DNA of 64,000 bases, from IMG/VR virus record IMGVR_UViG_3300022752_003639, positions 1 to 64,000 of that record. One strand, 5' to 3'. The notes under the pieces are model-generated. The model was not told where the DNA came from. It saw only the letters and a program-made list of their open reading frames with translations, and ran no database searches. Of this stretch, positions 1 through 64,000 are shown piece after piece; the first letter of the stretch is position 1, and each line of letters begins with the position of its first letter. The stretch is from a virus. Made by a program: the position numbers and the translations under genes.

Positions 1-1
1 T

Positions 2-307
2 ATAGGACCATGGTATCATTTTACACCAGAAATACATGGAAACTTTCTAAAAATTAATTTAGTACAAAATTTAATTAACGATCAATATACAGGAAAACAA
101 AGTTCATTTAGTAGTAAAGTCAACATTAATAAACAAGTCTGGACAAATATATCACCTAAACCAAAACTTATAGGTTATGAAGGTAGAAATAATCCGCCTG
201 GATACATACCTCATTTTATGAAAGAGTTTCGCAATACGATTATGCGAAATACAACAGACTCTGATATATATTTCGATTTAGGTACCTTCTATGAGAGTTT
301 CAAATGA
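2..307 (+). CDS. C-terminal end of an unidentified protein (partial)
   Basis: The first reading frame enters from outside the window and is open from base 2 to a TGA at 305-307, giving 101 C-terminal residues. The visible part begins with an aromatic and His-rich stretch (PWYHFTPEIHGNF) and ends FYESFK. I do not recognise the family. Its stop overlaps the next ATG in an ATGA arrangement, so the two are probably co-transcribed and translationally coupled. Base composition matches the genes that follow. The start lies upstream of the window. Confidence 0.6.
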   Translation: MGPWYHFTPEIHGNFLKINLVQNLINDQYTGKQSSFSSKVNINKQVWTNISPKPKLIGYEGRNNPPGYIPHFMKEFRNTIMRNTTDSDIYFDLGTFYESFK

Positions 308-849
308 AAACTGTAACATGGCGTACAGGCACAAACAAAGACCTAGATCAAATATTTGACGCCTATAGGATAGAACAATATGAGGATAAAAATCATAAGT
401 TATCTAAAAACTATAGCACAGAATTTTACAAGTTTTCCATTGCACTTACAATCGCATTCAATGACAATGATGAACCTGAAATATGTTCAAGCATAGCCAG
501 TAGAGATTGTTGGCCAAAAGGCGCTTATCGTATTTTAAGCAGATTATGGAAAACTAAAAATTATAGAATTACTCACAGCAAGTTTATAAGTGAAGCAATG
601 GTCGGAAACGCCAGTAGTCAAATTCAATGGCTAAAAAATAATACAGATTGTAAACTTTATTTTATAAGTCGAGAAACAGGTAACTGGATGCGCTGGACAG
701 CAGAACATTTTGATAGCCAGTATGGGTTAAAATTCATAATTGCACCTAATAAATACCTAACTTGCCCAAATGAATGTGATAATAGTTGCTGGCAACACAT
801 TATTTATAATGGCAATAAAAATATATTAAAAACATGGAAACAGCGATAA
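304..849 (+). CDS. hypothetical protein, 181 aa
   Basis: Soluble 181-residue protein rich in Trp, Cys and aromatic residues, with no signal peptide or membrane segment. The C-terminal third carries a Cys-containing cluster (CPNECDNSCW). I cannot assign it; a GNAT-like acyltransferase fold is conceivable from the general layout but no acetyl-CoA motif is evident. It starts at the ATGA overlap with the preceding gene and overlaps the downstream desaturase by 16 bases, so it looks like part of the lipid island operon. Confidence 0.7.
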   Translation: MKTVTWRTGTNKDLDQIFDAYRIEQYEDKNHKLSKNYSTEFYKFSIALTIAFNDNDEPEICSSIASRDCWPKGAYRILSRLWKTKNYRITHSKFISEAMVGNASSQIQWLKNNTDCKLYFISRETGNWMRWTAEHFDSQYGLKFIIAPNKYLTCPNECDNSCWQHIIYNGNKNILKTWKQR

Positions 850-1637
850 CTAAGCCTTTGTTACCTTTGAAAGATATACCAAAAACTGTTTGGTTATTAA
901 TCCCTATCAACCTATTAGGTTTGTATGCTCTCTATGTTATTCTTTTCAAGGATACACCTTCATGGTGGTGGATTGCTTCTTTAATAGGGTTTATCTTTCA
1001 AAAAGAGATTGGCATCAGTGCAGGTTATCATAGGCTTTTTAGTCATTATAGTTATTCAGTTTCTAGACCTATTAAGTTGTTTATTCTCTGGTGCGGGTTA
1101 ATTTCTGGACAGGGAAGTCCATATTGGTGGGCAGCACTACATAGAGGCTATCATCATAAACACAGTGATACTGATAAAGATCCTCATAGCCCTAAACATG
1201 GATTCTGGCACAGTTACATTTTATGGCTTTTTAAGATTAAAGAAAAAGATATCAGTACCAGATACATAATCGATCTAATTAGGGATAAAGATTTGGCTTT
1301 TTCTCACAAACATTACCTAGTTATCTTAACCTTAAGTCATCTAATTATCGCTTTGATAAACTTTAACTTATGGTTATTTTTTATGGTATTGCCTGCTTTT
1401 CTTACCTTACATTGCTATTCAATACAAACAAGTTTTCAACATTTAGGAAAGTTAGGTTATCAAACTTACGATACAAAGGATAACAGTTGCAATAATATAT
1501 TGTTATTTCCCATTGTATTTGGTGATGCATGGCATAATAATCATCATGCAGACCCAGGTAATCCAAACTTTGGTAAACGTTGGTGGGAAATTGACACTAC
1601 TTTTTGGATTATAAAATTATTACGTAGTCATCAATAA
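834..1637 (+). CDS. membrane fatty-acyl desaturase (DesC/Ole1-like), copy 1
   Basis: 267-residue integral-membrane diiron desaturase, predicted to insert a cis double bond into acyl-CoA or acyl-lipid chains using O2 and electrons from ferredoxin or a cytochrome. All three histidine boxes are intact: HxxxxH at H66-H71 (GYHRLFSH), HxxHH at H103-H107-H108 and HxxHH at H234-H237-H238 (HNNHH). The DTDKDPHSP stretch after box 2 is typical of delta-9 type enzymes. Hydrophobic segments lie at about 20-60, 80-100 and 160-195. No cytochrome b5 or ferredoxin domain is fused. The regiochemistry cannot be predicted. First of five desaturases in 11 kb; the next gene starts directly after its stop. Confidence 0.92.
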   Translation: METAITKPLLPLKDIPKTVWLLIPINLLGLYALYVILFKDTPSWWWIASLIGFIFQKEIGISAGYHRLFSHYSYSVSRPIKLFILWCGLISGQGSPYWWAALHRGYHHKHSDTDKDPHSPKHGFWHSYILWLFKIKEKDISTRYIIDLIRDKDLAFSHKHYLVILTLSHLIIALINFNLWLFFMVLPAFLTLHCYSIQTSFQHLGKLGYQTYDTKDNSCNNILLFPIVFGDAWHNNHHADPGNPNFGKRWWEIDTTFWIIKLLRSHQ

Positions 1638-2510
1638 ATGGATTATCCTATAAACTTCATTAGAGAAATAGAACCAGAAGAGAGTACGTATACATATGTG
1701 TACATAGACCTTGTTCATAGTTGTAATATGGAATGTAATAACTGTTATCTACCAAATAGAGATTATCCCGATGCTGATTTTGAAAAACTTAAAAATTTTA
1801 TATCTAAGTTTAATCTACGAACAGAGTTTAGGTTAATAGGTGGTGAACCTACTTTATATTCCCATTTAGTTGCATTAATATCATTTATTAAAAGTAATCC
1901 ATTGAACCATAGGGTGACATTGGTTACAAACGGGTTAAAATTATCCAGCAAACGATATGTAAAGTCTTTATCAGATGCAGGACTTAATAGAATTTATCTG
2001 AGCATGAACGGATTTGACAATGACGATATATATCAAAAATTAGATAATATGAAGTGCGCAAAATTAAAAATGAAGGCTCTGGAAAACATTTTAGACAATC
2101 AAATCGGAATGTCAGTAGGATATATTATTGTTAAGAATGTAAATGAATATTTAATTGACAATATGATTCGATATTTTAAGAAAAATAGACAACGCATGAC
2201 TTTTGAATTTAGGAATATAGGAGAAGTGGGTAGAAATATGCTTTCGGTAGATCTAGTAGAAAATTATGAATATAACGAAATAATTGATCTACTATCTGAA
2301 AAATTTAACTTTAATAAAACTGCGGTACATATTGATGACGAATATAGTAGAGTATACAAGGTAGACAAATTTATCATTAGAGTAAATGATTGGGGAATGT
2401 TCAAAAGAGGAATAGCACATTCCGCAGATAAAATTAGAGGTAGAATGACTGAAAATTATAAGGTCGCTCCATTCTTATCTCATATTAAACAGAATGAATT
2501 TAAATATTAA
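1638..2510 (+). CDS. radical SAM domain protein
   Basis: 290-residue radical S-adenosylmethionine enzyme. A CxxxCxxC cluster motif at C29, C33 and C36 (HSCNMECNNCYLPN) should bind the [4Fe-4S] cluster, and RLIGGEPTL at about 66-74 matches the GGE motif that contacts SAM. The C-terminal third lacks an obvious SPASM or twitch cysteine cluster. Substrate unknown; the family includes peptide, sugar, lipid and cofactor modifiers. It begins one base after the desaturase stop and is followed two bases later by the PP-loop protein, so it is likely in one operon with both. Confidence 0.88.
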   Translation: MDYPINFIREIEPEESTYTYVYIDLVHSCNMECNNCYLPNRDYPDADFEKLKNFISKFNLRTEFRLIGGEPTLYSHLVALISFIKSNPLNHRVTLVTNGLKLSSKRYVKSLSDAGLNRIYLSMNGFDNDDIYQKLDNMKCAKLKMKALENILDNQIGMSVGYIIVKNVNEYLIDNMIRYFKKNRQRMTFEFRNIGEVGRNMLSVDLVENYEYNEIIDLLSEKFNFNKTAVHIDDEYSRVYKVDKFIIRVNDWGMFKRGIAHSADKIRGRMTENYKVAPFLSHIKQNEFKY

Positions 2511-2512
2511 AA

Positions 2513-3652
2513 GTGCTTAAAAATCTGGGTTATTATCAGGTCGGAGACAAAATTTTTTACGGTAAAACAGAAGCTATCTATCACTCTTATTTTTCAAAAG
2601 AGGAGATAAGCTGGCATTTTTATAATAATGTATGGAATAATTTTTCTAAAACTAAAATGCATACTTTAGAAAATATTAATTTGGAAACTATCTATAAAAA
2701 CCGCGCTATGCAACTGCGAGAAAAGTATGACTACATAATTCTAAACTATAGTGGAGGTGCAGACAGCCATAATGTCTTAATGACCTTTTTGAATAATAAT
2801 TTAAGACTAGATGAGATTTATGTTCAAAGAAGTGCGTCAGTTGATGAAAAGATTTATACACCTAATAAAGAAAACAAAAATGCTGAAAATATCTTAAGCG
2901 AATGGGATTATACAATTAAGCCTTCATTAGATTATGTAACTAAGTATTTTCCAAATATTAAAATAAACTTAGATGATATATTTGAAAAAAACTTAGATAA
3001 ACTTATACATGAAGATATGTTTTTACAATCTAGTAACTTTATAGGATTGTTCGAATTATTAAGACAGTCTTCTTATTCAAACACTATTGAAAAAAATTTA
3101 AATGCAGGTATAAAAACTTGTTCTATCTTTGGAATAGATAAACCTATAGTAATTATTAAAAATAATGAAGGATTTGTGCTATTCTCAGACCAAGAAATCT
3201 CTTCTGCATCGAGATGTATTAAAAAAGACCTTAAAAACTTTAGCTTGGTTGAATTATTTTACTGGACTCCTGATATGCCCGAGATAGCATTTAAACAGGC
3301 ACAAGTAGTATATGATTTCTTTTCAAAAAATGAAACTTATAAAAAAATGATGGATATTAAAAATATAGATCAAAAAAACTTACATTTAATATATGATGCC
3401 TATCGAAAAGCTGTTATTCCTTTAATATATTCAACTTGGAATAATGATACATTTCAAGTTAATAAACCTCAACCGTATAACCAAGTTGGAAGGTCACGGG
3501 ATAAGATATACATAAATAGTGCAGATTTTTCAAATGTGATCGAAAAATATAATAGTCATTTAACAGATTGGAAAACAGTTTTAGATGAAAAATACTTCTT
3601 CAAGGAGTTAAACAAATTTAAAACTTATTTTACACCTTGGTATAAATTATGA
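2513..3652 (+). CDS. PP-loop ATP pyrophosphatase-like protein
   Basis: 379-residue protein with a GTG start. A PP-loop signature SGGADS (S80-S85) following a hydrophobic strand (YDYIILNYSGG) marks the adenine-nucleotide alpha-hydrolase fold shared by asparagine synthase, NAD synthase, tRNA thiolation enzymes and PAPS reductases, which activate a carboxyl or carbonyl as an acyl-adenylate. There is no N-terminal glutaminase Cys, so it is not a full asparagine synthetase. It may act as an amide- or thio-forming ligase on an unknown substrate. It overlaps the next gene by the ATGA pattern. Function beyond the fold is inference. Confidence 0.75.
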   Translation: MLKNLGYYQVGDKIFYGKTEAIYHSYFSKEEISWHFYNNVWNNFSKTKMHTLENINLETIYKNRAMQLREKYDYIILNYSGGADSHNVLMTFLNNNLRLDEIYVQRSASVDEKIYTPNKENKNAENILSEWDYTIKPSLDYVTKYFPNIKINLDDIFEKNLDKLIHEDMFLQSSNFIGLFELLRQSSYSNTIEKNLNAGIKTCSIFGIDKPIVIIKNNEGFVLFSDQEISSASRCIKKDLKNFSLVELFYWTPDMPEIAFKQAQVVYDFFSKNETYKKMMDIKNIDQKNLHLIYDAYRKAVIPLIYSTWNNDTFQVNKPQPYNQVGRSRDKIYINSADFSNVIEKYNSHLTDWKTVLDEKYFFKELNKFKTYFTPWYKL

Positions 3653-4530
3653 AAATTATAATAACAACACTGTTACTTTTCTTTTCTACAAACATTTTTG
3701 CAAATGAACAGTTTAAAATATTAGTAGGATTTCCTCCTGGTGGAGGACAATACCTGATAGGGACTATTATACAAAAAGGATTCGGAGATGAAGGAATAAA
3801 TTCAATATTAGTCACAAAACCTGGAGCAGGAGGAGTAATTGCTTTAAATGAATGCATTAAAAATGCAGATCCTTTAACACTATGTTTGGTGTCTCAATCG
3901 CAACTTGTTTTTTCATCTAAATTGACTTCAAATGTTGTAAATTATGATTCTAAAAATTTAACCTATGTTAAATTAATCGGCAGTAGCCCTATGGTTTTAG
4001 TTACATACAAAGATAATTTTAAGAATATAGATGAAATTATTCATGAAATAAAATATAAGGAAATTAATTTAGGTGGTGGTGCTTTAGGAAATTCTTATGT
4101 TATAAATCAGTTTTTGATATTTTTAAAGGCTTTCAAGTCTAAAAATATAGAATATAATGGAGTTGGTCCTGCTCTAAAAGACCTTATAGGAAAACATATT
4201 TCATATGTAATAGCCCCATATACGGCTGTCAAGAGTCAAATTGATTCAAATTCTATAAGATTAGTTGCTAGCTTTTCTAATAAAATATATTTTCCTAATA
4301 TACCAGTTATTGATGAGTTCGTAGTAACAGATACAATTTTTGGATTTGTAGCGAATGAAAGTATAAATGAAAGTGCAATTCAAACGCAAAAACAAGCTTT
4401 ATCTAGGATTTTGAATTCTGATAAAGTAAAAACTGCATTGTTAGATCAAGGTATCTTTATATTGAAAGACGATAATGATGTCTATTTTAAAAGAGAAATA
4501 ATAAAACAAATCAAAAACATAGAAAATTAG
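3649..4530 (+). CDS. TctC/Bug-family periplasmic solute-binding protein
   Basis: 293-residue secreted protein with a cleavable signal peptide (MKIIITTLLLFFSTNIFAN, cut near residue 19). The mature N-terminus has FPPGGGQYLIG and KPGAGGVIALNE, matching the ligand-binding loops of the tripartite tricarboxylate transporter (TctC/Bug) receptors, which bind carboxylates in the periplasm. Neither TctA nor TctB is in the window, so the protein could capture host TctAB or act as a stand-alone periplasmic ligand binder. It is slightly shorter than typical members. It ends one base from a convergent gene. A rare kind of gene for a phage. Confidence 0.82.
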   Translation: MKIIITTLLLFFSTNIFANEQFKILVGFPPGGGQYLIGTIIQKGFGDEGINSILVTKPGAGGVIALNECIKNADPLTLCLVSQSQLVFSSKLTSNVVNYDSKNLTYVKLIGSSPMVLVTYKDNFKNIDEIIHEIKYKEINLGGGALGNSYVINQFLIFLKAFKSKNIEYNGVGPALKDLIGKHISYVIAPYTAVKSQIDSNSIRLVASFSNKIYFPNIPVIDEFVVTDTIFGFVANESINESAIQTQKQALSRILNSDKVKTALLDQGIFILKDDNDVYFKREIIKQIKNIEN

Positions 4531-4531
4531 A

Positions 4532-5152
4532 TTATAAATTTAACAATTTAAGCCTATATTTTTGTTTTAGAGCAAACAGACAAATAATTGTTTCTACTTC
4601 GAAAGTTTTCTTATGTTCGGGAAAATAAAATTTATGAAGAGGGGATCTACAAGTTTCTCCAACTGCATATACAGCTTCGTAAAAACAGTTATATTTGTTT
4701 TCTATAATACCTTCTTCATTAAATTTTTTCCAAATTTTATCTAGCGCCTGTTGATGTTTTAAAGGTCGTCTACTATAAAAACTATAATATCCGTTCTTTT
4801 CTCCATGATTCATTAGAATATACATGCACTTACCGTATATATTCATACTTAATTTATAATTACCTAAATCTTTTTTTTCGAAATTGGAAAAATGTCTATG
4901 TGCGTACCAATATTGTATATTGTCTGGAAAATATCCGTTAACAGAACATACTAACTTATTATTATAATACGCACCAACAATTATTCTTTGTTTTTCTTCG
5001 AAGTCATTAGTAAATTTTTCAATCATAAAATTAGAAAAGTCGATAGTTTTTCTTTGATTTAAAAACTTGTCACTACTATTAAACAACTCTATATATGCGT
5101 CTAAATCATCAATGTCTAAAATTTTAATTGAAAAATCATCTTTATCCATCAA
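4532..5152 (-). CDS. hypothetical protein, possible GNAT-like acyltransferase
   Basis: 206-residue soluble protein with the alternating strand-helix pattern and central RIIVGAYYNNKLVCSVNGYF stretch seen in GNAT-type acyltransferases, followed by MNIYGKCMYILMNHGEKNG. No clear acetyl-CoA pyrophosphate loop (RxxGxG/A) is seen, so the assignment is weak. It overlaps the upstream ketoacyl synthase by 11 bases on the minus strand, placing it at the distal end of the minus-strand lipid operon. It converges with the TctC-like gene. Confidence 0.6.
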   Translation of the reverse strand: MMDKDDFSIKILDIDDLDAYIELFNSSDKFLNQRKTIDFSNFMIEKFTNDFEEKQRIIVGAYYNNKLVCSVNGYFPDNIQYWYAHRHFSNFEKKDLGNYKLSMNIYGKCMYILMNHGEKNGYYSFYSRRPLKHQQALDKIWKKFNEEGIIENKYNCFYEAVYAVGETCRSPLHKFYFPEHKKTFEVETIICLFALKQKYRLKLLNL

Positions 5153-6365
5153 ATTTCTCCACTACAACAGCAGCACATTTACCACCGAAACCAAAACTGT
5201 TTTTTATGCCATATTTAAAATTTGGAAATTCCCTTTTATGATTATCAGATATTAATATATCGATTGGATTTTTTAAATTTGCAATTCTTCCTATTTTATT
5301 CATATTCATAGATTGAATAAGATATGCTAATTCAATTAATCCACAGGCAGACATAGTATGACCAATATTAGCCTTTAAAGCCATTAAAGCAGAATTAGGA
5401 AAATACTCCTTTATAATATTATATTCTGATGGATCACCGTTCGGCGTGCTTGTAGCATGACAACTTATTATAGATATCTGATCTCTTTGTAAATTAGCGT
5501 ATTTAAGTGCCATATCTATACTTTGTCTAGCTCCTATAGCTGCTGGGTCCATTCCGGTTTCGTGATATAATTCTGTTGCGAAACCAATAGATTTAATCAC
5601 GGCTAGAACATTATCTCCATCTTTTTCCGCTTTAGGCAATGACTTCAAAACCAATGAACAAGCACCTTCACCCATTACAAAACCCTTACGATCTTTATCA
5701 AACGGTGATGATATAGGCGGTTCTCTTAAATCCAAAGCTCCTATGGATTGAAACATAAAAATATCAATAGGATCTACCATTACATCACACGCACCTACAA
5801 GAATTTGATCATAAACTTCTGCCTGTAGTAATCTTACAGCATAATCTATCATGAGTATTCCAGTAGCACAGGCACTAGTCATACATAGATTTATACCTTT
5901 GAATCCAAACTTTTTACAAATTAAATAACCTAAATTGTCTCTCTGAGCTGCTAAAGCCTGTCTAGGGCTTAGCCTTTTATTGTCAATTAATTTAGAAACA
6001 TTCTCTAATATTAGTTTTTGAGGACCACCTAACGACCCAAATATAACACCAGTATTAGTTTTATTCATAATATTGGCATCAAGCACAGCCCTATTAGCTG
6101 AGTATAAACCAATTATAGAATATCTATCTAGATTTTTTTGTTCTGTATTATCTAAAAAGTCTAGTTTTATTTCAGCATCGTTAATTTGAAAAGCACCATT
6201 TATTTTGATAGCAGGGTAAGTTTTTTTATCAAAATTTTTAATTTCGGATATTGGAGATTGAGCCTGTAAGTACCTATTCCAATTAATATTAATATCTTCC
6301 CCTAAGGCATCGACTATACCTAATCCAATGATAGCAATTTCATCCATTTTTTTATAAAATGTCAT
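5142..6365 (-). CDS. fabF: beta-ketoacyl-[ACP] synthase II (FabF-like)
   Basis: 407-residue thiolase-fold condensing enzyme, full length for the FabF family. It condenses an acyl thioester with malonyl-ACP to lengthen fatty acids. The catalytic triad is intact: C166 in TSACATG, H303 in SCHATSTPNGDPSE and H336 in KANIGHTMSACG; the glycine-rich C-terminal NSFGFGGKC is also present. No acyl carrier protein, malonyl transferase or ketoreductase is visible, so it must work with host ACP. It sits 14 bases downstream of a desaturase in a minus-strand operon, suggesting coordinated chain elongation and desaturation. A second in-frame ATG at codon 7 is possible; neither has a strong ribosome binding site. 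Confidence 0.92.
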   Translation of the reverse strand: MTFYKKMDEIAIIGLGIVDALGEDININWNRYLQAQSPISEIKNFDKKTYPAIKINGAFQINDAEIKLDFLDNTEQKNLDRYSIIGLYSANRAVLDANIMNKTNTGVIFGSLGGPQKLILENVSKLIDNKRLSPRQALAAQRDNLGYLICKKFGFKGINLCMTSACATGILMIDYAVRLLQAEVYDQILVGACDVMVDPIDIFMFQSIGALDLREPPISSPFDKDRKGFVMGEGACSLVLKSLPKAEKDGDNVLAVIKSIGFATELYHETGMDPAAIGARQSIDMALKYANLQRDQISIISCHATSTPNGDPSEYNIIKEYFPNSALMALKANIGHTMSACGLIELAYLIQSMNMNKIGRIANLKNPIDILISDNHKREFPNFKYGIKNSFGFGGKCAAVVVEKFDG

Positions 6366-6379
6366 TTAGTCTTGAAATA

Positions 6380-7195
6380 TTAAACTGTATAAGCTCTAGG
6401 ATCATTTCTATCAATTATAAAATATTTCTTAACTAACCAACCGGAAAAATCAAACTCCCCTTTTTTCATAGCCTGATTATATTCGCTTGGATAAGCATGA
6501 TGATTATTATGTAATCCTTCACCTAGAGTATACCAATGTATCCATTTATTATTTTGACTTTTGTCAGAAGTTTCAAAATTTCTATATGAAATACTTGTTG
6601 GTACATGGCTTAAAGTGGTGACAAACACACCGCTTCCGAATATATACCAACCCAAAGGAGCAAATAATATAAAAATAGGAATATGCCAATCTATTAGTCC
6701 TAACACTAATGAAAATATAATCAGACAAGCCCATATCTTAAAATAATTATGATGTACAAATTTAATTGTAGGGTCTCGTATTAAATCCTTAGGTAATATT
6801 CTTACCTGTTTAATTTTATTAAACCATTCAAAAGGTTTAATTTCCCATAATCCTAAGCTTTCTTTTATACTATTTTTTGGACTATGAATATCAAGATCTT
6901 CATCACTATATCTATGGTGATGTCTATGACTAGTAGCATATAATATAGGACTTCCTGCACCAATCAACACACTTGCCCAAGTTAAAAAAACATGTTTCTT
7001 TTTAGTGGTAACAAATGATCTATGAGCGAAATATCTATGCATAGCTATATGATTAGCAGGAATCACTACAATTTTACTAATCAAAAATGCTAAAATAGTC
7101 CACAACCATTCACCACTAAAGAATGGATATATTAAACTAAACCCCCAAGAAAGCAAACCTAATGCCCAAATGGTTCTTAATTTGTATATGTTCAT
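6380..7195 (-). CDS. membrane fatty-acyl desaturase, copy 2
   Basis: 271-residue diiron desaturase with intact boxes: H53-H58 (MHRYFAHRS), H90-H93-H94 (SHRHHHRYSDED) and H229-H232-H233 (GEGLHNNHHAYPS). Hydrophobic segments at about 8-50, 68-85 and 150-200 fit the usual four-helix membrane arrangement. It is more divergent from copies 3 and 4 than those are from each other; its first box follows PANHIA rather than GGEIG. It overlaps the upstream hydroxylase gene by the ATGA arrangement and is followed closely by the FabF-like gene. Confidence 0.92.
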   Translation of the reverse strand: MNIYKLRTIWALGLLSWGFSLIYPFFSGEWLWTILAFLISKIVVIPANHIAMHRYFAHRSFVTTKKKHVFLTWASVLIGAGSPILYATSHRHHHRYSDEDLDIHSPKNSIKESLGLWEIKPFEWFNKIKQVRILPKDLIRDPTIKFVHHNYFKIWACLIIFSLVLGLIDWHIPIFILFAPLGWYIFGSGVFVTTLSHVPTSISYRNFETSDKSQNNKWIHWYTLGEGLHNNHHAYPSEYNQAMKKGEFDFSGWLVKKYFIIDRNDPRAYTV

Positions 7196-7782
7196 ACACC
7201 GTATTTGCTTATAATTATATTAAAAATGCTTTCGTCGAAGAACCCAATCGTAAATGCTCTTCTATCGTTATTAATATTATGTACACTATGTATCAAATCT
7301 GTACGCATAATATTCCATCGGTGGCTTGGAAAAATTGTAGAATTTACCTTACTTAATACATTTAGGTCAAAACAATGAGACCATGGATCCCTAATTAGTT
7401 CTTTACCATTTTCCTGCCACCAAATAGTTTCAACGTTTGTTCCACCGGAGGTTAGCAAAAAACTAATACAAAATGGACCACGGGTTTTTCCGTCTGTATG
7501 AGGATGTAACTGGCAGATATTATTGCCATTTGCTTTTATACTTTGAAAACCTATAGTTAAAGTTAATCCTTCTAATTCAGGAATTAAATTATTTATAAAT
7601 TGTGTATACCTATCAGTTAGCGGCCATCTAGAATAAATTGCATCATCTACTTCTGTATTATCAAGTTGCTTTATTTTTTGTTGAGATAGCTTTTGTTTGA
7701 GAGATCCTGTTTTAGAATCTTCGATGATATCGATTATATCTTTTGGCAATTCTGGTAAATCTAAAATAGAGAATGTTTTCAT
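7192..7782 (-). CDS. Fe(II)/2-oxoglutarate-dependent oxygenase-like protein
   Basis: 196 residues from the ATG at 7782, chosen because it makes a precise ATGA overlap with the upstream desaturase stop; the frame extends 15 codons further upstream without need. The double-stranded beta-helix signature is visible: HxD at H95-D97 (QLHPHTDG), distal H165 (LIHSVHN) and a 2-oxoglutarate-binding Arg at R174/R175 (RRAFTIGF). The pattern fits aspartyl/asparaginyl beta-hydroxylase or PhyH-like enzymes. Substrate unknown. Sandwiched between two desaturases, so hydroxylation of an acyl chain, lipid head group or protein are all possible. Confidence 0.75.
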   Translation of the reverse strand: MKTFSILDLPELPKDIIDIIEDSKTGSLKQKLSQQKIKQLDNTEVDDAIYSRWPLTDRYTQFINNLIPELEGLTLTIGFQSIKANGNNICQLHPHTDGKTRGPFCISFLLTSGGTNVETIWWQENGKELIRDPWSHCFDLNVLSKVNSTIFPSHRWNIMRTDLIHSVHNINNDRRAFTIGFFDESIFNIIISKYGV

Positions 7783-8543
7783 TTTTTTTGCAAACAATAC
7801 TTTATAAAAAGACCTGGTAAGTCCCATTCAAATTTTTTAACTGCATAGTAAGGACTTTGGCTATTGGCATGATGATTATTATGCAGTCCACTTCCAAGCA
7901 TTAAGATATTTACTAAAGTATTATTCTTACTATTATCGTTTGTATCAAAATTCCTGTATCCCCATTTATGGCATACAATGTCTATCAATAAACTACTAGT
8001 ATGAAAAGTCCATACCGCACTTAAACTAAACAAAAATATAGCCAACTTTAAATCAATTAAAGCGGTGATGCTATATACAATTATAACAAATTCTAAATAG
8101 TGTCTATGTAAGAAATTATGAAATGGATCCTTGGCCAGGTCTGAAATTATTTTAGGAGAAAATTTAACCATAGGCCAATTTACCAACCAAACATCATACC
8201 ATTTATTATAGAGTGGACTTTGAGGATCTTTTCTTGTATCTGAATATCTATGATGTATTCTATGTGTTCCTACCCATCCATAACTACTTCCTAGAAAATT
8301 TAATGATCCTAATAATATCAAAATTATTTCTTTCCATCTTTGAGTATTAAAACTTCTATGGGCACATAATCTATGATAACCTATTTCGCCTCCAATCTTT
8401 CCAAATAAGATCCAACCTAGTATAGTTAATAATAAATCTTTATAATTCCAATCTATATAAAATAATAAAATTATTATAAGGTGATGGAAAACAATTAGTA
8501 TCTTAAATTGTATATCCATATTTGGTTTATAAAATTTTAACAT
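7779..8543 (-). CDS. membrane fatty-acyl desaturase, copy 3
   Basis: 254-residue diiron desaturase. Boxes: H57-H62 (GYHRLCAHRS), H94-H97-H98 (THRIHHRYSDTRKDP) and H221-H224-H225 (GSGLHNNHHANSQ). The GKIGGEIG lead-in, GSLNFLGSS and IDIVCHKWGYRNFDTNDNS stretches are shared almost word for word with copy 4, so the two are recent duplicates or a co-transferred pair. Overlaps the upstream hydroxylase-like gene by 7 bases and the downstream oxygenase by 4. Confidence 0.92.
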   Translation of the reverse strand: MLKFYKPNMDIQFKILIVFHHLIIILLFYIDWNYKDLLLTILGWILFGKIGGEIGYHRLCAHRSFNTQRWKEIILILLGSLNFLGSSYGWVGTHRIHHRYSDTRKDPQSPLYNKWYDVWLVNWPMVKFSPKIISDLAKDPFHNFLHRHYLEFVIIVYSITALIDLKLAIFLFSLSAVWTFHTSSLLIDIVCHKWGYRNFDTNDNSKNNTLVNILMLGSGLHNNHHANSQSPYYAVKKFEWDLPGLFIKYCLQKK

Positions 8544-9319
8544 GGAATAATAGGACCTTGGTATGCCAGGATAGCTTTTTTTATTACCTTTTCTAAAGTA
8601 GAATTATCTCTTACGTCATTATAAATTAAAATATCAATTCGTTCTTTATCACTATAATTTTTATAAGCATGTTGATGATAACCGTTTAAGTACCAAATTT
8701 TACCGCATGTAAAATTAGCAACAAAATATTTCGAATTATTTTTATAATACGATAATTCTTCAAAAAAATATCTATCGCTATGGACCTCTTTAGAAACAAT
8801 ATGCGCTACATTTTTATCAGCAATAATTGGTATATGAATTATACACTGTTCGGGTTTATTATATTTTTTTATTAATTCGTCATTTTGATGACTATGCCAA
8901 CCTAGAGCGTGTCCTGGCCCAGATTTTACAATTTTGACCAATAAAGGTTTATCTGTTATACTAAGAACCAAATCCATTAATAATGGAAAATTTTTGGTTA
9001 CTTCTGTAGGATACCATCTTTGATCTTCAACGGGCCATTCGTAAAAATCTTCTAACTCGTTATTATCTTTATTTTTCCATCTAGCAAAGTGTTCCCTTAC
9101 AATAGAAGAATTTCCTGACTTATAAATTGTTGTAAGAGCACATTGTTTATACGATTTGTGAATTTCCTCAAGGAATGGTGTCAATTGAAAATATGGCGGA
9201 TGATAATTATGCCAAGTTCTATTTTTTAAAACTTCAGATTTTATACTATTAATATCAAATTGAATGCCTAATTCCATAAACGGAATAAATCTAAGATTGT
9301 TTATTGTTTTCAACTTCAT
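8537..9319 (-). CDS. aspartyl/asparaginyl beta-hydroxylase-like protein
   Basis: 260-residue protein matching the C-terminal half of the Asp_Arg_Hydrox family (a cupin-fold Fe(II)/2-oxoglutarate group): GHALGWHSHQND (H142, H144), CIIHIPI (H162), GKIWYLNGYHQHAYKN (H215, H217) and the following Arg (R227 in ERIDIL). The order His, HIPI, W..N..H..N, R is the family hallmark. Its target is unknown; relatives hydroxylate Asp/Asn side chains, and some act in secondary metabolism. It overlaps the upstream desaturase by 29 bases if the first ATG is used; an ATG at codon 15 would remove the overlap. Confidence 0.72.
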   Translation of the reverse strand: MKLKTINNLRFIPFMELGIQFDINSIKSEVLKNRTWHNYHPPYFQLTPFLEEIHKSYKQCALTTIYKSGNSSIVREHFARWKNKDNNELEDFYEWPVEDQRWYPTEVTKNFPLLMDLVLSITDKPLLVKIVKSGPGHALGWHSHQNDELIKKYNKPEQCIIHIPIIADKNVAHIVSKEVHSDRYFFEELSYYKNNSKYFVANFTCGKIWYLNGYHQHAYKNYSDKERIDILIYNDVRDNSTLEKVIKKAILAYQGPIIPC

Positions 9320-10070
9320 TTTTTATTAAAAGGTATTTAATTACTAATCCAGGTAAATCAAATTCTCCTGGTTTATGATTAAAGTATGGATTACCTGGTT
9401 GGGCATGATGATTATTATGTAGACCACTACCTCCTGTAACAATATTAACTAACAGATTATTTCTACTTCGGTCTAGAATGTCATAATTCCTATATCCGTA
9501 TTTGTGACAAACTATATCTATCAGATAAGCACCAACATGAAATTGTATCACAGATGGAATAATAATCACAAAAATTAAAAACTTATAATTAATTAATGCC
9601 AACAAAACAATTGTTGTATAACTTAATATAAAATAATTTTTGTGAATAAAGAGATGCCATTTATCTTTAATCAAATCGGAAATGTTTTTTGGACTTACAA
9701 TAAAAGGTTTCCAAACGACTAACCAAACTTTCCAAAGTTTATTAAAATATGGACTGTGAGGATCCTTATCAGTATCTGCTGTTTTATGATGAATTCTGTG
9801 AACTCCACACCAAGATAAACTACTTCCTACAAAATTTAAACTACCTAAAATTAGTAGGATTCGTTCCTTGGTCTTTGTAGTTTTAAAACTACGGTGGGCA
9901 AATAATCTGTGAAATCCTATTTCACCTCCGATTTTTCCTATTAAAATATATGATAAAAATGTGAAAAGGAAATAATACCATTCAACATTAACGATAAAAA
10001 AACTTGAAATAAAAAGTATGTGGGTGGTTAATAGTAATGAACGAATTTTAGTAAGAGTATTAACGTGCAT
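9291..10070 (-). CDS. membrane fatty-acyl desaturase, copy 4
   Basis: 259-residue diiron desaturase. Boxes: H54-H59 (GFHRLFAHRS), H91-H94-H95 (VHRIHHKTADTDKDPHSP) and H218-H221-H222 (GSGLHNNHHAQPGNP). Closest in sequence to copy 3 (shared GKIGGEIG, GSLNFVGSS and LIDIVCHKYGYRNYD). Hydrophobic segments at about 12-48, 70-85 and 145-180. Overlaps the upstream small gene by 11 bases, so both lie in the same minus-strand transcript. Confidence 0.92.
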   Translation of the reverse strand: MHVNTLTKIRSLLLTTHILFISSFFIVNVEWYYFLFTFLSYILIGKIGGEIGFHRLFAHRSFKTTKTKERILLILGSLNFVGSSLSWCGVHRIHHKTADTDKDPHSPYFNKLWKVWLVVWKPFIVSPKNISDLIKDKWHLFIHKNYFILSYTTIVLLALINYKFLIFVIIIPSVIQFHVGAYLIDIVCHKYGYRNYDILDRSRNNLLVNIVTGGSGLHNNHHAQPGNPYFNHKPGEFDLPGLVIKYLLIKNEVENNKQS

Positions 10071-10440
10071 AATTGTTTATGAAATCCTGTTCGGAAATTT
10101 CAACAATTTCGTAAGTAAAAGTAAATTTATTTGAATACCCCTGTTCATTATGAAAAATAGTATTTTCATTGTAAAGAACATCTAGTCTATTTTTACATTC
10201 TAATGCGGTTTCTTGAGTATCATATATTCGTTCTGAAATAAGAATATTTCCATTTAACCAACGTTTGAATCCTATTTGTCGACCATCATTTACATATTCT
10301 TTAACTATTTCTTGATAAAGAGGTACATTACCTGGTTTAAAAACGTATGGTGTTAAATTAAAAAGTGTAAGTTGAGCATCCTCACTTAAAAGGTTAGTAT
10401 CATGAATTATTGTAAATGTTTTATAAACCCAAAAGCTCAT
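10060..10440 (-). CDS. hypothetical protein, 126 aa, first gene of the minus-strand lipid operon
   Basis: 126-residue soluble protein with no recognised motif; it alternates hydrophobic and charged residues like a small alpha/beta protein. No membrane segment and no iron- or cofactor-binding cluster. It is the promoter-proximal gene of the leftward operon that carries desaturases 2-4, both hydroxylases and the FabF-like gene, and may be a regulator or an accessory subunit; that is only inference from position. Confidence 0.65.
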   Translation of the reverse strand: MSFWVYKTFTIIHDTNLLSEDAQLTLFNLTPYVFKPGNVPLYQEIVKEYVNDGRQIGFKRWLNGNILISERIYDTQETALECKNRLDVLYNENTIFHNEQGYSNKFTFTYEIVEISEQDFINNYAR

Positions 10441-10450
10441 ATTTTGTCCT

Positions 10451-10478
10451 TATAAATAAAATTTATTATATATTTATT
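10451..10478. promoter_or_regulatory. divergent T4-late-type promoter boxes
   Basis: The 46-base gap between divergent genes holds TATAAATA on the plus strand (10451-10458), 29 bases before the plus-strand desaturase ATG, and AATAAATA on the minus strand (complement of 10471-10478), about 31 bases before the minus-strand start at 10440. TATAAATA is the T4 late consensus; similar boxes precede structural genes at 46570 and 46844. The two halves of the lipid island may therefore be switched on together, late in infection. Confidence 0.5.
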
Positions 10479-10486
10479 GATAGACT

Positions 10487-11263
10487 ATGTTATATTCAAA
10501 CGTTTCGAGCATTAAAATATTACAATTAATCAGTACTGTGATTACATTGTACCTTATGACATTACAATTTAATCTTTATTGGTGGCTTTTATCTTTTTTT
10601 GTTTATTTTTTAACAGGTTGCTTAGGTATTACAATAACTTACCATCGTTATCTTTCTCATAAGGCATTCAAAATGCCTAAAGTTTTTGAATATCTTTTTA
10701 GTATGTTTGGTGCTCTTGGAGGAACAGGATCAACTATAGGTTGGTTAGCCGTGCATAATGTTCATCACAAATTTAGCGACAAAGATAAGGATCCGCATAG
10801 CCCACATTTACTCGGGCCCAAATTGTTGCTCACAAATTATAATTATAAATTTAATCCTCTAGATGCTAAATTATTACTTAGAGATAAATTTCATATTATA
10901 CTGCATCAGTATTATAATCTAATACTTTTAATTTGGGCATTCTTATTATTGGCTATTAATTACAAACTTTTTTTGTTTGCCTTTATTGTTCCTGTTTGTT
11001 TTCAAATTTGGGCAAGTAATATAAGCAATTACGCTAACCATATGTTTGGATACCAAAATTACGAAACAGGCGAAGGAAGTAAAAATACCTGGTGGGTAAG
11101 TGCAATTACTTGGGGTGAAGGATGGCATAATAATCATCATGCAGAACCCTGGCATTACAGTTTTCAAAGAAAATGGTGGGAAATAGATATTAGCGGATAT
11201 GTAATTTATTTAATTGTTATACTTACAGGTAATAAAAAGAGCCTATATAATTCAAAATATTAA
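10487..11263 (+). CDS. membrane fatty-acyl desaturase, copy 5
   Basis: 258-residue diiron desaturase. Boxes: H53-H58 (YHRYLSHKA), H90-H93-H94 (VHNVHHKFSDKDKDPHSP) and H213-H216-H217 (GEGWHNNHHAEPWHY). Copies 1 and 5, both on the plus strand, share the WHNNHHA...WWEID ending and are nearer to each other than to copies 3 and 4. Hydrophobic segments at about 12-50, 66-86 and 140-178. It is preceded by a T4-late-type box and followed by the tRNA cluster promoter. Confidence 0.92.
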   Translation: MLYSNVSSIKILQLISTVITLYLMTLQFNLYWWLLSFFVYFLTGCLGITITYHRYLSHKAFKMPKVFEYLFSMFGALGGTGSTIGWLAVHNVHHKFSDKDKDPHSPHLLGPKLLLTNYNYKFNPLDAKLLLRDKFHIILHQYYNLILLIWAFLLLAINYKLFLFAFIVPVCFQIWASNISNYANHMFGYQNYETGEGSKNTWWVSAITWGEGWHNNHHAEPWHYSFQRKWWEIDISGYVIYLIVILTGNKKSLYNSKY

Positions 11264-11272
11264 AAAAATAGA

Positions 11273-11301
11273 TTGACATACTAGCAACAAACTAATATAA
11301 T
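11273..11301 (+). promoter_or_regulatory. sigma70-type promoter of the tRNA cluster
   Basis: TTGACA at 11273-11278, a 17-base spacer and TATAAT at 11296-11301: a perfect consensus promoter. The predicted start is near 11308, at or one to two bases before the first tRNA-like gene (11310). The three RNA genes and perhaps the following HAD-like gene would be transcribed from here. Confidence 0.85.
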
Positions 11302-11309
11302 AAGTTTAT

Positions 11310-11404
11310 AGTAGACAGCACTGGTGTGCGGCGGAGACTTATAAACTCTGGAGACTGGTCAGATGGGCTGGAACGGTAGGGTTCGATTCCCTAGTCTACT
11401 ACCA
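11310..11404 (+). tRNA. type II tRNA-like gene, non-canonical D-arm, anticodon uncertain
   Basis: A perfect 7-bp acceptor (AGTAGAC 11310-11316 with GTCTACT 11394-11400), discriminator A and encoded CCA (11402-11404), and a 5-bp T-arm with a TTCGATT loop (11377-11393) show a tRNA-like RNA of 95 nt. The D-arm is replaced by a compact hairpin GCAC-TGGT-GTGC (11318-11329). The anticodon arm is CGGAG/CTCTG (11332-11350) around ACTTATAAA, which gives anticodon TAT if an A-A mismatch closes a 7-base loop. A 26-base variable region with a short TCAG/CTGG stem follows. Amino-acid identity cannot be settled by eye. Confidence 0.6.
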
Positions 11405-11428
11405 AAGCGAGATTAAAAAAAGTTAATT

Positions 11429-11518
11429 GCCTGGGTGGTGAAATAGGTAGACACAAGGGACTTAAAATCCCTCGCTTCCGAAAGGGGCATGCCGGTTCGA
11501 GTCCGGCCCTAGGCACCA
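11429..11518 (+). tRNA. tRNA-Leu (TAA anticodon)
   Basis: Acceptor GCCTGGG (11429-11435) pairs with CCTAGGC, encoded CCA at 11516-11518. The anticodon loop CTTAAAA is closed by GGGA/TCCC and has anticodon TAA at 11463-11465, reading UUA leucine codons. A long variable arm (around CGCTTCCGAAAGGGGCATG) and the GGTTCGAGTCC T-arm are typical of tRNA-Leu. UUA is frequent in these AT-rich genes, so it probably supplements the host pool. Confidence 0.93.
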
Positions 11519-11526
11519 GTTTTACA

Positions 11527-11605
<79 letters not shown>

Positions 11606-11620
11606 AATTCTTTTTATCAT

Positions 11621-11965
11621 ATGATACCATTTGAACTTTCGACACTACAACATACATGGTTTATTGACATAGACGGAACCATATTCAAACATGAAGGTCT
11701 CTGGGAAGATGGTGAGGATACCCTGCTTCCAGGTGTACAAGAACTTTGGAACGCCATACCACAAGATGACTGTATCATTCTTACCACTGCCAGAAACGCT
11801 TTTTCTGCAGAACAAACAAAACAAGCACTCAAGAAATTTAATCTAAGATACGATAAGATTATCTTTGATTTGCCTGTTGGTGAAAGAATTGTAATTAACG
11901 ATACTAAACCTTCTGGATTAGAAACTGCTATAGCATGGAACGTCAAAAGAAATAGAGGCTTTTAA
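11621..11965 (+). CDS. small HAD-superfamily phosphatase-like protein
   Basis: 114-residue haloacid-dehalogenase-like hydrolase. The four motifs are visible: FIDIDGTIF (nucleophile D16, general acid D18), LTTAR, a Lys in the middle helix and VINDTKPSG as the Mg-binding acidic motif. This small form lacks a cap and resembles phage and bacterial sugar-phosphate or polynucleotide-3-phosphatase-like HADs. It leads the glycan gene block, so a sugar-phosphate substrate is plausible. Confidence 0.8.
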   Translation: MIPFELSTLQHTWFIDIDGTIFKHEGLWEDGEDTLLPGVQELWNAIPQDDCIILTTARNAFSAEQTKQALKKFNLRYDKIIFDLPVGERIVINDTKPSGLETAIAWNVKRNRGF

Positions 11966-11972
11966 GAAGTTT

Positions 11973-11980
11973 ATTAAATA
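11973..11980 (+). promoter_or_regulatory. possible late-type promoter box before the cupin gene
   Basis: ATTAAATA lies 25 bases upstream of the ATG at 12006 in a short gap that otherwise holds only a ribosome binding site (AAGGAT). It is one mismatch from the AATAAATA boxes at 46540 and 46816. Weak on its own. Confidence 0.35.
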
Positions 11981-12005
11981 CATACTTAATTAACAAGGAT
12001 AAAAA

Positions 12006-12392
12006 ATGCCAACTCATAAATTACCACTAGAACTCGGATATACCGATGCTAGAGGAAAAATTTTACCTATAGTACATGACATGGCCAATGTACAAATGAT
12101 TTGGTCTGAAACAGGTGCCATTAGGGCCAACCATTATCATAAAACAGACACTCATGTTTGTTTCTTAGTCAGCGGAGATATGGATTATTATTGGCGTGAC
12201 CACGGTGAAACAAAAATTCATAAAGAACGTATAGTTGCAGGGGAGTTGTTTAAAACTGGACCATTAATCGACCATGAAATGGTATTTACAAGTCCATCTG
12301 TAATGGTTGTTATTAGTGAACATAAGCGTGATGCTGTAAGTTATGATGAAGACATTGTAAGAATTCGTCCGTTACATGAGCAATATGTTTAA
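12006..12392 (+). CDS. cupin-fold sugar isomerase/epimerase-like protein
   Basis: 128-residue single-domain cupin with RANHYHKTDTHVCFLVSG and a distal His (LIDHEMVF), matching the two cupin motifs. Sequence and length recall the WxcM/FdtA and dTDP-sugar epimerase-like cupins that act on nucleotide sugars. It overlaps the following C-methyltransferase gene by 17 bases, and that enzyme family works on deoxy-sugars, so a role in making a modified sugar is likely. Simple metal-binding cupin function is the alternative. Confidence 0.72.
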   Translation: MPTHKLPLELGYTDARGKILPIVHDMANVQMIWSETGAIRANHYHKTDTHVCFLVSGDMDYYWRDHGETKIHKERIVAGELFKTGPLIDHEMVFTSPSVMVVISEHKRDAVSYDEDIVRIRPLHEQYV

Positions 12393-13527
12393 GTACCAAT
12401 CTTGTAGATGTTGCGGCAATAATAATATTAATCCCTGGTTATCATTGCCATCTAGTCCTGTAGCTAATGCATTGTTTGAGATACCGAATTTCACAAAGTA
12501 TCCTTTAGATTTAAACTACTGTGAACAGTGTGGTCATTTGCAATTGGCAGCAGCACCTGATCCAGACAAGGTTTTTGCCAGTTACAGATATAAATCTGCG
12601 GTTTCTAAATCATTTAGAAATCATTTTACCGCTTTGGCAAATTATGCTTTTGAAAAATTCAATCTTTCTAATAATAGTAAAGTTTTAGAAATCGGCAGCA
12701 ATGATGGATTCTTGTTACTCCAATTTAAAGAAAAAGGATGCCAGGTCCAAGGAGTTGAGCCGAGTGCATATCTTGTAAATGAATACGTAGAAAATAACAT
12801 GCCATTGGTAAACGGGTTTTTTACCACTGCACTGGTCAATAAACGTGAATGGACTGCTAAATTTGATTTAGTTTGTGCTAATAATGTATTGGCGCATATT
12901 CCAGATACAGACGATGTAATAAAGGGCATATCACGATCGTTAAAGGATGGCGGAGTTCTAATGGTCGAATGCGGCCATCGTGATGCTATATTACAAGGAA
13001 CACATTTAGATAATGTTTATCATGAGCATATTGACTATTATAGCCCCCATTCATTTGGCACATTATTAGCAAAACATGGCCTGACTGTTGAAGAATTTGA
13101 GCTTATAAACTCACATGGTTTAAGTTTTAGATTAATTGCTAGAAAAGTAGATAAACCATCTATTACAACATTTGAACCTGTAAACATAGATATACAACGT
13201 ACGAAGGTAGAAAATTATATAGTTCAACGTAAGAATAACATGAACTCTATTATTTTAGGAAGACCTTTTGTAGCCTACGGTGCAGCGGCTAAAGCTGTAA
13301 CAAGTTTATACATGTTAGATTTAGTTTCAAATTCATTGTTTGGGGTGTACGATGACAATGAACTAAAACAAGGATTTTATTTCCCAGGAACAAACATAGT
13401 AATAGAAAGTCCTGAAAAAATGAATAAAGATTGTCTTGTAGTTGTTACTGCTTGGAATTTCTTTGAAGAAATTAAGAATAAGTTAATGTCTCGTGGACAC
13501 AAAGGAGAAATTGTCTGTATGCAGTAG
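12376..13527 (+). CDS. SAM-dependent sugar C-methyltransferase (NovU/TylC3-like)
   Basis: 383 residues with the three-part architecture of this family: an N-terminal zinc-binding part (CRCCG near residue 10 and CEQCG near 54), a central SAM domain with VLEIGSNDGFLL and GVEPS, and a C-terminal Rossmann-like part (FVAYGAAAKAVT; LVVVTAWNF). The GHRDAI and DNVYHEHIDYYS stretches are characteristic. It methylates carbon of a dTDP- or CDP-keto-deoxysugar. Overlaps both neighbours, so it belongs to a sugar operon. Confidence 0.88.
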   Translation: MSNMFKYQSCRCCGNNNINPWLSLPSSPVANALFEIPNFTKYPLDLNYCEQCGHLQLAAAPDPDKVFASYRYKSAVSKSFRNHFTALANYAFEKFNLSNNSKVLEIGSNDGFLLLQFKEKGCQVQGVEPSAYLVNEYVENNMPLVNGFFTTALVNKREWTAKFDLVCANNVLAHIPDTDDVIKGISRSLKDGGVLMVECGHRDAILQGTHLDNVYHEHIDYYSPHSFGTLLAKHGLTVEEFELINSHGLSFRLIARKVDKPSITTFEPVNIDIQRTKVENYIVQRKNNMNSIILGRPFVAYGAAAKAVTSLYMLDLVSNSLFGVYDDNELKQGFYFPGTNIVIESPEKMNKDCLVVVTAWNFFEEIKNKLMSRGHKGEIVCMQ

Positions 13528-14231
13528 TATACGGCACTGGCAAATGGGCCAGGCTATTAGGAAATAAGATTAAGAACCATGGACTTTTACCAGTTCATAT
13601 CGGATCTGATGACAGATTAGCGTTATTTTCAAGATCTCAATATCCCAAATTTACTCAGGGATATCCTTTGTTTATCCTTTCTAAAACTGAAAATCATTTA
13701 AATGATTTAAAAGATTGCCTACCACATTTACCTAAAGAAATTTATATAGAAAAAGGATTTGCTTCCGCCAACGAAAGGCGTAAGGCTAAAGAATTAGTTG
13801 GAGATATTCCGGTATTTTTTTTAAGTCAATACAGATTTAGTGAAATATTTACAGACTTTTTAGAACAACAAGAAACAATCTGTGGAATAAAATACAATTG
13901 GGCTGTAGAACAGCATTCAGCTCAAGAATGGATGTACCATATTGTTTCTATAGATAATTATTTGAAAAATAATAATTCTGATTTATATGTAGAACAGTTT
14001 GGACATTACGTTATAGATTCAATCAGCCAGGTCAACATTATCAAGAGCAAGATTAGATCTCTCATTATAGAAATAGAAACAACTACCGCAGATTATACCA
14101 TTGAACTAGGAAATACTAATTCTTTAAAAAGAGGTTCAACTGTTTTGACCGTAGTAAACAACGAAGATTGTCTCGGTGAACAAATTTCGCATATAATAAA
14201 TGATAAAAAAGAAAAGTTAGAAAGGTTATAA
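13515..14231 (+). CDS. Gfo/Idh/MocA-like Rossmann protein with probable CTG start
   Basis: The frame is open from 13482 and its first residues after 13515 read YAVVYGTGKWARLLG, a classic NAD(P)-binding start for Gfo/Idh-type oxidoreductases. No ATG, GTG or TTG is available at the right place; CTG at 13515 lies 7 bases after a perfect AAAGGAG (13501-13507), giving 238 residues. The first TTG, at 13668, would delete the nucleotide-binding loop. The rest has KEIYIEKGFASANERRKAKEL, typical of the second domain. It overlaps the methyltransferase by 13 bases. Confidence 0.72.
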   Translation: MYAVVYGTGKWARLLGNKIKNHGLLPVHIGSDDRLALFSRSQYPKFTQGYPLFILSKTENHLNDLKDCLPHLPKEIYIEKGFASANERRKAKELVGDIPVFFLSQYRFSEIFTDFLEQQETICGIKYNWAVEQHSAQEWMYHIVSIDNYLKNNNSDLYVEQFGHYVIDSISQVNIIKSKIRSLIIEIETTTADYTIELGNTNSLKRGSTVLTVVNNEDCLGEQISHIINDKKEKLERL

Positions 14232-15230
14232 ATGAAAATATTAATTTTAGGGTCTGATGGGTTTATAGGCTATCATTTAACTGATTCAATCCTACAAGAT
14301 GAAAAATTTGCAGAATATACAATTACAGGAATAGATGCCAATAAACTGCGCACAGACATGCTTCCGTCGTCTAACAGGTTCCAGTTTCATAAAGCTAATA
14401 TTTTACAGTCTAGACAATACATAGATTCTTTAATACAAGATACAGACATTGTATTACCGCTAGTAGCCATTGCTACACCAAAAATATATGTCGAACGTCC
14501 AATGGATGTATTTGAACTAGATTTTGAAGAAAATTTAAGAATATTGAAACTATGTCACAAACTAAACAAACGTGTAATTTTTCCTAGCACCAGCGAAGTA
14601 TATGGTAAAGGAATTGCACCATTTGACGAAAATACCACAGATTTAACCTATGGCCCAATTAAATATAGCCGATGGATTTATGCCTGTAGTAAACAGCTAT
14701 TGGACAGGGTGGTATTTGCCATGCATCAAAAGTCACCATTTCGTTTTACTTTGTTCAGGCCTTTTAATTGGGTAGGCCCATACCTGGACAGTTTAGAGTC
14801 AAGCTCAGAAGGATCTAGTAGACTAATTACTCAACTCATAAACGACGCTCAAATTAAAGGAGAAGTTACTTTAGTAGATGGAGGCAATCAGAAACGGTGT
14901 TTTACTGATGTAAGAGACGGAGTTTCAGCTCTAAAGGCTATGATATTAAATGAAGATATAAGTAACCAAAAAATTTACAATGTTGGTAATCCTTGGAACA
15001 ATTTCAGTGTGAGAGAAGTGGCAATGATGTTAATTGAAAAAATGAAGGAACACAAGTTAGTAACTGACGTACAGATTAAAGTAAAAAGCAGTGGAGAATT
15101 TTACGGTGCTGGGTATGAAGATGTTAGTAATAGAGTACCTAGTATAAACAACATTGGTAATGATTTGAACTGGACACCACAGTATACATTTGAGCAAAGT
15201 TTACATAATATTTTATCATCGCTTAAATAA
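14232..15230 (+). CDS. NAD-dependent nucleotide-sugar decarboxylase/epimerase (ArnA C-terminal-like)
   Basis: 332-residue extended short-chain dehydrogenase. GSDGFIGYHL is the NAD-binding loop, STSEVYG the Ser/Thr motif and YACSKQLLDRV the catalytic Tyr-Lys. RPFNWVGPYLDS and the SRLITQLI stretch resemble the ArnA dehydrogenase/decarboxylase domain, which converts UDP-glucuronate to a 4-keto-pentose. It starts one base after the preceding stop. Together with the cupin and C-methyltransferase it outlines a pathway to an unusual sugar. Other epimerase specificities cannot be excluded. Confidence 0.85.
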   Translation: MKILILGSDGFIGYHLTDSILQDEKFAEYTITGIDANKLRTDMLPSSNRFQFHKANILQSRQYIDSLIQDTDIVLPLVAIATPKIYVERPMDVFELDFEENLRILKLCHKLNKRVIFPSTSEVYGKGIAPFDENTTDLTYGPIKYSRWIYACSKQLLDRVVFAMHQKSPFRFTLFRPFNWVGPYLDSLESSSEGSSRLITQLINDAQIKGEVTLVDGGNQKRCFTDVRDGVSALKAMILNEDISNQKIYNVGNPWNNFSVREVAMMLIEKMKEHKLVTDVQIKVKSSGEFYGAGYEDVSNRVPSINNIGNDLNWTPQYTFEQSLHNILSSLK

Positions 15231-15248
15231 TACAAACGGAGACTATAT

Positions 15249-15386
15249 ATGGCTAAAGCAAAAGAACAAAGTCAAAGGAAATCTATTAAAAAAAGTACCA
15301 GTCAAGGCGGGTCTGCACCAAAAACAAGTACAATGAATAAGTCTAAACGTAGAAGTTACAAATCATATCGAGGACAGGGCAAATAG
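15249..15386 (+). CDS. small basic protein, 45 aa
   Basis: 45-residue Lys/Ser/Arg-rich protein (KAKEQSQRKSIKKS; NKSKRRSYKSYRGQGK) with CGGAG eight bases before its ATG. It is highly positively charged and probably disordered, like small nucleic-acid-binding phage proteins. It is followed by an intrinsic terminator, so it closes the sugar operon. Confidence 0.65.
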   Translation: MAKAKEQSQRKSIKKSTSQGGSAPKTSTMNKSKRRSYKSYRGQGK

Positions 15387-15411
15387 TGTAATTCATACAT
15401 GAAATTAACTT

Positions 15412-15437
15412 AAATGCAGGCTAGTCCTGCATTTTTC
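15412..15437 (+). terminator. intrinsic terminator
   Basis: ATGCAGG (15414-15420) and CCTGCAT (15426-15432) form a 7-bp stem around CTAGT, followed directly by a T run. It ends the sugar operon just before the next promoter. Confidence 0.85.
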
Positions 15438-15466
15438 TTGACATAATTTGAAAAATCTGTTAAAAT
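15438..15466 (+). promoter_or_regulatory. sigma70-type promoter of the psiE-like gene
   Basis: TTGACA (15438-15443), 17-base spacer and TAAAAT (15461-15466), followed by AAGGAGGTGA. It begins one base after the terminator T run, so the transcription units are cleanly separated. Confidence 0.8.
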
Positions 15467-15482
15467 AAACAAGGAGGTGAAC

Positions 15483-15899
15483 ATGAAACAATTTTCTCTT
15501 TTGGATAAAGTAGGTAATGATCTAGTTGGAATTTTCCATAGATTGGCATTATTTTCAATCGGTGCGGCTACAGTTTATGCAGCGGGATGGGAATTTTTTG
15601 AAATGTTCAAAAAACACCATGCTAGTATACAAGATCTTTTGTTAATGTTTATCTATCTTGAAATCGGTGCTATGGTTGGCATATATTTTAAAACAAATCA
15701 TATGCCTGTAAGATTTTTAATTTATATTGCTATAACAGCGTTGACACGGCATTTGGTTGATCTCGTCGCCCATAGTAAAGATAATCTAATTGAAATTATA
15801 GCCCTTGGCGGTACTACCCTAATCTTAGCAATAAGTTTGTTAATAATAAGATATGGTAGTAGTAAATTCCCCAGCACCTCAAAAGAAGAAATTCAATGA
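15483..15899 (+). CDS. psiE: PsiE-family membrane protein
   Basis: 138 residues from the ATG at 15483, which sits 5 bases after GGAGG; a GTG six bases upstream lies inside that ribosome binding site. Four hydrophobic segments (about 20-38, 50-68, 77-95, 105-125) and the stretch LLLMFIYLEIGAMVGIYF followed by HMPVRFLIYIAITALTRH match the PsiE (phosphate-starvation-inducible E) family. Its function in bacteria is undefined but it belongs to the phosphate-starvation response, matching the PhoH gene later in the window. Confidence 0.8.
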   Translation: MKQFSLLDKVGNDLVGIFHRLALFSIGAATVYAAGWEFFEMFKKHHASIQDLLLMFIYLEIGAMVGIYFKTNHMPVRFLIYIAITALTRHLVDLVAHSKDNLIEIIALGGTTLILAISLLIIRYGSSKFPSTSKEEIQ

Positions 15900-16147
15900 C
15901 AGAATTATTTAGAGATAAACTTGACCAAGAAATCAAGATAGGCGATTGTGTAGTATATTCACTACATAATTCTTTAGATTTGGGAATAGTCGTTAAAATA
16001 AATCCAAAAATGGTAAAAATTAAGAAAATAGAACCTCCAAGAAAGTGGCAATCGCTAACATACAATAGATATCCATCTGATTTGGTAAAGATAGAAGGAC
16101 CAGTAGTTAGTATGTATATATTGAAGAAATCATCAGGAGCAAAATAA
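15896..16147 (+). CDS. hypothetical protein, 83 aa
   Basis: 83-residue basic protein whose first half (IKIGDCVVYSLHNSLDLGIVVKINPKMVKIKKI) looks like a small SH3-like barrel with strand-turn-strand pattern, as in many phage accessory proteins. No function can be assigned. Overlaps the psiE-like gene by 4 bases and touches the next ATG, so it is in the same operon. Confidence 0.65.
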   Translation: MTELFRDKLDQEIKIGDCVVYSLHNSLDLGIVVKINPKMVKIKKIEPPRKWQSLTYNRYPSDLVKIEGPVVSMYILKKSSGAK

Positions 16148-16749
16148 TGCCAGCAACTTTTTTTATCAGTGACACACATTTCGGACACGAGAAAACCTGC
16201 ACCGTATTCAAACGGGCAGACGGCTCACCACTTCGTCCCTTCAGTTGTGCTGAAGAAATGGACGAGTTTATGGTAAAGGCTTGGAACGAACGTGTTCGTC
16301 CAAATGACAAGGTATACCACTGTGGCGATGTGGTTATCAATCGCAAGTTCCTACACATTCTTGGTAGGCTTAATGGAGACAAAGTGCTTATACGCGGTAA
16401 CCACGATATCTTTAAACTGGAGGACTACAGCCAATACTTTAGAGACATTCGTGCCTTTGACGTTAAGAACGGTATGATCTTTAGTCACGTTCCCATTCAT
16501 CCAGAAAGTCTTGGTAGGTTTGGCACCAACATTCACGGACACCTTCACGCCAACCGTGTGATGAAGATCACGGGTGTTAATCGAAAGTCCGGAGAATTTG
16601 AATATGGTGACGAGATCGACCCACGTTATTTCAACGTAAGTGTTGAACAAATTGACTTTGCTCCAATTAGTCTTGAAGAAGTTAATGCTAGGATTGTAGC
16701 ACAAGGAGGGCATGTAGGATTTCGTAACGGCAATGCGCCTATAATGTAG
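16147..16749 (+). CDS. calcineurin-like metallophosphoesterase
   Basis: 200-residue phosphoesterase with the complete motif set: SDTHFGH (D9, H11, H14), GDVVIN, GNHD, SHVPIH and HGHLHA, which bind two divalent metals. Similar phage and bacterial proteins act on cyclic nucleotides, phosphodiesters or as 2',3'-phosphatases; the substrate is unknown. Codon use is richer in C/G at third positions than that of neighbouring glycan genes, hinting at a different origin. Confidence 0.88.
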   Translation: MPATFFISDTHFGHEKTCTVFKRADGSPLRPFSCAEEMDEFMVKAWNERVRPNDKVYHCGDVVINRKFLHILGRLNGDKVLIRGNHDIFKLEDYSQYFRDIRAFDVKNGMIFSHVPIHPESLGRFGTNIHGHLHANRVMKITGVNRKSGEFEYGDEIDPRYFNVSVEQIDFAPISLEEVNARIVAQGGHVGFRNGNAPIM

Positions 16750-16758
16750 GAGAATATT

Positions 16759-16938
16759 GTGAATAAAAAATTAAAAAAATTTGAACCGTTAAATTTTAAT
16801 GCTACTCAAAAAATAGAAGACCTAGTAAAAAGAGGAGGCGTTATAATTGTTGAGAAAAAAGATTATGTTGAAATCAAACGTATCTCTAGTATTGCCAAAG
16901 TCGATCAATGGGGTCGAGTAGAATGGAGACCAGAATAA
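16759..16938 (+). CDS. hypothetical protein, 59 aa
   Basis: GTG start at 16759 with AGGAG (16748-16752) at good spacing; 59 residues, Lys-rich at the N-terminus, then a compact beta-type sequence (GGVIIVEKKDYVEIKRISSI) ending WGRVEWRPE. No match recognised. Too short to be certain but the ribosome site and tight packing after the phosphoesterase support it. Confidence 0.6.
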   Translation: MNKKLKKFEPLNFNATQKIEDLVKRGGVIIVEKKDYVEIKRISSIAKVDQWGRVEWRPE

Positions 16939-16972
16939 TTTTTTGTAATTAAGTATTAAGATAATTAATAAT

Positions 16973-17992
16973 ATGACTACATTACACATACTTTCTGCTC
17001 CAGACAAACCTGTACACATTGATAATCGTATAGATGCGTTTGCTGTAGGAGCCGTTAAGTTTATTGACAACATGATGAAATACGGTTGGGATTGTATACA
17101 TTATGGAATACCAGGTTGCCAAGTTAATTGCGAAACTGTCATGGCGTTACCTTTTATCTATAATGACTACCAGGAAAACATGAGAGTATACAATGTCAAC
17201 GCAGGTAAAGAAATTCAACAACGTAAAAAACCTGGAGACATGATCATGTGTTTTCATGGATGGGGCAACCAGCAAGCAGCAGAAATGAACATTGACTTAA
17301 CTATTGTAGAACCATACATAGCCTATGATCATACTGCTGTATTTGCCCCTTTTAGAGTGTTCTCTTCTTATGCTGTACAACATATGTACTATGGGCATCA
17401 TAAGATGTTAATGACTCCTAGCTGGTTTGATGCTGTAATATCTAATGGATTTACTCCAAGCGAATTTGAATTTACAGCCAAAAAAGAAAACTATGTTCTT
17501 TATTTTGGAAGAGTAATAGAAAGTAAAGGAATAAATGTTTGTATACAGGCTACTCAATTATCGGGTGATAAATTAATAATAGCAGGACCAGGTTCTCTAG
17601 AAGATCTAGGATATAAAGAAATACCCGAACATGTTACCTGTGTAGGATTGTGCGACGCACGACAAAGAAAAGAACTAATGAAAAATGCCAAAGCAATATT
17701 TGGACCTACATACTATATAGAACCTTTTGGAAATATGGTAATTGAAGGATACTTATCTGGTACACCATCGATAACCACTGATTGGGGTGGTTTTATAGAT
17801 ACAGTAGTACATGGTGTTACAGGATTTAGATGTAGAGAAATGAGAGAGTTCGTAGATGCTTTGAAAAATATACATACTATTGACCCACATGTTTGCAGAA
17901 AATTTGCTGAAGATAATTACGGAGAAGAAGTGATATATAAAAAATATCATGACTATTTGGTCAAATTACAATCAAAAGATTTCTATAGATGA
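16973..17992 (+). CDS. GT4-family glycosyltransferase
   Basis: 339-residue GT-B enzyme. The C-terminal domain has YVLYFGRVIESKGI, LIIAGPGS and the E-x7-E motif EPFGNMVIE followed by GTPSITTDWGGF, diagnostic of GT4 retaining transferases that use nucleotide sugars. It heads a run of five ATGA/TAATG-coupled genes (16973-20741) that probably builds or decorates a surface glycan, on the host or on the virion. Confidence 0.88.
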   Translation: MTTLHILSAPDKPVHIDNRIDAFAVGAVKFIDNMMKYGWDCIHYGIPGCQVNCETVMALPFIYNDYQENMRVYNVNAGKEIQQRKKPGDMIMCFHGWGNQQAAEMNIDLTIVEPYIAYDHTAVFAPFRVFSSYAVQHMYYGHHKMLMTPSWFDAVISNGFTPSEFEFTAKKENYVLYFGRVIESKGINVCIQATQLSGDKLIIAGPGSLEDLGYKEIPEHVTCVGLCDARQRKELMKNAKAIFGPTYYIEPFGNMVIEGYLSGTPSITTDWGGFIDTVVHGVTGFRCREMREFVDALKNIHTIDPHVCRKFAEDNYGEEVIYKKYHDYLVKLQSKDFYR

Positions 17993-18750
17993 AAATTGCT
18001 TTTATAGTAACAAGTAGTATAGATGTTGACAATCAGTATCCATTAACTTATAGCCAGGTTAGGTCTCATTTCTCATCAGAAGAAAGACTTCGACAAACAC
18101 TATTCACTGTTAATTCTTTAGACCTAGTAAGAAATCCCGAACTAGATATTTTTGTAATAGATGCGTCAGATAATTACGACTCTTATGAAGGCGTGATAAA
18201 CTGGCAAAGACGCTGTAAATTTATCAGTGTAAAAAAATTATTTCCAGAAATATATCACAAGGTAAGGACTCATAATAATAAAAGTCATTGCGAAACAACA
18301 ATAGTAAAAACATTTATGGAAAAATTTTATGACGAACTTAGACATTACGATTATATATGTAAACTTAGTGGTAGGTATTTTATAGATGGATCTTTTAGCT
18401 TAGAATATTTTACACCAGAAAACACAGATAAACTATTCTTTAAAAATCATCTTAGCTTTGACTGGAATGATAACTGGGGTTATCAAATGGTAGATAGAAG
18501 AGCTTTACAAGGTGATAATAAACTTTATCAATACTCTAGTGTATTATATGGTTGGGGATCACAATATCTAGATAAAATGCTAGACATAAATCGAGTAATC
18601 TGCGAAATAACAGGCAAAGAAAATTCAACACATTACGATATAGAAACTTTATTATATTTCTTTACAAGAGAATTTGAACAAGATATAATTCATGTTCCAT
18701 GGACCGTAAATGGATGGGACGGTGTTAATGGAAGGTATTTAAAATATTAA
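17989..18750 (+). CDS. putative glycosyltransferase (GT-A-like)
   Basis: 253 residues starting at an ATGA overlap. The N-terminus (KIAFIVTSSIDV) and the stretch HYDYICKLSGRYFIDG resemble bacterial sugar transferases that carry a K-x-SGRY motif; a conserved WGSQ and TVNGWDGVNGRY end follow. No clear DxD. Placed between a GT4 enzyme and a dioxygenase, so a glycan role is inferred from context. Confidence 0.62.
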   Translation: MKIAFIVTSSIDVDNQYPLTYSQVRSHFSSEERLRQTLFTVNSLDLVRNPELDIFVIDASDNYDSYEGVINWQRRCKFISVKKLFPEIYHKVRTHNNKSHCETTIVKTFMEKFYDELRHYDYICKLSGRYFIDGSFSLEYFTPENTDKLFFKNHLSFDWNDNWGYQMVDRRALQGDNKLYQYSSVLYGWGSQYLDKMLDINRVICEITGKENSTHYDIETLLYFFTREFEQDIIHVPWTVNGWDGVNGRYLKY

Positions 18751-19289
18751 TGGATCTTACCTTAATTATTGTAGATAATTTCTATACCAATCCTGATATA
18801 GTTAGAAATTATGCGTTGAGCCTGCCTTTTAATGTCACTGGTAATTTTCCGGGTGCTAGAACAAGACCATATTTGCCCGAAGATGTAAAATTTTCAATCC
18901 AACATTGGATGAATCCTGTAGGACGTATTACTAATTGGTTTGAAAATTACGGATATACAGGGGCTTTTCAAATAGCTACTGCACAAGATAGAACTTGGAT
19001 ACACAGTGACTACTTTAACAAATGGGCAGGAGTATGTTATCTTAGCCCAGATGCTCCTGTAAGTGCAGGAACTGCTCTTTACCAACACAAACTATCTAAA
19101 AATTATAGAAGAGTAGATACCGACTATGAAGGGTATGATTTTACCAAATGGGATCTGTTCGATAAAATAGGAAATAGGTATAATAGATTAATCTTGTATA
19201 GAGGAGACTTATTTCATGCGAGTATAGATTATTTTGGTGATAATCTACACAATGGAAGACTTTTTCAAACTTTTTTCTTTGATACATAA
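18750..19289 (+). CDS. 2-oxoglutarate/Fe(II) oxygenase-like protein (DUF6445-like)
   Basis: 179 residues with a jelly-roll metal triad: HxD in TWIHSDYF, a distal His in GDLFHAS and an Arg in NGRLFQTFFF that would bind 2-oxoglutarate. NFYTNPDIVRNYAL at the start is characteristic of small phage oxygenases of this type. It is coupled by TAATG to both neighbours and may hydroxylate a sugar, lipid or protein made by the operon. Family name is from memory and would need a profile search. Confidence 0.7.
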   Translation: MDLTLIIVDNFYTNPDIVRNYALSLPFNVTGNFPGARTRPYLPEDVKFSIQHWMNPVGRITNWFENYGYTGAFQIATAQDRTWIHSDYFNKWAGVCYLSPDAPVSAGTALYQHKLSKNYRRVDTDYEGYDFTKWDLFDKIGNRYNRLILYRGDLFHASIDYFGDNLHNGRLFQTFFFDT

Positions 19290-20047
19290 TGAGTTATAAA
19301 ATTTGTCACATCATTTTTAGCACTAACAGACTAGAATATCTAATCCCAAGTTTGAATAGTCAAAGAATGTTAAATTGGTACGGATGTAAAGTTGATAAGA
19401 TTTTTATAGATGATTATCCCAGGACAAGAAATGATCTTATGTTAAGATCATTTTTAACTTACTATAACTATAACGAAATAATTTTTCATAAGAACAATAT
19501 TGGTCTAAGTGCTACCTGGACAGAATTTTGGAATATGATAAGAGATAGAGAGTATGATTATATATTTCATCAAGAGGATGATGTGGTCTTTCTAGAACCT
19601 ATTTGTATAAGTGATTTAATTGAAATTTTAGAAAAAGACAAACAAATCAGTCAGGTTACATTATCTAGACAGGCTTGGTACAGTAATGAGCAAGATCCTA
19701 GTGCAAACAACGATGATATAATTTACAAGAATTTTAGGTACCAAAAAAATAGTTGCATATTTTCACCTATGGCCAGTCTTTATAGCCATAATATAATTAA
19801 GTATCCCTGGAAAGAATTAATTTCTCATAATATTAATGAAGGGACAATTGGTAAAATTTTAAATGACAAATACGGCATGGTATCTGCCAATGTTAAAAAC
19901 TTTTTTGGACTTAAACTTATAAACCATATCGGTGAATGGTTCACAGGCAAACGTATATTACCAGGAGAACCTGGGTTTGAAACATACGGTCATTTTGACC
20001 CTAATAAAAGATATACCAGTAAAGATGGAAGATTATTGTATGAATAG
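19289..20047 (+). CDS. GT-A glycosyltransferase-like protein
   Basis: 252 residues. CHIIFSTNRLEYLIPSLNSQ at the start and YDYIFHQEDDVVFLEP (DDV acting as DxD-type metal site) are typical of GT2-like inverting transferases. GLSATWTEFWNM corresponds to the acceptor-proximal loop. It is coupled to the preceding oxygenase and overlaps the following methyltransferase by 8 bases. Confidence 0.75.
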   Translation: MSYKICHIIFSTNRLEYLIPSLNSQRMLNWYGCKVDKIFIDDYPRTRNDLMLRSFLTYYNYNEIIFHKNNIGLSATWTEFWNMIRDREYDYIFHQEDDVVFLEPICISDLIEILEKDKQISQVTLSRQAWYSNEQDPSANNDDIIYKNFRYQKNSCIFSPMASLYSHNIIKYPWKELISHNINEGTIGKILNDKYGMVSANVKNFFGLKLINHIGEWFTGKRILPGEPGFETYGHFDPNKRYTSKDGRLLYE

Positions 20048-20741
20048 AACATATTTAAATAATATTGTACATGAAAGAACACAAGGGATTGTTCAACAAG
20101 GACCCTTTACTGGTTTAAAATTATGCAATTACGACAATGGATGTTTAGGAAATAAATTATTAGGAAGTTATGAATCGCAACTTTACGCTGCCATTGAACA
20201 GACAATAAACTACCAACCAGATTTAGTTATAAATTTAGGGTGTGGTGAAGGATATTACGGGTTAGGGTTAGCTAAACGACTCCCCAATGTCAGAAACATT
20301 CTTATAGATAATGCAGAACACGAGCTAATTAATGCTTTGTATAATCTTCAATCAAATAAGTTATCTAATGTAGAATTATGGAACTATGCTGATATAGATG
20401 TAATACAATATATTATGCGCAAGTACAAGAAACCTTTTTTATTCATAGATGTTGAAGGGTATGAGATAACTTTTTTAGATCAAAACATAAACAGCGAATT
20501 GGTAAAATCGTGTATTATTGTTGAATGCCACGATTTTCAAGGTATTCCTATTACGCAAATTTTAAATGAAAGATTTAATGATTCACATCATGTCTTTAAT
20601 ATCTTAGATGATTTAAACAAAACATCGGATCATCATGCTATTAAAGATCTAACCAAAGAAGAAAAAAATTTGCTATTGAGTGAAGGTAGGCCTGGTGTAA
20701 TGAATTGGTTATATATGATTCCAAAAAAATTAATATTATAA
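20040..20741 (+). CDS. FkbM-like SAM-dependent methyltransferase
   Basis: 233 residues from the ATG at 20040. Motif I is VINLGCGEGYYGLGLAK; PFLFIDVEGYEITFLD followed by IIVECHD fits the FkbM O-methyltransferase group, which caps sugars in exopolysaccharides and antibiotics. The frame extends upstream but that would overlap the glycosyltransferase by over 100 bases. End of the glycan operon. Confidence 0.78.
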   Translation: MNRTYLNNIVHERTQGIVQQGPFTGLKLCNYDNGCLGNKLLGSYESQLYAAIEQTINYQPDLVINLGCGEGYYGLGLAKRLPNVRNILIDNAEHELINALYNLQSNKLSNVELWNYADIDVIQYIMRKYKKPFLFIDVEGYEITFLDQNINSELVKSCIIVECHDFQGIPITQILNERFNDSHHVFNILDDLNKTSDHHAIKDLTKEEKNLLLSEGRPGVMNWLYMIPKKLIL

Positions 20742-20749
20742 ATATTTTG

Positions 20750-21463
20750 ATGTTTATCTGGGCTAATTTATCTAGAAACCATATTATAGACAGTATATAT
20801 CAAACATATAATTTGCAGGATGATGATCTACCTGTAACCTTATTTCATAAACGTCTATCTAGGCATATAAAGTCAATTGCACCAGTTATTGTAAAAGCTC
20901 ACTATACACCTAAAGTTCCAAAAAATGAAATTTATATAGGGGGCTCTTATTGTGCCGAATCAGATCAATTAGGAAAAAAATCTATCACAATAGATTGTTA
21001 TTATGCTAAAAGATATAAAAAAATCAGCATATGCACATCGAATTTATTTTCTTTAGCTAGTTTAATAAGTGATGTTATGTTACACGAAATTATCCATATG
21101 AGGCAATATAGAAAAAGAAATTATAAAGACATTCCTAATTATATAAGTGTAGTAAAACATACTGAATTAAGAGAAGAACAAAATTATCTTGGACATAGAG
21201 ATGAGATAGATGCCTACAGTTTTAACATTGCCTGTGAACTACTAATGAAGTTTAAAAATGATAATCTACGTATTATAGATTTTTTAGATGGTAAAATTAA
21301 ATGCCATACAACCAAAATGCCATGTTTAAGGAAATACTTACAGGTTTTTAAAAAAGATTGGAACCATCCTGTGATGCAACGACTCAAAAAGCAAATTCAA
21401 AAAAATCTCAATAAGGCAAAAAATGGAAAGCCGTTTAAAAATAATTTTTATATCTGGTATTGA
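20750..21463 (+). CDS. putative zinc metalloprotease-like protein (HExxH)
   Basis: 237 residues from the ATG at 20750. A single HExxH motif in VMLHEIIHMRQYRKR, followed 25-35 residues later by EEQNYLGHRDEIDAY, recalls gluzincin-type SprT/WLM or phage peptidase domains. The C-terminus is very basic (LKKQIQKNLNKAKNGK), suggesting nucleic-acid or envelope contact. No signal peptide. Other frames of this stretch are not coding-like. Function as a protease is inferred from the motif only. Confidence 0.65.
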   Translation: MFIWANLSRNHIIDSIYQTYNLQDDDLPVTLFHKRLSRHIKSIAPVIVKAHYTPKVPKNEIYIGGSYCAESDQLGKKSITIDCYYAKRYKKISICTSNLFSLASLISDVMLHEIIHMRQYRKRNYKDIPNYISVVKHTELREEQNYLGHRDEIDAYSFNIACELLMKFKNDNLRIIDFLDGKIKCHTTKMPCLRKYLQVFKKDWNHPVMQRLKKQIQKNLNKAKNGKPFKNNFYIWY

Positions 21464-21488
21464 CACTCATATAACTTGATGTTACAAT
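21460..21488 (+). promoter_or_regulatory. sigma70-type promoter with leaderless downstream gene
   Basis: TTGACA (21460-21465), 17-base spacer and TACAAT (21483-21488). The next in-frame ATG (21494) is only 6 bases after the -10 box, where transcription should begin. The -35 overlaps the end of the preceding gene. Confidence 0.75.
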
Positions 21489-21493
21489 CAAGT

Positions 21494-21727
21494 ATGAACT
21501 TTAAAACTTATCAATCTCAGATTATTTCAATCAAGACAGATAACCCTGCATTTTTAATCAATGATGAAATGACAGTGTCTCCAAGAGCAAGTTTTGAAAT
21601 CGCCCGAAAATGTCCAGAGAAATATAAAGACATAATTTTAGAATGTCTTGGTAAAGGTTGGCTTCGACCTGTCGCACATATGACAGAACGTGAGATGATG
21701 ATTTCAGGATTACTGAATGACTATTAA
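21494..21727 (+). CDS. hypothetical protein, 77 aa, probably leaderless
   Basis: 77 residues from the ATG at 21494; a further upstream ATG lies inside the promoter and cannot be transcribed. Contains SPRASFEIARKCPEKYKDIIL and a C-terminal VAHMTEREMMISGLLNDY. This small family is familiar from T4-like marine phages but has no assigned function. No ribosome site precedes it, consistent with leaderless initiation. Confidence 0.65.
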   Translation: MNFKTYQSQIISIKTDNPAFLINDEMTVSPRASFEIARKCPEKYKDIILECLGKGWLRPVAHMTEREMMISGLLNDY

Positions 21728-21734
21728 TCTGACA

Positions 21735-21764
21735 AATAAATATGAATGTCACATAACGGTGACA
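21735..21764 (+). promoter_or_regulatory. folE leader: late-type box and small hairpin
   Basis: AATAAATA (21735-21742) followed by a 6-bp inverted repeat TGTCAC (21747-21752) / GTGACA (21759-21764) with a 6-base loop, all in the 69-base gap before folE. The box resembles the late-promoter motif; the hairpin may be an operator or a leader element. Not a recognised riboswitch. Confidence 0.35.
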
Positions 21765-21796
21765 AATTAAGCGTACCGCGTAAGGAAGGAAATATA

Positions 21797-22486
21797 ATGT
21801 CTTATAATAAAACTAAAACAGACCCTGATCTTGGTCGTCGTATTCATGAACATTTGGTAAAATGCGGAGTAGAAACTCCTACTAGTGAACGAACCTTTAT
21901 AATAGATCGTAAAGGTAAAATTGAAGTAATTGAGCAATTGTTTTCTCAAATAATGAAGGCTCTTGATCTAGATTTATCAGATGATAGTCTAGCAGAAACA
22001 CCAAAGCGTGTGGCCAAGATGTATGTAAATGAAATCTTCTGGGGGTTAGATTGGGAAGCATTTCCTAAATGTACCACAGTGGACAATAAAATGAAATACG
22101 ATGAAATGGTCGTAGAACGTAATATTAATGTTCAATCCAATTGTGAGCATCATTTTGTTGTTATTGACGGATTGGCCACAGTAGCATACATACCAAGAAC
22201 AAAAGTACTAGGATTGAGTAAAATTAATAGAGTAGTAGAATATTTTAGTAAACGTCCTCAAATTCAAGAAAGACTTACTGAACAGATATATCATGCGTTA
22301 TCCTATATTTTAGATACAGAAAATATTGCGGTAGTTATCGACGCCCAACATTATTGTGTCAAAAGTAGAGGAGTTGAGGACACAGGTTCATCTACTACAA
22401 CTAGTAAATTGGGAGGAGTATTTAAATCAGATCCCAGTGTACGATTAGAATTTATGAATATTGTAAATTCTTGCCAGAAACGATAA
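21797..22486 (+). CDS. folE: GTP cyclohydrolase I
   Basis: 229 residues from ATG 21797, preceded by AAGGAAGGA. Converts GTP to dihydroneopterin triphosphate, the first step to folates and to 7-deazaguanines. Zn and catalytic residues are present: SNCEHHF (Cys, His) and HYCVKSRGVEDTGSSTTT (Cys). VLGLSKINRVVEYFSKRPQIQERLT is the conserved core helix. Slightly longer than the E. coli enzyme at the N-terminus. A QueD homologue lies 16 kb downstream, but QueE and QueC are not seen. Confidence 0.95.
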   Translation: MSYNKTKTDPDLGRRIHEHLVKCGVETPTSERTFIIDRKGKIEVIEQLFSQIMKALDLDLSDDSLAETPKRVAKMYVNEIFWGLDWEAFPKCTTVDNKMKYDEMVVERNINVQSNCEHHFVVIDGLATVAYIPRTKVLGLSKINRVVEYFSKRPQIQERLTEQIYHALSYILDTENIAVVIDAQHYCVKSRGVEDTGSSTTTSKLGGVFKSDPSVRLEFMNIVNSCQKR

Positions 22487-22500
22487 CTTAAAGGTAACAA

Positions 22501-23223
22501 ATGAAAAAAGGTAAATTAAATATTCCCAGTCGAATTCAGACTCCGGCATCAGCTAATATCAATCAAACACCAGCACAAACAGATTCACAAGGTCGTCCAC
22601 CAAGTGTAATGGTAGCAGTACCTGCAATGGAAATGGTAAATGCCGAATTCGCACAACACTTAGCCATGGCCTGTGCTAATATGGTTGCACACGGCGTTCG
22701 TATTAATTGTGCATTTAACATTGGAAGCGTTATAACAATTGCACGTAGAAACTTAGTTGACATTTTTCTAAAGAGCGATTTTGATTATATCTGGTGGGTA
22801 GATTCAGATATGAAATTTCCTGTTGATACTCCCCTTAGACTACTAAAAAGAAACAAGGCCATTGTAGGCTGTAACTATCGTAGACGTAGATTTCCTAATC
22901 CAAACTTCACAGGGATGATGGGTAATGCAGGACAGTTTAGTGAATTTCATACCACTGACAACAGTCCTCCGATGGAGTTAATCGACGTTTTGCCGCATGG
23001 ATTAGTTTTAGTTCATAGGGAAGTATACGAACGTATACCACAACCACATTATTTACAGGAATATATTCCCAGTTTAAATTTAGAAATTGGAGAAGATATA
23101 TTTTTCTGTCAACAGGCACAAAAGGCAGGATATGAAATTTGGTGTGATCAAGAATTAAGTAAAGAAGTTGCTCATATAGGTATCTTCCACTTTAATTATA
23201 ACTTAAGTGTGCCAAAAAATTAA
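22501..23223 (+). CDS. GT2-like glycosyltransferase
   Basis: 240 residues with a Pro/Gln-rich 35-residue lead followed by VMVAVPAMEMVNAEF and FDYIWWVDSDMKFP, where DSD is the metal-binding DxD. ARRNLVDIFL, IVGCNYRRRRFP and GEDIFFCQQAQKAGYEIW complete a GT-A fold common in marine T4-like phages. Candidate targets are virion proteins, phage DNA or host surface sugars. Confidence 0.82.
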   Translation: MKKGKLNIPSRIQTPASANINQTPAQTDSQGRPPSVMVAVPAMEMVNAEFAQHLAMACANMVAHGVRINCAFNIGSVITIARRNLVDIFLKSDFDYIWWVDSDMKFPVDTPLRLLKRNKAIVGCNYRRRRFPNPNFTGMMGNAGQFSEFHTTDNSPPMELIDVLPHGLVLVHREVYERIPQPHYLQEYIPSLNLEIGEDIFFCQQAQKAGYEIWCDQELSKEVAHIGIFHFNYNLSVPKN

Positions 23224-23234
23224 AAGGTAAAATT

Positions 23235-23399
23235 ATGTTCGAATCTATTGAAATTCGCAAATGTATGAACGGTGTCATTGTTGTATTGCGGACTGAAGAT
23301 GAAGATGAAGAATATGTCTATGATAGTGCTAGGAAAGCCATAAAATTTGTCAAAGATTTATTAGAGGCTAAAAATAAAGACATTCAACCGCAAGGTTAG
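23235..23399 (+). CDS. hypothetical protein, 54 aa
   Basis: ATG at 23235 after AAAGGT; 54 residues with an acidic centre (RTEDEDEEYVYDS) and an amphipathic helix (ARKAIKFVKDLLEAK). Function unknown. Its packing between two genes supports it being real. Confidence 0.6.
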   Translation: MFESIEIRKCMNGVIVVLRTEDEDEEYVYDSARKAIKFVKDLLEAKNKDIQPQG

Positions 23400-23408
23400 T
23401 ATTGAAAT

Positions 23409-23858
23409 ATGGATATTAAAAAAGATTACATTTTAGGTGATCCAGTATGGATACATGGTATCCACAGAGATAATAGACTGGTAAAAGGTGAAGTTATTAA
23501 GAAGTTTGTCATGGATCATCCTAATTACTCAAATGATTATTACTATATTGTAGAAATTCCAACTCATATAGAACCATTACTAGAAATAAGACAATGGGAA
23601 AATATGAGTCAAGATCAACATGGTCCAATTGGCATGTATAGAAGTCTTGGTACAAGTAAATCGGTTACTGATAGATTTATGAAAAAGGTAGGATATAATT
23701 TTTCCTCAGATACAAATCCTGAAGACTTAGAAGAACCCACTGCCGAACAGATACATGCAGCTATTGAAAAATCACAAAAGGCAAACAAGCATACTCCGTT
23801 AATGATTAAACCGGAAAAACCTAAACGTAAGTTCTACAATAGGAAGAAAAAAACTTGA
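23409..23858 (+). CDS. hypothetical protein, 149 aa
   Basis: 149 residues: an N-terminal small beta-barrel-like part (DYILGDPVWIHGIHRDNRLVKGEVI) and a basic tail (MIKPEKPKRKFYNRKKKT). The barrel recalls the 83-residue protein at 15896. Not recognised further. Coupled by a TTGA overlap to the next gene. Confidence 0.65.
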   Translation: MDIKKDYILGDPVWIHGIHRDNRLVKGEVIKKFVMDHPNYSNDYYYIVEIPTHIEPLLEIRQWENMSQDQHGPIGMYRSLGTSKSVTDRFMKKVGYNFSSDTNPEDLEEPTAEQIHAAIEKSQKANKHTPLMIKPEKPKRKFYNRKKKT

Positions 23859-24184
23859 CTACGTGGACTCATATCCTGCAGGCATTTAATCCAGATTATG
23901 ATGAACTTAGACGAATGCTTATAAACGGTCCATCGATTAGATGCGAATTATCTAAAGAAGGTAGAGAAACTAGGTTGGTACTGGTTGAACACTATGAGCA
24001 TCGCAAAGAGATACTGGATGTTGATCAGCACACAGTTAGATTCGACGACATCGTTTCCCATGTTCAAGATGAACTACGTAATTGGAAAAATGTTCGCAGG
24101 ATGGCCTGGGATCAGTGGAATTTTAAAACTAAGAAAGATGCAGAGAAATTTGTCACTTTGTTTAATTTAAAATGGGCAAAATAA
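23855..24184 (+). CDS. hypothetical protein, 109 aa
   Basis: Starts at a TTG whose last bases form the TGA of the preceding gene. 109 residues, charged, alpha/beta, with no motif I recognise; ends NLKWAK and overlaps the next gene by 13 bases. Confidence 0.62.
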   Translation: MTTWTHILQAFNPDYDELRRMLINGPSIRCELSKEGRETRLVLVEHYEHRKEILDVDQHTVRFDDIVSHVQDELRNWKNVRRMAWDQWNFKTKKDAEKFVTLFNLKWAK

Positions 24185-24480
24185 TTTGGGTTGAAACCTT
24201 TGAGGAAGATCAATATGTGATGAAAGAGTGGCACAAGATTCGTGTTCACCGTTTCAATATGGGTGATGTAGAAGATCCAGAAATATATGCAGGTGCTGCT
24301 CTATGGGAATGGCAGCAAACAGATAAAGGAAAATTCATTATGGAACATGGTAAAGATGTCAATTATCAAATTGGCGTAGACTATAACGCCTATGGATATA
24401 AATGTGTTATAATGTGTGAGTTAGAAAAGAAAAAACTAGCAGAATACTATTTAAGATGGGGGAAAATTGACCGTGTCTAA
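24172..24480 (+). CDS. hypothetical protein, 102 aa
   Basis: 102 residues, acidic, with several Trp and Tyr (DPEIYAGAALWEWQQTDKGKFIM; VDYNAYGYKCVIMCEL). Unknown function. Overlaps both neighbours, in a compact early-type gene string. Confidence 0.62.
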   Translation: MGKIIWVETFEEDQYVMKEWHKIRVHRFNMGDVEDPEIYAGAALWEWQQTDKGKFIMEHGKDVNYQIGVDYNAYGYKCVIMCELEKKKLAEYYLRWGKIDRV

Positions 24481-24835
24481 TCCTTTTAAAGATCAAGAAC
24501 GATTTATGTTAGCCTGTGATCAAACTGTTGGCGAAATAAATTCGCGCCAGTTTACTCTCTATCTTAAATTAATAACAGAAGAGTTTCTTGAACTGCAAGA
24601 ATCTAAAACACAGTTAGACCAATTAGATGCATTGATTGACATTTTGGTTGTTACCATCGGTGCTATTCATTCAATGGGAGCAGATGCAGAAGGTGCATGG
24701 CGAGAAGTCATGCGTAGTAATCTATCAAAAATAGATGTAAACTCTGGAAAAGTAAATAAGAGAGAGGATGGCAAAGTATTGAAACCCGATGGTTGGAGTC
24801 CTCCTCATCTACAACCATTTTTACCAAAGGAGTAA
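24467..24835 (+). CDS. MazG-like NTP pyrophosphohydrolase
   Basis: 122 residues. The all-alpha NTP-PPase core is clear: ITEEFLELQES (first ExxE), then LDALIDILVVTIGAIHSMG (ExxD counterpart), and a conserved MRSNLSKID tail seen in phage members. It cleaves NTPs to NMP and PPi; phage relatives are proposed to alter nucleotide or ppGpp pools. TTG at 24467 has GGGGG at good spacing; GTG at 24473 is an alternative. Confidence 0.82.
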   Translation: MTVSNPFKDQERFMLACDQTVGEINSRQFTLYLKLITEEFLELQESKTQLDQLDALIDILVVTIGAIHSMGADAEGAWREVMRSNLSKIDVNSGKVNKREDGKVLKPDGWSPPHLQPFLPKE

Positions 24836-24837
24836 TC

Positions 24838-25536
24838 ATGTTTGGAACAGACATTTTAACATACAATAGTTTTACATATAGAAGTGCGGAAGAGATTAAT
24901 TCTGCCATGGGCCGTGTCTATGGACATATGGCACTAGCAGTTTTGACAAGTATGATAGTTAGTTTATTTGTAAGTTCTAGTCCAGCATTAATGGCCTTTT
25001 TCTTCACAGGCTGGATGAAATGGATAACCATGTTCTTACCATTAGTTGCAGTATTTGGTATTTCATACGCATTGAATAATGAGCCTAGTAAGCTTGTGGC
25101 TATTGCTTTACTTCACGGATTTGCTGCGTTAATGGGGCTTAGTTTTGCTACTATCTTTATAATATTTAAAATGGGTAGTATATTTGGTGCCTTTATGGGT
25201 GCTGCAATTTTATTTGGAGTTATGAGTGGATACGGATACTTCACAAAGAAGAGCTTGGATAGTGTCGGAAAGTTTATGTTTGTTGGTCTTATCGCTATTA
25301 TTCTTGCCAGTATTGTCAATATTTTCATTGGTAGCAGTGTACTCGGCATGGTCATTAGCGCTCTTGCTATCATTATATTTTTGGGACTAACTGCTTACGA
25401 TACTCAAAAGATAAGAGAAATGCTAAGTGTAGATACCTCAGATGCAGTGGAAATTAGTGGCGCTCTAACACTCTATTTGGATTTTATAAACTTATTTTTA
25501 AATCTACTACAACTATTTGGCGAGAAGAAAGATTGA
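24838..25536 (+). CDS. BAX inhibitor-1 family membrane protein
   Basis: 232 residues from ATG 24838 (AAAGGAGT upstream). Seven hydrophobic segments between about 30 and 228. LGLTAYDTQKIREM and GALTLYLDFINLFLNLLQLF are signature stretches of the Bax1-I/YccA family, which form Ca-leak channels in some bacteria and modulate FtsH in E. coli (YccA). In a phage it could protect the membrane or tune host proteolysis. Confidence 0.9.
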   Translation: MFGTDILTYNSFTYRSAEEINSAMGRVYGHMALAVLTSMIVSLFVSSSPALMAFFFTGWMKWITMFLPLVAVFGISYALNNEPSKLVAIALLHGFAALMGLSFATIFIIFKMGSIFGAFMGAAILFGVMSGYGYFTKKSLDSVGKFMFVGLIAIILASIVNIFIGSSVLGMVISALAIIIFLGLTAYDTQKIREMLSVDTSDAVEISGALTLYLDFINLFLNLLQLFGEKKD

Positions 25537-25817
25537 AATATAGAAAGAAACCTGTTACAATAGAAGCATTAGAATTTGTTTATAGTAAAGAAGGGATAGA
25601 ACAACTCCGCGAATTCTGTGGATCTGCTTTGGGTAATACGCACAAAGAACGTCACCCAGACGCTCTAGGTGAAGCAGAAATTGGCACATTAGAAGATGGT
25701 GTTCATCTTACCGTTAAGCATATTGCCACAGAAGGTGATTACATAATAAAAGGTGTCCAAGGAGAGTTCTATCCCTGTAAACCCGATATTTTTTGGCAGA
25801 CATACGAAAAGGCGTAA
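25533..25817 (+). CDS. phage protein with GDY(I/V)IKGVxGEFYPCKPDIF motif, 94 aa
   Basis: TTG start overlapping the preceding TGA. 94 residues ending in EGDYIIKGVQGEFYPCKP followed by DIFWQTYE, a very common conserved tail in phage and prophage proteins of unknown role, with an N-terminal MKYRKKPVTIEALEF typical of the same family. Function unknown. Confidence 0.8.
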   Translation: MKYRKKPVTIEALEFVYSKEGIEQLREFCGSALGNTHKERHPDALGEAEIGTLEDGVHLTVKHIATEGDYIIKGVQGEFYPCKPDIFWQTYEKA

Positions 25818-25818
25818 C

Positions 25819-26661
25819 ATGAGGAAACATTACTGGAGTTGTAGCAGGTTCGCTGATTGGCTACGTGGCACAGATAAGCCTAGTGCGGAGACCAGTTTGG
25901 GTTGGGCTAAATGGCATAAGGCCTCAAAGGAAACACATCCCATTAGATATTGGATCGCCGAGGAAGGGTTAGACTATGTACAAAATTTCCTATGGTGGCC
26001 CATTGATCGTGTTTATGACATTAAGTATTATATTAATAATCGTTGGGTCACTAGAACTCACTGCCTTACTGCTCACCCACGAGATATTCCTAGAGGTCAA
26101 TGGCGCGATGTGGGCTATCGTTTTCTCCCTTGCCTTTTCAATGAGCTCGTTGATTTTGTTGAAGTTGAGTCTGCTTGGAGTCACATAGCCTGGGACAAGG
26201 AGGCTCGTGACAAATATAAAAGCCCTTGGTATGCTACAGGATGGTTTCGTTGGCGTACTTGGCGTTGTCCAGAAGCCGGTGTAGATCATCTTAAATGGGC
26301 AATGACATTGACCAATAAAGACTTTATTGAAGAAGGCCAAAAGGAAGAACCAACCCAGCAAGCAATATCCGCAAAGGAAATCCTTGAACTATACACTTGG
26401 TGGAAGGAAGTCTATCCCAACCGTCCAGACCCACACGATGCCAGTGGTTGGAGTGCTCGCTGTGAATTGGGTAGAGAGAAGGCCAGAGCGCAAGGTTTAG
26501 ATGATTTGGCATTTTTGGGTAGCGAAAGCGAAACCGAAGATGAACGTAAGGAAACTATGCAAATTTTGGACCTATGCCACAAAATTGAGCAAGAGCAAAA
26601 AGACGAAGATACCCAAATGATGATTCGTTTGATTAAGATCCGCGATAGTCTTTGGACTTAA
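25819..26661 (+). CDS. hypothetical protein, 280 aa
   Basis: 280 residues from the ATG at 25819; Trp-rich (about 20 Trp) with HYWSCSRFADWLRG and WYATGWFRWRTWRCPEAGVDHL. Seen in several T4-like phages by pattern but with no assigned role. Base composition is higher in G+C than the glycan region. Followed two bases later by the next gene. Confidence 0.7.
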   Translation: MRKHYWSCSRFADWLRGTDKPSAETSLGWAKWHKASKETHPIRYWIAEEGLDYVQNFLWWPIDRVYDIKYYINNRWVTRTHCLTAHPRDIPRGQWRDVGYRFLPCLFNELVDFVEVESAWSHIAWDKEARDKYKSPWYATGWFRWRTWRCPEAGVDHLKWAMTLTNKDFIEEGQKEEPTQQAISAKEILELYTWWKEVYPNRPDPHDASGWSARCELGREKARAQGLDDLAFLGSESETEDERKETMQILDLCHKIEQEQKDEDTQMMIRLIKIRDSLWT

Positions 26662-26662
26662 A

Positions 26663-27199
26663 ATGAGTAATCTAAACAAAAGCCCGGAACGCAATTCTTT
26701 TGCTATGAATAATGCTCGCCGTAGATCAGAGGAAAAAGGTGAAGATCCTGACCAAAATGAATACATCACTTTTCTCACCTCGGAGTTAGAGCAACGCAGA
26801 GAACAAGAACAGAACCCAGAATGGCAAAAAGATAACCTAGAATACGATCTACGCTCTACTAAATGGATCTGTGATAAGGCAAAGGCCAGCGAGTCATATG
26901 CTCAAAATTTGTATGCGGCAATGTGTAACAATGACTTTCAAAAGTTAGATACCTGGCCCATTCTTACAGATAAGCGCTGGCACTGCTCATGGAGATACGC
27001 AGGTGGTATAGTGGCTGATATGAGAGAGAAAGGTGACTACATAGATTGGTATTGCTCTGGTATTAAGGGCGACATAGATCTTGGTGGTGGCATTGAAGAG
27101 GATCCACATCCTACCTGGGTAAATGAAAGTGTCGTTACAGATGAAATACGTAAAGACCTAACACGCCTAGGATGGATCGTAATTGAATCAAACAATTAA
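26663..27199 (+). CDS. hypothetical protein, 178 aa
   Basis: 178 residues: a charged helical N-terminal half (REEQEQ-type repeats) and a Trp-rich C-terminal half (WHCSWRYAGGIVADMREKGDY; IDWYCSGIKGDIDLGGG). Function unknown. Probably co-transcribed with the preceding gene. Confidence 0.66.
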   Translation: MSNLNKSPERNSFAMNNARRRSEEKGEDPDQNEYITFLTSELEQRREQEQNPEWQKDNLEYDLRSTKWICDKAKASESYAQNLYAAMCNNDFQKLDTWPILTDKRWHCSWRYAGGIVADMREKGDYIDWYCSGIKGDIDLGGGIEEDPHPTWVNESVVTDEIRKDLTRLGWIVIESNN

Positions 27200-27458
27200 A
27201 AGTATCTGTTTACCGTTAAGTGTTTGGCCAGTTATACACAAAAGGTTATCTAAAGAGTATCCATCTAGTGTAATTCTTTTAAGAAATAAAATGAAAGAGG
27301 TATTAGGGTTTACCGTTAGAACTTACAGAGATTGGGAACCTAATATGGTTCATTTTAATGAATATATAGTGTTGGATTTTTACGACACTAAAAAGAAAAC
27401 CATGTTTATACTTAAATTTTCTGAAATATTGAACAAGTATAACATTGACATCTCCTAA
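27183..27458 (+). CDS. hypothetical protein, 91 aa
   Basis: TTG start inside the preceding gene; 91 residues, basic, no motif recognised. The -35 element of the next promoter lies in its last codons. Confidence 0.55.
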   Translation: MNQTIKSICLPLSVWPVIHKRLSKEYPSSVILLRNKMKEVLGFTVRTYRDWEPNMVHFNEYIVLDFYDTKKKTMFILKFSEILNKYNIDIS

Positions 27459-27497
27459 AAATGATAGTATACTATAAGTATAGTAAATTTTTAGGAG
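27445..27497 (+). promoter_or_regulatory. sigma70-type promoter with nested inverted repeats
   Basis: TTGACA (27445-27450), 17-base spacer, TATACT (27468-27473). The -10 lies in a perfect 12-base palindrome ATAGTATACTAT (27464-27475), and an outer 11-base inverted repeat CTCCTAAAAAT (27452-27462) / ATTTTTAGGAG (27487-27497) brackets the promoter; its right arm contains the ribosome binding site of the next gene. An operator for a repressor is the simplest reading. Confidence 0.7.
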
Positions 27498-27503
27498 CAA
27501 TTT

Positions 27504-28685
27504 GTGGCTACAACTACTGCCAAGCGTGTTAAAAACCATGCTGCCTTAACCAAAGCAAATAAAGATAACAGCCCAAAATGGGATGGTTCAGATGCTTGGT
27601 CAGGCGAGAAATTCACCAAACATTTTCGTGATTCTATGATGTGGTATAGCCAAAATAAAACCAGTAAGGACCTAAAACCACAGGTAATTAATTGGATGGC
27701 TCGTGAAGGGTTTACAAAAGAAACAATAGCCCAATACAAAAAAACCAAAGATTCTCGTAGCGGAATGACCATGTGTGCTCTAGCATCTTGTATGATGCGT
27801 GGCATGCCAGCTTTACATCCTGAATTCAATAATGGTAAAGATAGCGGAATATGGTTAAAGGCCCAGATAATGGAGGTAATTAACACTGGAGATTTTGAAG
27901 AAGAACGTGAAACGACGGTTGTAAAAGTTCATAACCCAATTGTTACTATACAAGATCGTATAAGAGAACAAGCAGGAGCAATGGCGGAAGAAATAGATAT
28001 TGCTATCGATTCATTTATTACTAATCCAGAGGCTTTTGACCCAAAACAATTTAGTTTAGTCAAGGTATTCCGCGGTAAAGGTGTAAAAAGTGCTCATGCT
28101 AGATATATAAAGGGGTTTTATGAATTTGGTCATTCTGAATTGTTGGAACTTGCCTCTGGCCAAGCTGACGAACAATTGCGAGAAGCATATAAGCATCTGC
28201 CACGTAAACATGTAAAGAAGTTAATAGAATTTTACCAAATTATAATGGATAGTTGTGACCAAATTAGTGCAGAGGCAAAAATTAACAAAAAACCGCGTGC
28301 TAAAAAAGTCAAACCTGCAGAAGATCTAGTTAAAAAACTTAAATTTAAAACCAGTGATGACAAACTTGGTATTGTTAGTGTTCCCCCTGGACAAATTATT
28401 AAATCGCAAAGTGTATTGATTTATAATGTAAAAACACGTAAAATGGGTTATTATATAGCTAAAAACTTAGAAGGACTATCTGTTAAAGGAACTACTCTTG
28501 AAAACTTTACAGAAAAAAGTGTACAAAAAACGTTACGTAAACCTTTAGAACAGTTAAAAGAGCTCAAGGAATTGAACACCCAAAAAAGAGTAGAAAATTG
28601 GTTTGATAAAGTAATTAAAACCACTGCAATTAAGTTAAATGGCAGATTAAATGAAGATACCGTAATTTTAAAAGTTTTTAAATAA
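27504..28685 (+). CDS. hypothetical protein, 393 aa
   Basis: GTG start after TTTTTAGGAG. 393 residues, strongly basic and helical, Lys-rich in the middle (KINKKPRAKKVKPAEDLVKK) with a C-terminal beta-rich part (GIVSVPPGQIIKSQSVLIYN). No catalytic motif. The abundance of Lys/Arg suggests nucleic-acid binding. Its own palindrome-containing promoter suggests it is an individually regulated gene. Confidence 0.68.
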   Translation: MATTTAKRVKNHAALTKANKDNSPKWDGSDAWSGEKFTKHFRDSMMWYSQNKTSKDLKPQVINWMAREGFTKETIAQYKKTKDSRSGMTMCALASCMMRGMPALHPEFNNGKDSGIWLKAQIMEVINTGDFEEERETTVVKVHNPIVTIQDRIREQAGAMAEEIDIAIDSFITNPEAFDPKQFSLVKVFRGKGVKSAHARYIKGFYEFGHSELLELASGQADEQLREAYKHLPRKHVKKLIEFYQIIMDSCDQISAEAKINKKPRAKKVKPAEDLVKKLKFKTSDDKLGIVSVPPGQIIKSQSVLIYNVKTRKMGYYIAKNLEGLSVKGTTLENFTEKSVQKTLRKPLEQLKELKELNTQKRVENWFDKVIKTTAIKLNGRLNEDTVILKVFK

Positions 28686-28694
28686 GAGACAACA

Positions 28695-29051
28695 ATGAGT
28701 GGTTATACCTTAGTTCGTAAAGTCAAACATCTGGAAACAGAGTGTGATAGATTGGGCTTTACCATGTGCCATGCTCGCATGTATAGTAAAGAATTTGGTG
28801 ATGTAGTCGCCCTAAAGCCCAAAGATTTGGAAAGTCTACCTGTATTCAGTCGTGATGCCGAGGTATTTGTAGGCACACTCTCAGAGTTAGAATCGTGGCT
28901 CATGGGCTTGGAGTGGGCTCGTAGATATGATCGTATGCTGTTTGGTGTCAAACATGACAAAAATAGAGAACGCAAAGAACAAGATCTACGCAACAAACAA
29001 TTAATGAAAATAATTAAAGAAGGCAAATTACCAGATGAACAGTCATCTTAG
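28695..29051 (+). CDS. hypothetical protein, 118 aa
   Basis: 118 residues, mixed alpha/beta, with a highly charged C-terminal helix (KHDKNRERKEQDLRNKQ). Similar small proteins occur in T4-like marine phages near this kind of array; role unknown. Overlaps the next gene by 17 bases. Confidence 0.65.
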   Translation: MSGYTLVRKVKHLETECDRLGFTMCHARMYSKEFGDVVALKPKDLESLPVFSRDAEVFVGTLSELESWLMGLEWARRYDRMLFGVKHDKNRERKEQDLRNKQLMKIIKEGKLPDEQSS

Positions 29052-29247
29052 GTCATTAGCAGAACGAGCCGCTAGAGATATTGATCTTGCCTACCCCGGA
29101 GATGCTTTTCCAAATGCTATTGTCAAACACATCGTCAAAGACCTTACCGCAGAATTCGCCAAGGTCAAATGGATGGGCGATGATGAAGGTTGGGAACGGG
29201 CTGTAAAAGCAGTTTCGGAAGAGATTAAAAAACGATACGGTGTGTGA
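29035..29247 (+). CDS. array microprotein 1, 70 aa
   Basis: 70 residues: MNSHLRSLAERAARDIDLAY at the start matches the N-terminal helix of the paralogous microproteins that follow (MNxRIxELAxxAG), and it ends in KKRYGV in place of RxHFGxE. Function unknown. Start of a tandem array running to 31055. Confidence 0.62.
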   Translation: MNSHLRSLAERAARDIDLAYPGDAFPNAIVKHIVKDLTAEFAKVKWMGDDEGWERAVKAVSEEIKKRYGV

Positions 29248-29266
29248 CCTTGTTGGGAGAAGTATT

Positions 29267-29476
29267 ATGAACGAAATAGTTAAAGCCATTTGGAACAAGG
29301 CAGCATCAAGTCATGAACAGGCTGACACAAGTTGGCAGACTAAAGAAAACTTTATGAGTAGGTTTGCTGAATTGATTGTAGAAGAATGCTGCTCACAACT
29401 ATATGACCGTGGTCAATACAGTGACGGTGATTGGGCCAAATATCGTATTCGTAAACACTTTGGATTAGAGAAATGA
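29267..29476 (+). CDS. array microprotein 2, 69 aa
   Basis: 69 residues from ATG 29267 (GGGAG upstream). It has the family core RFAELIVEECCSQL followed by IRKHFGLEK, shared with the genes at 30044, 30583 and 30819. Overlaps the next gene by ATGA. Confidence 0.68.
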   Translation: MNEIVKAIWNKAASSHEQADTSWQTKENFMSRFAELIVEECCSQLYDRGQYSDGDWAKYRIRKHFGLEK

Positions 29477-29706
29477 ACAGTGATTTTGAACGACAGGCAA
29501 GGTGGTATGCCCTAAAGTTAATCTTGGTATACATCAGCATCATAGCCACCTTATTTGTTATAGGCTACATCGATCTATTTTATTTGTTCGTTGTGGTTAC
29601 ATTAATGTTTGTTTTAGTCATAGCGGGTGCCATATATAGGGATGCCTATTATACTAAACTTGTAGAGTTAGAGGTAGAGAAATATGACCAATCAAGAACT
29701 AATTAA
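29473..29706 (+). CDS. small membrane protein, 77 aa
   Basis: 77 residues with two adjacent hydrophobic helices (about 15-32 and 34-52) and a charged C-terminus. No family recognised. Its start overlaps the preceding TGA. Confidence 0.62.
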   Translation: MNSDFERQARWYALKLILVYISIIATLFVIGYIDLFYLFVVVTLMFVLVIAGAIYRDAYYTKLVELEVEKYDQSRTN

Positions 29707-29821
29707 TACCCTGCGTAAGGCCAGTGAAAGCCAAGATAACATAGCATTGAAGATGTTATTGATTATGGCGGCTGAAAGAATGGAAAGATTACATCATGCT
29801 CTATATGGAGATAAGGAATGA
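29684..29821 (+). CDS. hypothetical protein, 45 aa
   Basis: 45 residues (MTNQELINTLRKASESQDN...), helical and neutral. Start at 29684 inside the preceding gene; stop overlaps the next ATG as ATGA. Coupling on both sides argues it is translated. Confidence 0.58.
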   Translation: MTNQELINTLRKASESQDNIALKMLLIMAAERMERLHHALYGDKE

Positions 29822-30051
29822 ACGAACGAATTCGAGAACTTGCTCGACAGGCTGGATTGAAAGTAAATGCAGATGGCGATTTCCTGGTGTTTACTGGGTC
29901 AAGTGGTAGTCGTTACAGAGTTCATAAGAACTCGTATCGTACAAATTATCTTACTGGCTCCATTCTTACTGATCTTCAGAAAAACAACACTACCTCTACC
30001 ATACAACTCATGCCCGAGACCACTAATTTCTTGGAACTAGATTATGAATAA
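29818..30051 (+). CDS. array microprotein 3, diverged C-terminus, 77 aa
   Basis: Begins MNERIRELARQAGLK, the shared N-terminal helix, but the FAELIV and HFG segments are replaced by a beta-rich sequence (FLVFTGSSGSRYRVHKNSY). This looks like domain swapping within the array. Confidence 0.62.
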   Translation: MNERIRELARQAGLKVNADGDFLVFTGSSGSRYRVHKNSYRTNYLTGSILTDLQKNNTTSTIQLMPETTNFLELDYE

Positions 30052-30277
30052 ACGTATTGAAGAATTAGCCGTTTCTAGCGGCATTTATGACAGTCTATGC
30101 GACCCTTACGATGCTTTGAAGAATGGTGATTACTATAGCAGCATTAAGGTTGACTTAGAAAAGTTCGCCGAGTTGATTGTAGAAGAATGTGCTAATGTCG
30201 CCGATGAGAATTACATCCATCGCGGAAGTAGAACTTGTGGGCTAGCGATTAGACTACATTTCGGAGTTGAAGAATGA
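30044..30277 (+). CDS. array microprotein 4, 77 aa
   Basis: MNKRIEELAVSSGIYD start, KFAELIVEECANVADE core and LAIRLHFGVEE end. Overlaps both neighbours. Family is frequent in T4-like marine phages; no function known. Confidence 0.68.
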   Translation: MNKRIEELAVSSGIYDSLCDPYDALKNGDYYSSIKVDLEKFAELIVEECANVADENYIHRGSRTCGLAIRLHFGVEE

Positions 30278-30372
30278 ACGAGATTGGTTTGGCACTGCTG
30301 GCCTGTTATGTGATAGGTTTTGTCACTGGTTTTGTTTGGGGCTGGCAAAAAGAATTAGGATTAGAAGAATGA
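30274..30372 (+). CDS. single-TM microprotein, 32 aa
   Basis: 32 residues with one transmembrane helix (IGLALLACYVIGFVTGFVWGW) and a short cytosolic KELGLEE tail. ATGA overlaps at both ends. Real because the alternative frame here would need a long overlap and gives an unlike protein. Confidence 0.58.
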   Translation: MNEIGLALLACYVIGFVTGFVWGWQKELGLEE

Positions 30373-30581
30373 ACACTATTAGATTATGTAAGAGAGAAGT
30401 AGAACGAATTAAAGAACTGTTTGATACCATACACCAAACCGGTAATGTTGGATTTGTCCTTCTTACGCAAAATGATGAAGACTCTGGTATTGGTTATGAA
30501 CTTAGAGCCACCTTCCAGATTACTCACAAAGACACAGATGGTGAATTTACTGTGACAATAACTGACCACAGAGATTGGTAA
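30369..30581 (+). CDS. hypothetical protein, 70 aa
   Basis: 70 residues from the ATGA-coupled ATG at 30369; a longer upstream extension would run over the single-TM microprotein. Short helix (VERIKELFDTIHQ) then four strands (GFVLLTQND, YELRATFQIT, EFTVTITD). Unknown. Confidence 0.6.
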   Translation: MNTIRLCKREVERIKELFDTIHQTGNVGFVLLTQNDEDSGIGYELRATFQITHKDTDGEFTVTITDHRDW

Positions 30582-30582
30582 T

Positions 30583-30822
30583 ATGAACAATCGCCTAGAG
30601 GATTTAATGTATCGAGCAGGACTAACCGCCCAGGGTTGTTGGGATAGCATGGACGACTATGATCACAGGGCTATAGAAAAGTTTGCTGACCTCATTATAC
30701 AAGATTGCCTATTAGCACTTGAACCTGATTCCATGGCACCGGAGATAGACTATGATGTGGAAGAAAAGTTCTATCGTCGCAGTGCTAAAAAAATTAAAAG
30801 ACATTTTGGAATTGAACAATGA
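30583..30822 (+). CDS. array microprotein 5, 79 aa
   Basis: MNNRLEDLMYRAGL start, KFADLIIQDCLLALE core, KKIKRHFGIEQ end. Same layout as the other array members, with a longer acidic insert before the last helix. Confidence 0.68.
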   Translation: MNNRLEDLMYRAGLTAQGCWDSMDDYDHRAIEKFADLIIQDCLLALEPDSMAPEIDYDVEEKFYRRSAKKIKRHFGIEQ

Positions 30823-31055
30823 ATGGCAAAATTATAGAACTGGCTCGTGAAGCAAATGTGCTGAGAACTGAATATGCTGCTCCTAAATATGGAGTTCATA
30901 GTGAACCCAGTTTAATTGACCTAATTCGATTCGCAGAACTAATAATAAACGAATGTGCTAACAGATTGGATTGTGATAATAGAATTGTCAACGTTACTAC
31001 TCCACAGGTGACTTGTGGCTTTATACTAAAAAACCATTTTGGACTGGAAAAATAA
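30819..31055 (+). CDS. array microprotein 6, 78 aa
   Basis: MNGKIIELAREANVL start, RFAELIINECANRLD core, FILKNHFGLEK end. ATGA overlap with the preceding member. The array members share ends more than middles. Confidence 0.68.
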   Translation: MNGKIIELAREANVLRTEYAAPKYGVHSEPSLIDLIRFAELIINECANRLDCDNRIVNVTTPQVTCGFILKNHFGLEK

Positions 31056-31256
31056 ATGACTATTGATACTTACAACCGCAAGGCTCGTTTTGCTGAACTA
31101 AAGCCATATGATCCATTTGCCGACAAAGATGACTTTATGGAAGTCTGCGAATGGCACAATGGTGAAGGATTTGATGTGACTATAAACAATCGTATTGTTT
31201 CATACACTTGGGGGCAGTGGGAATGCCTACAGGTATTGGTAAATTTTAAGGCCTAA
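31056..31256 (+). CDS. hypothetical protein, 66 aa
   Basis: 66 residues, aromatic and acidic (FADKDDFMEVCEWHNGEGFD), starting directly after the preceding stop. Function unknown. Followed by a promoter region. Confidence 0.62.
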   Translation: MTIDTYNRKARFAELKPYDPFADKDDFMEVCEWHNGEGFDVTINNRIVSYTWGQWECLQVLVNFKA

Positions 31257-31286
31257 TCTATAGTTTTTTTATTTTCTCATTTAACA

Positions 31287-31331
31287 TTGACACAAATACG
31301 GATTTATATTATAGTAAAGAAATATACTATA
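31287..31331 (+). promoter_or_regulatory. sigma70-type promoter with TATAGTA/TACTATA inverted half-sites
   Basis: TTGACA (31287-31292), 17-base spacer, TATAGT (31310-31315). TATAGTA (31310-31316) and TACTATA (31325-31331) are inverted half-sites spanning the -10 and start region, similar to elements at 27464 and 60420. Confidence 0.68.
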
Positions 31332-31344
31332 CATAGGAGATATT

Positions 31345-31482
31345 ATGAGTTGGTTTCAAGAAGGAGTTATGCTATTTGTAATAGCAATGATTGGACTTGG
31401 TGTAATACATGAGTTAGAAAAAATAGCCAGAATTTTAAATCACCATTTAGACGAAAATAAAGAGCATCATAATGATAATTGA
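31345..31482 (+). CDS. single-TM microprotein, 45 aa
   Basis: 45 residues: one transmembrane helix (VMLFVIAMIGLGVIHEL) and a His/Asn/Asp-rich tail (NHHLDENKEHHNDN). TAGGAGA lies 6-12 bases before the ATG. First gene of a membrane-microprotein operon (31345-32457). Confidence 0.62.
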   Translation: MSWFQEGVMLFVIAMIGLGVIHELEKIARILNHHLDENKEHHNDN

Positions 31483-31717
31483 AAAACTTGCACTTTATAC
31501 TGCAATTATATATTTCTGTAGCGGAAACGACTGTGGTATGATAACTACATCTAATCCTCTAAGGAGCGATGAAGAATGTCGCCAAGAACTAGGAACGATG
31601 GAAGATCGATTACGTTCAAACAAAGAAAAAACATTTTCCAAAATCGATGGAAGATGTAGCCGTATGTTGTTGGATTATAAAGAATTTAAATCTGATGTAT
31701 GTGATACTAAAACTTAG
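31472..31717 (+). CDS. Cys-containing small protein, possibly exported, 81 aa
   Basis: 81 residues with a hydrophobic start (LALYTAIIYFCSG) that could be a weak signal or membrane helix, and six Cys, four of them spaced in the soluble part as for disulphides. Ends KSDVCDTKT. Function unknown. Confidence 0.6.
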   Translation: MIIEKLALYTAIIYFCSGNDCGMITTSNPLRSDEECRQELGTMEDRLRSNKEKTFSKIDGRCSRMLLDYKEFKSDVCDTKT

Positions 31718-31725
31718 GATATAAT

Positions 31726-31848
31726 ATGTGGATACTAAAATTAGTTGCTGTAGGGTTTTTTACAGCCATAGGTTGGGGTGTGGCAGATGCTTATGTAGTT
31801 CAGCCATATATTGCACCTAAAACTAAAGTTGAAATAGAGATAGAATAA
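31726..31848 (+). CDS. single-TM microprotein, 40 aa
   Basis: 40 residues with a transmembrane helix at 3-20 (LKLVAVGFFTAIGWGVADAY) and a short KTKVEIEIE tail. TAATG coupling to the next gene. Confidence 0.56.
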   Translation: MWILKLVAVGFFTAIGWGVADAYVVQPYIAPKTKVEIEIE

Positions 31849-32276
31849 TGAATTTCATAAAAAATCTTTTCTCACGGTGTAGAAATACTCAAAAATATTG
31901 GATGTTTATCTATTTTATAATTTTATTTTTTGCAGTAATTTTTACAATTTATAAAACTATATATTTGAACGAAGTTAAAAATATTGATCAAACTGCAAAT
32001 GAATTATCTGTATTAAACACTAAATTAGACAAATTAGAAAAAACAACTTTAGAAAATAACTTAGAACTACAAAAACAAATATTACAAAACAAAAAATTAA
32101 TTACAGAACAAGAAACACTTATCACAGCCAATAAACAGTTAGAAAAGAGAATACAGGCTCATACAGAACTTTTAAAAAGAATGTGTGAATATATTGTAGT
32201 AATTACTGTAGATAAAAAAATTACTCCTAGGCAATGTTTAGCTGATTACAGTTGGAAAAGAGAGGAAGGGCTGTAG
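31848..32276 (+). CDS. membrane-anchored coiled-coil protein, 142 aa
   Basis: One N-terminal transmembrane helix (about 18-37) after a basic start, then a long heptad-rich coil (about 45-110: NELSVLNTKLDKLEKTTLEN...) and a C-terminal segment with two Cys. This shape resembles inner-membrane spanins or phage superinfection factors. The genes around it are also tiny membrane proteins, not lysis genes, so a role in envelope modification is equally possible. Confidence 0.62.
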   Translation: MNFIKNLFSRCRNTQKYWMFIYFIILFFAVIFTIYKTIYLNEVKNIDQTANELSVLNTKLDKLEKTTLENNLELQKQILQNKKLITEQETLITANKQLEKRIQAHTELLKRMCEYIVVITVDKKITPRQCLADYSWKREEGL

Positions 32277-32371
32277 TGGATACTATTGAGGTAATGATAG
32301 GTAATGCGTTATTTTTTGTATTAATATTGTTAATATTTGTATTCCTTTGGAAATATAGTAAATTTAAATGA
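32276..32371 (+). CDS. single-TM microprotein, 31 aa
   Basis: GTG start overlapping the preceding TAG; 31 residues with one helix (ALFFVLILLIFVFLW) and a KYSKFK end. ATGA overlap to the next gene. Confidence 0.5.
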   Translation: MDTIEVMIGNALFFVLILLIFVFLWKYSKFK

Positions 32372-32457
32372 ACACTTTAGACATCGTTATTAATATCTCA
32401 ATCGTGATATTTTTTGGGTTACTAATTATTTTGACACTAATAGCAGATAGAAAATGA
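32368..32457 (+). CDS. single-TM microprotein, 29 aa
   Basis: 29 residues, almost entirely one hydrophobic helix with an ADRK end. ATGA overlaps at both ends support translation. Function unknown. Confidence 0.5.
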   Translation: MNTLDIVINISIVIFFGLLIILTLIADRK

Positions 32458-32903
32458 CTAATGAACAAATTAGAGAACAAGACTTGAAAAATCAAAAAGC
32501 CTTGGCATTTCCACAGATTGGAGACTATTGGCACGAAATGTTCTGTCCCTACTTTGTCATAGTGAACAAGGAAGGTGATAAATTCCGTGTGCTTAGTTGC
32601 TTGGGTGGGCCTAAAAGTTTTACTCGTAAAGATGAACTTAACGCACAGATCGAAGTGGATAACGGTCATTGGGGCTTTGACTACTCAAAGAGTATGCTGG
32701 TGGATCACGAGTGGATTCGACGGGCCGTGACCTATGGTAGCATTGATGGCTTTGTGGCAGATGTGGTGCAGAGTGAAAAAACTGCTCGAATCGCTCAAGA
32801 ATGGCGTAACTGGAAGCAGACAGAAATGCGCAAACAGATTCAAGCCTTGGAATCAGAGTGGGAACAATTTACAGGTTGGAAATATTTGAAGGAAACAGCA
32901 TGA
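32454..32903 (+). CDS. hypothetical protein, 149 aa
   Basis: 149 residues with a compact beta-rich middle (IGDYWHEMFCPYFVIVN; DNGHWGFDYSKSMLVDHEWIRRAV) and a helical C-terminus. Codon use is more GC-rich than the microproteins before it. Function unknown; pattern typical of T4-like marine phage genes. Confidence 0.66.
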   Translation: MTNEQIREQDLKNQKALAFPQIGDYWHEMFCPYFVIVNKEGDKFRVLSCLGGPKSFTRKDELNAQIEVDNGHWGFDYSKSMLVDHEWIRRAVTYGSIDGFVADVVQSEKTARIAQEWRNWKQTEMRKQIQALESEWEQFTGWKYLKETA

Positions 32904-33226
32904 CCAAAATTGTTATTAATCGTTGCTTTGGTGGTTTTGGTTTGAGCGATTTAGCCATGCTTGAAATCGCTAATCGTAAAGGATGGACTCGTATTTTGAA
33001 ATCTAGACATTATTCACTTATGTCACCAGATGGAGGAGAGATTACTGATTATGATATTCCACGGGATGATCCTGATCTCGTAGTAGCTGTAGAGATGTTA
33101 AAGGAAAAATCGTTTGGAGAATTTGCTGAACTTTTGGTTGTAGAAATACCCAATGATGTAGAATGGTGTATAGAAGAATACGATGGTAGAGAATGGATAG
33201 CCGAACGTCATAGGGTATGGCCTTGA
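32900..33226 (+). CDS. conserved phage protein, 108 aa
   Basis: 108 residues from the ATGA-coupled ATG at 32900. Starts TKIVINRCFGGFGLS and ends PNDVEWCIEEYDGREWIAE followed by RHRVWP, both hallmark stretches of a small family widespread in T4-like cyanophages and other marine phages. Function unknown. Confidence 0.78.
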   Translation: MTKIVINRCFGGFGLSDLAMLEIANRKGWTRILKSRHYSLMSPDGGEITDYDIPRDDPDLVVAVEMLKEKSFGEFAELLVVEIPNDVEWCIEEYDGREWIAERHRVWP

Positions 33227-33251
33227 CTTTAAAATAAAAAATCTGTATAAT
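33223..33251 (+). promoter_or_regulatory. sigma70-type promoter of the subtilase gene
   Basis: TTGACT (33223-33228), 17-base spacer and TATAAT (33246-33251). The -35 overlaps the stop of the preceding gene. A 30-base leader with AAGGAAG precedes the GTG start. Confidence 0.78.
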
Positions 33252-33284
33252 AAAATTATATTAATTTATAATTAAGGAAGTTCT

Positions 33285-35258
33285 GTGAACTTAAAAAAAC
33301 TTTTGCCTGCTTTACTTTTGTTTAATTCAGTAGCATATTCACAGGTAGAATCTTTACCAAATAGTTATAAGGTCGTAGGAATAGACACAGTCTGGCAATA
33401 TGGGTACAAAGGTTCTGGAGTAAGAGTTGCAGTTATTGATAACGGTTTTGATTTAAATCATAAAGATCTTGAAGGAAGATTTTGGAAAGCAAGCAATTTT
33501 TATGATCTTACTAGTAATGTTAAATGGGCAGGCCATGGAACTGGCATGGCTAGTATTATTGGAGCTAAGGCAGGCAATGGTGGAGTAGTAGGTGTAGCGC
33601 CAGAATCACATCTATGGTTAGCGCAAATAGGCGCTGGCCAGTACAGTCCACTTATGAGCACGGCAGCATTTAATTTAGCACTAAATTGGGCTAGCTCATG
33701 GAGTGCTTCTGTGATTAATGCTAGTCTAGGGTATGCATATGATGATAATTTTATTAAATCAGCCCGATATGATACTAAGACAAATACTTATATTGTAGAC
33801 CAATCTCTGCTAAGAACTGTAACTAAGACTGATTCATTGGCCGTGGCAACAGGCCGTAATTCTATTATTGTTATCAGCGCAGGCAACCAATCATTACCAT
33901 ATGCTAGTTTTCCTGCGCAGTTTGCTTCGAGACTAGATATCTACGGTAATCTAATCTTAGGTGGAAAAATGTTAGTGGTAGGCAGTGTTTCTGATGACGG
34001 AACAATCAGCACTTTTAGCAATAGAGCTGGCCACATTTGTTCAATGCCTGTTGCTAATACTTGCTTAGATCTTGTTAAAACTACTGATTTTTTTGTTGTA
34101 GCACCTGGAAACAAAATTCCCCAGGCACAGGCTTTAGGAAATTCTACAATTTATGGATCTGGAACCAGTGAAAGTGCAGCATTAGTCACTGGTGGTATAG
34201 CATTATTAAGGCAAGCATGGCCTCAACTACGCTCTGAACAATTAGTTAAATTAGTATTGAGTACAACTAAAGATCTCGGAGCTCCTGGCACAGATAATAT
34301 ATATGGCAGAGGTATGGTAGACTTTGCCAATGCTGCTAAATCTCAAGGTATAATAAAACTAGCCTCTGCTAATATGAAACTAGGATCCGATATACCGCAA
34401 CCTAGTAATGTTATTAATAATATTGACGGAACAAAATTATTAGGTCAGGGTAATTTTACATCATTACTGGTTTCAAGCAATATACTTAAGACTGCTCAGG
34501 TGATAGACAGCTATGATAGAAATTATACAGCAGACTTTACTCGAGCTATTGCCAAATTACCTGTTGTGTATAATCCAGATAGTCCTTGGTTATCATTTTC
34601 TAGCATGATTAAATTACCGATTGATAAAAATAAAGACTTAACCATACATAAGTCTTATAATGGATTAGCTACTGAACTGAACATTTATCAGCATAACTGG
34701 GTTTATAACCTACAGGTAGGTAATCAGCAAGATTTCAATGGCTATCTAGGTAATTCTGGATATGGATCTCTATCCTTGGGCAGTAGTTATACAAATTGGA
34801 TGATGTTAGGCATAGAAAGAAAGTTAACTGATACAACTAATCTAGTAGCAAACTATGGTCAAGGTATGACAGATATTTTGAATTCAACTTACAGCATGAT
34901 TTATACCGAACCTGGATTACGATCTGCAACATGGAGTGTCGGGCTCAAATCTAATAATATATTTTATGAGCAAGATGTTTTACAATTGAAAATAGCTAAT
35001 CCTGTGCATATCGTTAAGGGCTATGCACAGATTACGGCAGTAACAGGATATACTTATGAGGAAGATGCAGAAGGCAATTTTACAGCATCACCTGTTATTG
35101 GAAAAGAGCGCATAAATTTAGCTCAAAATAATATAAAGCCAATACTATCTTTAAGTTATAAACGATCTTTATCACATGTAAGCAATATCGGCATATCTTG
35201 GTCTGGTTCTTCAGATTCTTATAAAATGGGATTATTTTATAATTATATATTCAAATAA
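33285..35258 (+). CDS. secreted subtilisin-like serine protease with possible C-terminal beta-barrel
   Basis: 657 residues, GTG start, signal peptide MNLKKLLPALLLFNSVAYS. An S8 catalytic domain follows: D52 (VAVIDNGFD), H84 (GHGTGMAS), oxyanion N201 (SAGNQS) and S295 (GSGTSESAA). The C-terminal 250 residues are rich in alternating strands (LSLGSSYTNWMMLGIERKL; KPILSLSYKRSL) and end YNYIFK, like an autotransporter or outer-membrane barrel. No propeptide is obvious. It could act on the host surface or in virion release. Own promoter. Confidence 0.85.
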   Translation: MNLKKLLPALLLFNSVAYSQVESLPNSYKVVGIDTVWQYGYKGSGVRVAVIDNGFDLNHKDLEGRFWKASNFYDLTSNVKWAGHGTGMASIIGAKAGNGGVVGVAPESHLWLAQIGAGQYSPLMSTAAFNLALNWASSWSASVINASLGYAYDDNFIKSARYDTKTNTYIVDQSLLRTVTKTDSLAVATGRNSIIVISAGNQSLPYASFPAQFASRLDIYGNLILGGKMLVVGSVSDDGTISTFSNRAGHICSMPVANTCLDLVKTTDFFVVAPGNKIPQAQALGNSTIYGSGTSESAALVTGGIALLRQAWPQLRSEQLVKLVLSTTKDLGAPGTDNIYGRGMVDFANAAKSQGIIKLASANMKLGSDIPQPSNVINNIDGTKLLGQGNFTSLLVSSNILKTAQVIDSYDRNYTADFTRAIAKLPVVYNPDSPWLSFSSMIKLPIDKNKDLTIHKSYNGLATELNIYQHNWVYNLQVGNQQDFNGYLGNSGYGSLSLGSSYTNWMMLGIERKLTDTTNLVANYGQGMTDILNSTYSMIYTEPGLRSATWSVGLKSNNIFYEQDVLQLKIANPVHIVKGYAQITAVTGYTYEEDAEGNFTASPVIGKERINLAQNNIKPILSLSYKRSLSHVSNIGISWSGSSDSYKMGLFYNYIFK

Positions 35259-35279
35259 TTATAATCTTTTAAATACAAT

Positions 35280-35504
35280 ATGCGCATATTACCTATCAGC
35301 CATTACTATCCTAGTCTAATACATAGGTATGATTACATGGTTTTTAGTCAAGACACACTGGTAAACGATATAGGATCTGCTCCATTGAATAAAAGTTACA
35401 CTGATATAAATGCACCTGTTCACGTACCTATTCAGGTACATCCAGCAGCAATTATAACTCTCAGTGCTGATGCTCTTTTTTTATTAACCAAACCGATAGA
35501 ATGA
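35280..35504 (+). CDS. hypothetical protein, 74 aa
   Basis: 74 residues with no motif recognised; Ile/Pro/His-rich (HVPIQVHPAAIITLSADALF). Short gap after the subtilase and ATGA-type coupling to the next gene. Confidence 0.55.
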   Translation: MRILPISHYYPSLIHRYDYMVFSQDTLVNDIGSAPLNKSYTDINAPVHVPIQVHPAAIITLSADALFLLTKPIE

Positions 35505-35671
35505 AACAAGATAATCAAGTTTTTACAACAGATCCAAGAATAACCCAATCTAAGTTGTTTAGTACGGAGACTTTACCAAAAATTTATTACGATCTTAAAG
35601 CTCAAGACAAAAAGAAAAGAAAGGTATTAGCCGATGAGCAATCAATTAGACAAAATCAAGAACAGTATTAG
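35501..35671 (+). CDS. hypothetical protein, 56 aa
   Basis: 56 residues from an ATG overlapping the preceding TGA; polar, with a Lys-rich part (AQDKKKRKVLADEQ). It overlaps the following gene by 38 bases, which lowers confidence. Confidence 0.5.
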   Translation: MKQDNQVFTTDPRITQSKLFSTETLPKIYYDLKAQDKKKRKVLADEQSIRQNQEQY

Positions 35672-35921
35672 ACGTCAAAAAGATGAAAATGCTGTGGCTA
35701 AACAGGTTAAGATAGCCAAAGCATATAATATTCCTGTAGAAGAACCTCACAAGTTAGCAAAACATCATGCCACCAACTGCGGTAACCCTAAATGTCATAT
35801 GTGTGCTAACCCAAGGAAAATATTTAAAGAACCTACTGCACAAGAACGCAGACTATTTCAAGACGCAGATACTCCAAACGATAGGCACAGCAATGGACTC
35901 AAACCCAGGGATGAAGTTTAG
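35634..35921 (+). CDS. small zinc-ribbon-like phage protein, 95 aa
   Basis: 95 residues with a conserved KHHATNCGNPKCHMCANPRK cluster (His and three Cys that could bind zinc) followed by FKEPTAQERR. This family is widespread in T4-like marine phages. Function unknown; may bind nucleic acid. Confidence 0.78.
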   Translation: MSNQLDKIKNSIRRQKDENAVAKQVKIAKAYNIPVEEPHKLAKHHATNCGNPKCHMCANPRKIFKEPTAQERRLFQDADTPNDRHSNGLKPRDEV

Positions 35922-36117
35922 ACCTCAACAGCTTCATAGAAAATTTAGTATTAAGCATAGTAACTGGCAACCTAGATCTAAATGGTCGCCCAAAGACTAT
36001 TTACTTCATGTGTTTAGTATGTTACACTATAAAAGTAGACATGCTCCTAGGCCTATACAGATAAAATGGCGTAAGGCTTCTACTAGATTTGAACGTCAAC
36101 ATCACAAAATTATCTAA
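35893..36117 (+). CDS. hypothetical basic protein, 74 aa
   Basis: 74 residues if the ATG at 35893 is used; ATG 35911 is an alternative. Very basic (HRKFSIKHSNWQPRSKW; RRKASTRFERQHH-like end) and aromatic. Probably nucleic-acid or structural; unknown. Confidence 0.5.
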   Translation: MDSNPGMKFRPQQLHRKFSIKHSNWQPRSKWSPKDYLLHVFSMLHYKSRHAPRPIQIKWRKASTRFERQHHKII

Positions 36118-36135
36118 ACTACACAAAGGAATCTT

Positions 36136-36666
36136 ATGAACATTAAAGACTATTTAGAAGTGGTTAACTATCGTATCACAGAAGGTGACACATTTGGTTG
36201 GACCTGCTTTGGTGAGCATGCCTACAACCTCAGCGCATGGAATGGAGATCACGATGGTTGGAGTTTTAACATGGTGTTCGATACTCGTGACCAAACTGTT
36301 TATTCAGTAGAAGCCTGTGACTATAAGCGTAAACGTGCATATCGTTATCTCAATCCAGATCATCGTGAAACCTATATTACCTATGGTAAGACCAAACATG
36401 CAGACTACTACAATCAAGCCTGGGACAATGTTGACTTTACAGACCTAGAAGTTGAAGAAGATTGGATTGAAAAGGCCCGTAGCATTGTTGCTGACAAGGA
36501 ATACAGCACTGATGTCATTCTTCCGTTAGAGTTAGATGATGATGAACTATTCGCTCTGATGAAAATGGCTCACGAACGAGACATTACCTTTAATCAACTT
36601 TGCCGTGAGGCCATACAGGCTGCTATAGATCGTGAAAAAAAGACTGCTGGCAAACTCGAGGTTTAA
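36136..36666 (+). CDS. hypothetical protein, 176 aa, possible ribbon-helix-helix tail
   Basis: 176 residues: an aromatic alpha/beta N-terminal part (FGWTCFGEHAYNLSAWNGDH) and a C-terminal segment (LPLELDDDELFALMKMAHE, then DITFNQLCREAIQ) that looks like a ribbon-helix-helix DNA-binding unit. A regulatory role is possible. AAAGGAAT precedes the ATG. Confidence 0.62.
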   Translation: MNIKDYLEVVNYRITEGDTFGWTCFGEHAYNLSAWNGDHDGWSFNMVFDTRDQTVYSVEACDYKRKRAYRYLNPDHRETYITYGKTKHADYYNQAWDNVDFTDLEVEEDWIEKARSIVADKEYSTDVILPLELDDDELFALMKMAHERDITFNQLCREAIQAAIDREKKTAGKLEV

Positions 36667-36670
36667 ACCA

Positions 36671-36967
36671 GTGACACTTGCAGACGAACGTTATCGCAGT
36701 CTCGTTGAAACTAAGAAGTTTCTTATGACACTTCTTAGTCCACATGCAACTCCAAAAGTTCCACGAGTGATCCGTGAACGTGCTCGTTCGTTATTGAGAC
36801 ACTGGCCCGATAACTACCATTTAGAAAAGATGACCATAGACATGCCTCATGACTTTGCCAAAGAAATGGAGCCACTATATCGCATGGTCAAACAGCGTGA
36901 ACAAGAACTTAATGAAGAAGTAACACAACCTAAAGACCCTCACAACCAAGAAAATTTAAACTGGTAA
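36671..36967 (+). CDS. BPSL0761-family protein, 98 aa
   Basis: Reading from the GTG at 36671 gives TLADERYRSLVETKKFLMTL then PKVPRVIRERARSLLRHWP, which matches the small BPSL0761-type family found in many proteobacteria and phages. The frame opens earlier but only by running into the preceding gene. Function unknown. Confidence 0.75.
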   Translation: MTLADERYRSLVETKKFLMTLLSPHATPKVPRVIRERARSLLRHWPDNYHLEKMTIDMPHDFAKEMEPLYRMVKQREQELNEEVTQPKDPHNQENLNW

Positions 36968-36970
36968 TTT

Positions 36971-37318
36971 ATGACAACTAATGCTTTTATCTTTGCCTGG
37001 GATGAATTCGGTATTGAAAGCATTGTGCCCATTACCGAATACGAACACTGGGACAAGCAGCAACTAATGGAAATGTTGAAAGATAAACCTAGACGGCGTA
37101 ATCCATTAGACCTCATAGTTCGCAATCTCATACTTCGTGCTCAGGTCAACGCCCAACGGCATTATGAAATATATGCCATAGACTGTGAAAAGGAAATGGA
37201 TGAAAAATTCTGGCGTAGATCTTGGGCAGAAGATCCGCAGGCCATGGCAGACATTATTAGAGAACGTGGACACAAACTCTTTTCAGCAAGACGCACTCAA
37301 CAACCATTAATAACATAA
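36971..37318 (+). CDS. hypothetical protein, 115 aa
   Basis: 115 residues; FIFAWDEFGIESIVPITEYE at the N-terminus and a charged helical remainder. The N-terminus is typical of a small phage family seen near ClpP genes. Function unknown. Confidence 0.64.
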   Translation: MTTNAFIFAWDEFGIESIVPITEYEHWDKQQLMEMLKDKPRRRNPLDLIVRNLILRAQVNAQRHYEIYAIDCEKEMDEKFWRRSWAEDPQAMADIIRERGHKLFSARRTQQPLIT

Positions 37319-37327
37319 GGATAAAAA

Positions 37328-37912
37328 ATGCTAGTACCTATGGTAATTGAACGGACCAGTCAAGGTGAACGTGCCTTTGACATTTACAGTAGACTTTTAA
37401 ACGAACGTATTGTTTTTCTAAATGGTCCAGTAGACGACAATGTAAGTAATTTAATCATCGCTCAAATTCTACACTTAGAAAGTCAAGACTCTGACAAAGA
37501 TATTAATTTTTATATCAATAGCCCAGGCGGTATAATTACAGCAGGCATGGCTATCTATGATGTCATGCAGTTTGTTAAACCAGACATTGCCACATATGTT
37601 TTAGGGCAAGCCTGTTCTATGGGGTCATTTTTAGCACAGGCAGGCACTGCGGGTAAACGCTATATGTTGCCCCATGCACGCCATATGATTCACCAGCCCA
37701 GTGGAGGTGCTAGAGGTATGGCATCAGATATTGAAATTTCCTATAAAGAAATTATGGCCATGAAACATATGTTAACCAACCTGTATGTGAAACATAATAC
37801 CGCAGGTAAGACCTATGAAGACTTTGAGCGTGACATGGATCGCGATAAGTTTATGAGTGCAGAAGAAGCATTTGTTTATGGACTATGTGATAGGATCGTA
37901 GCCTCCAGATAA
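37328..37912 (+). CDS. clpP: ClpP-family serine protease
   Basis: 194 residues, the length of mature ClpP. Catalytic S97 (GQACSMGSF), H122 (MIHQPSGG) and Asp in [14 protein letters not shown] are all present, as is the INSPGG oxyanion strand. There is almost no propeptide. It forms the proteolytic chamber of a Clp complex. The same window carries a ClpA-type unfoldase (61784 onward), so a phage-encoded ClpAP protease is likely. AAGGAT lies before the ATG. Confidence 0.95.
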
Positions 37913-37941
37913 ACTTACAAGAAAATTCTCCTCTAAGAGTA

Positions 37942-37949
37942 ATTAAATA
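37942..37949 (+). promoter_or_regulatory. possible late-type box
   Basis: ATTAAATA 23 bases before the ATG at 37972 in a 59-base gap. Similar to the boxes at 46540 and 46816; weak alone. Confidence 0.3.
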
Positions 37950-37971
37950 ATTGTGCTTATGGGAGAACATC

Positions 37972-38319
37972 ATGGTCAACTTTATTTTGAATAGGCACAT
38001 AGAAAAACTACAACAATTTAATAGACAAAGAGGAGTATGGATTAGATTAAGTATATTAGTTGTTATAATTGTAAGTATAATATTGCTAGACTATTTTTTA
38101 AAAGATACTAGTCATTTTCATTACTTTTTAATAAGTTCGGGATTTATCATAGCAGTGATTTGGTGGTATTGGACAATGCAAGTTGTTAAAGAAATTATTA
38201 ACCATAAATATTACGAGACTGAATTACTTAAGATGCTAATTGCTGATATTAGAGATATTAAAAAATCAGTTCATCAAAACATGAGTATTGACAAACATAT
38301 AAAAGATACATATAATTAG
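37972..38319 (+). CDS. membrane protein, 115 aa
   Basis: 115 residues from ATG 37972 (GGGAG eight bases upstream). Two transmembrane helices (about 26-43 and 50-70) between basic ends; the C-terminal 40 residues are helical. Function unknown. Confidence 0.65.
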   Translation: MVNFILNRHIEKLQQFNRQRGVWIRLSILVVIIVSIILLDYFLKDTSHFHYFLISSGFIIAVIWWYWTMQVVKEIINHKYYETELLKMLIADIRDIKKSVHQNMSIDKHIKDTYN

Positions 38320-38393
38320 TACTCAGTGGACTTAGACATTCACCCCACTTTAAATATTCTGCATGTCATCAAACTTACTCAAGGAGGCAAGAG

Positions 38394-38957
38394 ATGACAA
38401 GATCATCAACATTAGAACTAAAACAAAATTCTGAAACAAGCTTTTCAACATATTATCCTGTAACATACAAATATACCAGTACAAAAGAATATCATGACGC
38501 ATTTCCTTGTGCATATCGTCAATGGCGAGCTGACAGCCATTGTAATATGATACACGGTTATTCATTTTCTATGAAATTCTATTTTGGAACTAATGATTTA
38601 GATGTAAGGAACTGGGCTGCTGATTATGGCGGATTAAAAGAATTAAAAAAATTTTTAGAAGATAAATTCGATCATACATTACTGGTGGCACAAGATGATC
38701 CGGAATTTCAAACATTTAAATTACTTCAGGAGAAAAAATTAGCGAAACTTACAATATTACCTAAATTAGGTTGCGAAAGTCTAGCAGACATGCTTTACAA
38801 GTATGTCAACGCTGTTTATATTCCTGATATGTGGGGTCCAGGCGAAGCAGACAGACTATGGTGTTATCGTGTGGAAGTAAGAGAAACTCAGGCTAACATG
38901 GCTTTTAGAGAAGGTCATAGAGAATGGAATGAGGATTTATTTGCAGGCTTTGAATGA
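38394..38957 (+). CDS. queD: 6-carboxy/6-pyruvoyl-tetrahydropterin synthase-like (QueD family)
   Basis: 187 residues. The phage-type signature HDAFPCAYRQWRADSHCNMI followed by HGYSF carries the zinc His pair and catalytic Cys region; FDHTLL and a C-terminal VEVRET provide the remaining active-site residues. It would convert dihydroneopterin triphosphate (made by FolE) to a tetrahydropterin on the way to preQ0. QueE, QueC and DpdA-like partners are not seen here. AAGGAGG precedes the ATG. Confidence 0.88.
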   Translation: MTRSSTLELKQNSETSFSTYYPVTYKYTSTKEYHDAFPCAYRQWRADSHCNMIHGYSFSMKFYFGTNDLDVRNWAADYGGLKELKKFLEDKFDHTLLVAQDDPEFQTFKLLQEKKLAKLTILPKLGCESLADMLYKYVNAVYIPDMWGPGEADRLWCYRVEVRETQANMAFREGHREWNEDLFAGFE

Positions 38958-39133
38958 AGGATTTTATTTTCTCATTAATAGGTGCAGTAATACTCGTAAT
39001 CCTTGGATGTGTTATAGGATTTTGGCTGAATATTGTAATTACACCAGATCTGCCTAATGGTTTTTACGAGTGCAGAGATTGCAGTGATAAATCATGGGCA
39101 GATACAGAACGTTGGTGGCGTAAAACAAAATAA
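38954..39133 (+). CDS. single-TM protein with CxxC, 59 aa
   Basis: 59 residues: an N-terminal transmembrane helix (FSLIGAVILVILGCVIGFWL) followed by FYECRDCSDKSW. ATGA coupling to queD. Function unknown. Confidence 0.6.
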   Translation: MKDFIFSLIGAVILVILGCVIGFWLNIVITPDLPNGFYECRDCSDKSWADTERWWRKTK

Positions 39134-39143
39134 TTAGGCAAAT

Positions 39144-40325
39144 ATGAAAAATGTAGCAGTAATTGGAGCAGGAATAGCAGGAATAACCGCTGCTTATTAT
39201 TTGACACAAGCAGGTTACAATGTTAAAGTTTATGAAAAAGAATCTTATCCTGCTATGGAATGTAGTTATGCAAATGGCGGGCAAATCTCTGTAAGTAATA
39301 GCCAAACATGGAATACTTGGTCAAATGTCTATAAGGGTATTAAATGGTTGGCTCGTAAAGATGCTCCGCTTTTATTAAGACCTAGTTTAGATTGGGATAA
39401 AGCCAAATGGCTAGCTAAGTTTTTATATCATACAGCAAATAATGAATTCGCTAGAAATACAATTAAAACAATTACACTAGGATTAGAATCACGTAAATTG
39501 TATAGTGAGATCGAAAAAGAAGAAAATATAAAATATGATCGGTTGAACAAGGGTATTTTACATATCTATAAAAATGCAAATTATTTCAATGAAGCCATGA
39601 TGTTACAAGAACTTTATGCCCACAATGGGTGCGAATGGCAAATTATTAACGATTATAGTAAATTACTTAAAATTGAACCCGCACTTGAAAAATTTGATAA
39701 CCTAGTTGGAGGTATATATACGCCTAGCGATTATACCGGAGATATTCATAAATTTTGTTTCGAATTATACAAAAAATTAGAAGAAAAATATGATGTTAAA
39801 TTTTTCTTTAATACTGAAATACTATCTATTGAAAAATTATTAGATTACGATCATATCATCATAGCCAACGGCAGTCATGCTAGACATACCAGTAAAATGC
39901 TAGGTGATAATTTACCTATCTATCCAGTAAAAGGCTATAGTATAACAATTAAGTTAGATACTTTGAGCTCATCAGAATCTGCTCCATTCGTAAGCCTTTT
40001 AGACGACGAATCTAAAATAGTAACCAGCAGACTGGGTAATCATCTCAGGGTAGCGGGTACAGCAGAAATAATAGGTGATAATTGGGACATAAGGCAAGAT
40101 AGAATCAATCCACTATTGAAATGGGTTAACAATAATTTTCCTGATATTTCAACAAGATATTACAAACCTTGGGCTTGTCTTAGACCCATGACCCCTAACA
40201 TGCTGCCTATTGTAAAACAAGGTAAAAATCCTAAGATATTTTATCATGTAGGCCATGGCCATTTAGGATGGACATTAGCCAGTGCTACTGCTAAAGAATT
40301 AGTAAGAATTGTTAAAGGAACATAA
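39144..40325 (+). CDS. FAD-dependent D-amino acid dehydrogenase-like protein (DadA/DAO)
   Basis: 393 residues. [17 protein letters not shown] is the FAD-binding loop and KVYEKE the ribose-binding acidic end; [12 protein letters not shown] and [12 protein letters not shown] are typical of DadA. The C-terminal [17 protein letters not shown] binds the flavin. It would oxidise an amine or D-amino acid. Its last base overlaps the start of the next gene (TAATG), so it works with the sugar-modifying enzymes that follow. Confidence 0.88.
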
Positions 40326-41257
40326 TGAAAAAAATATTAGTAACAGGTGGAGCAGGTTTTTTAGGTAGCCATTTATGTGAATATCTTTTAAAAAAAGGTA
40401 ATCACGTATTGTGTGTAGATAATTATTTTACTGGAAGTATACAAAATATCCAGCACTTATTACCTAATCCCTATTTTGAATTTTTAAGACAAGATATCTG
40501 TTTTCCATTGTATGTAGAAGTAGATGAAATCTATAACTTGGCCTGCCCTGCTAGTCCTAAGTATTATCAGCTAGATCCTATACAGACCATGAAGACCAGC
40601 ATATTAGGTGCTTACAATATGTTGGGATTGGCCAAACGCACAGGTGCGAAAATTTTACAAGCCAGTACTAGTGAAGTCTATGGTGATCCTCAAATTCACC
40701 CACAGACAGAAGATTATTGGGGCAATGTTAACCCTATTGGGACTCGTGCTTGTTATGATGAAGGCAAACGTTCAGCAGAAACTCTGTTTATGGACTATAG
40801 ACGCAAACATCACGTGGATACAAAAATTGTTAGAATTTTTAATACATACGGACCAAGAGTTGGTATTGACGACGGCCGTGTGATCAGTAATTTCATAGTA
40901 CAAGCGTTAAGAGGAGAAGATATTACCATATATGGTAACGGTAACCAGACCAGGAGCTTTTGTTATGTAGATGATCTAATACGTGGCATGGTATCTATGA
41001 TGGACACCGATTTTTATACCTGCGGGCCGATAAATTTAGGTAACCCCGGTGAATTTACAATACTGGAATTAGCCAAGATTATTTTAGAAAAGACTCATAG
41101 TGTAAGCAAAATAGTATATAAAAAACTACCGGATGACGATCCATTGCAACGTAGACCAAATATAGACATGGCCAAAAAGATATTAAAATGGGAACCTAGT
41201 ATTGATTTAGGTACAGGATTATCATATACCATTGACTATTTTAAATATAGACTGTAA
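40325..41257 (+). CDS. UDP-glucuronate decarboxylase (UXS-like)
   Basis: 310 residues, extended [13 protein letters not shown] binds NAD, DNYFTGS and NLACPASP are UXS signatures, [10 protein letters not shown] and YDEGKRSAE give the Ser/Thr and Tyr-Lys catalytic set, and [10 protein letters not shown] follows. Converts UDP-glucuronate to UDP-xylose. UDP-xylose could feed the phage glycosyltransferases. Confidence 0.92.
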
Positions 41258-41280
41258 AATAGACTTATAGATGAGAAAAT

Positions 41281-41469
41281 ATGAATAATTTAAATTATAA
41301 ATGGACATTGGAAGTACAAGAAGACCCTCAAACAGGTGATGCTATGATTCAATTTCCTCCAGATTTTTTAGCTAAAACTGGGTGGAATGAGGGAGACACC
41401 ATAAAATGGCAGGATAACGGAGATGGTTCTTGGACATTGGAAAAAAGTATCAGCACAAAATCAGAGTGA
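41281..41469 (+). CDS. AbrB/SpoVT-like small DNA-binding protein
   Basis: 62 residues with the swapped-hairpin pattern: MIQFPPDFLAKTGWNEGDTIKW and a closing GSWTLEK. Such proteins are common small phage regulators. It overlaps the next gene by GTGA. Confidence 0.72.
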   Translation: MNNLNYKWTLEVQEDPQTGDAMIQFPPDFLAKTGWNEGDTIKWQDNGDGSWTLEKSISTKSE

Positions 41470-41648
41470 ACTGGTCCGACGATCAGGGAAATATCTGGTG
41501 GAATGAAACCTGTGCCATGGTCCTTGAAGTATTCGGACTACCCGGCGATAAGTTCATTTATAAGCCAGAGTATGATTACATGCTATTTGAGTTCGAAGAT
41601 GAGCATGATGCCTTCATGTGTAAACTATTACTAAGTGATAGAATTTGA
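41466..41648 (+). CDS. conserved phage protein, 60 aa
   Basis: 60 residues from the GTG overlapping the preceding stop. WWNETCAMVLEVFGLPGDKF and MLFEFEDEHDAFMCKLL match a small family found in many T4-like marine phages. Function unknown. Confidence 0.72.
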   Translation: MNWSDDQGNIWWNETCAMVLEVFGLPGDKFIYKPEYDYMLFEFEDEHDAFMCKLLLSDRI

Positions 41649-41649
41649 T

Positions 41650-41940
41650 ATGTCAGATAATGTTTTATGCAAAGACTGTATTCATGGATTTTTTAGATGG
41701 CAAGATTATCCCATGGCATGGTTTGATAAATCCAGTTATTTGTATTGTAAAAAAGCATATACAGAAGCGACCGAAGAACACGATCCTGTAGTAGGTATAA
41801 GGTACGAACCAGGAAGATATAGGTCAGCAAGATTTGAAAGATTAAAAATTTTTCAAGATGAAACTAGATGTGGGCCGGAAGGAAAATTTTGGTCACCTAA
41901 AAATAAAAAAGATTTATTTGTCTTATTAAAGAGAACATGA
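41650..41940 (+). CDS. hypothetical Cys-rich protein, 96 aa
   Basis: 96 residues from ATG 41650. CKDCIHGFF, YLYCKKAY and TRCGPEGKFW suggest a four-Cys metal site. Related short proteins occur in phages as putative zinc-binding proteins; role unknown. Confidence 0.65.
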   Translation: MSDNVLCKDCIHGFFRWQDYPMAWFDKSSYLYCKKAYTEATEEHDPVVGIRYEPGRYRSARFERLKIFQDETRCGPEGKFWSPKNKKDLFVLLKRT

Positions 41941-42131
41941 TGAATAACGATGATATAAAAAACCGTATGAAAGAACTAATGGGGCCCATAGATCGTCAAA
42001 TAATGATGTGCGATGATAGAAACGAACTTATAATGTTAGCTAGCTGTTTAATGATTACCTGTAAAGATTTACTAGATCAAGAAATAGGTACACGAGGAAG
42101 AAAATTAATGTTCGAGGATTTTTCAAAATGA
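41937..42131 (+). CDS. hypothetical protein, 64 aa
   Basis: 64 helical residues (IKNRMKELMGPIDRQIMM; LASCLMITCKDLLDQ) starting at an ATGA overlap and ending in another. Function unknown. Confidence 0.6.
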   Translation: MMNNDDIKNRMKELMGPIDRQIMMCDDRNELIMLASCLMITCKDLLDQEIGTRGRKLMFEDFSK

Positions 42132-42325
42132 AAACTGAAAAAATTATTAGACAAACTGAAGATTTTCGTTTAATTTTAAAAAAAACTTTGTGCGACTCCC
42201 CTAAAAATCTATATCATATAGAATTAGAGGGGCAGCAAATTAGAGACAAAACTTTTACCAGTACCTATAGTTTCTTCTTGACCAAAGAAGAAATAGTGTT
42301 ATTGACTCAGCACCTTGCAGACTGA
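42128..42325 (+). CDS. hypothetical protein, 65 aa
   Basis: 65 residues, charged alpha/beta, coupled to the preceding gene and ending two bases before the kinase-like gene. Function unknown. Confidence 0.6.
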   Translation: MKTEKIIRQTEDFRLILKKTLCDSPKNLYHIELEGQQIRDKTFTSTYSFFLTKEEIVLLTQHLAD

Positions 42326-42327
42326 AT

Positions 42328-43287
42328 ATGCAAATTATACCGCTAAAAGGAGGAAGTTTAAGTTCAACTAATCATCATAAAGATAATAATTTTGAATTTG
42401 TAAGGAAAACCATTAATCTTTCATCGTCTAGAGAATACGGGTATGTAAGATGGTATTCTCAGTTAAAAAAGTTGCAGAGATTTACGACAATGTGGCCAAA
42501 TCTTGTCCCTAAAGTTTTAAGCGTTGGAGTAGAAAATGGCAACGCTTATTTTGATTTAGAATTTTTACAGGGATATACAGACATAAAAACTATTTTTTCA
42601 AGAGATCATATATCAGATAATCTCATTTTAAAAATTAATAATTCACTTTGGCAAGCATTTAATAAAATTCATGCAAATAAGTTAATTGCAAACAAAGGAG
42701 CAACTTTTCTTTACTTTCAAGAAGAAATATTTCAAAAAATTTTAGATGCAAGAAAAAATGAAGGATTTAACAATTTTCTTAAACATAATTCATATTTTTA
42801 TAATGGTCAAAAAGTTCCTAATATTGTAAATGAGCTGCATGTATTAGAAAAATATTTTTCATCTATAGATTTAGAATATGAAAACTTTATTCATGGCAAT
42901 CCCACACTTGAAAACACCATGTATTCAATAGATGAAGACAAAATAAAATTTATAGATTTATATGAAGAAAGTATAATAGATAGTAAGTTTTTAGACTATA
43001 GTCAGGTATTACAATGTTCTAGAAGCTTTTATGGATTTATTAATGATAGAGAAGTCAATATCAATGGTAACTCAGTATTTTATAACCAAGTAGTTCCAAA
43101 AAATTATTTGAAATTTACAGAATGTTTTCTTAATAATATTAATAAAAAAGATTTAACATTTATAGATATTTTAGAAGCTAGTCAATTTATAAGAATGTTG
43201 CCATTTAAATGTTATGCAGGAGAAATAGACAAGGCTAAATATTTCTTCGTACATGCTTGTTACCTATTTAATAAGATTTTTAAATGA
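42328..43287 (+). CDS. APH/choline-kinase-like phosphotransferase
   Basis: 319 residues. The kinase catalytic loop is seen as FIHGNPTLENTM (HGxPxxxN, with N in place of the usual Asp) and the Mg-binding acidic motif as IKFIDLYEES. YFDLEFLQGYTD acts as the hinge. Members phosphorylate small molecules such as choline, aminoglycosides or sugars. It is coupled by ATGA to the cyclase that follows, so phosphorylation of a cyclitol or its precursor is a reasonable guess. The HGN variation could reduce activity. Confidence 0.72.
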   Translation: MQIIPLKGGSLSSTNHHKDNNFEFVRKTINLSSSREYGYVRWYSQLKKLQRFTTMWPNLVPKVLSVGVENGNAYFDLEFLQGYTDIKTIFSRDHISDNLILKINNSLWQAFNKIHANKLIANKGATFLYFQEEIFQKILDARKNEGFNNFLKHNSYFYNGQKVPNIVNELHVLEKYFSSIDLEYENFIHGNPTLENTMYSIDEDKIKFIDLYEESIIDSKFLDYSQVLQCSRSFYGFINDREVNINGNSVFYNQVVPKNYLKFTECFLNNINKKDLTFIDILEASQFIRMLPFKCYAGEIDKAKYFFVHACYLFNKIFK

Positions 43288-44378
43288 ATACTTGGAATAT
43301 AAATTGCCAATTAGAACAAGAATTTTCGATAATAGAAACATATGATCTTACTAATAATAATTTTTTAAAAAACCATATAGATTTTAATAAAAGACAAATT
43401 ATTATTGTAGATAAAAAAATTAGTTTATTATATTCCGACTTTCTTGATATATTTCCAGATGCTGTAATACTAAAACTTCAAATCGAAGAAACTCAAAAAA
43501 ATTTGCAAAGTATTGAAAAGATTATTAATTTTTTCAACCATAATAATCTTTTAAGAAGAGAAGAAGTAATTGCAATAGGAGGAGGAGTGTTATTGGATTT
43601 GGTAGGATTTGCATGTAGTATATATAGAAGAGGAATTCCGTATATAAAAATTCCTACTACTTTACTTGCCTACGTAGATGCAAGTATAGGTACTAAGGTT
43701 GGAATTAATTACTTAGGTAAAAGAAATAGATTGGGTAGCTATTATCCCCCTTCTAAAGTCTTATTAGACAAAAAGTTCTTCAAAACTCAAGAAGAAAAAC
43801 AGATTATAAATGGAATTGGTGAAATTTTAAAACTCGCTATTATTAGCAATTTAAAATTATTCGAACTTATTGAACAAGGTAATAATATCGTTTCAAACTC
43901 ATTACAAAATAGCGATGAAATATTATTTCAATCTATAGATACCATGGTTAACGAACTACAAAACAATCTGTATGAAAGAAACTTAAAACGACCAGTAGAT
44001 TTTGGACATACATTTAGTCCTATGATTGAAATGAAAAATCTACCTTCTATGTTACATGGTGAAGCAGTAATGTTAGATTGCTTTTTTTCCTGTTGCTTAA
44101 GTTATTATAAAAACTTTATAACCAAACAAGACCTAAATCGTATATACAATTGTATAAGAAAATACAAACTGCCAACTTTTCATTCGGATTTCGCAGACAT
44201 AAATTTAATTCTAATGTCACTAGAAGAGACAACACTACATAGAGACGGTTATCAAAATATTCCTTTACCAAAAACTTTAGGAAAGAATATCATTACTAAT
44301 GGTGTCACTTCAGACGACTTAAAAAAAACCATTGAAATATTCTTAGAATATGAAAACAGCATTAATCACAGGAACTAG
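43284..44378 (+). CDS. sugar-phosphate cyclase, 2-epi-5-epi-valiolone synthase type
   Basis: 364 residues of the dehydroquinate synthase superfamily. GGGVLLDLVG binds NAD, and Zn ligands are E180 (GIGE), H242 (GHTF) and H258 (LHGE). The discriminating stretches are VDASIGTKVGIN followed by KRNRLGSYYPP and PVDFGHTFSPMIEM, which fit sedoheptulose-7-phosphate cyclases rather than AroB (which has GKTGIN..KNMIGAFxxP and LNLGHTFGHAIE). Such enzymes begin C7-cyclitol pathways. EEVS, EVS and DDGS cannot be separated by eye. Confidence 0.8.
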   Translation: MNTWNINCQLEQEFSIIETYDLTNNNFLKNHIDFNKRQIIIVDKKISLLYSDFLDIFPDAVILKLQIEETQKNLQSIEKIINFFNHNNLLRREEVIAIGGGVLLDLVGFACSIYRRGIPYIKIPTTLLAYVDASIGTKVGINYLGKRNRLGSYYPPSKVLLDKKFFKTQEEKQIINGIGEILKLAIISNLKLFELIEQGNNIVSNSLQNSDEILFQSIDTMVNELQNNLYERNLKRPVDFGHTFSPMIEMKNLPSMLHGEAVMLDCFFSCCLSYYKNFITKQDLNRIYNCIRKYKLPTFHSDFADINLILMSLEETTLHRDGYQNIPLPKTLGKNIITNGVTSDDLKKTIEIFLEYENSINHRN

Positions 44379-45021
44379 TCAAGGACTGGGCAAGGATATA
44401 GCCCAATACTTTTTACAAAATAACTTTAAGGTGATAGGACTTTCTAGAACTGTTGGCAATATTGAACATAAAAACTTTATTCATATTCCAATAGACTTGT
44501 CATGCCATGATCAGTTAGCTAAGTTGTTCAATAACTTTCCTTATCAGGTAGATTTGGTTATACATAATGCAGCAAGATTTAAACAGTCAACACTAGAAAA
44601 TCTGTCCATAGAAGAAATTTGTAATATATTAAATGTCAATATCAAATCACCTGTAATACTTACTAAACTACTTTTACCCTATATAAGTAAAAACAGTCAT
44701 ATTATCTTTATAAACAGTGTAGCAGGACTCTATAATTTAGATAATCAGTCAGTGTATTGTGCAAGTAAACACGCTCTTACATCTTTTGCCAAGATCATTG
44801 GTAAAGAATTAAGAAAAGATAAAATAAAAGTATTCAGTATTCATCCAGGAGGAATTAATACACCGTTGTGGAACGAATCTAATCCATACCCTCTTGGTGA
44901 TCATAACAAAGCATTATCAAAAACCGAAATCGTAAAAATAATAGATTTAATATTAAATTTAAATGATAATACATATGTTAGTAATATTGAAGTGTTTCCT
45001 ACAATAGAATGGCACGGATAA
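44350..45021 (+). CDS. short-chain dehydrogenase/reductase
   Basis: 223 residues, classical SDR: TGTSQGLGKDIA (cofactor loop), NAARF, INSVAGLY (catalytic Ser) and YCASKHALTSFAK (Tyr and Lys), then HPGGINTPLW. It overlaps the cyclase by 29 bases. It could reduce a keto-cyclitol such as valiolone. The substrate is inferred from position only. Confidence 0.88.
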   Translation: MKTALITGTSQGLGKDIAQYFLQNNFKVIGLSRTVGNIEHKNFIHIPIDLSCHDQLAKLFNNFPYQVDLVIHNAARFKQSTLENLSIEEICNILNVNIKSPVILTKLLLPYISKNSHIIFINSVAGLYNLDNQSVYCASKHALTSFAKIIGKELRKDKIKVFSIHPGGINTPLWNESNPYPLGDHNKALSKTEIVKIIDLILNLNDNTYVSNIEVFPTIEWHG

Positions 45022-45033
45022 TACCATTTGTAC

Positions 45034-45062
45034 TTGTAAAATATGAAAAATAATGCTATAAT
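45034..45062 (+). promoter_or_regulatory. sigma70-type promoter of the UV endonuclease gene
   Basis: TTGTAA (45034-45039), 17-base spacer, TATAAT (45057-45062). The ATG lies 20 bases downstream after CGGAGA. Confidence 0.7.
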
Positions 45063-45081
45063 AATATAAATCGGAGATAAC

Positions 45082-46110
45082 ATGACAAAAAAAATTGGTT
45101 TTGCGTGTAAGTGGATTGATAGGCCTGATCAAGTAAACGGAATTAAGGCTAAAGACGACTGTAAAAAATATAATACAGGCACGACTACCGTAGCTTGGTT
45201 AAATAGACAAAGTAAAGATGTTGCTGAAAAAAAACTGTGGGATCTACTTAAAAACAATATTGAATCTACACGTTTATTAGTTGAAAGGGTTGGGAAATTA
45301 AATGAAAAACTTCGTATGGTACGTCTTAGCAGTGACATTCTCCCTGTTTATACTGAACCAAGTTGGAGCTATTTCTATAGAGATAACACCGTTCGCCAGT
45401 ATCTTGAACGCCATTTTCTCACTATTGGGGATATTGCTCGTAGGGATAATATTCGCTTGTCTTTTCATCCTGGCCAGTATACTGTGCTTGCTTCTGATAA
45501 TCCAGAAATTGTTAATAGGTCAATAGAGGAATTTGAATATCATGTGGATATGGCCCGTTGGATGGGATACGGTAAGAAATTTCAAGACTTTAAAATCAAT
45601 GTCCACATCGCGGGTCGCGCCGGTCCCCAAGGCATTAGAAACGTCTTTTCAAGATTGTCTCCAGAAGCACGTAACACAATTACCATCGAAAATGAAGAAA
45701 TAAAGTACGGCCTAGCTGATTGTTTAGAATTAGCAGATATCTTGCCTATTGTACTAGATGTACATCATTTTTGGGTTAGAGAAGGAGAGTATATTCAACC
45801 AGAAGATCCTCTTGTTTACAAAGTATTAGAAAGTTGGCGAGGAGAAAGGCCTGTTCTTCATTACAGTATAAGTAGAGAAGATGTATTGGTAGGACACGAT
45901 CCGGGCGGAGCTCCTTTTATGGAATCAATACTAAGACGAGGTATAACAAAACAAAAATTACGTGCTCACAGTGATTTTTTCTGGAATCACACAGTGAATA
46001 GATATGTTCTTAGATTCGCTGATCAATTCGATATCATGTGCGAAAGTAAAGGTAAAAATATTGCCAGTTTTGCCTTGTTTGAGTTTGCCGAAACCAATGG
46101 CTTAATTTAA
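45082..46110 (+). CDS. uvsE: UV-damage endonuclease (UvdE/UvsE)
   Basis: 342 residues, TIM-barrel endonuclease that nicks 5' to UV photoproducts. GFACKWID at the start, LSFHPGQYTVLAS, KINVHIAGRAGP, TIENEE, VLDVHHFW and LRAHSDFFW are metal- and DNA-binding stretches of the family. Full length. Has its own promoter. Useful in sunlit water. Confidence 0.93.
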   Translation: MTKKIGFACKWIDRPDQVNGIKAKDDCKKYNTGTTTVAWLNRQSKDVAEKKLWDLLKNNIESTRLLVERVGKLNEKLRMVRLSSDILPVYTEPSWSYFYRDNTVRQYLERHFLTIGDIARRDNIRLSFHPGQYTVLASDNPEIVNRSIEEFEYHVDMARWMGYGKKFQDFKINVHIAGRAGPQGIRNVFSRLSPEARNTITIENEEIKYGLADCLELADILPIVLDVHHFWVREGEYIQPEDPLVYKVLESWRGERPVLHYSISREDVLVGHDPGGAPFMESILRRGITKQKLRAHSDFFWNHTVNRYVLRFADQFDIMCESKGKNIASFALFEFAETNGLI

Positions 46111-46503
46111 TTATTGAGCCTTTTTCGTCCTGCCACGAGTTTTCTTAACCACAGTTTCCTCGACTTTAGTCTTGGCTCTTTTAGCTGCTACTCTAGCATC
46201 TGAAAGAGTCACTTTACCATCACCGTCTAAATCTGCAAGTTTTTTAGCTCTGCCTCTAGTCTTTTTAACAGTTTCTTCTACTTTTGTGGCGATTTGTTTG
46301 GCTTCTTCTTCCGCTTTGGACGTTAAAGCCTTTACGTCAGATAAATTTACCTTTCCGTCCTTGTTTACGTCCATTGTATTAGGTATAACTTCTCCGGCTT
46401 TGTTAATTAAACTTGAAGTTGCTTCTTGTATTTTTGGATTTTTGTTATAAAACCACCAAACTGCTCCTGCAACAATACCTACTATTAAAATAATAATTTC
46501 CAT
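46111..46503 (-). CDS. membrane-anchored protein with two EF-hand/dockerin-like calcium motifs
   Basis: 130 residues on the minus strand: an N-terminal transmembrane helix (IIILIVGIVAGAVWWFY) then two DxNxDGxVxxxD-type loops (DVNKDGKVNLSD and DLDGDGKVTLSD) that match EF-hand or dockerin calcium sites, each followed by a Lys-rich helix (VEETVKKTRGRAKK; KVEETVVKKTRGRTKK). The two units are an internal repeat. It abuts the UV endonuclease stop and is divergent from the next gene. Function unknown. Confidence 0.72.
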   Translation of the reverse strand: MEIIILIVGIVAGAVWWFYNKNPKIQEATSSLINKAGEVIPNTMDVNKDGKVNLSDVKALTSKAEEEAKQIATKVEETVKKTRGRAKKLADLDGDGKVTLSDARVAAKRAKTKVEETVVKKTRGRTKKAQ

Positions 46504-46539
46504 AAAATAAATCCTTTAAGGTTGATTATATATTTAACC

Positions 46540-46547
46540 AATAAATA
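46540..46547 (+). promoter_or_regulatory. late-type promoter box
   Basis: AATAAATA, 23 bases before the ATG at 46570, in the gap between divergent genes. One mismatch from the T4 late consensus TATAAATA. Confidence 0.5.
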
Positions 46548-46569
46548 CATTGTTATTTAGGAGAATGAG

Positions 46570-46773
46570 ATGTCCGAGCAATACGAAAACTTTGAGGACT
46601 ATGATGAAATGGAAGATGGAGATTTTGGGTTTATTATCAGTGCCAATGGACAATTAAAATCTATAATGTTTCCTGAAGATCTATTTGACGAACCACCTAG
46701 ACAAGTTAAACGTATTTGTAAAATCTTCGGCATAAAAGATCTAAATCAATTAGAACCAAGGACTCTACACTAA
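46570..46773 (+). CDS. conserved phage protein, 67 aa
   Basis: 67 acidic residues ending FGIKDLNQLEPRTLH, with GDFGFIISANGQLKSIMFPED before it. This short family is conserved in T4-like marine phages next to structural genes. TTAGGAGA precedes the ATG. Function unknown. Confidence 0.75.
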   Translation: MSEQYENFEDYDEMEDGDFGFIISANGQLKSIMFPEDLFDEPPRQVKRICKIFGIKDLNQLEPRTLH

Positions 46774-46815
46774 TAAAAAAGTAAATTAGCCCTAATCATG
46801 ATTTTATTTTATTCA

Positions 46816-46823
46816 AATAAATA
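46816..46823 (+). promoter_or_regulatory. late-type promoter box of the tail-fibre gene
   Basis: AATAAATA, 20 bases before the ATG at 46844. The same box precedes the gene at 46570, fitting late expression of structural proteins. Confidence 0.5.
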
Positions 46824-46843
46824 GTTTATCCAATAACTATATT

Positions 46844-49800
46844 ATGAGTAACGCCCGTCCTAATCTTGTTGATTTACCTGTTTTAACTGATCCAGATCCG
46901 GCTACAACGCTGTTTATTGTGCAGGATTCAGCAGTTAATCAAACCTTATCTGTAACTTTAGCACAAACTTTACTAGCACAAAAAGGTCCTACAGGGCCTC
47001 AGGGTCCACAAGGTATTACTGGCCCTACAGGACCAAGTGGTCCTCAGGGTATAACAGGGCCGCAGGGACCAATTGGTATAACTGGACCACAAGGTCCACA
47101 AGGCGTAACTGGACCACAAGGTCCACAAGGTCCACAAGGCGTAACTGGACCACAGGGTCCAAGTGGACCACAAGGCGTGACTGGACCACAAGGTCCAATT
47201 GGAGTTACAGGACCACAGGGCCCAATAGGACCACAAGGTCCCACAGGAGCAGGTGTTACAGGACCAACAGGTCCGTATAGTACAGTAACCAACAACCTAG
47301 AAGGAGGAGCCCTAGGTAGCATTCCATATCAAAATGCATCTAGTGTTACAGTATTTTTAGGTATCGGCGCTAATAATGCAATTTTAAGATCTAACGGAAG
47401 TATACCAACCTGGGCATCAAGTGGCACTGTACAAGTTGGATTTGCTACACAAGCCAAACAATTATATATTAATAATGTTTTAGATGATGCTATACCTGCT
47501 GTAAGATATCCGGCGCTTTCGGCAGGACCAAATGCGTTTGACGATGTCTCTGTTAACGCAAATTTATTTTACGACCTTTCTAAACAGAAACTTTCAGTCG
47601 GAGTAGTATCAGTAACATCAACAACAAATTCTACCAGTACCACTACAGGCGCATTTACAGTTTCTGGTGGTATGGCAGTGGCGAAAGATGTATTCATTGG
47701 CGGAAATGTAAGTATACTAGGTGCATTAAACATAGGAACTAATCTTAGCGTTAATAATGTTAATACATCTACTAATTTGGCAGGAGGTGTAGCAGGAGCT
47801 ATACCATATCAAACATCAACAGGACAAACTAGCTTTTTTGGTCCGGGTAGTAACGGTAATGTTTTAGTTGCCAATGGCTCAGCTATGCCGACGTTTAATA
47901 ATACATTAACATTATTCGGTTTAGCAAATTCTACTAATCAGTTTACCGGTGCTTTTCAAGTTAGAGGTGGTGCAGGAATAGGTCAAGCTCTGTGGGTAGG
48001 CGGTAAAATTGTTTCTTTAAGCACGGACCAAGCTACATCTACATTAACAGGCGCATTAGTAGTATCTGGGGGTGCAGGAATTGGTGGTAATCTATATGTA
48101 GCTGGTGAGATCGTAGCAGATAAATTAACTATTCAATACACCACTGTTACTACCACGTTGGTAGTAACAGACGACGTTATAGAAACTACGAATTCAACAC
48201 AGGCAATAAGCACCACGACGGGAGCATTAAAAGTAGCGGGCGGTGCTGGTATAGGTAGAAATTTATATGTCGGAGGTACTATATTTGGTACAGCTACCAA
48301 TGCCACTTCAGCAGCTAATTTATCAGGTGGTGCCCAAGGAAGTATACCTTACCAGACTAACATAGGTCAAACAGCATTTATTCCAATAGGCACAAGTAGT
48401 TATATCCTAGTTTCAAACGGTAGTACAGCAACATGGTTAAATCCTAACAACTTAAGTTCTGGCGCAAGTACAACGGCTTCTAACTTGTCATTTGGTGACC
48501 AATACTTAATCCCCTACCAAACAGGTCCAGGTAGTACAACATTTGAATACGGGTTTGAATATTGGTACAACGATAATTTATTCAGTGTAACAAATGTTGT
48601 TATAAATGGCACTATTGGTTCTCCTTCACCCAACACAGGATCTTTAAGAGTTTTGGGAGGAGTAGGCATAGCACAAAACGTAGCAGTTGGCGGGCAAGGA
48701 TTATTTGCCAACGGTGCTAATGCAAGTTCTACTAACAGTGGTGCAGTTATTGTAACCGGTGGAGTTGGTATTGGCGCAAATTTATACGTAGGTGGACAGA
48801 CTAATCTAGCAGGAATTAACACCGTAGTAAATGCAACAAATGCAGGCTCTACCAATTCAGGCGCACTACAGGTAGTAGGAGGAGTTGGAATAGGTCAAAG
48901 TTTAGTTGTAGGCGGACGCACGACTATTACTAATATTACATCAGCTACTTCAACAATAACTGGTGCATTTAATGTGTTTGGCGGAGTAGGAGTTGGCGGA
49001 GACATATTTGTAGGAGGAACCATCTATGGTAATGCCAGTGGTATTATTTCAACAGCTACAAATTTAAATGGTGGGGTAGCCGGACAGACACCTTATCAAC
49101 AAAGTCCCGGAAGAACCGTTTTCACAGGTCCAGGTAATGCCGGCGAAGTAATGGTCAGTAGAGGATCAGGAGGACCTGCATTTTTTAATACACTGACGTT
49201 GGATGGATTAACTGTTTCTGTAAGTACTTTGACAGGGGCTTTTCAAGTAAGGGGTGGAGCTGGCATAGGAGGAGATTTATATGCTAGTCGTATGCGAACA
49301 GTTTTTGGTACACAAGCTACATCAACTATAACAGGCGACTTAGTTACACAAGGTGGCGTAGGCATAGGTGGTAATTTATATGTAGGTGGCAATATTGTAG
49401 GTAACCTTGGTGTAGCTGTAAATACAGCCAGCCAGGTTAATACAGTTTCATTACCTATTTCAGGTACATATTATCCAACTTTTGTAGATTCAAACAATGC
49501 TTCTTCTAGTGGTGAATTATTATATACTACTAGCAGTGTTTCTGTTAACCCAAACAGTGGATTTTTCACAGCCAATGGAGTTTCTTTACCACAAAATACT
49601 GTAGGTACAAATTACTTCGGAGTTTCGGGTGAACCAACATATTATATTGGTCAAACTGTTGGTAACACAGACGGCTGGAAAATCTATGGCGAAAGCCCGG
49701 CAGGAAACGAAACAAGTAACTTTATTTTACAATCAGAAAACGATTACGATCAGAATGAATCTATAAGATTTAGATTTAAACGTACCTACGGCACATATAT

Positions 49801-50281
49801 TACTAATGATATACTTGTGGCAAAATATGATCAAGTTTATATTACCACAGGAACTTTCCAAGTAGGTTATACCAGTCCACAAGCAGGATCAACAGCATCA
49901 ATAAATGGTTCATTATATGTTAATGGTGAAATCAGAGCCACTGGAGATGTCACAGCCTATTATACTTCAGATGCCAGTTTGAAAGAAAACATAAGATTAA
50001 TTGACAACCCAATTACACTGATAAACCAAATTCACGGTTACTATTTTGACTGGAAGGAAGATTTTATTGAAAGTCGTGGCGGAGAAGACGGGTTCTTTGT
50101 AAGAAAGCAAGATGTTGGTGTTATTGCTCAAGAGATAGAAAAAATACTTCCGCAACTTGTCGCTACGAAACCAAACGGGCATAAAGCTATTCAATATGGA
50201 AAAATTATTCCATTACTTATTGAATCAGTTAAATATCTTGCGTCAGAAGTAGAAAATTTAAAAAATAACTTAAAGAAATAA
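46844..50281 (+). CDS. collagen-repeat tail fibre with S74 intramolecular chaperone
   Basis: 1145 residues. Residues 48-144 are about 32 collagen-like G-x-y triplets, mostly GPQ, GPT and GVT. They are followed by two interleaved repeats: about ten GAxxVxGGxGIGxxLYVGG units and five NLxGGxxGxIPYQTxxGxTxF units, giving a long fibrous shaft. The C-terminus (about 1040-1145) is a peptidase S74 chaperone: SDASLKENI with the Ser-Lys dyad, then [17 protein letters not shown] and [16 protein letters not shown]74 domains trimerise the fibre and cleave themselves off. Likely a receptor-binding or side fibre. Confidence 0.9.
46985..47275 (+). repeat. collagen-like G-x-y coding repeat
   Basis: About 32 nine-base units coding Gly-x-Pro/Thr/Val triplets; GGACCACAAGGTCCA-like units recur nearly unchanged. 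The repeat is prone to slippage, so length differences between close relatives are expected. Confidence 0.9.
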
Positions 50282-50294
50282 GCGGAGTTAGACT

Positions 50295-51050
50295 TTGGCT
50301 AGTACTATTACAAATTATAGCAATTCTATAAATGTTAATTTTCCTGTTCCAGGAGAAGATAATGACTCACAGGGGTTTAGGAACAACTTTTCTAAAATAC
50401 AGTCTGCTCTAGGAGTTGCTAGCAAAGAAATAACAGGGCTACAAAATGGATCAGTTAGCCTAACCACAACAAATGACTTTGGTGAAAATATTGTAAAAAG
50501 AGCAACTTTACAGGCCCCAAGTTTATTAACTGTTAACAATGGATCAGTCAGTGGAGTAGTAGAAGTAGATTATCAAACTGGTAGTTACCAAAAATATTCA
50601 GTTAACGTGAATACCCATACATTCACTGTGGTAAATTGGCCAAGTGACAATAAATGTGGTGTGGTAACTTTAGAAATAACTCCAAGTACTTCCAGTGTTA
50701 TAAACATTAACTTAGGCGGTATTACAACATTATTAACAAGAACAGGATTTCCTGTAAGCTATACTCAAACTACTCCTGTGATTTGGAATTTATGGAGTTA
50801 TGACAGCGGTAATACTGTATTTGCAGCTGAATTGGTGAATATGGCAATTAAAACAGACGGTAATGGCAATGTGTATACCAAATCCGGCACGACAGCAATG
50901 AAGGACGGATTTATTCGCATACCGTCTGCTGCTGGGGCACCAACAGGTGTACCAACTAGTATAGCAGGAACAGTTCCTTTATATTACGATTCTACCAATA
51001 ACAAGATTTATGTTTATAACGGAAGTTGGAAACAAGTTGGATTAAGTTAA
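50295..51050 (+). CDS. tail-fibre or virion structural protein
   Basis: TTG start with CGGAG eight bases upstream; 251 residues. VNFPVPGEDNDSQGFRNNFSKI is a signature of phage structural proteins next to tail fibres; the rest is Ser/Thr/Gly-rich beta structure (GVVTLEITPSTSSVININLGG) ending LYYDSTNNKIYVYNGSWKQV, a common fibre tip motif. Probably assembles with the preceding fibre. Confidence 0.78.
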   Translation: MASTITNYSNSINVNFPVPGEDNDSQGFRNNFSKIQSALGVASKEITGLQNGSVSLTTTNDFGENIVKRATLQAPSLLTVNNGSVSGVVEVDYQTGSYQKYSVNVNTHTFTVVNWPSDNKCGVVTLEITPSTSSVININLGGITTLLTRTGFPVSYTQTTPVIWNLWSYDSGNTVFAAELVNMAIKTDGNGNVYTKSGTTAMKDGFIRIPSAAGAPTGVPTSIAGTVPLYYDSTNNKIYVYNGSWKQVGLS

Positions 51051-51292
51051 TGTATAACCCATTAATAAAAGATCTGAGCAAATTAAAAGACGATGATATA
51101 GAACTAAAAATAGCAGAACTTTTTAAAAAATACACAATAGCTGCTAAAATGGGTCAAGGCTTAGTTTGCGAACAGCTCAATATTGCCATATCACATTATA
51201 GAAATGAGCAAGCCAATAGGCACATAGAAAATCACAAAAAACTACAAGAAAAAAATAAAGATTTTGACGACTTAATTAACATAGACCGTTGA
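51050..51292 (+). CDS. conserved phage protein, 80 aa
   Basis: 80 helical residues from an ATG overlapping the preceding TAA. NPLIKDLSKLKDDDIELKI and KMGQGLVCEQLNIAISHYRNE are conserved in T4-like marine phages. Function unknown. Confidence 0.72.
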   Translation: MYNPLIKDLSKLKDDDIELKIAELFKKYTIAAKMGQGLVCEQLNIAISHYRNEQANRHIENHKKLQEKNKDFDDLINIDR

Positions 51293-51317
51293 CATTTAGC
51301 CCTATCTATAATATAAT
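51289..51317 (+). promoter_or_regulatory. sigma70-type promoter with leaderless gene
   Basis: TTGACA (51289-51294), 17-base spacer, TATAAT (51312-51317): perfect consensus. The next ATG (51323) is 6 bases after the -10, at the expected start site. Confidence 0.85.
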
Positions 51318-51322
51318 AAATT

Positions 51323-51853
51323 ATGGAAATAAATTCATATGGTCAGGTTACTTTAAGCGAGGATGAAGCTGTTCAAGTTATATATTCAACAAAAACACAA
51401 GATTTAGGCAGGTTCTTCTTTGAAGAATCTGTAGTATCACAGTTTAATCATGCGTTAAACAAAAATAAAGATAATATTGCATGTATAAGGTCCATCCAAT
51501 CGAATAACTTAACAATGGAAGAATTTGATCTACATAATCAAGGCCATTGGTTTATGCCAAAAAATTATTGTCCGAATCTTATTGAAATGTTATATCAGTC
51601 TTGTGACACTGAAGAAAAACGTAATAGAGTAGAAAAAGAATTAAAATTATTTACTCAGCATAAAATGTATGACCTATTATATTACCTTAAATACTTGGTA
51701 GATACCATGCGAGAAAACAATATTGTGTGGGGTGTAGGCAGAGGTAGTTGCGTTGCCAGTTATGTATTATACTTAATAGGAGTACATAAAATAGATTCTT
51801 TGAAGTATCAGTTAGATATAAATGAATTTCTAAAGGAGTTAAAAAATGAATAA
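51323..51853 (+). CDS. DNA polymerase III alpha-like fragment (DnaE motif protein), leaderless
   Basis: 176 residues. The C-terminal NIVWGVGRGSCVASYVLYLI followed by GVHKIDSLKYQLDINEFL aligns with the GxGRGSxxxSLVxYxLGIT...DPLxxxLxFERFLN region of bacterial C-family polymerases. The catalytic aspartates that come after this region are absent, so it cannot be a polymerase. It may be a decoy or a clamp- or tau-contacting regulator; it sits just before clamp-loader genes. Starts at the transcription start with no ribosome site. Confidence 0.72.
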   Translation: MEINSYGQVTLSEDEAVQVIYSTKTQDLGRFFFEESVVSQFNHALNKNKDNIACIRSIQSNNLTMEEFDLHNQGHWFMPKNYCPNLIEMLYQSCDTEEKRNRVEKELKLFTQHKMYDLLYYLKYLVDTMRENNIVWGVGRGSCVASYVLYLIGVHKIDSLKYQLDINEFLKELKNE

Positions 51854-52094
51854 AACATATAAATCGTTTCAAGGAAAAGAAGTTGACATGGAAAAAATCA
51901 TGCGCAATAATGAACTTATGCCTGCTGTAGGTAACGTACGTGTTAATGCAAGAGGCGATGAGCTAGGTCCAGGTGGAAAGATAATAAGAAAAAGAGAACA
52001 AATTGTAGCAGATTATTACGAAAAAACACCTGCTAAACAACGTGAAGAAATTAAACCAATAGAAAAAAAAGATAAAAAACCAACAGGAGTATAA
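51846..52094 (+). CDS. conserved phage protein, 82 aa
   Basis: 82 residues. KSFQGKEVDMEKIMRNNELM then AVGNVRVNARGDELG is a conserved stretch of a T4-like phage family; the tail is Lys/Glu-rich and probably disordered. Overlaps the preceding gene by 8 bases. Function unknown. Confidence 0.75.
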   Translation: MNKTYKSFQGKEVDMEKIMRNNELMPAVGNVRVNARGDELGPGGKIIRKREQIVADYYEKTPAKQREEIKPIEKKDKKPTGV

Positions 52095-52104
52095 GAGGAA
52101 AAAT

Positions 52105-52437
52105 ATGAAACTTAAAGGAAAAGTTATTCCATTGAGGGATAACATTATTGTTAGCGACATGAATTTTGATCATGAAATTACAAAAAGCGGATTATTCATA
52201 GCCAGTGACAACGGTAAAACATCTGGTATACATCCTAGATGGGGAAGAGTATTTGCTATCGGAAAAGATCAAAAAGATGTGATAATTGGGGAATGGGTAT
52301 TGGTAGAACACGGTCGGTGGACAAGAACAGTAGAATGGGAAGATAAAGACGGTAACACAAAAGAATTAAGAATGATCGAAGGTAAATCTATACTTGCAGT
52401 ATCAGAAAATCCACCTTCTGATGTACTACGAAATTAA
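52105..52437 (+). CDS. GroES-like co-chaperonin (gp31-like)
   Basis: 110 residues: IPLRDNIIVSDM start, a mobile loop region (ITKSGLFIASDNGKTSGI), GRVFAIGKDQKDVIIGEWVLVEHG core and IEGKSILAV end, matching the GroES/gp31 fold. In T4, gp31 replaces GroES so that GroEL can fold the capsid protein. AGAGGAA precedes the ATG. Confidence 0.88.
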   Translation: MKLKGKVIPLRDNIIVSDMNFDHEITKSGLFIASDNGKTSGIHPRWGRVFAIGKDQKDVIIGEWVLVEHGRWTRTVEWEDKDGNTKELRMIEGKSILAVSENPPSDVLRN

Positions 52438-52457
52438 TCAGAATTTAATAATATCAT

Positions 52458-52486
52458 TTGACAACTATTAAAGAAAATCTTATAAT
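52458..52486 (+). promoter_or_regulatory. sigma70-type promoter of the clamp-loader pair
   Basis: TTGACA (52458-52463), 17-base spacer, TATAAT (52481-52486), perfect consensus; ATG 24 bases downstream. Confidence 0.85.
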
Positions 52487-52510
52487 CTATTATATGATAA
52501 TAGGTTAGAA

Positions 52511-52876
52511 ATGACATCAAGTAATCCCATAACTATACTTACCATTAACAATAGTGCAGAATATAATAGACGACGAAATGTAACAAAACAAAAGGCAACC
52601 ATGAAATCAAAATTTAAACGCTGGATTCGCAACTGGCTCAATGAAGAGCAAGTAGAGGCATTATCAGGCTCAAGACTAGTGGATTCTACAGAATTAGACT
52701 CAAATCAGCCTATGCGTATTACTATTCACAGAGCAGCAGGTGGTATGGTCGTAGAAACACGAACCTATGATCGTCTTAAAGATCGAAATAACCAAAACCT
52801 ACATATTGTCACTCATGAACAAAACCTAGGAGAAAGTCTAAGCAAGATTGTAACTATGGAGTCATTACGTGGCTAA
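52511..52876 (+). CDS. conserved phage protein upstream of gp44, 121 aa
   Basis: 121 residues: basic N-terminal half (KSKFKRWIRNWLNEEQVEAL) and a conserved MRITIHRAAGGMVVETRTYD followed by HEQNLGESLSKIVTMESLRG. This protein is found next to the clamp loader in T4-like cyanophages. Overlaps gp44 by 8 bases. Function unknown. Confidence 0.78.
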   Translation: MTSSNPITILTINNSAEYNRRRNVTKQKATMKSKFKRWIRNWLNEEQVEALSGSRLVDSTELDSNQPMRITIHRAAGGMVVETRTYDRLKDRNNQNLHIVTHEQNLGESLSKIVTMESLRG

Positions 52877-53789
52877 AGAACTTTGGACAGAGCGTTATAG
52901 ACCTAAAACAGTAGATCAGTATGTCTTTAAAGATAAAGCACAAAAACGACAAGTTCAATTATGGATCAAAGAAAAGTCTATTCCTCATCTGTTACTAAGT
53001 GGTGCGGCAGGCATTGGCAAAACAACATTGGCAAAAGTTCTCATAAATGAGCTCGGGATCGAAGATTACGATGTATTAGAAATTAATGCATCACGAGAAA
53101 ACAATGTAGAGACAGTAAGAGACAAAATTATTAATTTTGTTCAAATGATTCCGTTTGGTCCTTTTAAAATTGTTTTGTTAGATGAAGCAGATTATCTAAC
53201 TCCAAATGCTCAAGCCATACTTCGTGGTGTAATGGAAACTTACAGCAACCATAGTAGATTCATACTTACATGTAACTATCCAAACAGAATTATTCCTGCC
53301 ATACATAGTCGATGTCAGGGCTTTCATGTAGAACGTACTGACCAAACAGAATTTACTGCTAGGGTGGCAACAATTTTAGTCGAAGAAGAAATAGATTTTG
53401 AATTAGATGTATTAGATACTTTTGTTAAGGTTACCTATCCTGATCTTAGAAAATGTATAAACATGATTCAACAACATTGTGCTAACCAAAAACTTTTATT
53501 ACCAAGTACCAACGATAGAGAGTCTAGTGATTATAAAATAGACATGGTTGAATTATTTAAACAGGGTAAAATACAAGATGCTAGAAAATTACTCTGCGGT
53601 AAAGTTAGACCAGAAGAAATGGAAGAAATCTATCGTTGGATGTACGATAATTTAGAATTGTTTGGAAAAACAGATGAGACAAAAGATAAAGCCTTGCTTA
53701 TTATTAAACAAGGTCTGGTAGATCATGCTCTCATTGCAGATCCAGAAATAAATCTTGCGGCCTGTCTAGTCAAGTTGTCAAGACTATAA
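52869..53789 (+). CDS. 44: sliding clamp loader, large subunit (gp44)
   Basis: 306 residues, GTG start. AAA+ ATPase with Walker A GAAGIGKT (45-52), Walker B LLDEAD and the SRC sensor motif (IHSRCQGF). It loads the gp45 clamp. The small loader subunit gp62 and the clamp are not in the window, though gp62 is usually adjacent in T4. Confidence 0.92.
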   Translation: MAKELWTERYRPKTVDQYVFKDKAQKRQVQLWIKEKSIPHLLLSGAAGIGKTTLAKVLINELGIEDYDVLEINASRENNVETVRDKIINFVQMIPFGPFKIVLLDEADYLTPNAQAILRGVMETYSNHSRFILTCNYPNRIIPAIHSRCQGFHVERTDQTEFTARVATILVEEEIDFELDVLDTFVKVTYPDLRKCINMIQQHCANQKLLLPSTNDRESSDYKIDMVELFKQGKIQDARKLLCGKVRPEEMEEIYRWMYDNLELFGKTDETKDKALLIIKQGLVDHALIADPEINLAACLVKLSRL

Positions 53790-53790
53790 C

Positions 53791-53838
53791 AATAAATCGA
53801 GCAGTATAAAAGCAGGCTGATCGTTTGCTCGATTTATT
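53791..53838. terminator. bidirectional terminator between gp44 and phoH
   Basis: Perfect 13-bp inverted repeat AATAAATCGAGCA (53791-53803) / TGCTCGATTTATT (53826-53838) with a 22-base loop, between convergent genes. T/A-rich flanks on both sides fit termination in both directions. Confidence 0.7.
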
Positions 53839-53841
53839 ATT

Positions 53842-54597
53842 TCAAACCACTTCTTTATATATTTTTAAAACTTCTTTTACAACAGGATGCCTTTCTACAT
53901 CCTTTGTTTCGAATTTTGCCATAGCGATCATTTTTAAATCACCTCCTTCTTCTTGTAATTTGCAAAATTCAAACAAACCGTTTTCTCGAGGCCTATCTGC
54001 CTGACATAAATCTCCCGTAACTACCATTCTAGAATTTTCTCCGAGTCTGGTCAATAACATCTTCATTTGAGAAGGTGTGGCATTTTGCATTTCATCTGCT
54101 ATGACAAAAGCATTTTTAAAAGTACGCCCTCTCATATAAGCCAACGGCGAAATTTCTATAACTCCATCTTCCAACATACTTAATATTTCTCGAGGATGAT
54201 AGTATTCCTCGAAAACATCAAATATTGGTCTTGTCCAAGGTTCCATTTTTTGAATTAATGTGCCTGGTAAAAATCCGTGTTCCTCATCAACTGAAACAGC
54301 TGGTCGGGTAACAATAATTTTACTGGTTATACCTTCTTTAAGTAATTTTATAGCCATCTGGACAGCTAACATCGTTTTGCCTGTTCCCGCAGGACCGATA
54401 GCTAATATTATATATTTTTTTGGATTTATTAACAGTTCAAAATATTTTTCTTGAGACAGGTTTCTGGGAATTATACTAACTTGCTGTTTACGTTTTAGGT
54501 AAGGCTTAATCTGTATAAGGTTATTGCTCATTTCTTTTGAAAATCTAGGATCCTTTTCTAAAAAAGAATTCCGTTCACGACGCTTGGTTCTAGGCAA
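53842..54597 (-). CDS. phoH: PhoH-like ATPase
   Basis: 251 residues. Walker A GPAGTGKT (68-75), then VTRPAVSVDEEHGFLPG, SPLAYMRGRTF and IADEMQNATPSQMKMLLTRL (Walker B DE), GDLCQADRP: all PhoH landmarks. PhoH is among the most common marine phage genes; its role (RNA helicase or endonuclease-linked ATPase) is unsettled. Starts GAGA-preceded ATG on the minus strand. Confidence 0.95.
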   Translation of the reverse strand: MPRTKRRERNSFLEKDPRFSKEMSNNLIQIKPYLKRKQQVSIIPRNLSQEKYFELLINPKKYIILAIGPAGTGKTMLAVQMAIKLLKEGITSKIIVTRPAVSVDEEHGFLPGTLIQKMEPWTRPIFDVFEEYYHPREILSMLEDGVIEISPLAYMRGRTFKNAFVIADEMQNATPSQMKMLLTRLGENSRMVVTGDLCQADRPRENGLFEFCKLQEEGGDLKMIAMAKFETKDVERHPVVKEVLKIYKEVV

Positions 54598-54737
54598 TTT
54601 ACTCTCCTGATCATAATATAATGATCAACCTGCAAATGTATTTAAAATATGATTTTAAAAAGGCAATAAAATAGCCTAATTTTAATCATTGTATATAATC
54701 ACTCAAAAAAAAACTAAATACAGACAAGGATAATCAT

Positions 54738-55259
54738 ATGCATGACGTTCTAGACATTATTAAAAACCTACAAGTTATAAGTGAAAATAACGGTGCTTTT
54801 TCTGTGGTCAAAGATTTTGAAAGAGTATTAGACGAATTAGACATTTATGTATTTGATAATTGGGAAGATGGAGAATTAGTAGAGGGCCCGCATGTTAACA
54901 GACATGATATTACTTGTCAATTTATGTGGCCATTAAAGTCTGCTCCGGATCCAAAAGGAGCAAAACGATTAGTTGACTATGGTTGCGATATTACATATAA
55001 AAAAGACCATATTCTTATGCCAAGAAAAATAAAAGATCCTGGAGATTTCAGGCCCGGAACACGTAAAGGTAAAATAGATGCTCATCCAGTGTGGATAGTT
55101 ACAATTACGATGCCTAAAAAACTCATGCAGGATGTTGCAGTTGGACAAGAAAATAAAGAATCTGCTAGAAGAGCAGAATTAATGAAATACAATAGTATGG
55201 ATATGACTCAAGAAGCAGCAGCGCAACAAGCACCACAGGAGGCACCAGCTAATGCGTAA
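54738..55259 (+). CDS. hypothetical protein, possibly structural, 173 aa
   Basis: 173 residues. VFDNWEDGELVEGPHVNRHD and HPVWIVTITMPKKLMQDVA are conserved in large marine phages; the tail is Ala/Gln/Pro-rich (EAAAQQAPQEAPANA). ACTAAATA at 54713 may be a late box. Overlaps the next gene. Likely virion related. Confidence 0.68.
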   Translation: MHDVLDIIKNLQVISENNGAFSVVKDFERVLDELDIYVFDNWEDGELVEGPHVNRHDITCQFMWPLKSAPDPKGAKRLVDYGCDITYKKDHILMPRKIKDPGDFRPGTRKGKIDAHPVWIVTITMPKKLMQDVAVGQENKESARRAELMKYNSMDMTQEAAAQQAPQEAPANA

Positions 55260-55995
55260 ACATCTTAAAGAAGGATTGAGATCTGGAGATTTAAAGAATT
55301 ATATAGACAAACTTTTTACAGTAGACCAATATAAAAGTAAGATGGGCGAAGACAAAGATATTGTTGTTATAGGATTTAAAGTTAAAGAAAAACATCCTGC
55401 TATAGATCTGGTAGAATTTATAGAAAAAGGTTATGATTTTATATTAGATGCAGACATGAGCGCAGGAGAAGAGCACGATGGCAAATACCAAGTATTTGTA
55501 GAAATTCAAAGAACTCCTCAACTTGCTGAACAACTTGAAGAGCTATTAGACGGTGTAACTAAATTATGCGATTGCGAAAATTGGAGGTTCAGATACCAAA
55601 AAGCAAATCACAGTGTAGAATTTACCAAAGAATCATTAACAGAAAATGTTCCTTTAACACCACAATCCTATGAATCTGCTATGTTAGAAATAAAAGAATC
55701 AGATTTAAATGATTTTTTTGATCAAGGATCTGTGGAATTACAATTAACAGAAAATAATAGATTAACATTTAGAAAACCATTTGCTAATGACATTGAAACA
55801 ACTTTTCTAGCAATAGGAGATTATAATAATGTACTAAAAGCATTTCCTGGTGCTTTGAGATTAGATGAAAGTAGTCAAAGCCAAGTTATATTTTTAGCAA
55901 AGTATCTCGGAAACTACGATATTGACAAAATTGGTAATGTGTTTTTAATTAGAAATGGGGATCGTGCAGTTGTTTTAGAAAAAAATAGGTGGTAA
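55252..55995 (+). CDS. hypothetical protein, possibly structural, 247 aa
   Basis: 247 residues, two similar alpha/beta halves; IDLVEFIEKGYDFILDADMS and YQVFVEIQRTPQLAEQLEELLDGV in the first. No catalytic motif. Operon partner of the preceding gene; virion or assembly role guessed from position. Confidence 0.65.
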   Translation: MRKHLKEGLRSGDLKNYIDKLFTVDQYKSKMGEDKDIVVIGFKVKEKHPAIDLVEFIEKGYDFILDADMSAGEEHDGKYQVFVEIQRTPQLAEQLEELLDGVTKLCDCENWRFRYQKANHSVEFTKESLTENVPLTPQSYESAMLEIKESDLNDFFDQGSVELQLTENNRLTFRKPFANDIETTFLAIGDYNNVLKAFPGALRLDESSQSQVIFLAKYLGNYDIDKIGNVFLIRNGDRAVVLEKNRW

Positions 55996-55997
55996 AC

Positions 55998-56621
55998 ATG
56001 TCCGAACAATCAGAACCTGAAGTTAACCTTTTGTTATGGATGTTAGAGACAACTATGGATTGGATACCAGCTGGTGTATGGCATCTATTAGTTATTGCAG
56101 GATTTTTAGGATATTTTTTAACATTTGTTATGCGATTAATTCCTTTTATGGGAATTTATGCATTACCTATTAGAATATTAAGTTTTGTTGTACTATTGGG
56201 GTCAGTTTATGTTGAAGGGGCCTTGAACTATAGAACTTCAGAAGAAGTAATAAACATAATAGAAGAAGGTAATAAAAAAGCAGAAAATATTACCGCTGAA
56301 ACAGACTCAACTGTAAAACAAGAAGAAGAAAAAATAGATAAAGAGAAAGATCAATTAAAAGATCAGGTCGGCGCTCTTTTTGGTAAAACAAAAGACTTAG
56401 AAGCTAAAGCAGCAGAAGAACGTAGAAAAGCGGCAGAAGCATCTGTTAACTTTAATAAGATGAGTTCGGCAGAGAAAGAAGCTTTTAATAATAAGTTTAA
56501 AGAACAAGAAGCAAAACATCAGAAAGAACTTGAAGATGCTAGAAGAGCTAATCAAGAGTGTCCTATTCCAAACGCCGTAGTTGACCAAATTAATAAAGTA
56601 GTGAAGGGAGAAAAGCAATGA
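55998..56621 (+). CDS. membrane coiled-coil protein, candidate inner-membrane spanin
   Basis: 207 residues from ATG 55998. Two hydrophobic segments (about 25-46 and 52-72) precede a long charged heptad-rich coil (about 75-185) with E/K-rich repeats. Followed by an ATGA-coupled lipoprotein with a Pro-rich start, which fits a two-component spanin that fuses inner and outer membranes. Classical i-spanins have only one TM helix, so the call is provisional. Confidence 0.55.
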   Translation: MSEQSEPEVNLLLWMLETTMDWIPAGVWHLLVIAGFLGYFLTFVMRLIPFMGIYALPIRILSFVVLLGSVYVEGALNYRTSEEVINIIEEGNKKAENITAETDSTVKQEEEKIDKEKDQLKDQVGALFGKTKDLEAKAAEERRKAAEASVNFNKMSSAEKEAFNNKFKEQEAKHQKELEDARRANQECPIPNAVVDQINKVVKGEKQ

Positions 56622-56953
56622 GAATGCTTGGTATTATCTTTTGCACTTTATTAATTTCTAGTTGTGGGTTATTTGAACCTAAAGTAATACGTGTGCCAGT
56701 ACCTCCTCCGGATTGGCCACCTGCCAGTGTCGAACTAATGAAAAAATGTGAAGAATTAAAAGAACTAAAAGCTGGAAAAGAAGGTGAACCTGTACGATTA
56801 AATGATTTACTTAATAACTTAGTTGAGAATTATACATTACATTATAAGTGTTCTTTGAAAAACGATAGTTGGCAACAATGGTATAAGGATCAAAAGAATA
56901 ATTACGAAGAAACTGTTAATAAAAGCAAGGCAGCGATAACAGGATCAAAATGA
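56618..56953 (+). CDS. lipoprotein, candidate outer-membrane spanin
   Basis: 111 residues with a lipobox LISSCG (Cys near residue 16) and a Pro-rich mature start (VPVPPPDWPPAS), as in Rz1-type o-spanins, then a helical part. Coupled by ATGA to the coiled-coil protein and the next lipoprotein. Confidence 0.58.
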   Translation: MRMLGIIFCTLLISSCGLFEPKVIRVPVPPPDWPPASVELMKKCEELKELKAGKEGEPVRLNDLLNNLVENYTLHYKCSLKNDSWQQWYKDQKNNYEETVNKSKAAITGSK

Positions 56954-57354
56954 TTAGAATATTTTTTGCATTAGTACTATCGAGCTTTCTTTCAGGATGT
57001 GTACTATTAGATGCATACTTAATGACTAAATATGATCCTAATGAATATAAATTAATTACAGATATACGATCACAGGCACATAGATATAAAGAAGAGTGCG
57101 CTAATGTAGAACAAAGTAAAGATCATGCTAGGCATATTTTTACTCAAACTGAGTTGTTTATGATGTATAGCGAGCACGTACCAAGAAATAAAGATGTTCA
57201 AGCAGCCTCTAAAGAGTTAAATGAAATAGCCAAAGAGTTGCATGAAAGATATACTAAAGGGTCTGTTAGTATTATATTTTGTAAATTAAAATTTGATAAT
57301 ATAGAAAATAGTTCAAAACGTATGCAATCTATAATAGGGAGTAGGCCAAGATGA
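56950..57354 (+). CDS. lipoprotein, 134 aa
   Basis: Lipobox FLSGC (Cys 17) after a hydrophobic leader; mature part helical (KYDPNEYKLITDIRSQAHRYKEEC...). No clear relative. ATGA overlaps on both sides, so it belongs to the lysis-type cluster. Confidence 0.6.
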   Translation: MIRIFFALVLSSFLSGCVLLDAYLMTKYDPNEYKLITDIRSQAHRYKEECANVEQSKDHARHIFTQTELFMMYSEHVPRNKDVQAASKELNEIAKELHERYTKGSVSIIFCKLKFDNIENSSKRMQSIIGSRPR

Positions 57355-57680
57355 GTAGCGAAATTTGGGAAGAAAATTATCAATACTGTATGAATTGTGA
57401 TATAGAAATTATTAGAATTGCCAGCCAAGAAATTTACAATTTAAAACAAAAGTTTGATAATCAAGAAATTTCAGTAACTGATTTTTATTTAGAAACTGAC
57501 AATATAACAAAAAACACATTCAGTAAACCCGTACCTAATGGCAAATTACATGATCCTATAGCTTTAGAAAATGTAACTGATCTGTTTATTAAAATATTAT
57601 GTCATGTAAAAAACATTTCATATACTTCAAAGATCGAAGCTCTAATGAAAATTCAAGAAGAATACAAAAAAATTAATTAG
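57351..57680 (+). CDS. hypothetical protein, 109 aa, paralogue pair member
   Basis: 109 residues beginning MSSEIWEENYQYC. It shares the start and overall layout (short helix, then EIIRIASQEIYNLKQKFDNQE) with the next protein. Function unknown. Confidence 0.6.
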   Translation: MSSEIWEENYQYCMNCDIEIIRIASQEIYNLKQKFDNQEISVTDFYLETDNITKNTFSKPVPNGKLHDPIALENVTDLFIKILCHVKNISYTSKIEALMKIQEEYKKIN

Positions 57681-57694
57681 TTAAGGTAAAAATC

Positions 57695-58057
57695 ATGAGT
57701 AACGAAATTTGGCAAGAATGGTATAATAAGAGTATTAATTCTACCGACGAAAGAATTAAATTTGCAGCCAACGAGCTTGTTAAACTAAAAATTAGTTTAA
57801 CAAACGGAGAAATTACTAACGATGAATTCTTTGATATTGCTACAGACTTAGGGGTTAACACATTAGGAGTATTACAAAATATACCAGGTATAGATGGTAG
57901 ACCTGAGTGCAATAAATTTTTTATACTTTATATAAGTGAAGCTATGGGTTGGGATTTAACTGATCCATTCGGTGAAGGCGATCTTCCTAAAAAAGTTGGG
58001 GAATATAAAGTATCTAGATTAAAAATCACCGGAGGAGTTCCAGGAGGAAATCAATGA
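57695..58057 (+). CDS. hypothetical protein, 120 aa, paralogue pair member
   Basis: 120 residues beginning MSNEIWQEWYNKS; RIKFAANELVKLKISLTNGEITNDEFFDIA parallels the preceding and the following protein, so three consecutive genes look related by duplication. Function unknown. Confidence 0.62.
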   Translation: MSNEIWQEWYNKSINSTDERIKFAANELVKLKISLTNGEITNDEFFDIATDLGVNTLGVLQNIPGIDGRPECNKFFILYISEAMGWDLTDPFGEGDLPKKVGEYKVSRLKITGGVPGGNQ

Positions 58058-58311
58058 GCGTAGAACAACACCAACATAGTTTATACGAGTGTTTAGGTAC
58101 AGGTGATCCTATCATTATGAATGCTGCTCAACAGGCTAATGAGCTTACAGAAATGATGAAACGTGGTGAACTTTCAAAAGAAGAATATATGAGTCTAATG
58201 TCTGATATACAAAGACAGGCAAATATAGATAGTCATATGGATAGTTTTGATGCAAAACAAAAATTACATATAGCAATTACTGGTTTAATAAGTATTGCTT
58301 CTATGATATAA
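58054..58311 (+). CDS. conserved phage protein, 85 aa
   Basis: 85 residues with AAQQANELTEMMKRGELSKEEY and LMSDIQRQANI, a repeated phage motif, and a short hydrophobic C-terminal helix (LHIAITGLISIASMI). May associate with the membrane. Placed directly before the endolysin. Confidence 0.65.
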   Translation: MSVEQHQHSLYECLGTGDPIIMNAAQQANELTEMMKRGELSKEEYMSLMSDIQRQANIDSHMDSFDAKQKLHIAITGLISIASMI

Positions 58312-58321
58312 CGGAGCAAAT

Positions 58322-58945
58322 ATGTCTGATTTTATTTTAACTAAAGAACAATTAGCACAACTACTTCCAGGAAATCCTTATATAGATCACTGGCATCATG
58401 CTATGGAACGTTGTTTACCAGATTATGATATAAACACCCCACAAAGAATAGCTATGTTTTTAGCTCAGTGTATTCACGAAAGTGGAGGATTTAAATTTTT
58501 GAAAGAAAATTTAAATTACAAAGCAGCGAGTCTTGTAAAAGTATGGCCTAGGTATTTCCCTACCATGGAGGTAGCTCAGCAGTATGCTAATAAACAAGAA
58601 ATGATAGCTAATAGAGCATATGGTGGTCGCATGGGCAATGGTCCTGAACATACAGGAGACGGTTGGAAATTTTGTGGAAGAGGGCTCATACAGTTGACAG
58701 GTCGTAATAATTATCAGGCATTTGCAGATAGTATAGAAACTGATATTGAAGAAATTCCTGCATACCTGCAAACATTCGAAGGTGCAGTTCAGTCAGCCTG
58801 CTGGTTTTGGGAATCTAATAAGTTAAATAACTTTGCAGATCAAGGAGATGTACTTAATGCGACTAAACGTATTAACGGAGGCACTATTGGCCTTGCAGAT
58901 CGTACAAAACACTATCAACACGCCTTACATATAATGGGAGCATAA
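58322..58945 (+). CDS. GH19-type endolysin
   Basis: 207 residues. HESGGF (catalytic E53), NYKAASLVKVWPRYF, ANRAYGGRMGNG and CGRGLIQLTGRNNYQAF are hallmark stretches of GH19 chitinase-like phage lysins, which cleave peptidoglycan. No signal peptide, so export would depend on a holin. Full length. Confidence 0.92.
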   Translation: MSDFILTKEQLAQLLPGNPYIDHWHHAMERCLPDYDINTPQRIAMFLAQCIHESGGFKFLKENLNYKAASLVKVWPRYFPTMEVAQQYANKQEMIANRAYGGRMGNGPEHTGDGWKFCGRGLIQLTGRNNYQAFADSIETDIEEIPAYLQTFEGAVQSACWFWESNKLNNFADQGDVLNATKRINGGTIGLADRTKHYQHALHIMGA

Positions 58946-58946
58946 A

Positions 58947-59510
58947 ATGAGCGCAGTAGACACAATGTTAAGATTTTTTACCAAGGAAGCAAAGGATCCC
59001 AATGCTCCTAAACCACCTCCTGGTTCACGTTCTGAACGCGAAGCTAAGATTAAAGATAAGGCAGGTCTTGTCATTAATATCTTTGCCTTATTGTTAGCCG
59101 TAAACGCATGGTATGGTGGAAAATTAAGTTCAACTGTTTTAAACAATACAATAGCTGCAAATAATCAGTGGTCATGGTATCAGGCTAAAAACATTAGAGA
59201 GGTTCTTTATACAACTTCTGCAATGGACACTCGTATTCCTGAAAATAAAGCAAAATTTGAAGAAGAGGCCAAACGTATGCATCATGATAAAGAAGAAATC
59301 ATGGTAAAAGCCAAAGCACTCGAGGCTGAACGTGATGAAGCTAAGAAACGTAGCCCATGGATTGGGTATGCTTCAACAGCCTACCAACTTAGTATTGTAC
59401 TTTTATCTGCTAGTATTCTTGCTGTGAGTATGCCATTATTTTATGGTAGTTTTCTGGTAGCAGGAGCAGGATTGATATTAAGTTTAAATGGACTATACCT
59501 TTGGTTTTAA
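58947..59510 (+). CDS. DUF4337-like membrane protein
   Basis: 187 residues: a Pro-rich start, one TM helix (about 36-52), NNQWSWYQAKNIREV, a charged coil (about 105-135) and two C-terminal TM helices. The W-x-YQAK stretch and helix order match the DUF4337 family. Role unknown; in this cluster it may support lysis. Confidence 0.75.
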   Translation: MSAVDTMLRFFTKEAKDPNAPKPPPGSRSEREAKIKDKAGLVINIFALLLAVNAWYGGKLSSTVLNNTIAANNQWSWYQAKNIREVLYTTSAMDTRIPENKAKFEEEAKRMHHDKEEIMVKAKALEAERDEAKKRSPWIGYASTAYQLSIVLLSASILAVSMPLFYGSFLVAGAGLILSLNGLYLWF

Positions 59511-59532
59511 ATAGAATAAACAAGGAGTGAAC

Positions 59533-60153
59533 ATGGGAACAGCAGATGACTACGCTAAAATGAGCGATAGTGAAAAGAAAAAAGAAGATTGGATGAATTC
59601 CAAATGGCGTCCTATGATGGGGTGGCTATATATGTTAGTATGTTTCGCAGACTTTGTAGCATTTCCTGTCATGTATGCAGTTATGACATCACTAATGTTC
59701 AAAGGACAACTGCCTCAAGGTTATCCAAGTCAATGGAACCCATTAACTTTACAAGGTGCAGGATTATTTCACCTTGCCATGGGTGCGGTTCTAGGATTAG
59801 CAGCATGGGGTCGTACACAGGAAAAATTAAACGGAGCAAATAATGGCGGCGCAGCACCTACACCAAGCAGTATGCCTACATCATTTGGCCAAGCACCGAC
59901 AGGGGGATTTGGATCCTCAGGAACAGGCTTTGGCGGAAGCGGCTTTGGAGGCGCACCTAGCCAGGGTTTTCAGCAGCCACCCGCAGGTAACACAGGCGCA
60001 GCAGCAGGTGGCTTCGGTAGTGCAGCGCCAGTTGCCGTAGCAGCAGGACTAGGAGCTGCGGCAGCTATGGCAGTTCCATTTACCAGTAATGAAGTATTAG
60101 TAGGACCCGGTGGAAAACCTATGCCTGTCCAACCACCGGAACCAGAAATTTAA
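59533..60153 (+). CDS. putative holin with Gly-rich tail
   Basis: 206 residues from ATG 59533 (AAGGAG upstream; a GTG within the ribosome site is rejected). The N-terminal SKWRPMMGWLYMLVCFADFV, QWNPLTLQGAGLFHLAMGAVLG and LAAWGRTQE is a conserved two/three-helix phage membrane family found next to endolysins. The last 100 residues are Gly/Ala/Pro-rich and low complexity. Holin function is inferred. Confidence 0.68.
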   Translation: MGTADDYAKMSDSEKKKEDWMNSKWRPMMGWLYMLVCFADFVAFPVMYAVMTSLMFKGQLPQGYPSQWNPLTLQGAGLFHLAMGAVLGLAAWGRTQEKLNGANNGGAAPTPSSMPTSFGQAPTGGFGSSGTGFGGSGFGGAPSQGFQQPPAGNTGAAAGGFGSAAPVAVAAGLGAAAAMAVPFTSNEVLVGPGGKPMPVQPPEPEI

Positions 60154-60163
60154 GGAGCGAAAA

Positions 60164-60394
60164 ATGAAGTACCTAATAGCAATATTAGCCAGCCTAGCAA
60201 TAGCACATGGTGCCTATGCATCAGACGATCATGCAGGTAAAGGCGAGATGAAAAAAGTATGTCATCCAAAAAAGGATAAAGATGGAAACGAAGTGAAAGA
60301 TAAAAGTGGAAAAGTTGTAGAAGTTTGTAAAGAAGTTAAAGTTCGTAAAAAGCTTGAATCAACAGAAATTCCACCAGCCAAAGATAAAAAGTAA
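60164..60394 (+). CDS. small secreted Lys-rich protein, 76 aa
   Basis: 76 residues from ATG 60164 after AAGGAG. Signal peptide MKYLIAILASLAIAHGAYA, then a Lys/Asp-rich mature part with two Cys (KKVCHPKKDKDGNEVKD; VVEVCKEVKVRKKLE) that could form one disulphide. Function unknown; end of the lysis-type operon, followed by a terminator. Confidence 0.68.
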   Translation: MKYLIAILASLAIAHGAYASDDHAGKGEMKKVCHPKKDKDGNEVKDKSGKVVEVCKEVKVRKKLESTEIPPAKDKK

Positions 60395-60401
60395 TAATTA
60401 G

Positions 60402-60430
60402 TTGACACTTAAATAAAGGTATAGTATAAT
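60402..60430 (+). promoter_or_regulatory. sigma70-type promoter embedded in a terminator
   Basis: TTGACA (60402-60407), 17-base spacer, TATAAT (60425-60430). The -10 box lies inside the loop of the hairpin at 60415-60443. Confidence 0.8.
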
Positions 60431-60446
60431 TTACTATACCTTTTTT
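60415..60446 (+). terminator. intrinsic terminator sharing bases with the dnaJ promoter
   Basis: AAAGGTATAG (60415-60424) pairs with CTATACCTTT (60434-60443) around a 9-base loop, and a T run follows to 60446. It would end the upstream transcript while its loop carries the next promoter's -10. Confidence 0.75.
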
Positions 60447-60461
60447 CTATTAATAACAATT

Positions 60462-61289
60462 ATGACAGACTTATATTCAACCCTAGGAGTAGATCGCTCA
60501 GCAGATCCTGAAACTATTAAGCGAGCCTATAGACAATTAGCTGCAAAACATCATCCTGACAGAGGAGGTGACAAAGGTAAATTTCAAGAAATACAAGCAG
60601 CATATGATGTATTAAGCGATCCACAAAAACGTGCGGAATACGATAATCCTCAACCTCAGGGATTTCATTTTGAATTTTCAAACAATGTTCCCCCCGGATT
60701 TGAACAGTTTTTTACTAATCATCCATTCGGAGATATGTTCGGTGGTCCTTTTAGACGACAGGCTCCCGTTAGAAACAGAACAATAAATTTACAAACAGAA
60801 ATTACATTAGAAGATGCTTTTTTTAGTAAAGACCTTATTGCGAATATTCAATTACCAAGCGGCAGAAATCAAACCGTAGAAGTTAAAATTCCCAAAGGTG
60901 TTAGAACTGGTACTGTGTTACGTTTGGCTAACATGGGTGACGACTCTATACAAGGAATACCTAAAGGTGATATACATTTAACAGTGATTATTAAAAATCA
61001 TAACACTTTTAGAAGAGAAGAAGATGATTTATACTACGATTTGAAATTAAACTGCATAGATGCTATATTAGGTAAAACTAAAGATATAGATTGTATAGAT
61101 GGAAAAACAATAGAAGTAGCTATCCCTCCAGGAACACAACATGGCCAATTATTAAGTATTCCTAATCAAGGAATGCCGAATATGAGTAACTCTAACATGA
61201 GGGGCAGGCTTCTGATTAATGTTCAAATTACCATACCTACATATGTTACAGATCAACAAAAATCTTTATTAAAACAAGCCTTTAAATAA
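60462..61289 (+). CDS. DnaJ/CbpA-like co-chaperone
   Basis: 275 residues. J-domain at 1-65 with HPD (H31-D33), a short Phe/Pro/Gly linker and a C-terminal substrate-binding domain ([32 protein letters not shown]). No CxxCxGxG zinc finger, so it is the CbpA type. It stimulates host DnaK. First gene of a proteostasis operon. Confidence 0.92.
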
Positions 61290-61292
61290 TCT

Positions 61293-61781
61293 ATGTACAA
61301 AATTTTATCTTTCCCGCATCCTATTCTGTCTGAAAAAATGCCGGAATTCGATTTTGCTAATCCTATAGTAGATCCTATAGAGTTAGAAAAGAATTTAATA
61401 TCAACTATGATTACAAACAAGGGTATAGGATTATCAGCTAATCAGGTTGGGATAAAAGCCAGAGTGTTCGTCATGGGTGATTATGCTATACAGGGTGATT
61501 CCCAGGCATATTTTAATCCAAAAATTATAGATTTTGAAGAAGAAATAGAGGATTTACCTGAAGGATGCTTGAGTTTTCCGAATATTTTTGTTAAAATAAA
61601 ACGTAGTAAGTTTGTACATTGCTCTTGGCAAGATAGTAAAGGAGAATTTCAAGTAGGTACATTTACTGACTTAGGTAGTAAATGCTTTCAACACGAACTC
61701 GATCATTTAGATGGGATTGTGTTTAAAGATCGTGTGAGTCGCCTTAAATGGGACCTAGCATTAAAAAAGAAAAGGAAATAA
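61293..61781 (+). CDS. def: peptide deformylase
   Basis: 162 residues. Motif 1 GIGLSANQVG, motif 2 EGCLSFP (Zn ligand C92) and motif 3 QHELDHLDG (H134, E135, H138) are complete. Removes N-formyl groups from new proteins. Phage deformylases are common in marine phages. Starts three bases after the DnaJ stop. Confidence 0.95.
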   Translation: MYKILSFPHPILSEKMPEFDFANPIVDPIELEKNLISTMITNKGIGLSANQVGIKARVFVMGDYAIQGDSQAYFNPKIIDFEEEIEDLPEGCLSFPNIFVKIKRSKFVHCSWQDSKGEFQVGTFTDLGSKCFQHELDHLDGIVFKDRVSRLKWDLALKKKRK

Positions 61782-61783
61782 AA

Positions 61784-64000
61784 ATGATTTCACCAAATAA
61801 AGAACTTGAAGGAGTTTTTGAACAGGCAGTAATAAAAGCTATGAAAATGCATCATGAGTATATCACTTTAGAGCATTTTTTACATTGTTTAATTAATAGT
61901 CAAGAACTTAACAAAATTTTAACTGACTTTGGGGCAGACCTAACTAGTTTAAATAGCGATTTAGATAGATATTTAGAAGAAGAACTATCTAATATTGTCA
62001 ATCTCGAGATACAAAAACCTAGGAAAACTCAAACATTTGACAGAGTATTAAACAAAACATTTACTACAGTTCTTTTTGGCGGAAAAACTGTCATCGAACC
62101 AATAGATTGTTTACTTGCAATATTTACAGAAAAGAAAAGTTATGCTCATTATTTTCTTAAACGAGCAAAAATAGATAAAGATAAATTGATTAACTTTTTA
62201 CAAAAAGAAAATATAAAAGAAGTGGTAGAGGATGAAACAGGTGAAACAAGATTACATCCACACTTAGAAAAACTTCTAAATCAGTTTTGCGTAAATTTGA
62301 CATTAAAAGCTAAAAATAAAAAAATAGATCCTGTTATAGGAAGAGAAAAAGAAATTGAAGAAGTTCAATTAGTGTTGGCAAGACGTAATAAAAGTAACGT
62401 AATTTTAATAGGAGACCCAGGAGTAGGAAAAACTGCTATAGCAGAAGGACTTGCTAAAAATATTGTAGAAGATAATGTTCCCTCTTTTATTAAAGAACAC
62501 AGTGTCTACAGTTTAGATATTAGTTCACTACTTGCCGGTTCAAAATATAGAGGTGATTTTGAAGAAAGATTAAAAACTGTTTTAACTGCCTTAGAAAGAA
62601 AGAAAAATTGTATATTGTTCATAGATGAAGCTCATATGATGAATGGTGCAGGCGCAGCCAGCGGCAACAGCAATGATATGGCTAATATGTTAAAGCCAAT
62701 ACTAACAAAAGGAACTATTAAAGTAGTTGCTAGTACTACATGGGAAGAATTTCGTAAACATTTTGAAAAAGATCGTGCATTGATGAGACGTTTTCAACGT
62801 GTAGTAATTGATGAGCCTAGTGAGGATACTTGTATAAAAATTCTTAAAGGTGTAAAAAAATATTACGAAAAACATCACGGTGTAAAAATTACTAATCAAG
62901 CATTGTTAGATGCAGTAAGTTATTCAGTCAAGTATATTCCTGATAAAAAATTGCCAGACAAAGCATTAGACCTTATTGACTGTGCTTGTGCTCGGTTTAA
63001 GGTAAAAGACGAAGAAAACGGTGTAGTAGACCATGAGGAAATTGTTTTTGAAGTTGCTAAGATAGCAAATCTTCCTATAGAACAGGTAGGTGCTAAAGAA
63101 TCAGTAAATCTTGAAAACTTGGACAAAACACTACGTCAAAAAATCTTTGGGCAAGAAAAGGCCATAGAAAGTTTAGTTGATAAAATCTATATTAGTCAAG
63201 CAGGTCTTAAAGCAGTTGATAAACCTATTGGTAGCTTTTTGTTTGTTGGGCCAACTGGAGTAGGTAAAACTGAAACAGCAAAGCAACTAGCCACTGGGCT
63301 AGGGATTAAACTAATAAGATTTGATATGAGTGAGTTTCAAGAAAAACATTCAGTGGCTAAATTTTTAGGCAGTCCGCCAGGATATGTTGGGTTTGAAGAA
63401 AATGCAGGTCAACTTATTACCAGTCTACAAGAAAATCCTAACTGCGTACTATTGCTCGACGAGGTAGAAAAGGCACATCCCGACGTACTTAGTATCTTAT
63501 TACAACTTATGGATAATGGATTTATAACAGGCAGCAATGGTAAAAAAGCAGATGGACGTAATGCTTTAATTATTATGACTTCAAACTTAGGTGCTGCAGA
63601 TGCTGAACGCAATTCTGTAGGGTTTGGTAGTCTAGAAAGAGACGGCGACCCTAAAGATGCTGTGAACAGATTTTTTGCGCCTGAATTTAGAAACCGTTTA
63701 GATGGTATGGTAAAATTTGGAAAACTTGATAAAATTACCATGGTAAAAATTGTAAACAAATTTATAGATGATCTAAATGTATTAATTAAAGAAAAAAATA
63801 TTCATGTTAGACCTAATTTAGCTGCGACTGATTTCTTAATCGCCAAAGGGTTTAATTCAAAAATGGGAGCTAGACCTTTGTCACGAGCTATTGACGAACA
63901 TATCAAGAAACCCCTTAGTAAAGAAATTCTTTTCGGAAAACTTAATAACGGCGGGCTTGTAGAATTAGATATTATAGATGATAAAATTGTATTCAATATA
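61784..64000 (+). CDS. clpA: ClpA-type AAA+ unfoldase (partial, runs off the window)
   Basis: 739 codons are visible from ATG 61784; the stop lies beyond the end. N-domain with two Clp repeats, D1 with GDPGVGKT and LFIDEAHMM, no ClpB-type middle coil, D2 with GPTGVGKT, LLLDEVEKAHPD and PEFRNRLD. In the D2 loop that docks on ClpP, ERNSVGFGS occupies the place of the SIGL motif of E. coli ClpA; VGF fits the [LIV]-G-[FL] consensus. It is expected to feed substrates to the phage ClpP (37328). Confidence 0.92.
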   Translation, partial: MISPNKELEGVFEQAVIKAMKMHHEYITLEHFLHCLINSQELNKILTDFGADLTSLNSDLDRYLEEELSNIVNLEIQKPRKTQTFDRVLNKTFTTVLFGGKTVIEPIDCLLAIFTEKKSYAHYFLKRAKIDKDKLINFLQKENIKEVVEDETGETRLHPHLEKLLNQFCVNLTLKAKNKKIDPVIGREKEIEEVQLVLARRNKSNVILIGDPGVGKTAIAEGLAKNIVEDNVPSFIKEHSVYSLDISSLLAGSKYRGDFEERLKTVLTALERKKNCILFIDEAHMMNGAGAASGNSNDMANMLKPILTKGTIKVVASTTWEEFRKHFEKDRALMRRFQRVVIDEPSEDTCIKILKGVKKYYEKHHGVKITNQALLDAVSYSVKYIPDKKLPDKALDLIDCACARFKVKDEENGVVDHEEIVFEVAKIANLPIEQVGAKESVNLENLDKTLRQKIFGQEKAIESLVDKIYISQAGLKAVDKPIGSFLFVGPTGVGKTETAKQLATGLGIKLIRFDMSEFQEKHSVAKFLGSPPGYVGFEENAGQLITSLQENPNCVLLLDEVEKAHPDVLSILLQLMDNGFITGSNGKKADGRNALIIMTSNLGAADAERNSVGFGSLERDGDPKDAVNRFFAPEFRNRLDGMVKFGKLDKITMVKIVNKFIDDLNVLIKEKNIHVRPNLAATDFLIAKGFNSKMGARPLSRAIDEHIKKPLSKEILFGKLNNGGLVELDIIDDKIVFNI

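Follow-up and report, generated by a model that had tools for sequence, protein, structure and literature searches.

A phage island of five divergent desaturases with a ketoacyl synthase and GNAT-fold proteins that may serve a multi-step acyl pathway

Why would a phage carry five fatty-acyl desaturases together with a condensing enzyme? Until now, phage desaturases, whether present once or in several copies, have been interpreted as a means of softening the host membrane, and in 2018 Roitman et al. reportedly studied the function of membrane lipid desaturases encoded by cyanophages. The locus analyzed here lies within the first 64,000 nucleotides (the window) of a linear viral record of 138,457 bp. 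An initial annotation of the window had placed five full-length desaturases and a complete beta-ketoacyl synthase (KS) at 834-11263 and proposed that they form a new phage-encoded pathway. All of these genes are present there, and the island consists of the following features.

2..304, plus strand: PP-loop ATPase (family c1), of which the contig start leaves only the C-terminal end
304..849, plus strand: predicted GNAT-fold protein (family c6), immediately preceding D1 and overlapping it by 16 bp
834..1637, plus strand: desaturase D1 (PF00487, 69.2 bits; nine His)
4532..5152, minus strand: predicted GNAT-fold protein (family c2) that closes the minus-strand cluster
5142..6365, minus strand: FabF-like beta-ketoacyl synthase (KS), 407 aa (PF00109, 2.9e-27; PF02801, 3.9e-21)
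6380..7195, minus strand: desaturase D2 (PF00487, 64 bits)
7192..7827, minus strand: putative 2-oxoglutarate/Fe(II) oxygenase-like protein (family c50), H-x-D...H motif seen by eye
7779..8543, minus strand: desaturase D3 (PF00487, 74 bits)
8537..9319, minus strand: putative Asp/Asn-hydroxylase-like protein (weak HMM match to family c3, E 3e-5)
9291..10070, minus strand: desaturase D4 (PF00487, 69.1 bits; 53% identical to D3)
10060..10440, minus strand: small ORF, first gene of the minus-strand cluster, overlapping D4 by 11 bp
10487..11263, plus strand: desaturase D5 (PF00487, 58.7 bits), divergent from the minus-strand cluster

The minus-strand cluster comprises eight genes running from 10440 to 4532 in the order small ORF, D4, hydroxylase-like ORF, D3, oxygenase-like ORF, D2, KS and GNAT, and its adjacent genes overlap by 4-49 bp, the exception being D2 and KS, which are 14 bp apart. 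At the plus-strand end, D1 is preceded by the truncated PP-loop protein and then a GNAT-fold protein, and the same order of PP-loop, GNAT and D1-type desaturase was found again in two other viral loci (L012 and L013). An HMM built from 80 viral relatives matched the PP-loop fragment (E 1.3e-17), and intact homologues of this family weakly resemble QueC and asparagine synthase. Pfam gave no match for the ORFs at 304..849, 7192..7827 and 8537..9319. The two GNAT assignments, neither of them backed by Pfam, come from AlphaFold2 models compared by Foldseek: the c6 model (pLDDT 95) moderately resembled GNAT acyltransferases (E ~1e-4, TM ~0.5), and the c2 model (pLDDT 87) matched 1tiq (E 8e-9). A promoter scan was uninformative overall (84 sites vs 79 in shuffles).

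We then asked what kind of enzymes the five proteins are. In the profile search D1-D5 (254-271 aa each) scored 58.7-74.0 bits against PF00487, whose gathering score is 29.7, and the E-values of 1e-15 to 1e-20 per protein rule out chance for this assignment. All three His boxes reported initially were confirmed: the eight box His and a ninth His are kept in each protein, and the nine His ligands are retained in 391/401 viral desaturases that we collected. At the tenth, water-holding position of the metal site, aligned to the Asn of SCD1 via a profile of the five proteins, only D5 has Asn, whereas D1 and D2 carry Thr and D3 and D4 carry Asp instead; Asn occupies this position in 302 of the 401 viral proteins, and we treat it as variable and not strictly defining. 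The best NCBIfam model was the DesA equivalog NF049918, at 54.9-84.4 bits against a cut-off of 400, and the five-desaturase profile matched stearoyl-CoA desaturase structures (E ~1e-34), which relates D1-D5 to DesA and to mouse and human SCD1 (4ymk, 4zyo) at the fold level. The DesA family includes enzymes that act on phospholipid, not on ACP. On the Pfam score and the nine His, D1-D5 are predicted to be membrane diiron desaturases of the SCD/DesA type. No further PF00487 protein was found in the rest of the 138,457-bp record.

The condensing enzyme has both KS domains and the Cys-His-Lys-His residues, which place it in the FabB/FabF superfamily, and it matched FabF structures (1ox0, 5.2e-48). 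Against the housekeeping FabF equivalog TIGR03150 it reached 242.6 bits, below the cut-off of 493.75. Cys-His-Lys-His was kept in all 44 viral KS relatives.

Are these genes maintained? A near-identical contig (L010) showed 0 differences in KS and D2-D5 and thus gave no selection signal, so that a sister virus, IMGVR_UViG_3300023179_000086 (loci L091 and L241), was used instead. This virus carries eight desaturases and a KS, and in L091 the block of D5, small ORF, D4, ORF, D3, ORF, D2, KS and GNAT has the same order as in our phage. Identities were 79% for D5, 77% for D4, 73-75% for D3 and 76% for D2, compared with 52% for KS, 62% for the c2 GNAT protein, 42% for the small ORF, 64% for the hydroxylase-like ORF and 56% for the oxygenase-like c50 protein. 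By the NG86 method, dN and dS against L091 were 0.18 and 1.88 for D2, 0.19 and 1.32 for D3, 0.18 and 3.0 for D4, 0.13 and 1.17 for D5, and 0.41 and 1.35 for KS. The resulting ratios, roughly 0.06-0.15 for D2-D5, are approximate because dS is near saturation, though clearly below 1; D2-D5 and KS are under purifying selection relative to L091. D1 is without a clear ortholog in the 73 kb of L091.

The five copies were initially sorted into recent duplicates (copies 3 and 4), a second subgroup (copies 1 and 5) and an outlier. Pairwise identities among D1-D5 are 30-34%, with D3/D4 at 53%. We placed them in a FastTree phylogeny of 207 rows containing viral and cellular desaturases, polyyne desaturases not being included, and because this method was used with long branches we do not trust the deep branching order. 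Viral and cellular sequences separated almost cleanly (two changes); the exception, L395, is a MAG contig of 5.7 kb and could be of viral origin itself. D1, D2, D3/D4 and D5 fell in different starred viral clades, so that the grouping of copies 1 and 5 did not hold. D3 and D4 are sister-like, yet each has its own ortholog in L091, at 73-77% identity, and their duplication is therefore not recent. The nearest viral relatives of D1 are 52-57% identical to it; the nearest cellular relatives that we found lie at ~27-37% identity, and 79/80 cellular loci have a single desaturase in the flanks examined. As far as sequence comparison can tell, the copies are old phage-specific subfamilies, which would be consistent with different roles of the copies.

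The kind of virus bears on how complete this gene set may be. The gp46-like protein of the record shares 65% identity with its counterpart in a viral record of 364,554 bp, 62% with that in one of 399,796 bp, 58% with that in one of 354,959 bp and ~50% with that of the Pseudomonas jumbo phage PA5oct; the closest relatives of the baseplate wedge protein are likewise jumbo phages. From these two similarities we infer that the contig is a fragment of a jumbo-phage genome, and it appears to make up roughly one third of it. Inspection of the ORF lists by eye recognised no terminase or major capsid gene, the reference phages most similar in gp46 and the baseplate wedge protein are too remote to assign a host, and a comparison with PHROGs gave a match to an unnamed family only.

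The gene neighbourhoods of the island recur in other viruses. Six viral scans yielded at least 555 desaturase relatives in one scan and 71 KS loci, and the listed matches, when pooled, formed 266 distinct groups, 246 of them with a desaturase. The number of desaturases per group was one in 156, two in 51, three in 22 and four or more in 17, with a maximum of ten, and Pfam counts over whole records gave 10 in the L361 record and 8 in the L091 record. A desaturase was nearby in 21 of 38 KS-seeded groups, and a KS in 16 of 230 desaturase-seeded ones; the majority of viral desaturase loci thus lack a neighbouring KS, which is therefore not obligatory. We shuffled gene order within loci 500 times, and none of the shuffles reached the observed number of desaturase-desaturase (76 vs 23.2 expected), KS-desaturase (22 vs 5.6), ACP-desaturase (25 vs 8.2), GNAT c2-desaturase (60 vs 16.3) or GNAT c6-desaturase adjacencies (51 vs 8.4), though these are not independent events because related viruses were counted more than once. 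AcpS was not significantly enriched as an immediate neighbour of desaturases (6 vs 4.2), and SDR, FabZ and PP-loop genes showed no enrichment in this position. KS and desaturase are paired in several clearly dissimilar settings, namely the loci L127-L144, L370/L385/L394, L378 and L361 and the 64-kb window itself.

Some relatives carry a fuller set. In four loci (L011, L015, L019 and L020) KS, ACP and FabZ lie in a row, AcpS stands beside a GNAT-desaturase pair and a second ACP follows a desaturase. At L361, ten desaturases, a KS, an ACP and an AcpS are packed into ~15 kb, with an ATP-grasp gene and a rubrerythrin/rubredoxin pair (a rubredoxin-like match) by the desaturase array, and at L165 seven desaturases lie in tandem, accompanied by AcpS, ACP, an SDR-like gene and a type III polyketide synthase. 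Over the Pfam cut-offs, ACP (PF00550) was found in 13/20, AcpS (PF01648) in 10/27 and FabZ (PF07977) in 6/27 records, fractions that are not population rates as the records were chosen for their desaturases. Pfam detected none of the three in our own record or in the 73 kb of L091, both of which are fragments, and no ACP-like attachment site was seen by eye in the small ORF before the KS in L127-L144. As the contig covers only part of the genome, the phage may still encode an ACP of its own.

The desaturase and condensing-enzyme module that the initial annotation had singled out thus stands, carried by the KS-desaturase adjacency, the purifying selection and the AcpS, ACP and FabZ genes that relatives add. 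The pathway built on it survives as an interpretation of this module, shorn of the subgrouping and the recent duplication. The recurrent linkage to KS, ACPs, AcpS and GNAT-fold proteins suggests a multi-step phage acyl pathway with its own product. We propose, with no more than middling confidence, a phage route in which an acyl chain is built or extended, repeatedly desaturated and then transferred by a GNAT-fold enzyme. The KS would condense acyl units; the desaturases, as old separate subfamilies, would modify one and the same chain at differing positions or steps; and the GNAT-fold enzymes next to them would pass the completed acyl group on to an acceptor such as an amine. In the relatives the chain would probably be held on a phage ACP activated by the phage AcpS, with FabZ dehydrating it. 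By analogy with them, tethering to ACP may also apply to this phage, where the carrier would be either the host's ACP or one whose gene lies in the part of the genome that the contig lacks. Among readings that draw on the enriched neighbours, chain building by the KS followed by repeated desaturation and transfer by a GNAT is the simplest. If true, infected cells would make phage-specified lipids or small molecules, and the phage desaturases of 250-270 aa, 401 distinct ones collected and predicted from sequence, would form a large enzyme set. A bolder version, in which jumbo phages carry complete acyl-natural-product clusters with KS, ACP, ACP-activating enzyme, dehydratase and 5-10 sequential desaturases, and a GNAT couples a polyunsaturated or alkynyl chain to an acceptor to give a compound or lipid beyond the host's own synthetic capacity, seems to us unlikely.

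Membrane fluidisation has to be weighed against this route. Here the desaturases would simply work, independently of one another, on chains of host phospholipid or acyl-CoA and raise unsaturation during infection, the copies providing dosage or chain preferences and the KS adjusting chain length. It is a serious rival because it explains the many viral loci with a single desaturase and without KS or ACP, as well as the resemblance to DesA, the best family match, and to SCD1, the solved relative; it is also the model published for phages with five copies each (PMC7300359). Dosage, however, predicts neither ancient divergent subfamilies side by side nor the enrichment of ACP, KS and GNAT genes beside desaturases, and the metal-site residues that differ among the copies suggest non-redundant roles, so we consider fluidisation possible but on the doubtful side. 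The desaturases could instead belong to a polyyne-like small-molecule cluster, in which serial desaturation of one ACP-bound chain would give a polyene or polyyne, used as a bioactive compound or lipid tag. Bacterial alkyne/polyyne clusters group several membrane desaturases around one dedicated ACP and require three desaturases besides it (PMC8406139), and the viral architecture of many desaturases with ACP and AcpS, the rubredoxin-like match and rubrerythrin at L361 and the type III polyketide synthase at L165 recall them. Such clusters also need a FAAL, a thioesterase and a rubredoxin (PMC8406139), but FAAL (PF00501) and the PF00975 thioesterase, the only thioesterase family searched, were absent from all 20 viral records, our own fragmentary record included, and membership in this class was rejected. 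Rubredoxin was not found in our record, its one match among the relatives being that by the L361 array, and the phage desaturases form a clade apart from the sampled cellular relatives in the tree without polyyne desaturases. Altogether, a polyyne-like cluster seems improbable to us.

The PF00487 superfamily also includes hydroxylases, and the five proteins might hydroxylate or otherwise oxygenate substrates that are non-lipid or glycolipid, such as lipid A or surface sugars, as part of a surface-modifying cargo region. The adjoining oxygenase-like, PP-loop and sugar genes fit this idea, as does the altered tenth metal-site residue of D1-D4, but all nine His are as in true desaturases and the KS, ACP, AcpS and FabZ of the relatives point to acyl chains; we think it very improbable.

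How far is the multi-step acyl route new? The claim of novelty has to be narrowed, as phages with five copies (PMC7300359) and phages with fabF plus a desaturase (PMC7029224) are already published. The former are two cryopeg phages with five desaturases each, described in a study of cryopeg and sea-ice viruses (Zhong et al. 2020), and our island resembles these multi-copy sets in its five SCD-like copies, three His boxes and purifying selection (dN/dS ~0.06-0.15 for D2-D5), whereas the accessible text mentions no linkage to KS, ACP, AcpS, FabZ or GNAT and reads the genes in terms of membrane fluidity (PMC7300359). The latter are the freshwater pelagimyophages PMP-D, which carry fabF, a stearoyl-CoA desaturase and a 2OG oxygenase; they are T4-like phages of 130-160 kb and not jumbo relatives, and the part available gives gene content only and describes no multi-copy array (PMC7029224). 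Roseobacter prophages carry fabG-acpP-fabF sets, alike in having a phage-borne KS and ACP, but their gene order resembles the E. coli fab operon and no desaturases are reported alongside (PMC8224337). In a global survey, fatty acid biosynthesis was a virus-targeted pathway in aggregate (PMC11360552). In the open-access literature that we searched, we found no description of a desaturase array with KS, ACP, AcpS and FabZ in one phage, which is weak evidence of novelty. In the isolate-phage collection the KS matches mostly look like host DNA in unannotated records, and were set aside. A desaturase relative was present among isolate phages only in Pelagibacter phage Mosig and in an Acinetobacter phage assembly (26-30%).

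Directly downstream of the first desaturase gene of the island (D1) lies a gene for a radical SAM protein, and in our adjacency count over viral loci this family was found next to desaturases 12 times against the 4.3 expected. The tetraether lipid synthase Tes model was among the sub-cut-off matches of the window's protein. The features at this end of the window are:

1638-2510, radical SAM protein, directly after D1
3649-4530, TctC/Bug-type periplasmic substrate-binding protein
11273-11301, sigma-70 consensus TTGACA-17-TATAAT, perfect 12/12 match

The gene for the substrate-binding protein recurs in about 20 related viral loci. The stretch at 2513-3652 differs from 12717-13763 of L010, a contig near-identical to ours elsewhere, by 30 synonymous and 22 nonsynonymous codon differences, which hints either at variation between strains or at a junction in the assembly, here at the edge of the island. 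The sigma-70 match is located between the last desaturase gene (D5), just upstream, and two tRNA genes.

Among the related loci, a viral contig (L165) carries a further enzyme gene with seven desaturases alongside:

L165 7827-8852, chalcone synthase-like type III polyketide synthase

L395 is a 5.7-kb contig of an Oligoflexia MAG whose desaturase falls among the viral ones in the desaturase tree; it may be a phage contig misbinned into that MAG.

Farther along the window we noted:

33285-35258, putative secreted subtilase whose C-terminal part resembles a beta-barrel (read by eye)
42328-45021, kinase-like ORF, dehydroquinate-synthase-type cyclase and SDR, consecutive
46844-50281, long fibre-like ORF (read by eye)

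The cyclase matches PF01761 (6.9e-36) and the SDR PF00106 (6.2e-37). Together the three genes resemble a pathway of cyclitol or sugar type. A subtilase-like ORF of this build is unusual in a phage. The fibre-like ORF appeared, by eye, to combine collagen-type G-x-y repeats with an S74-like C-terminus.
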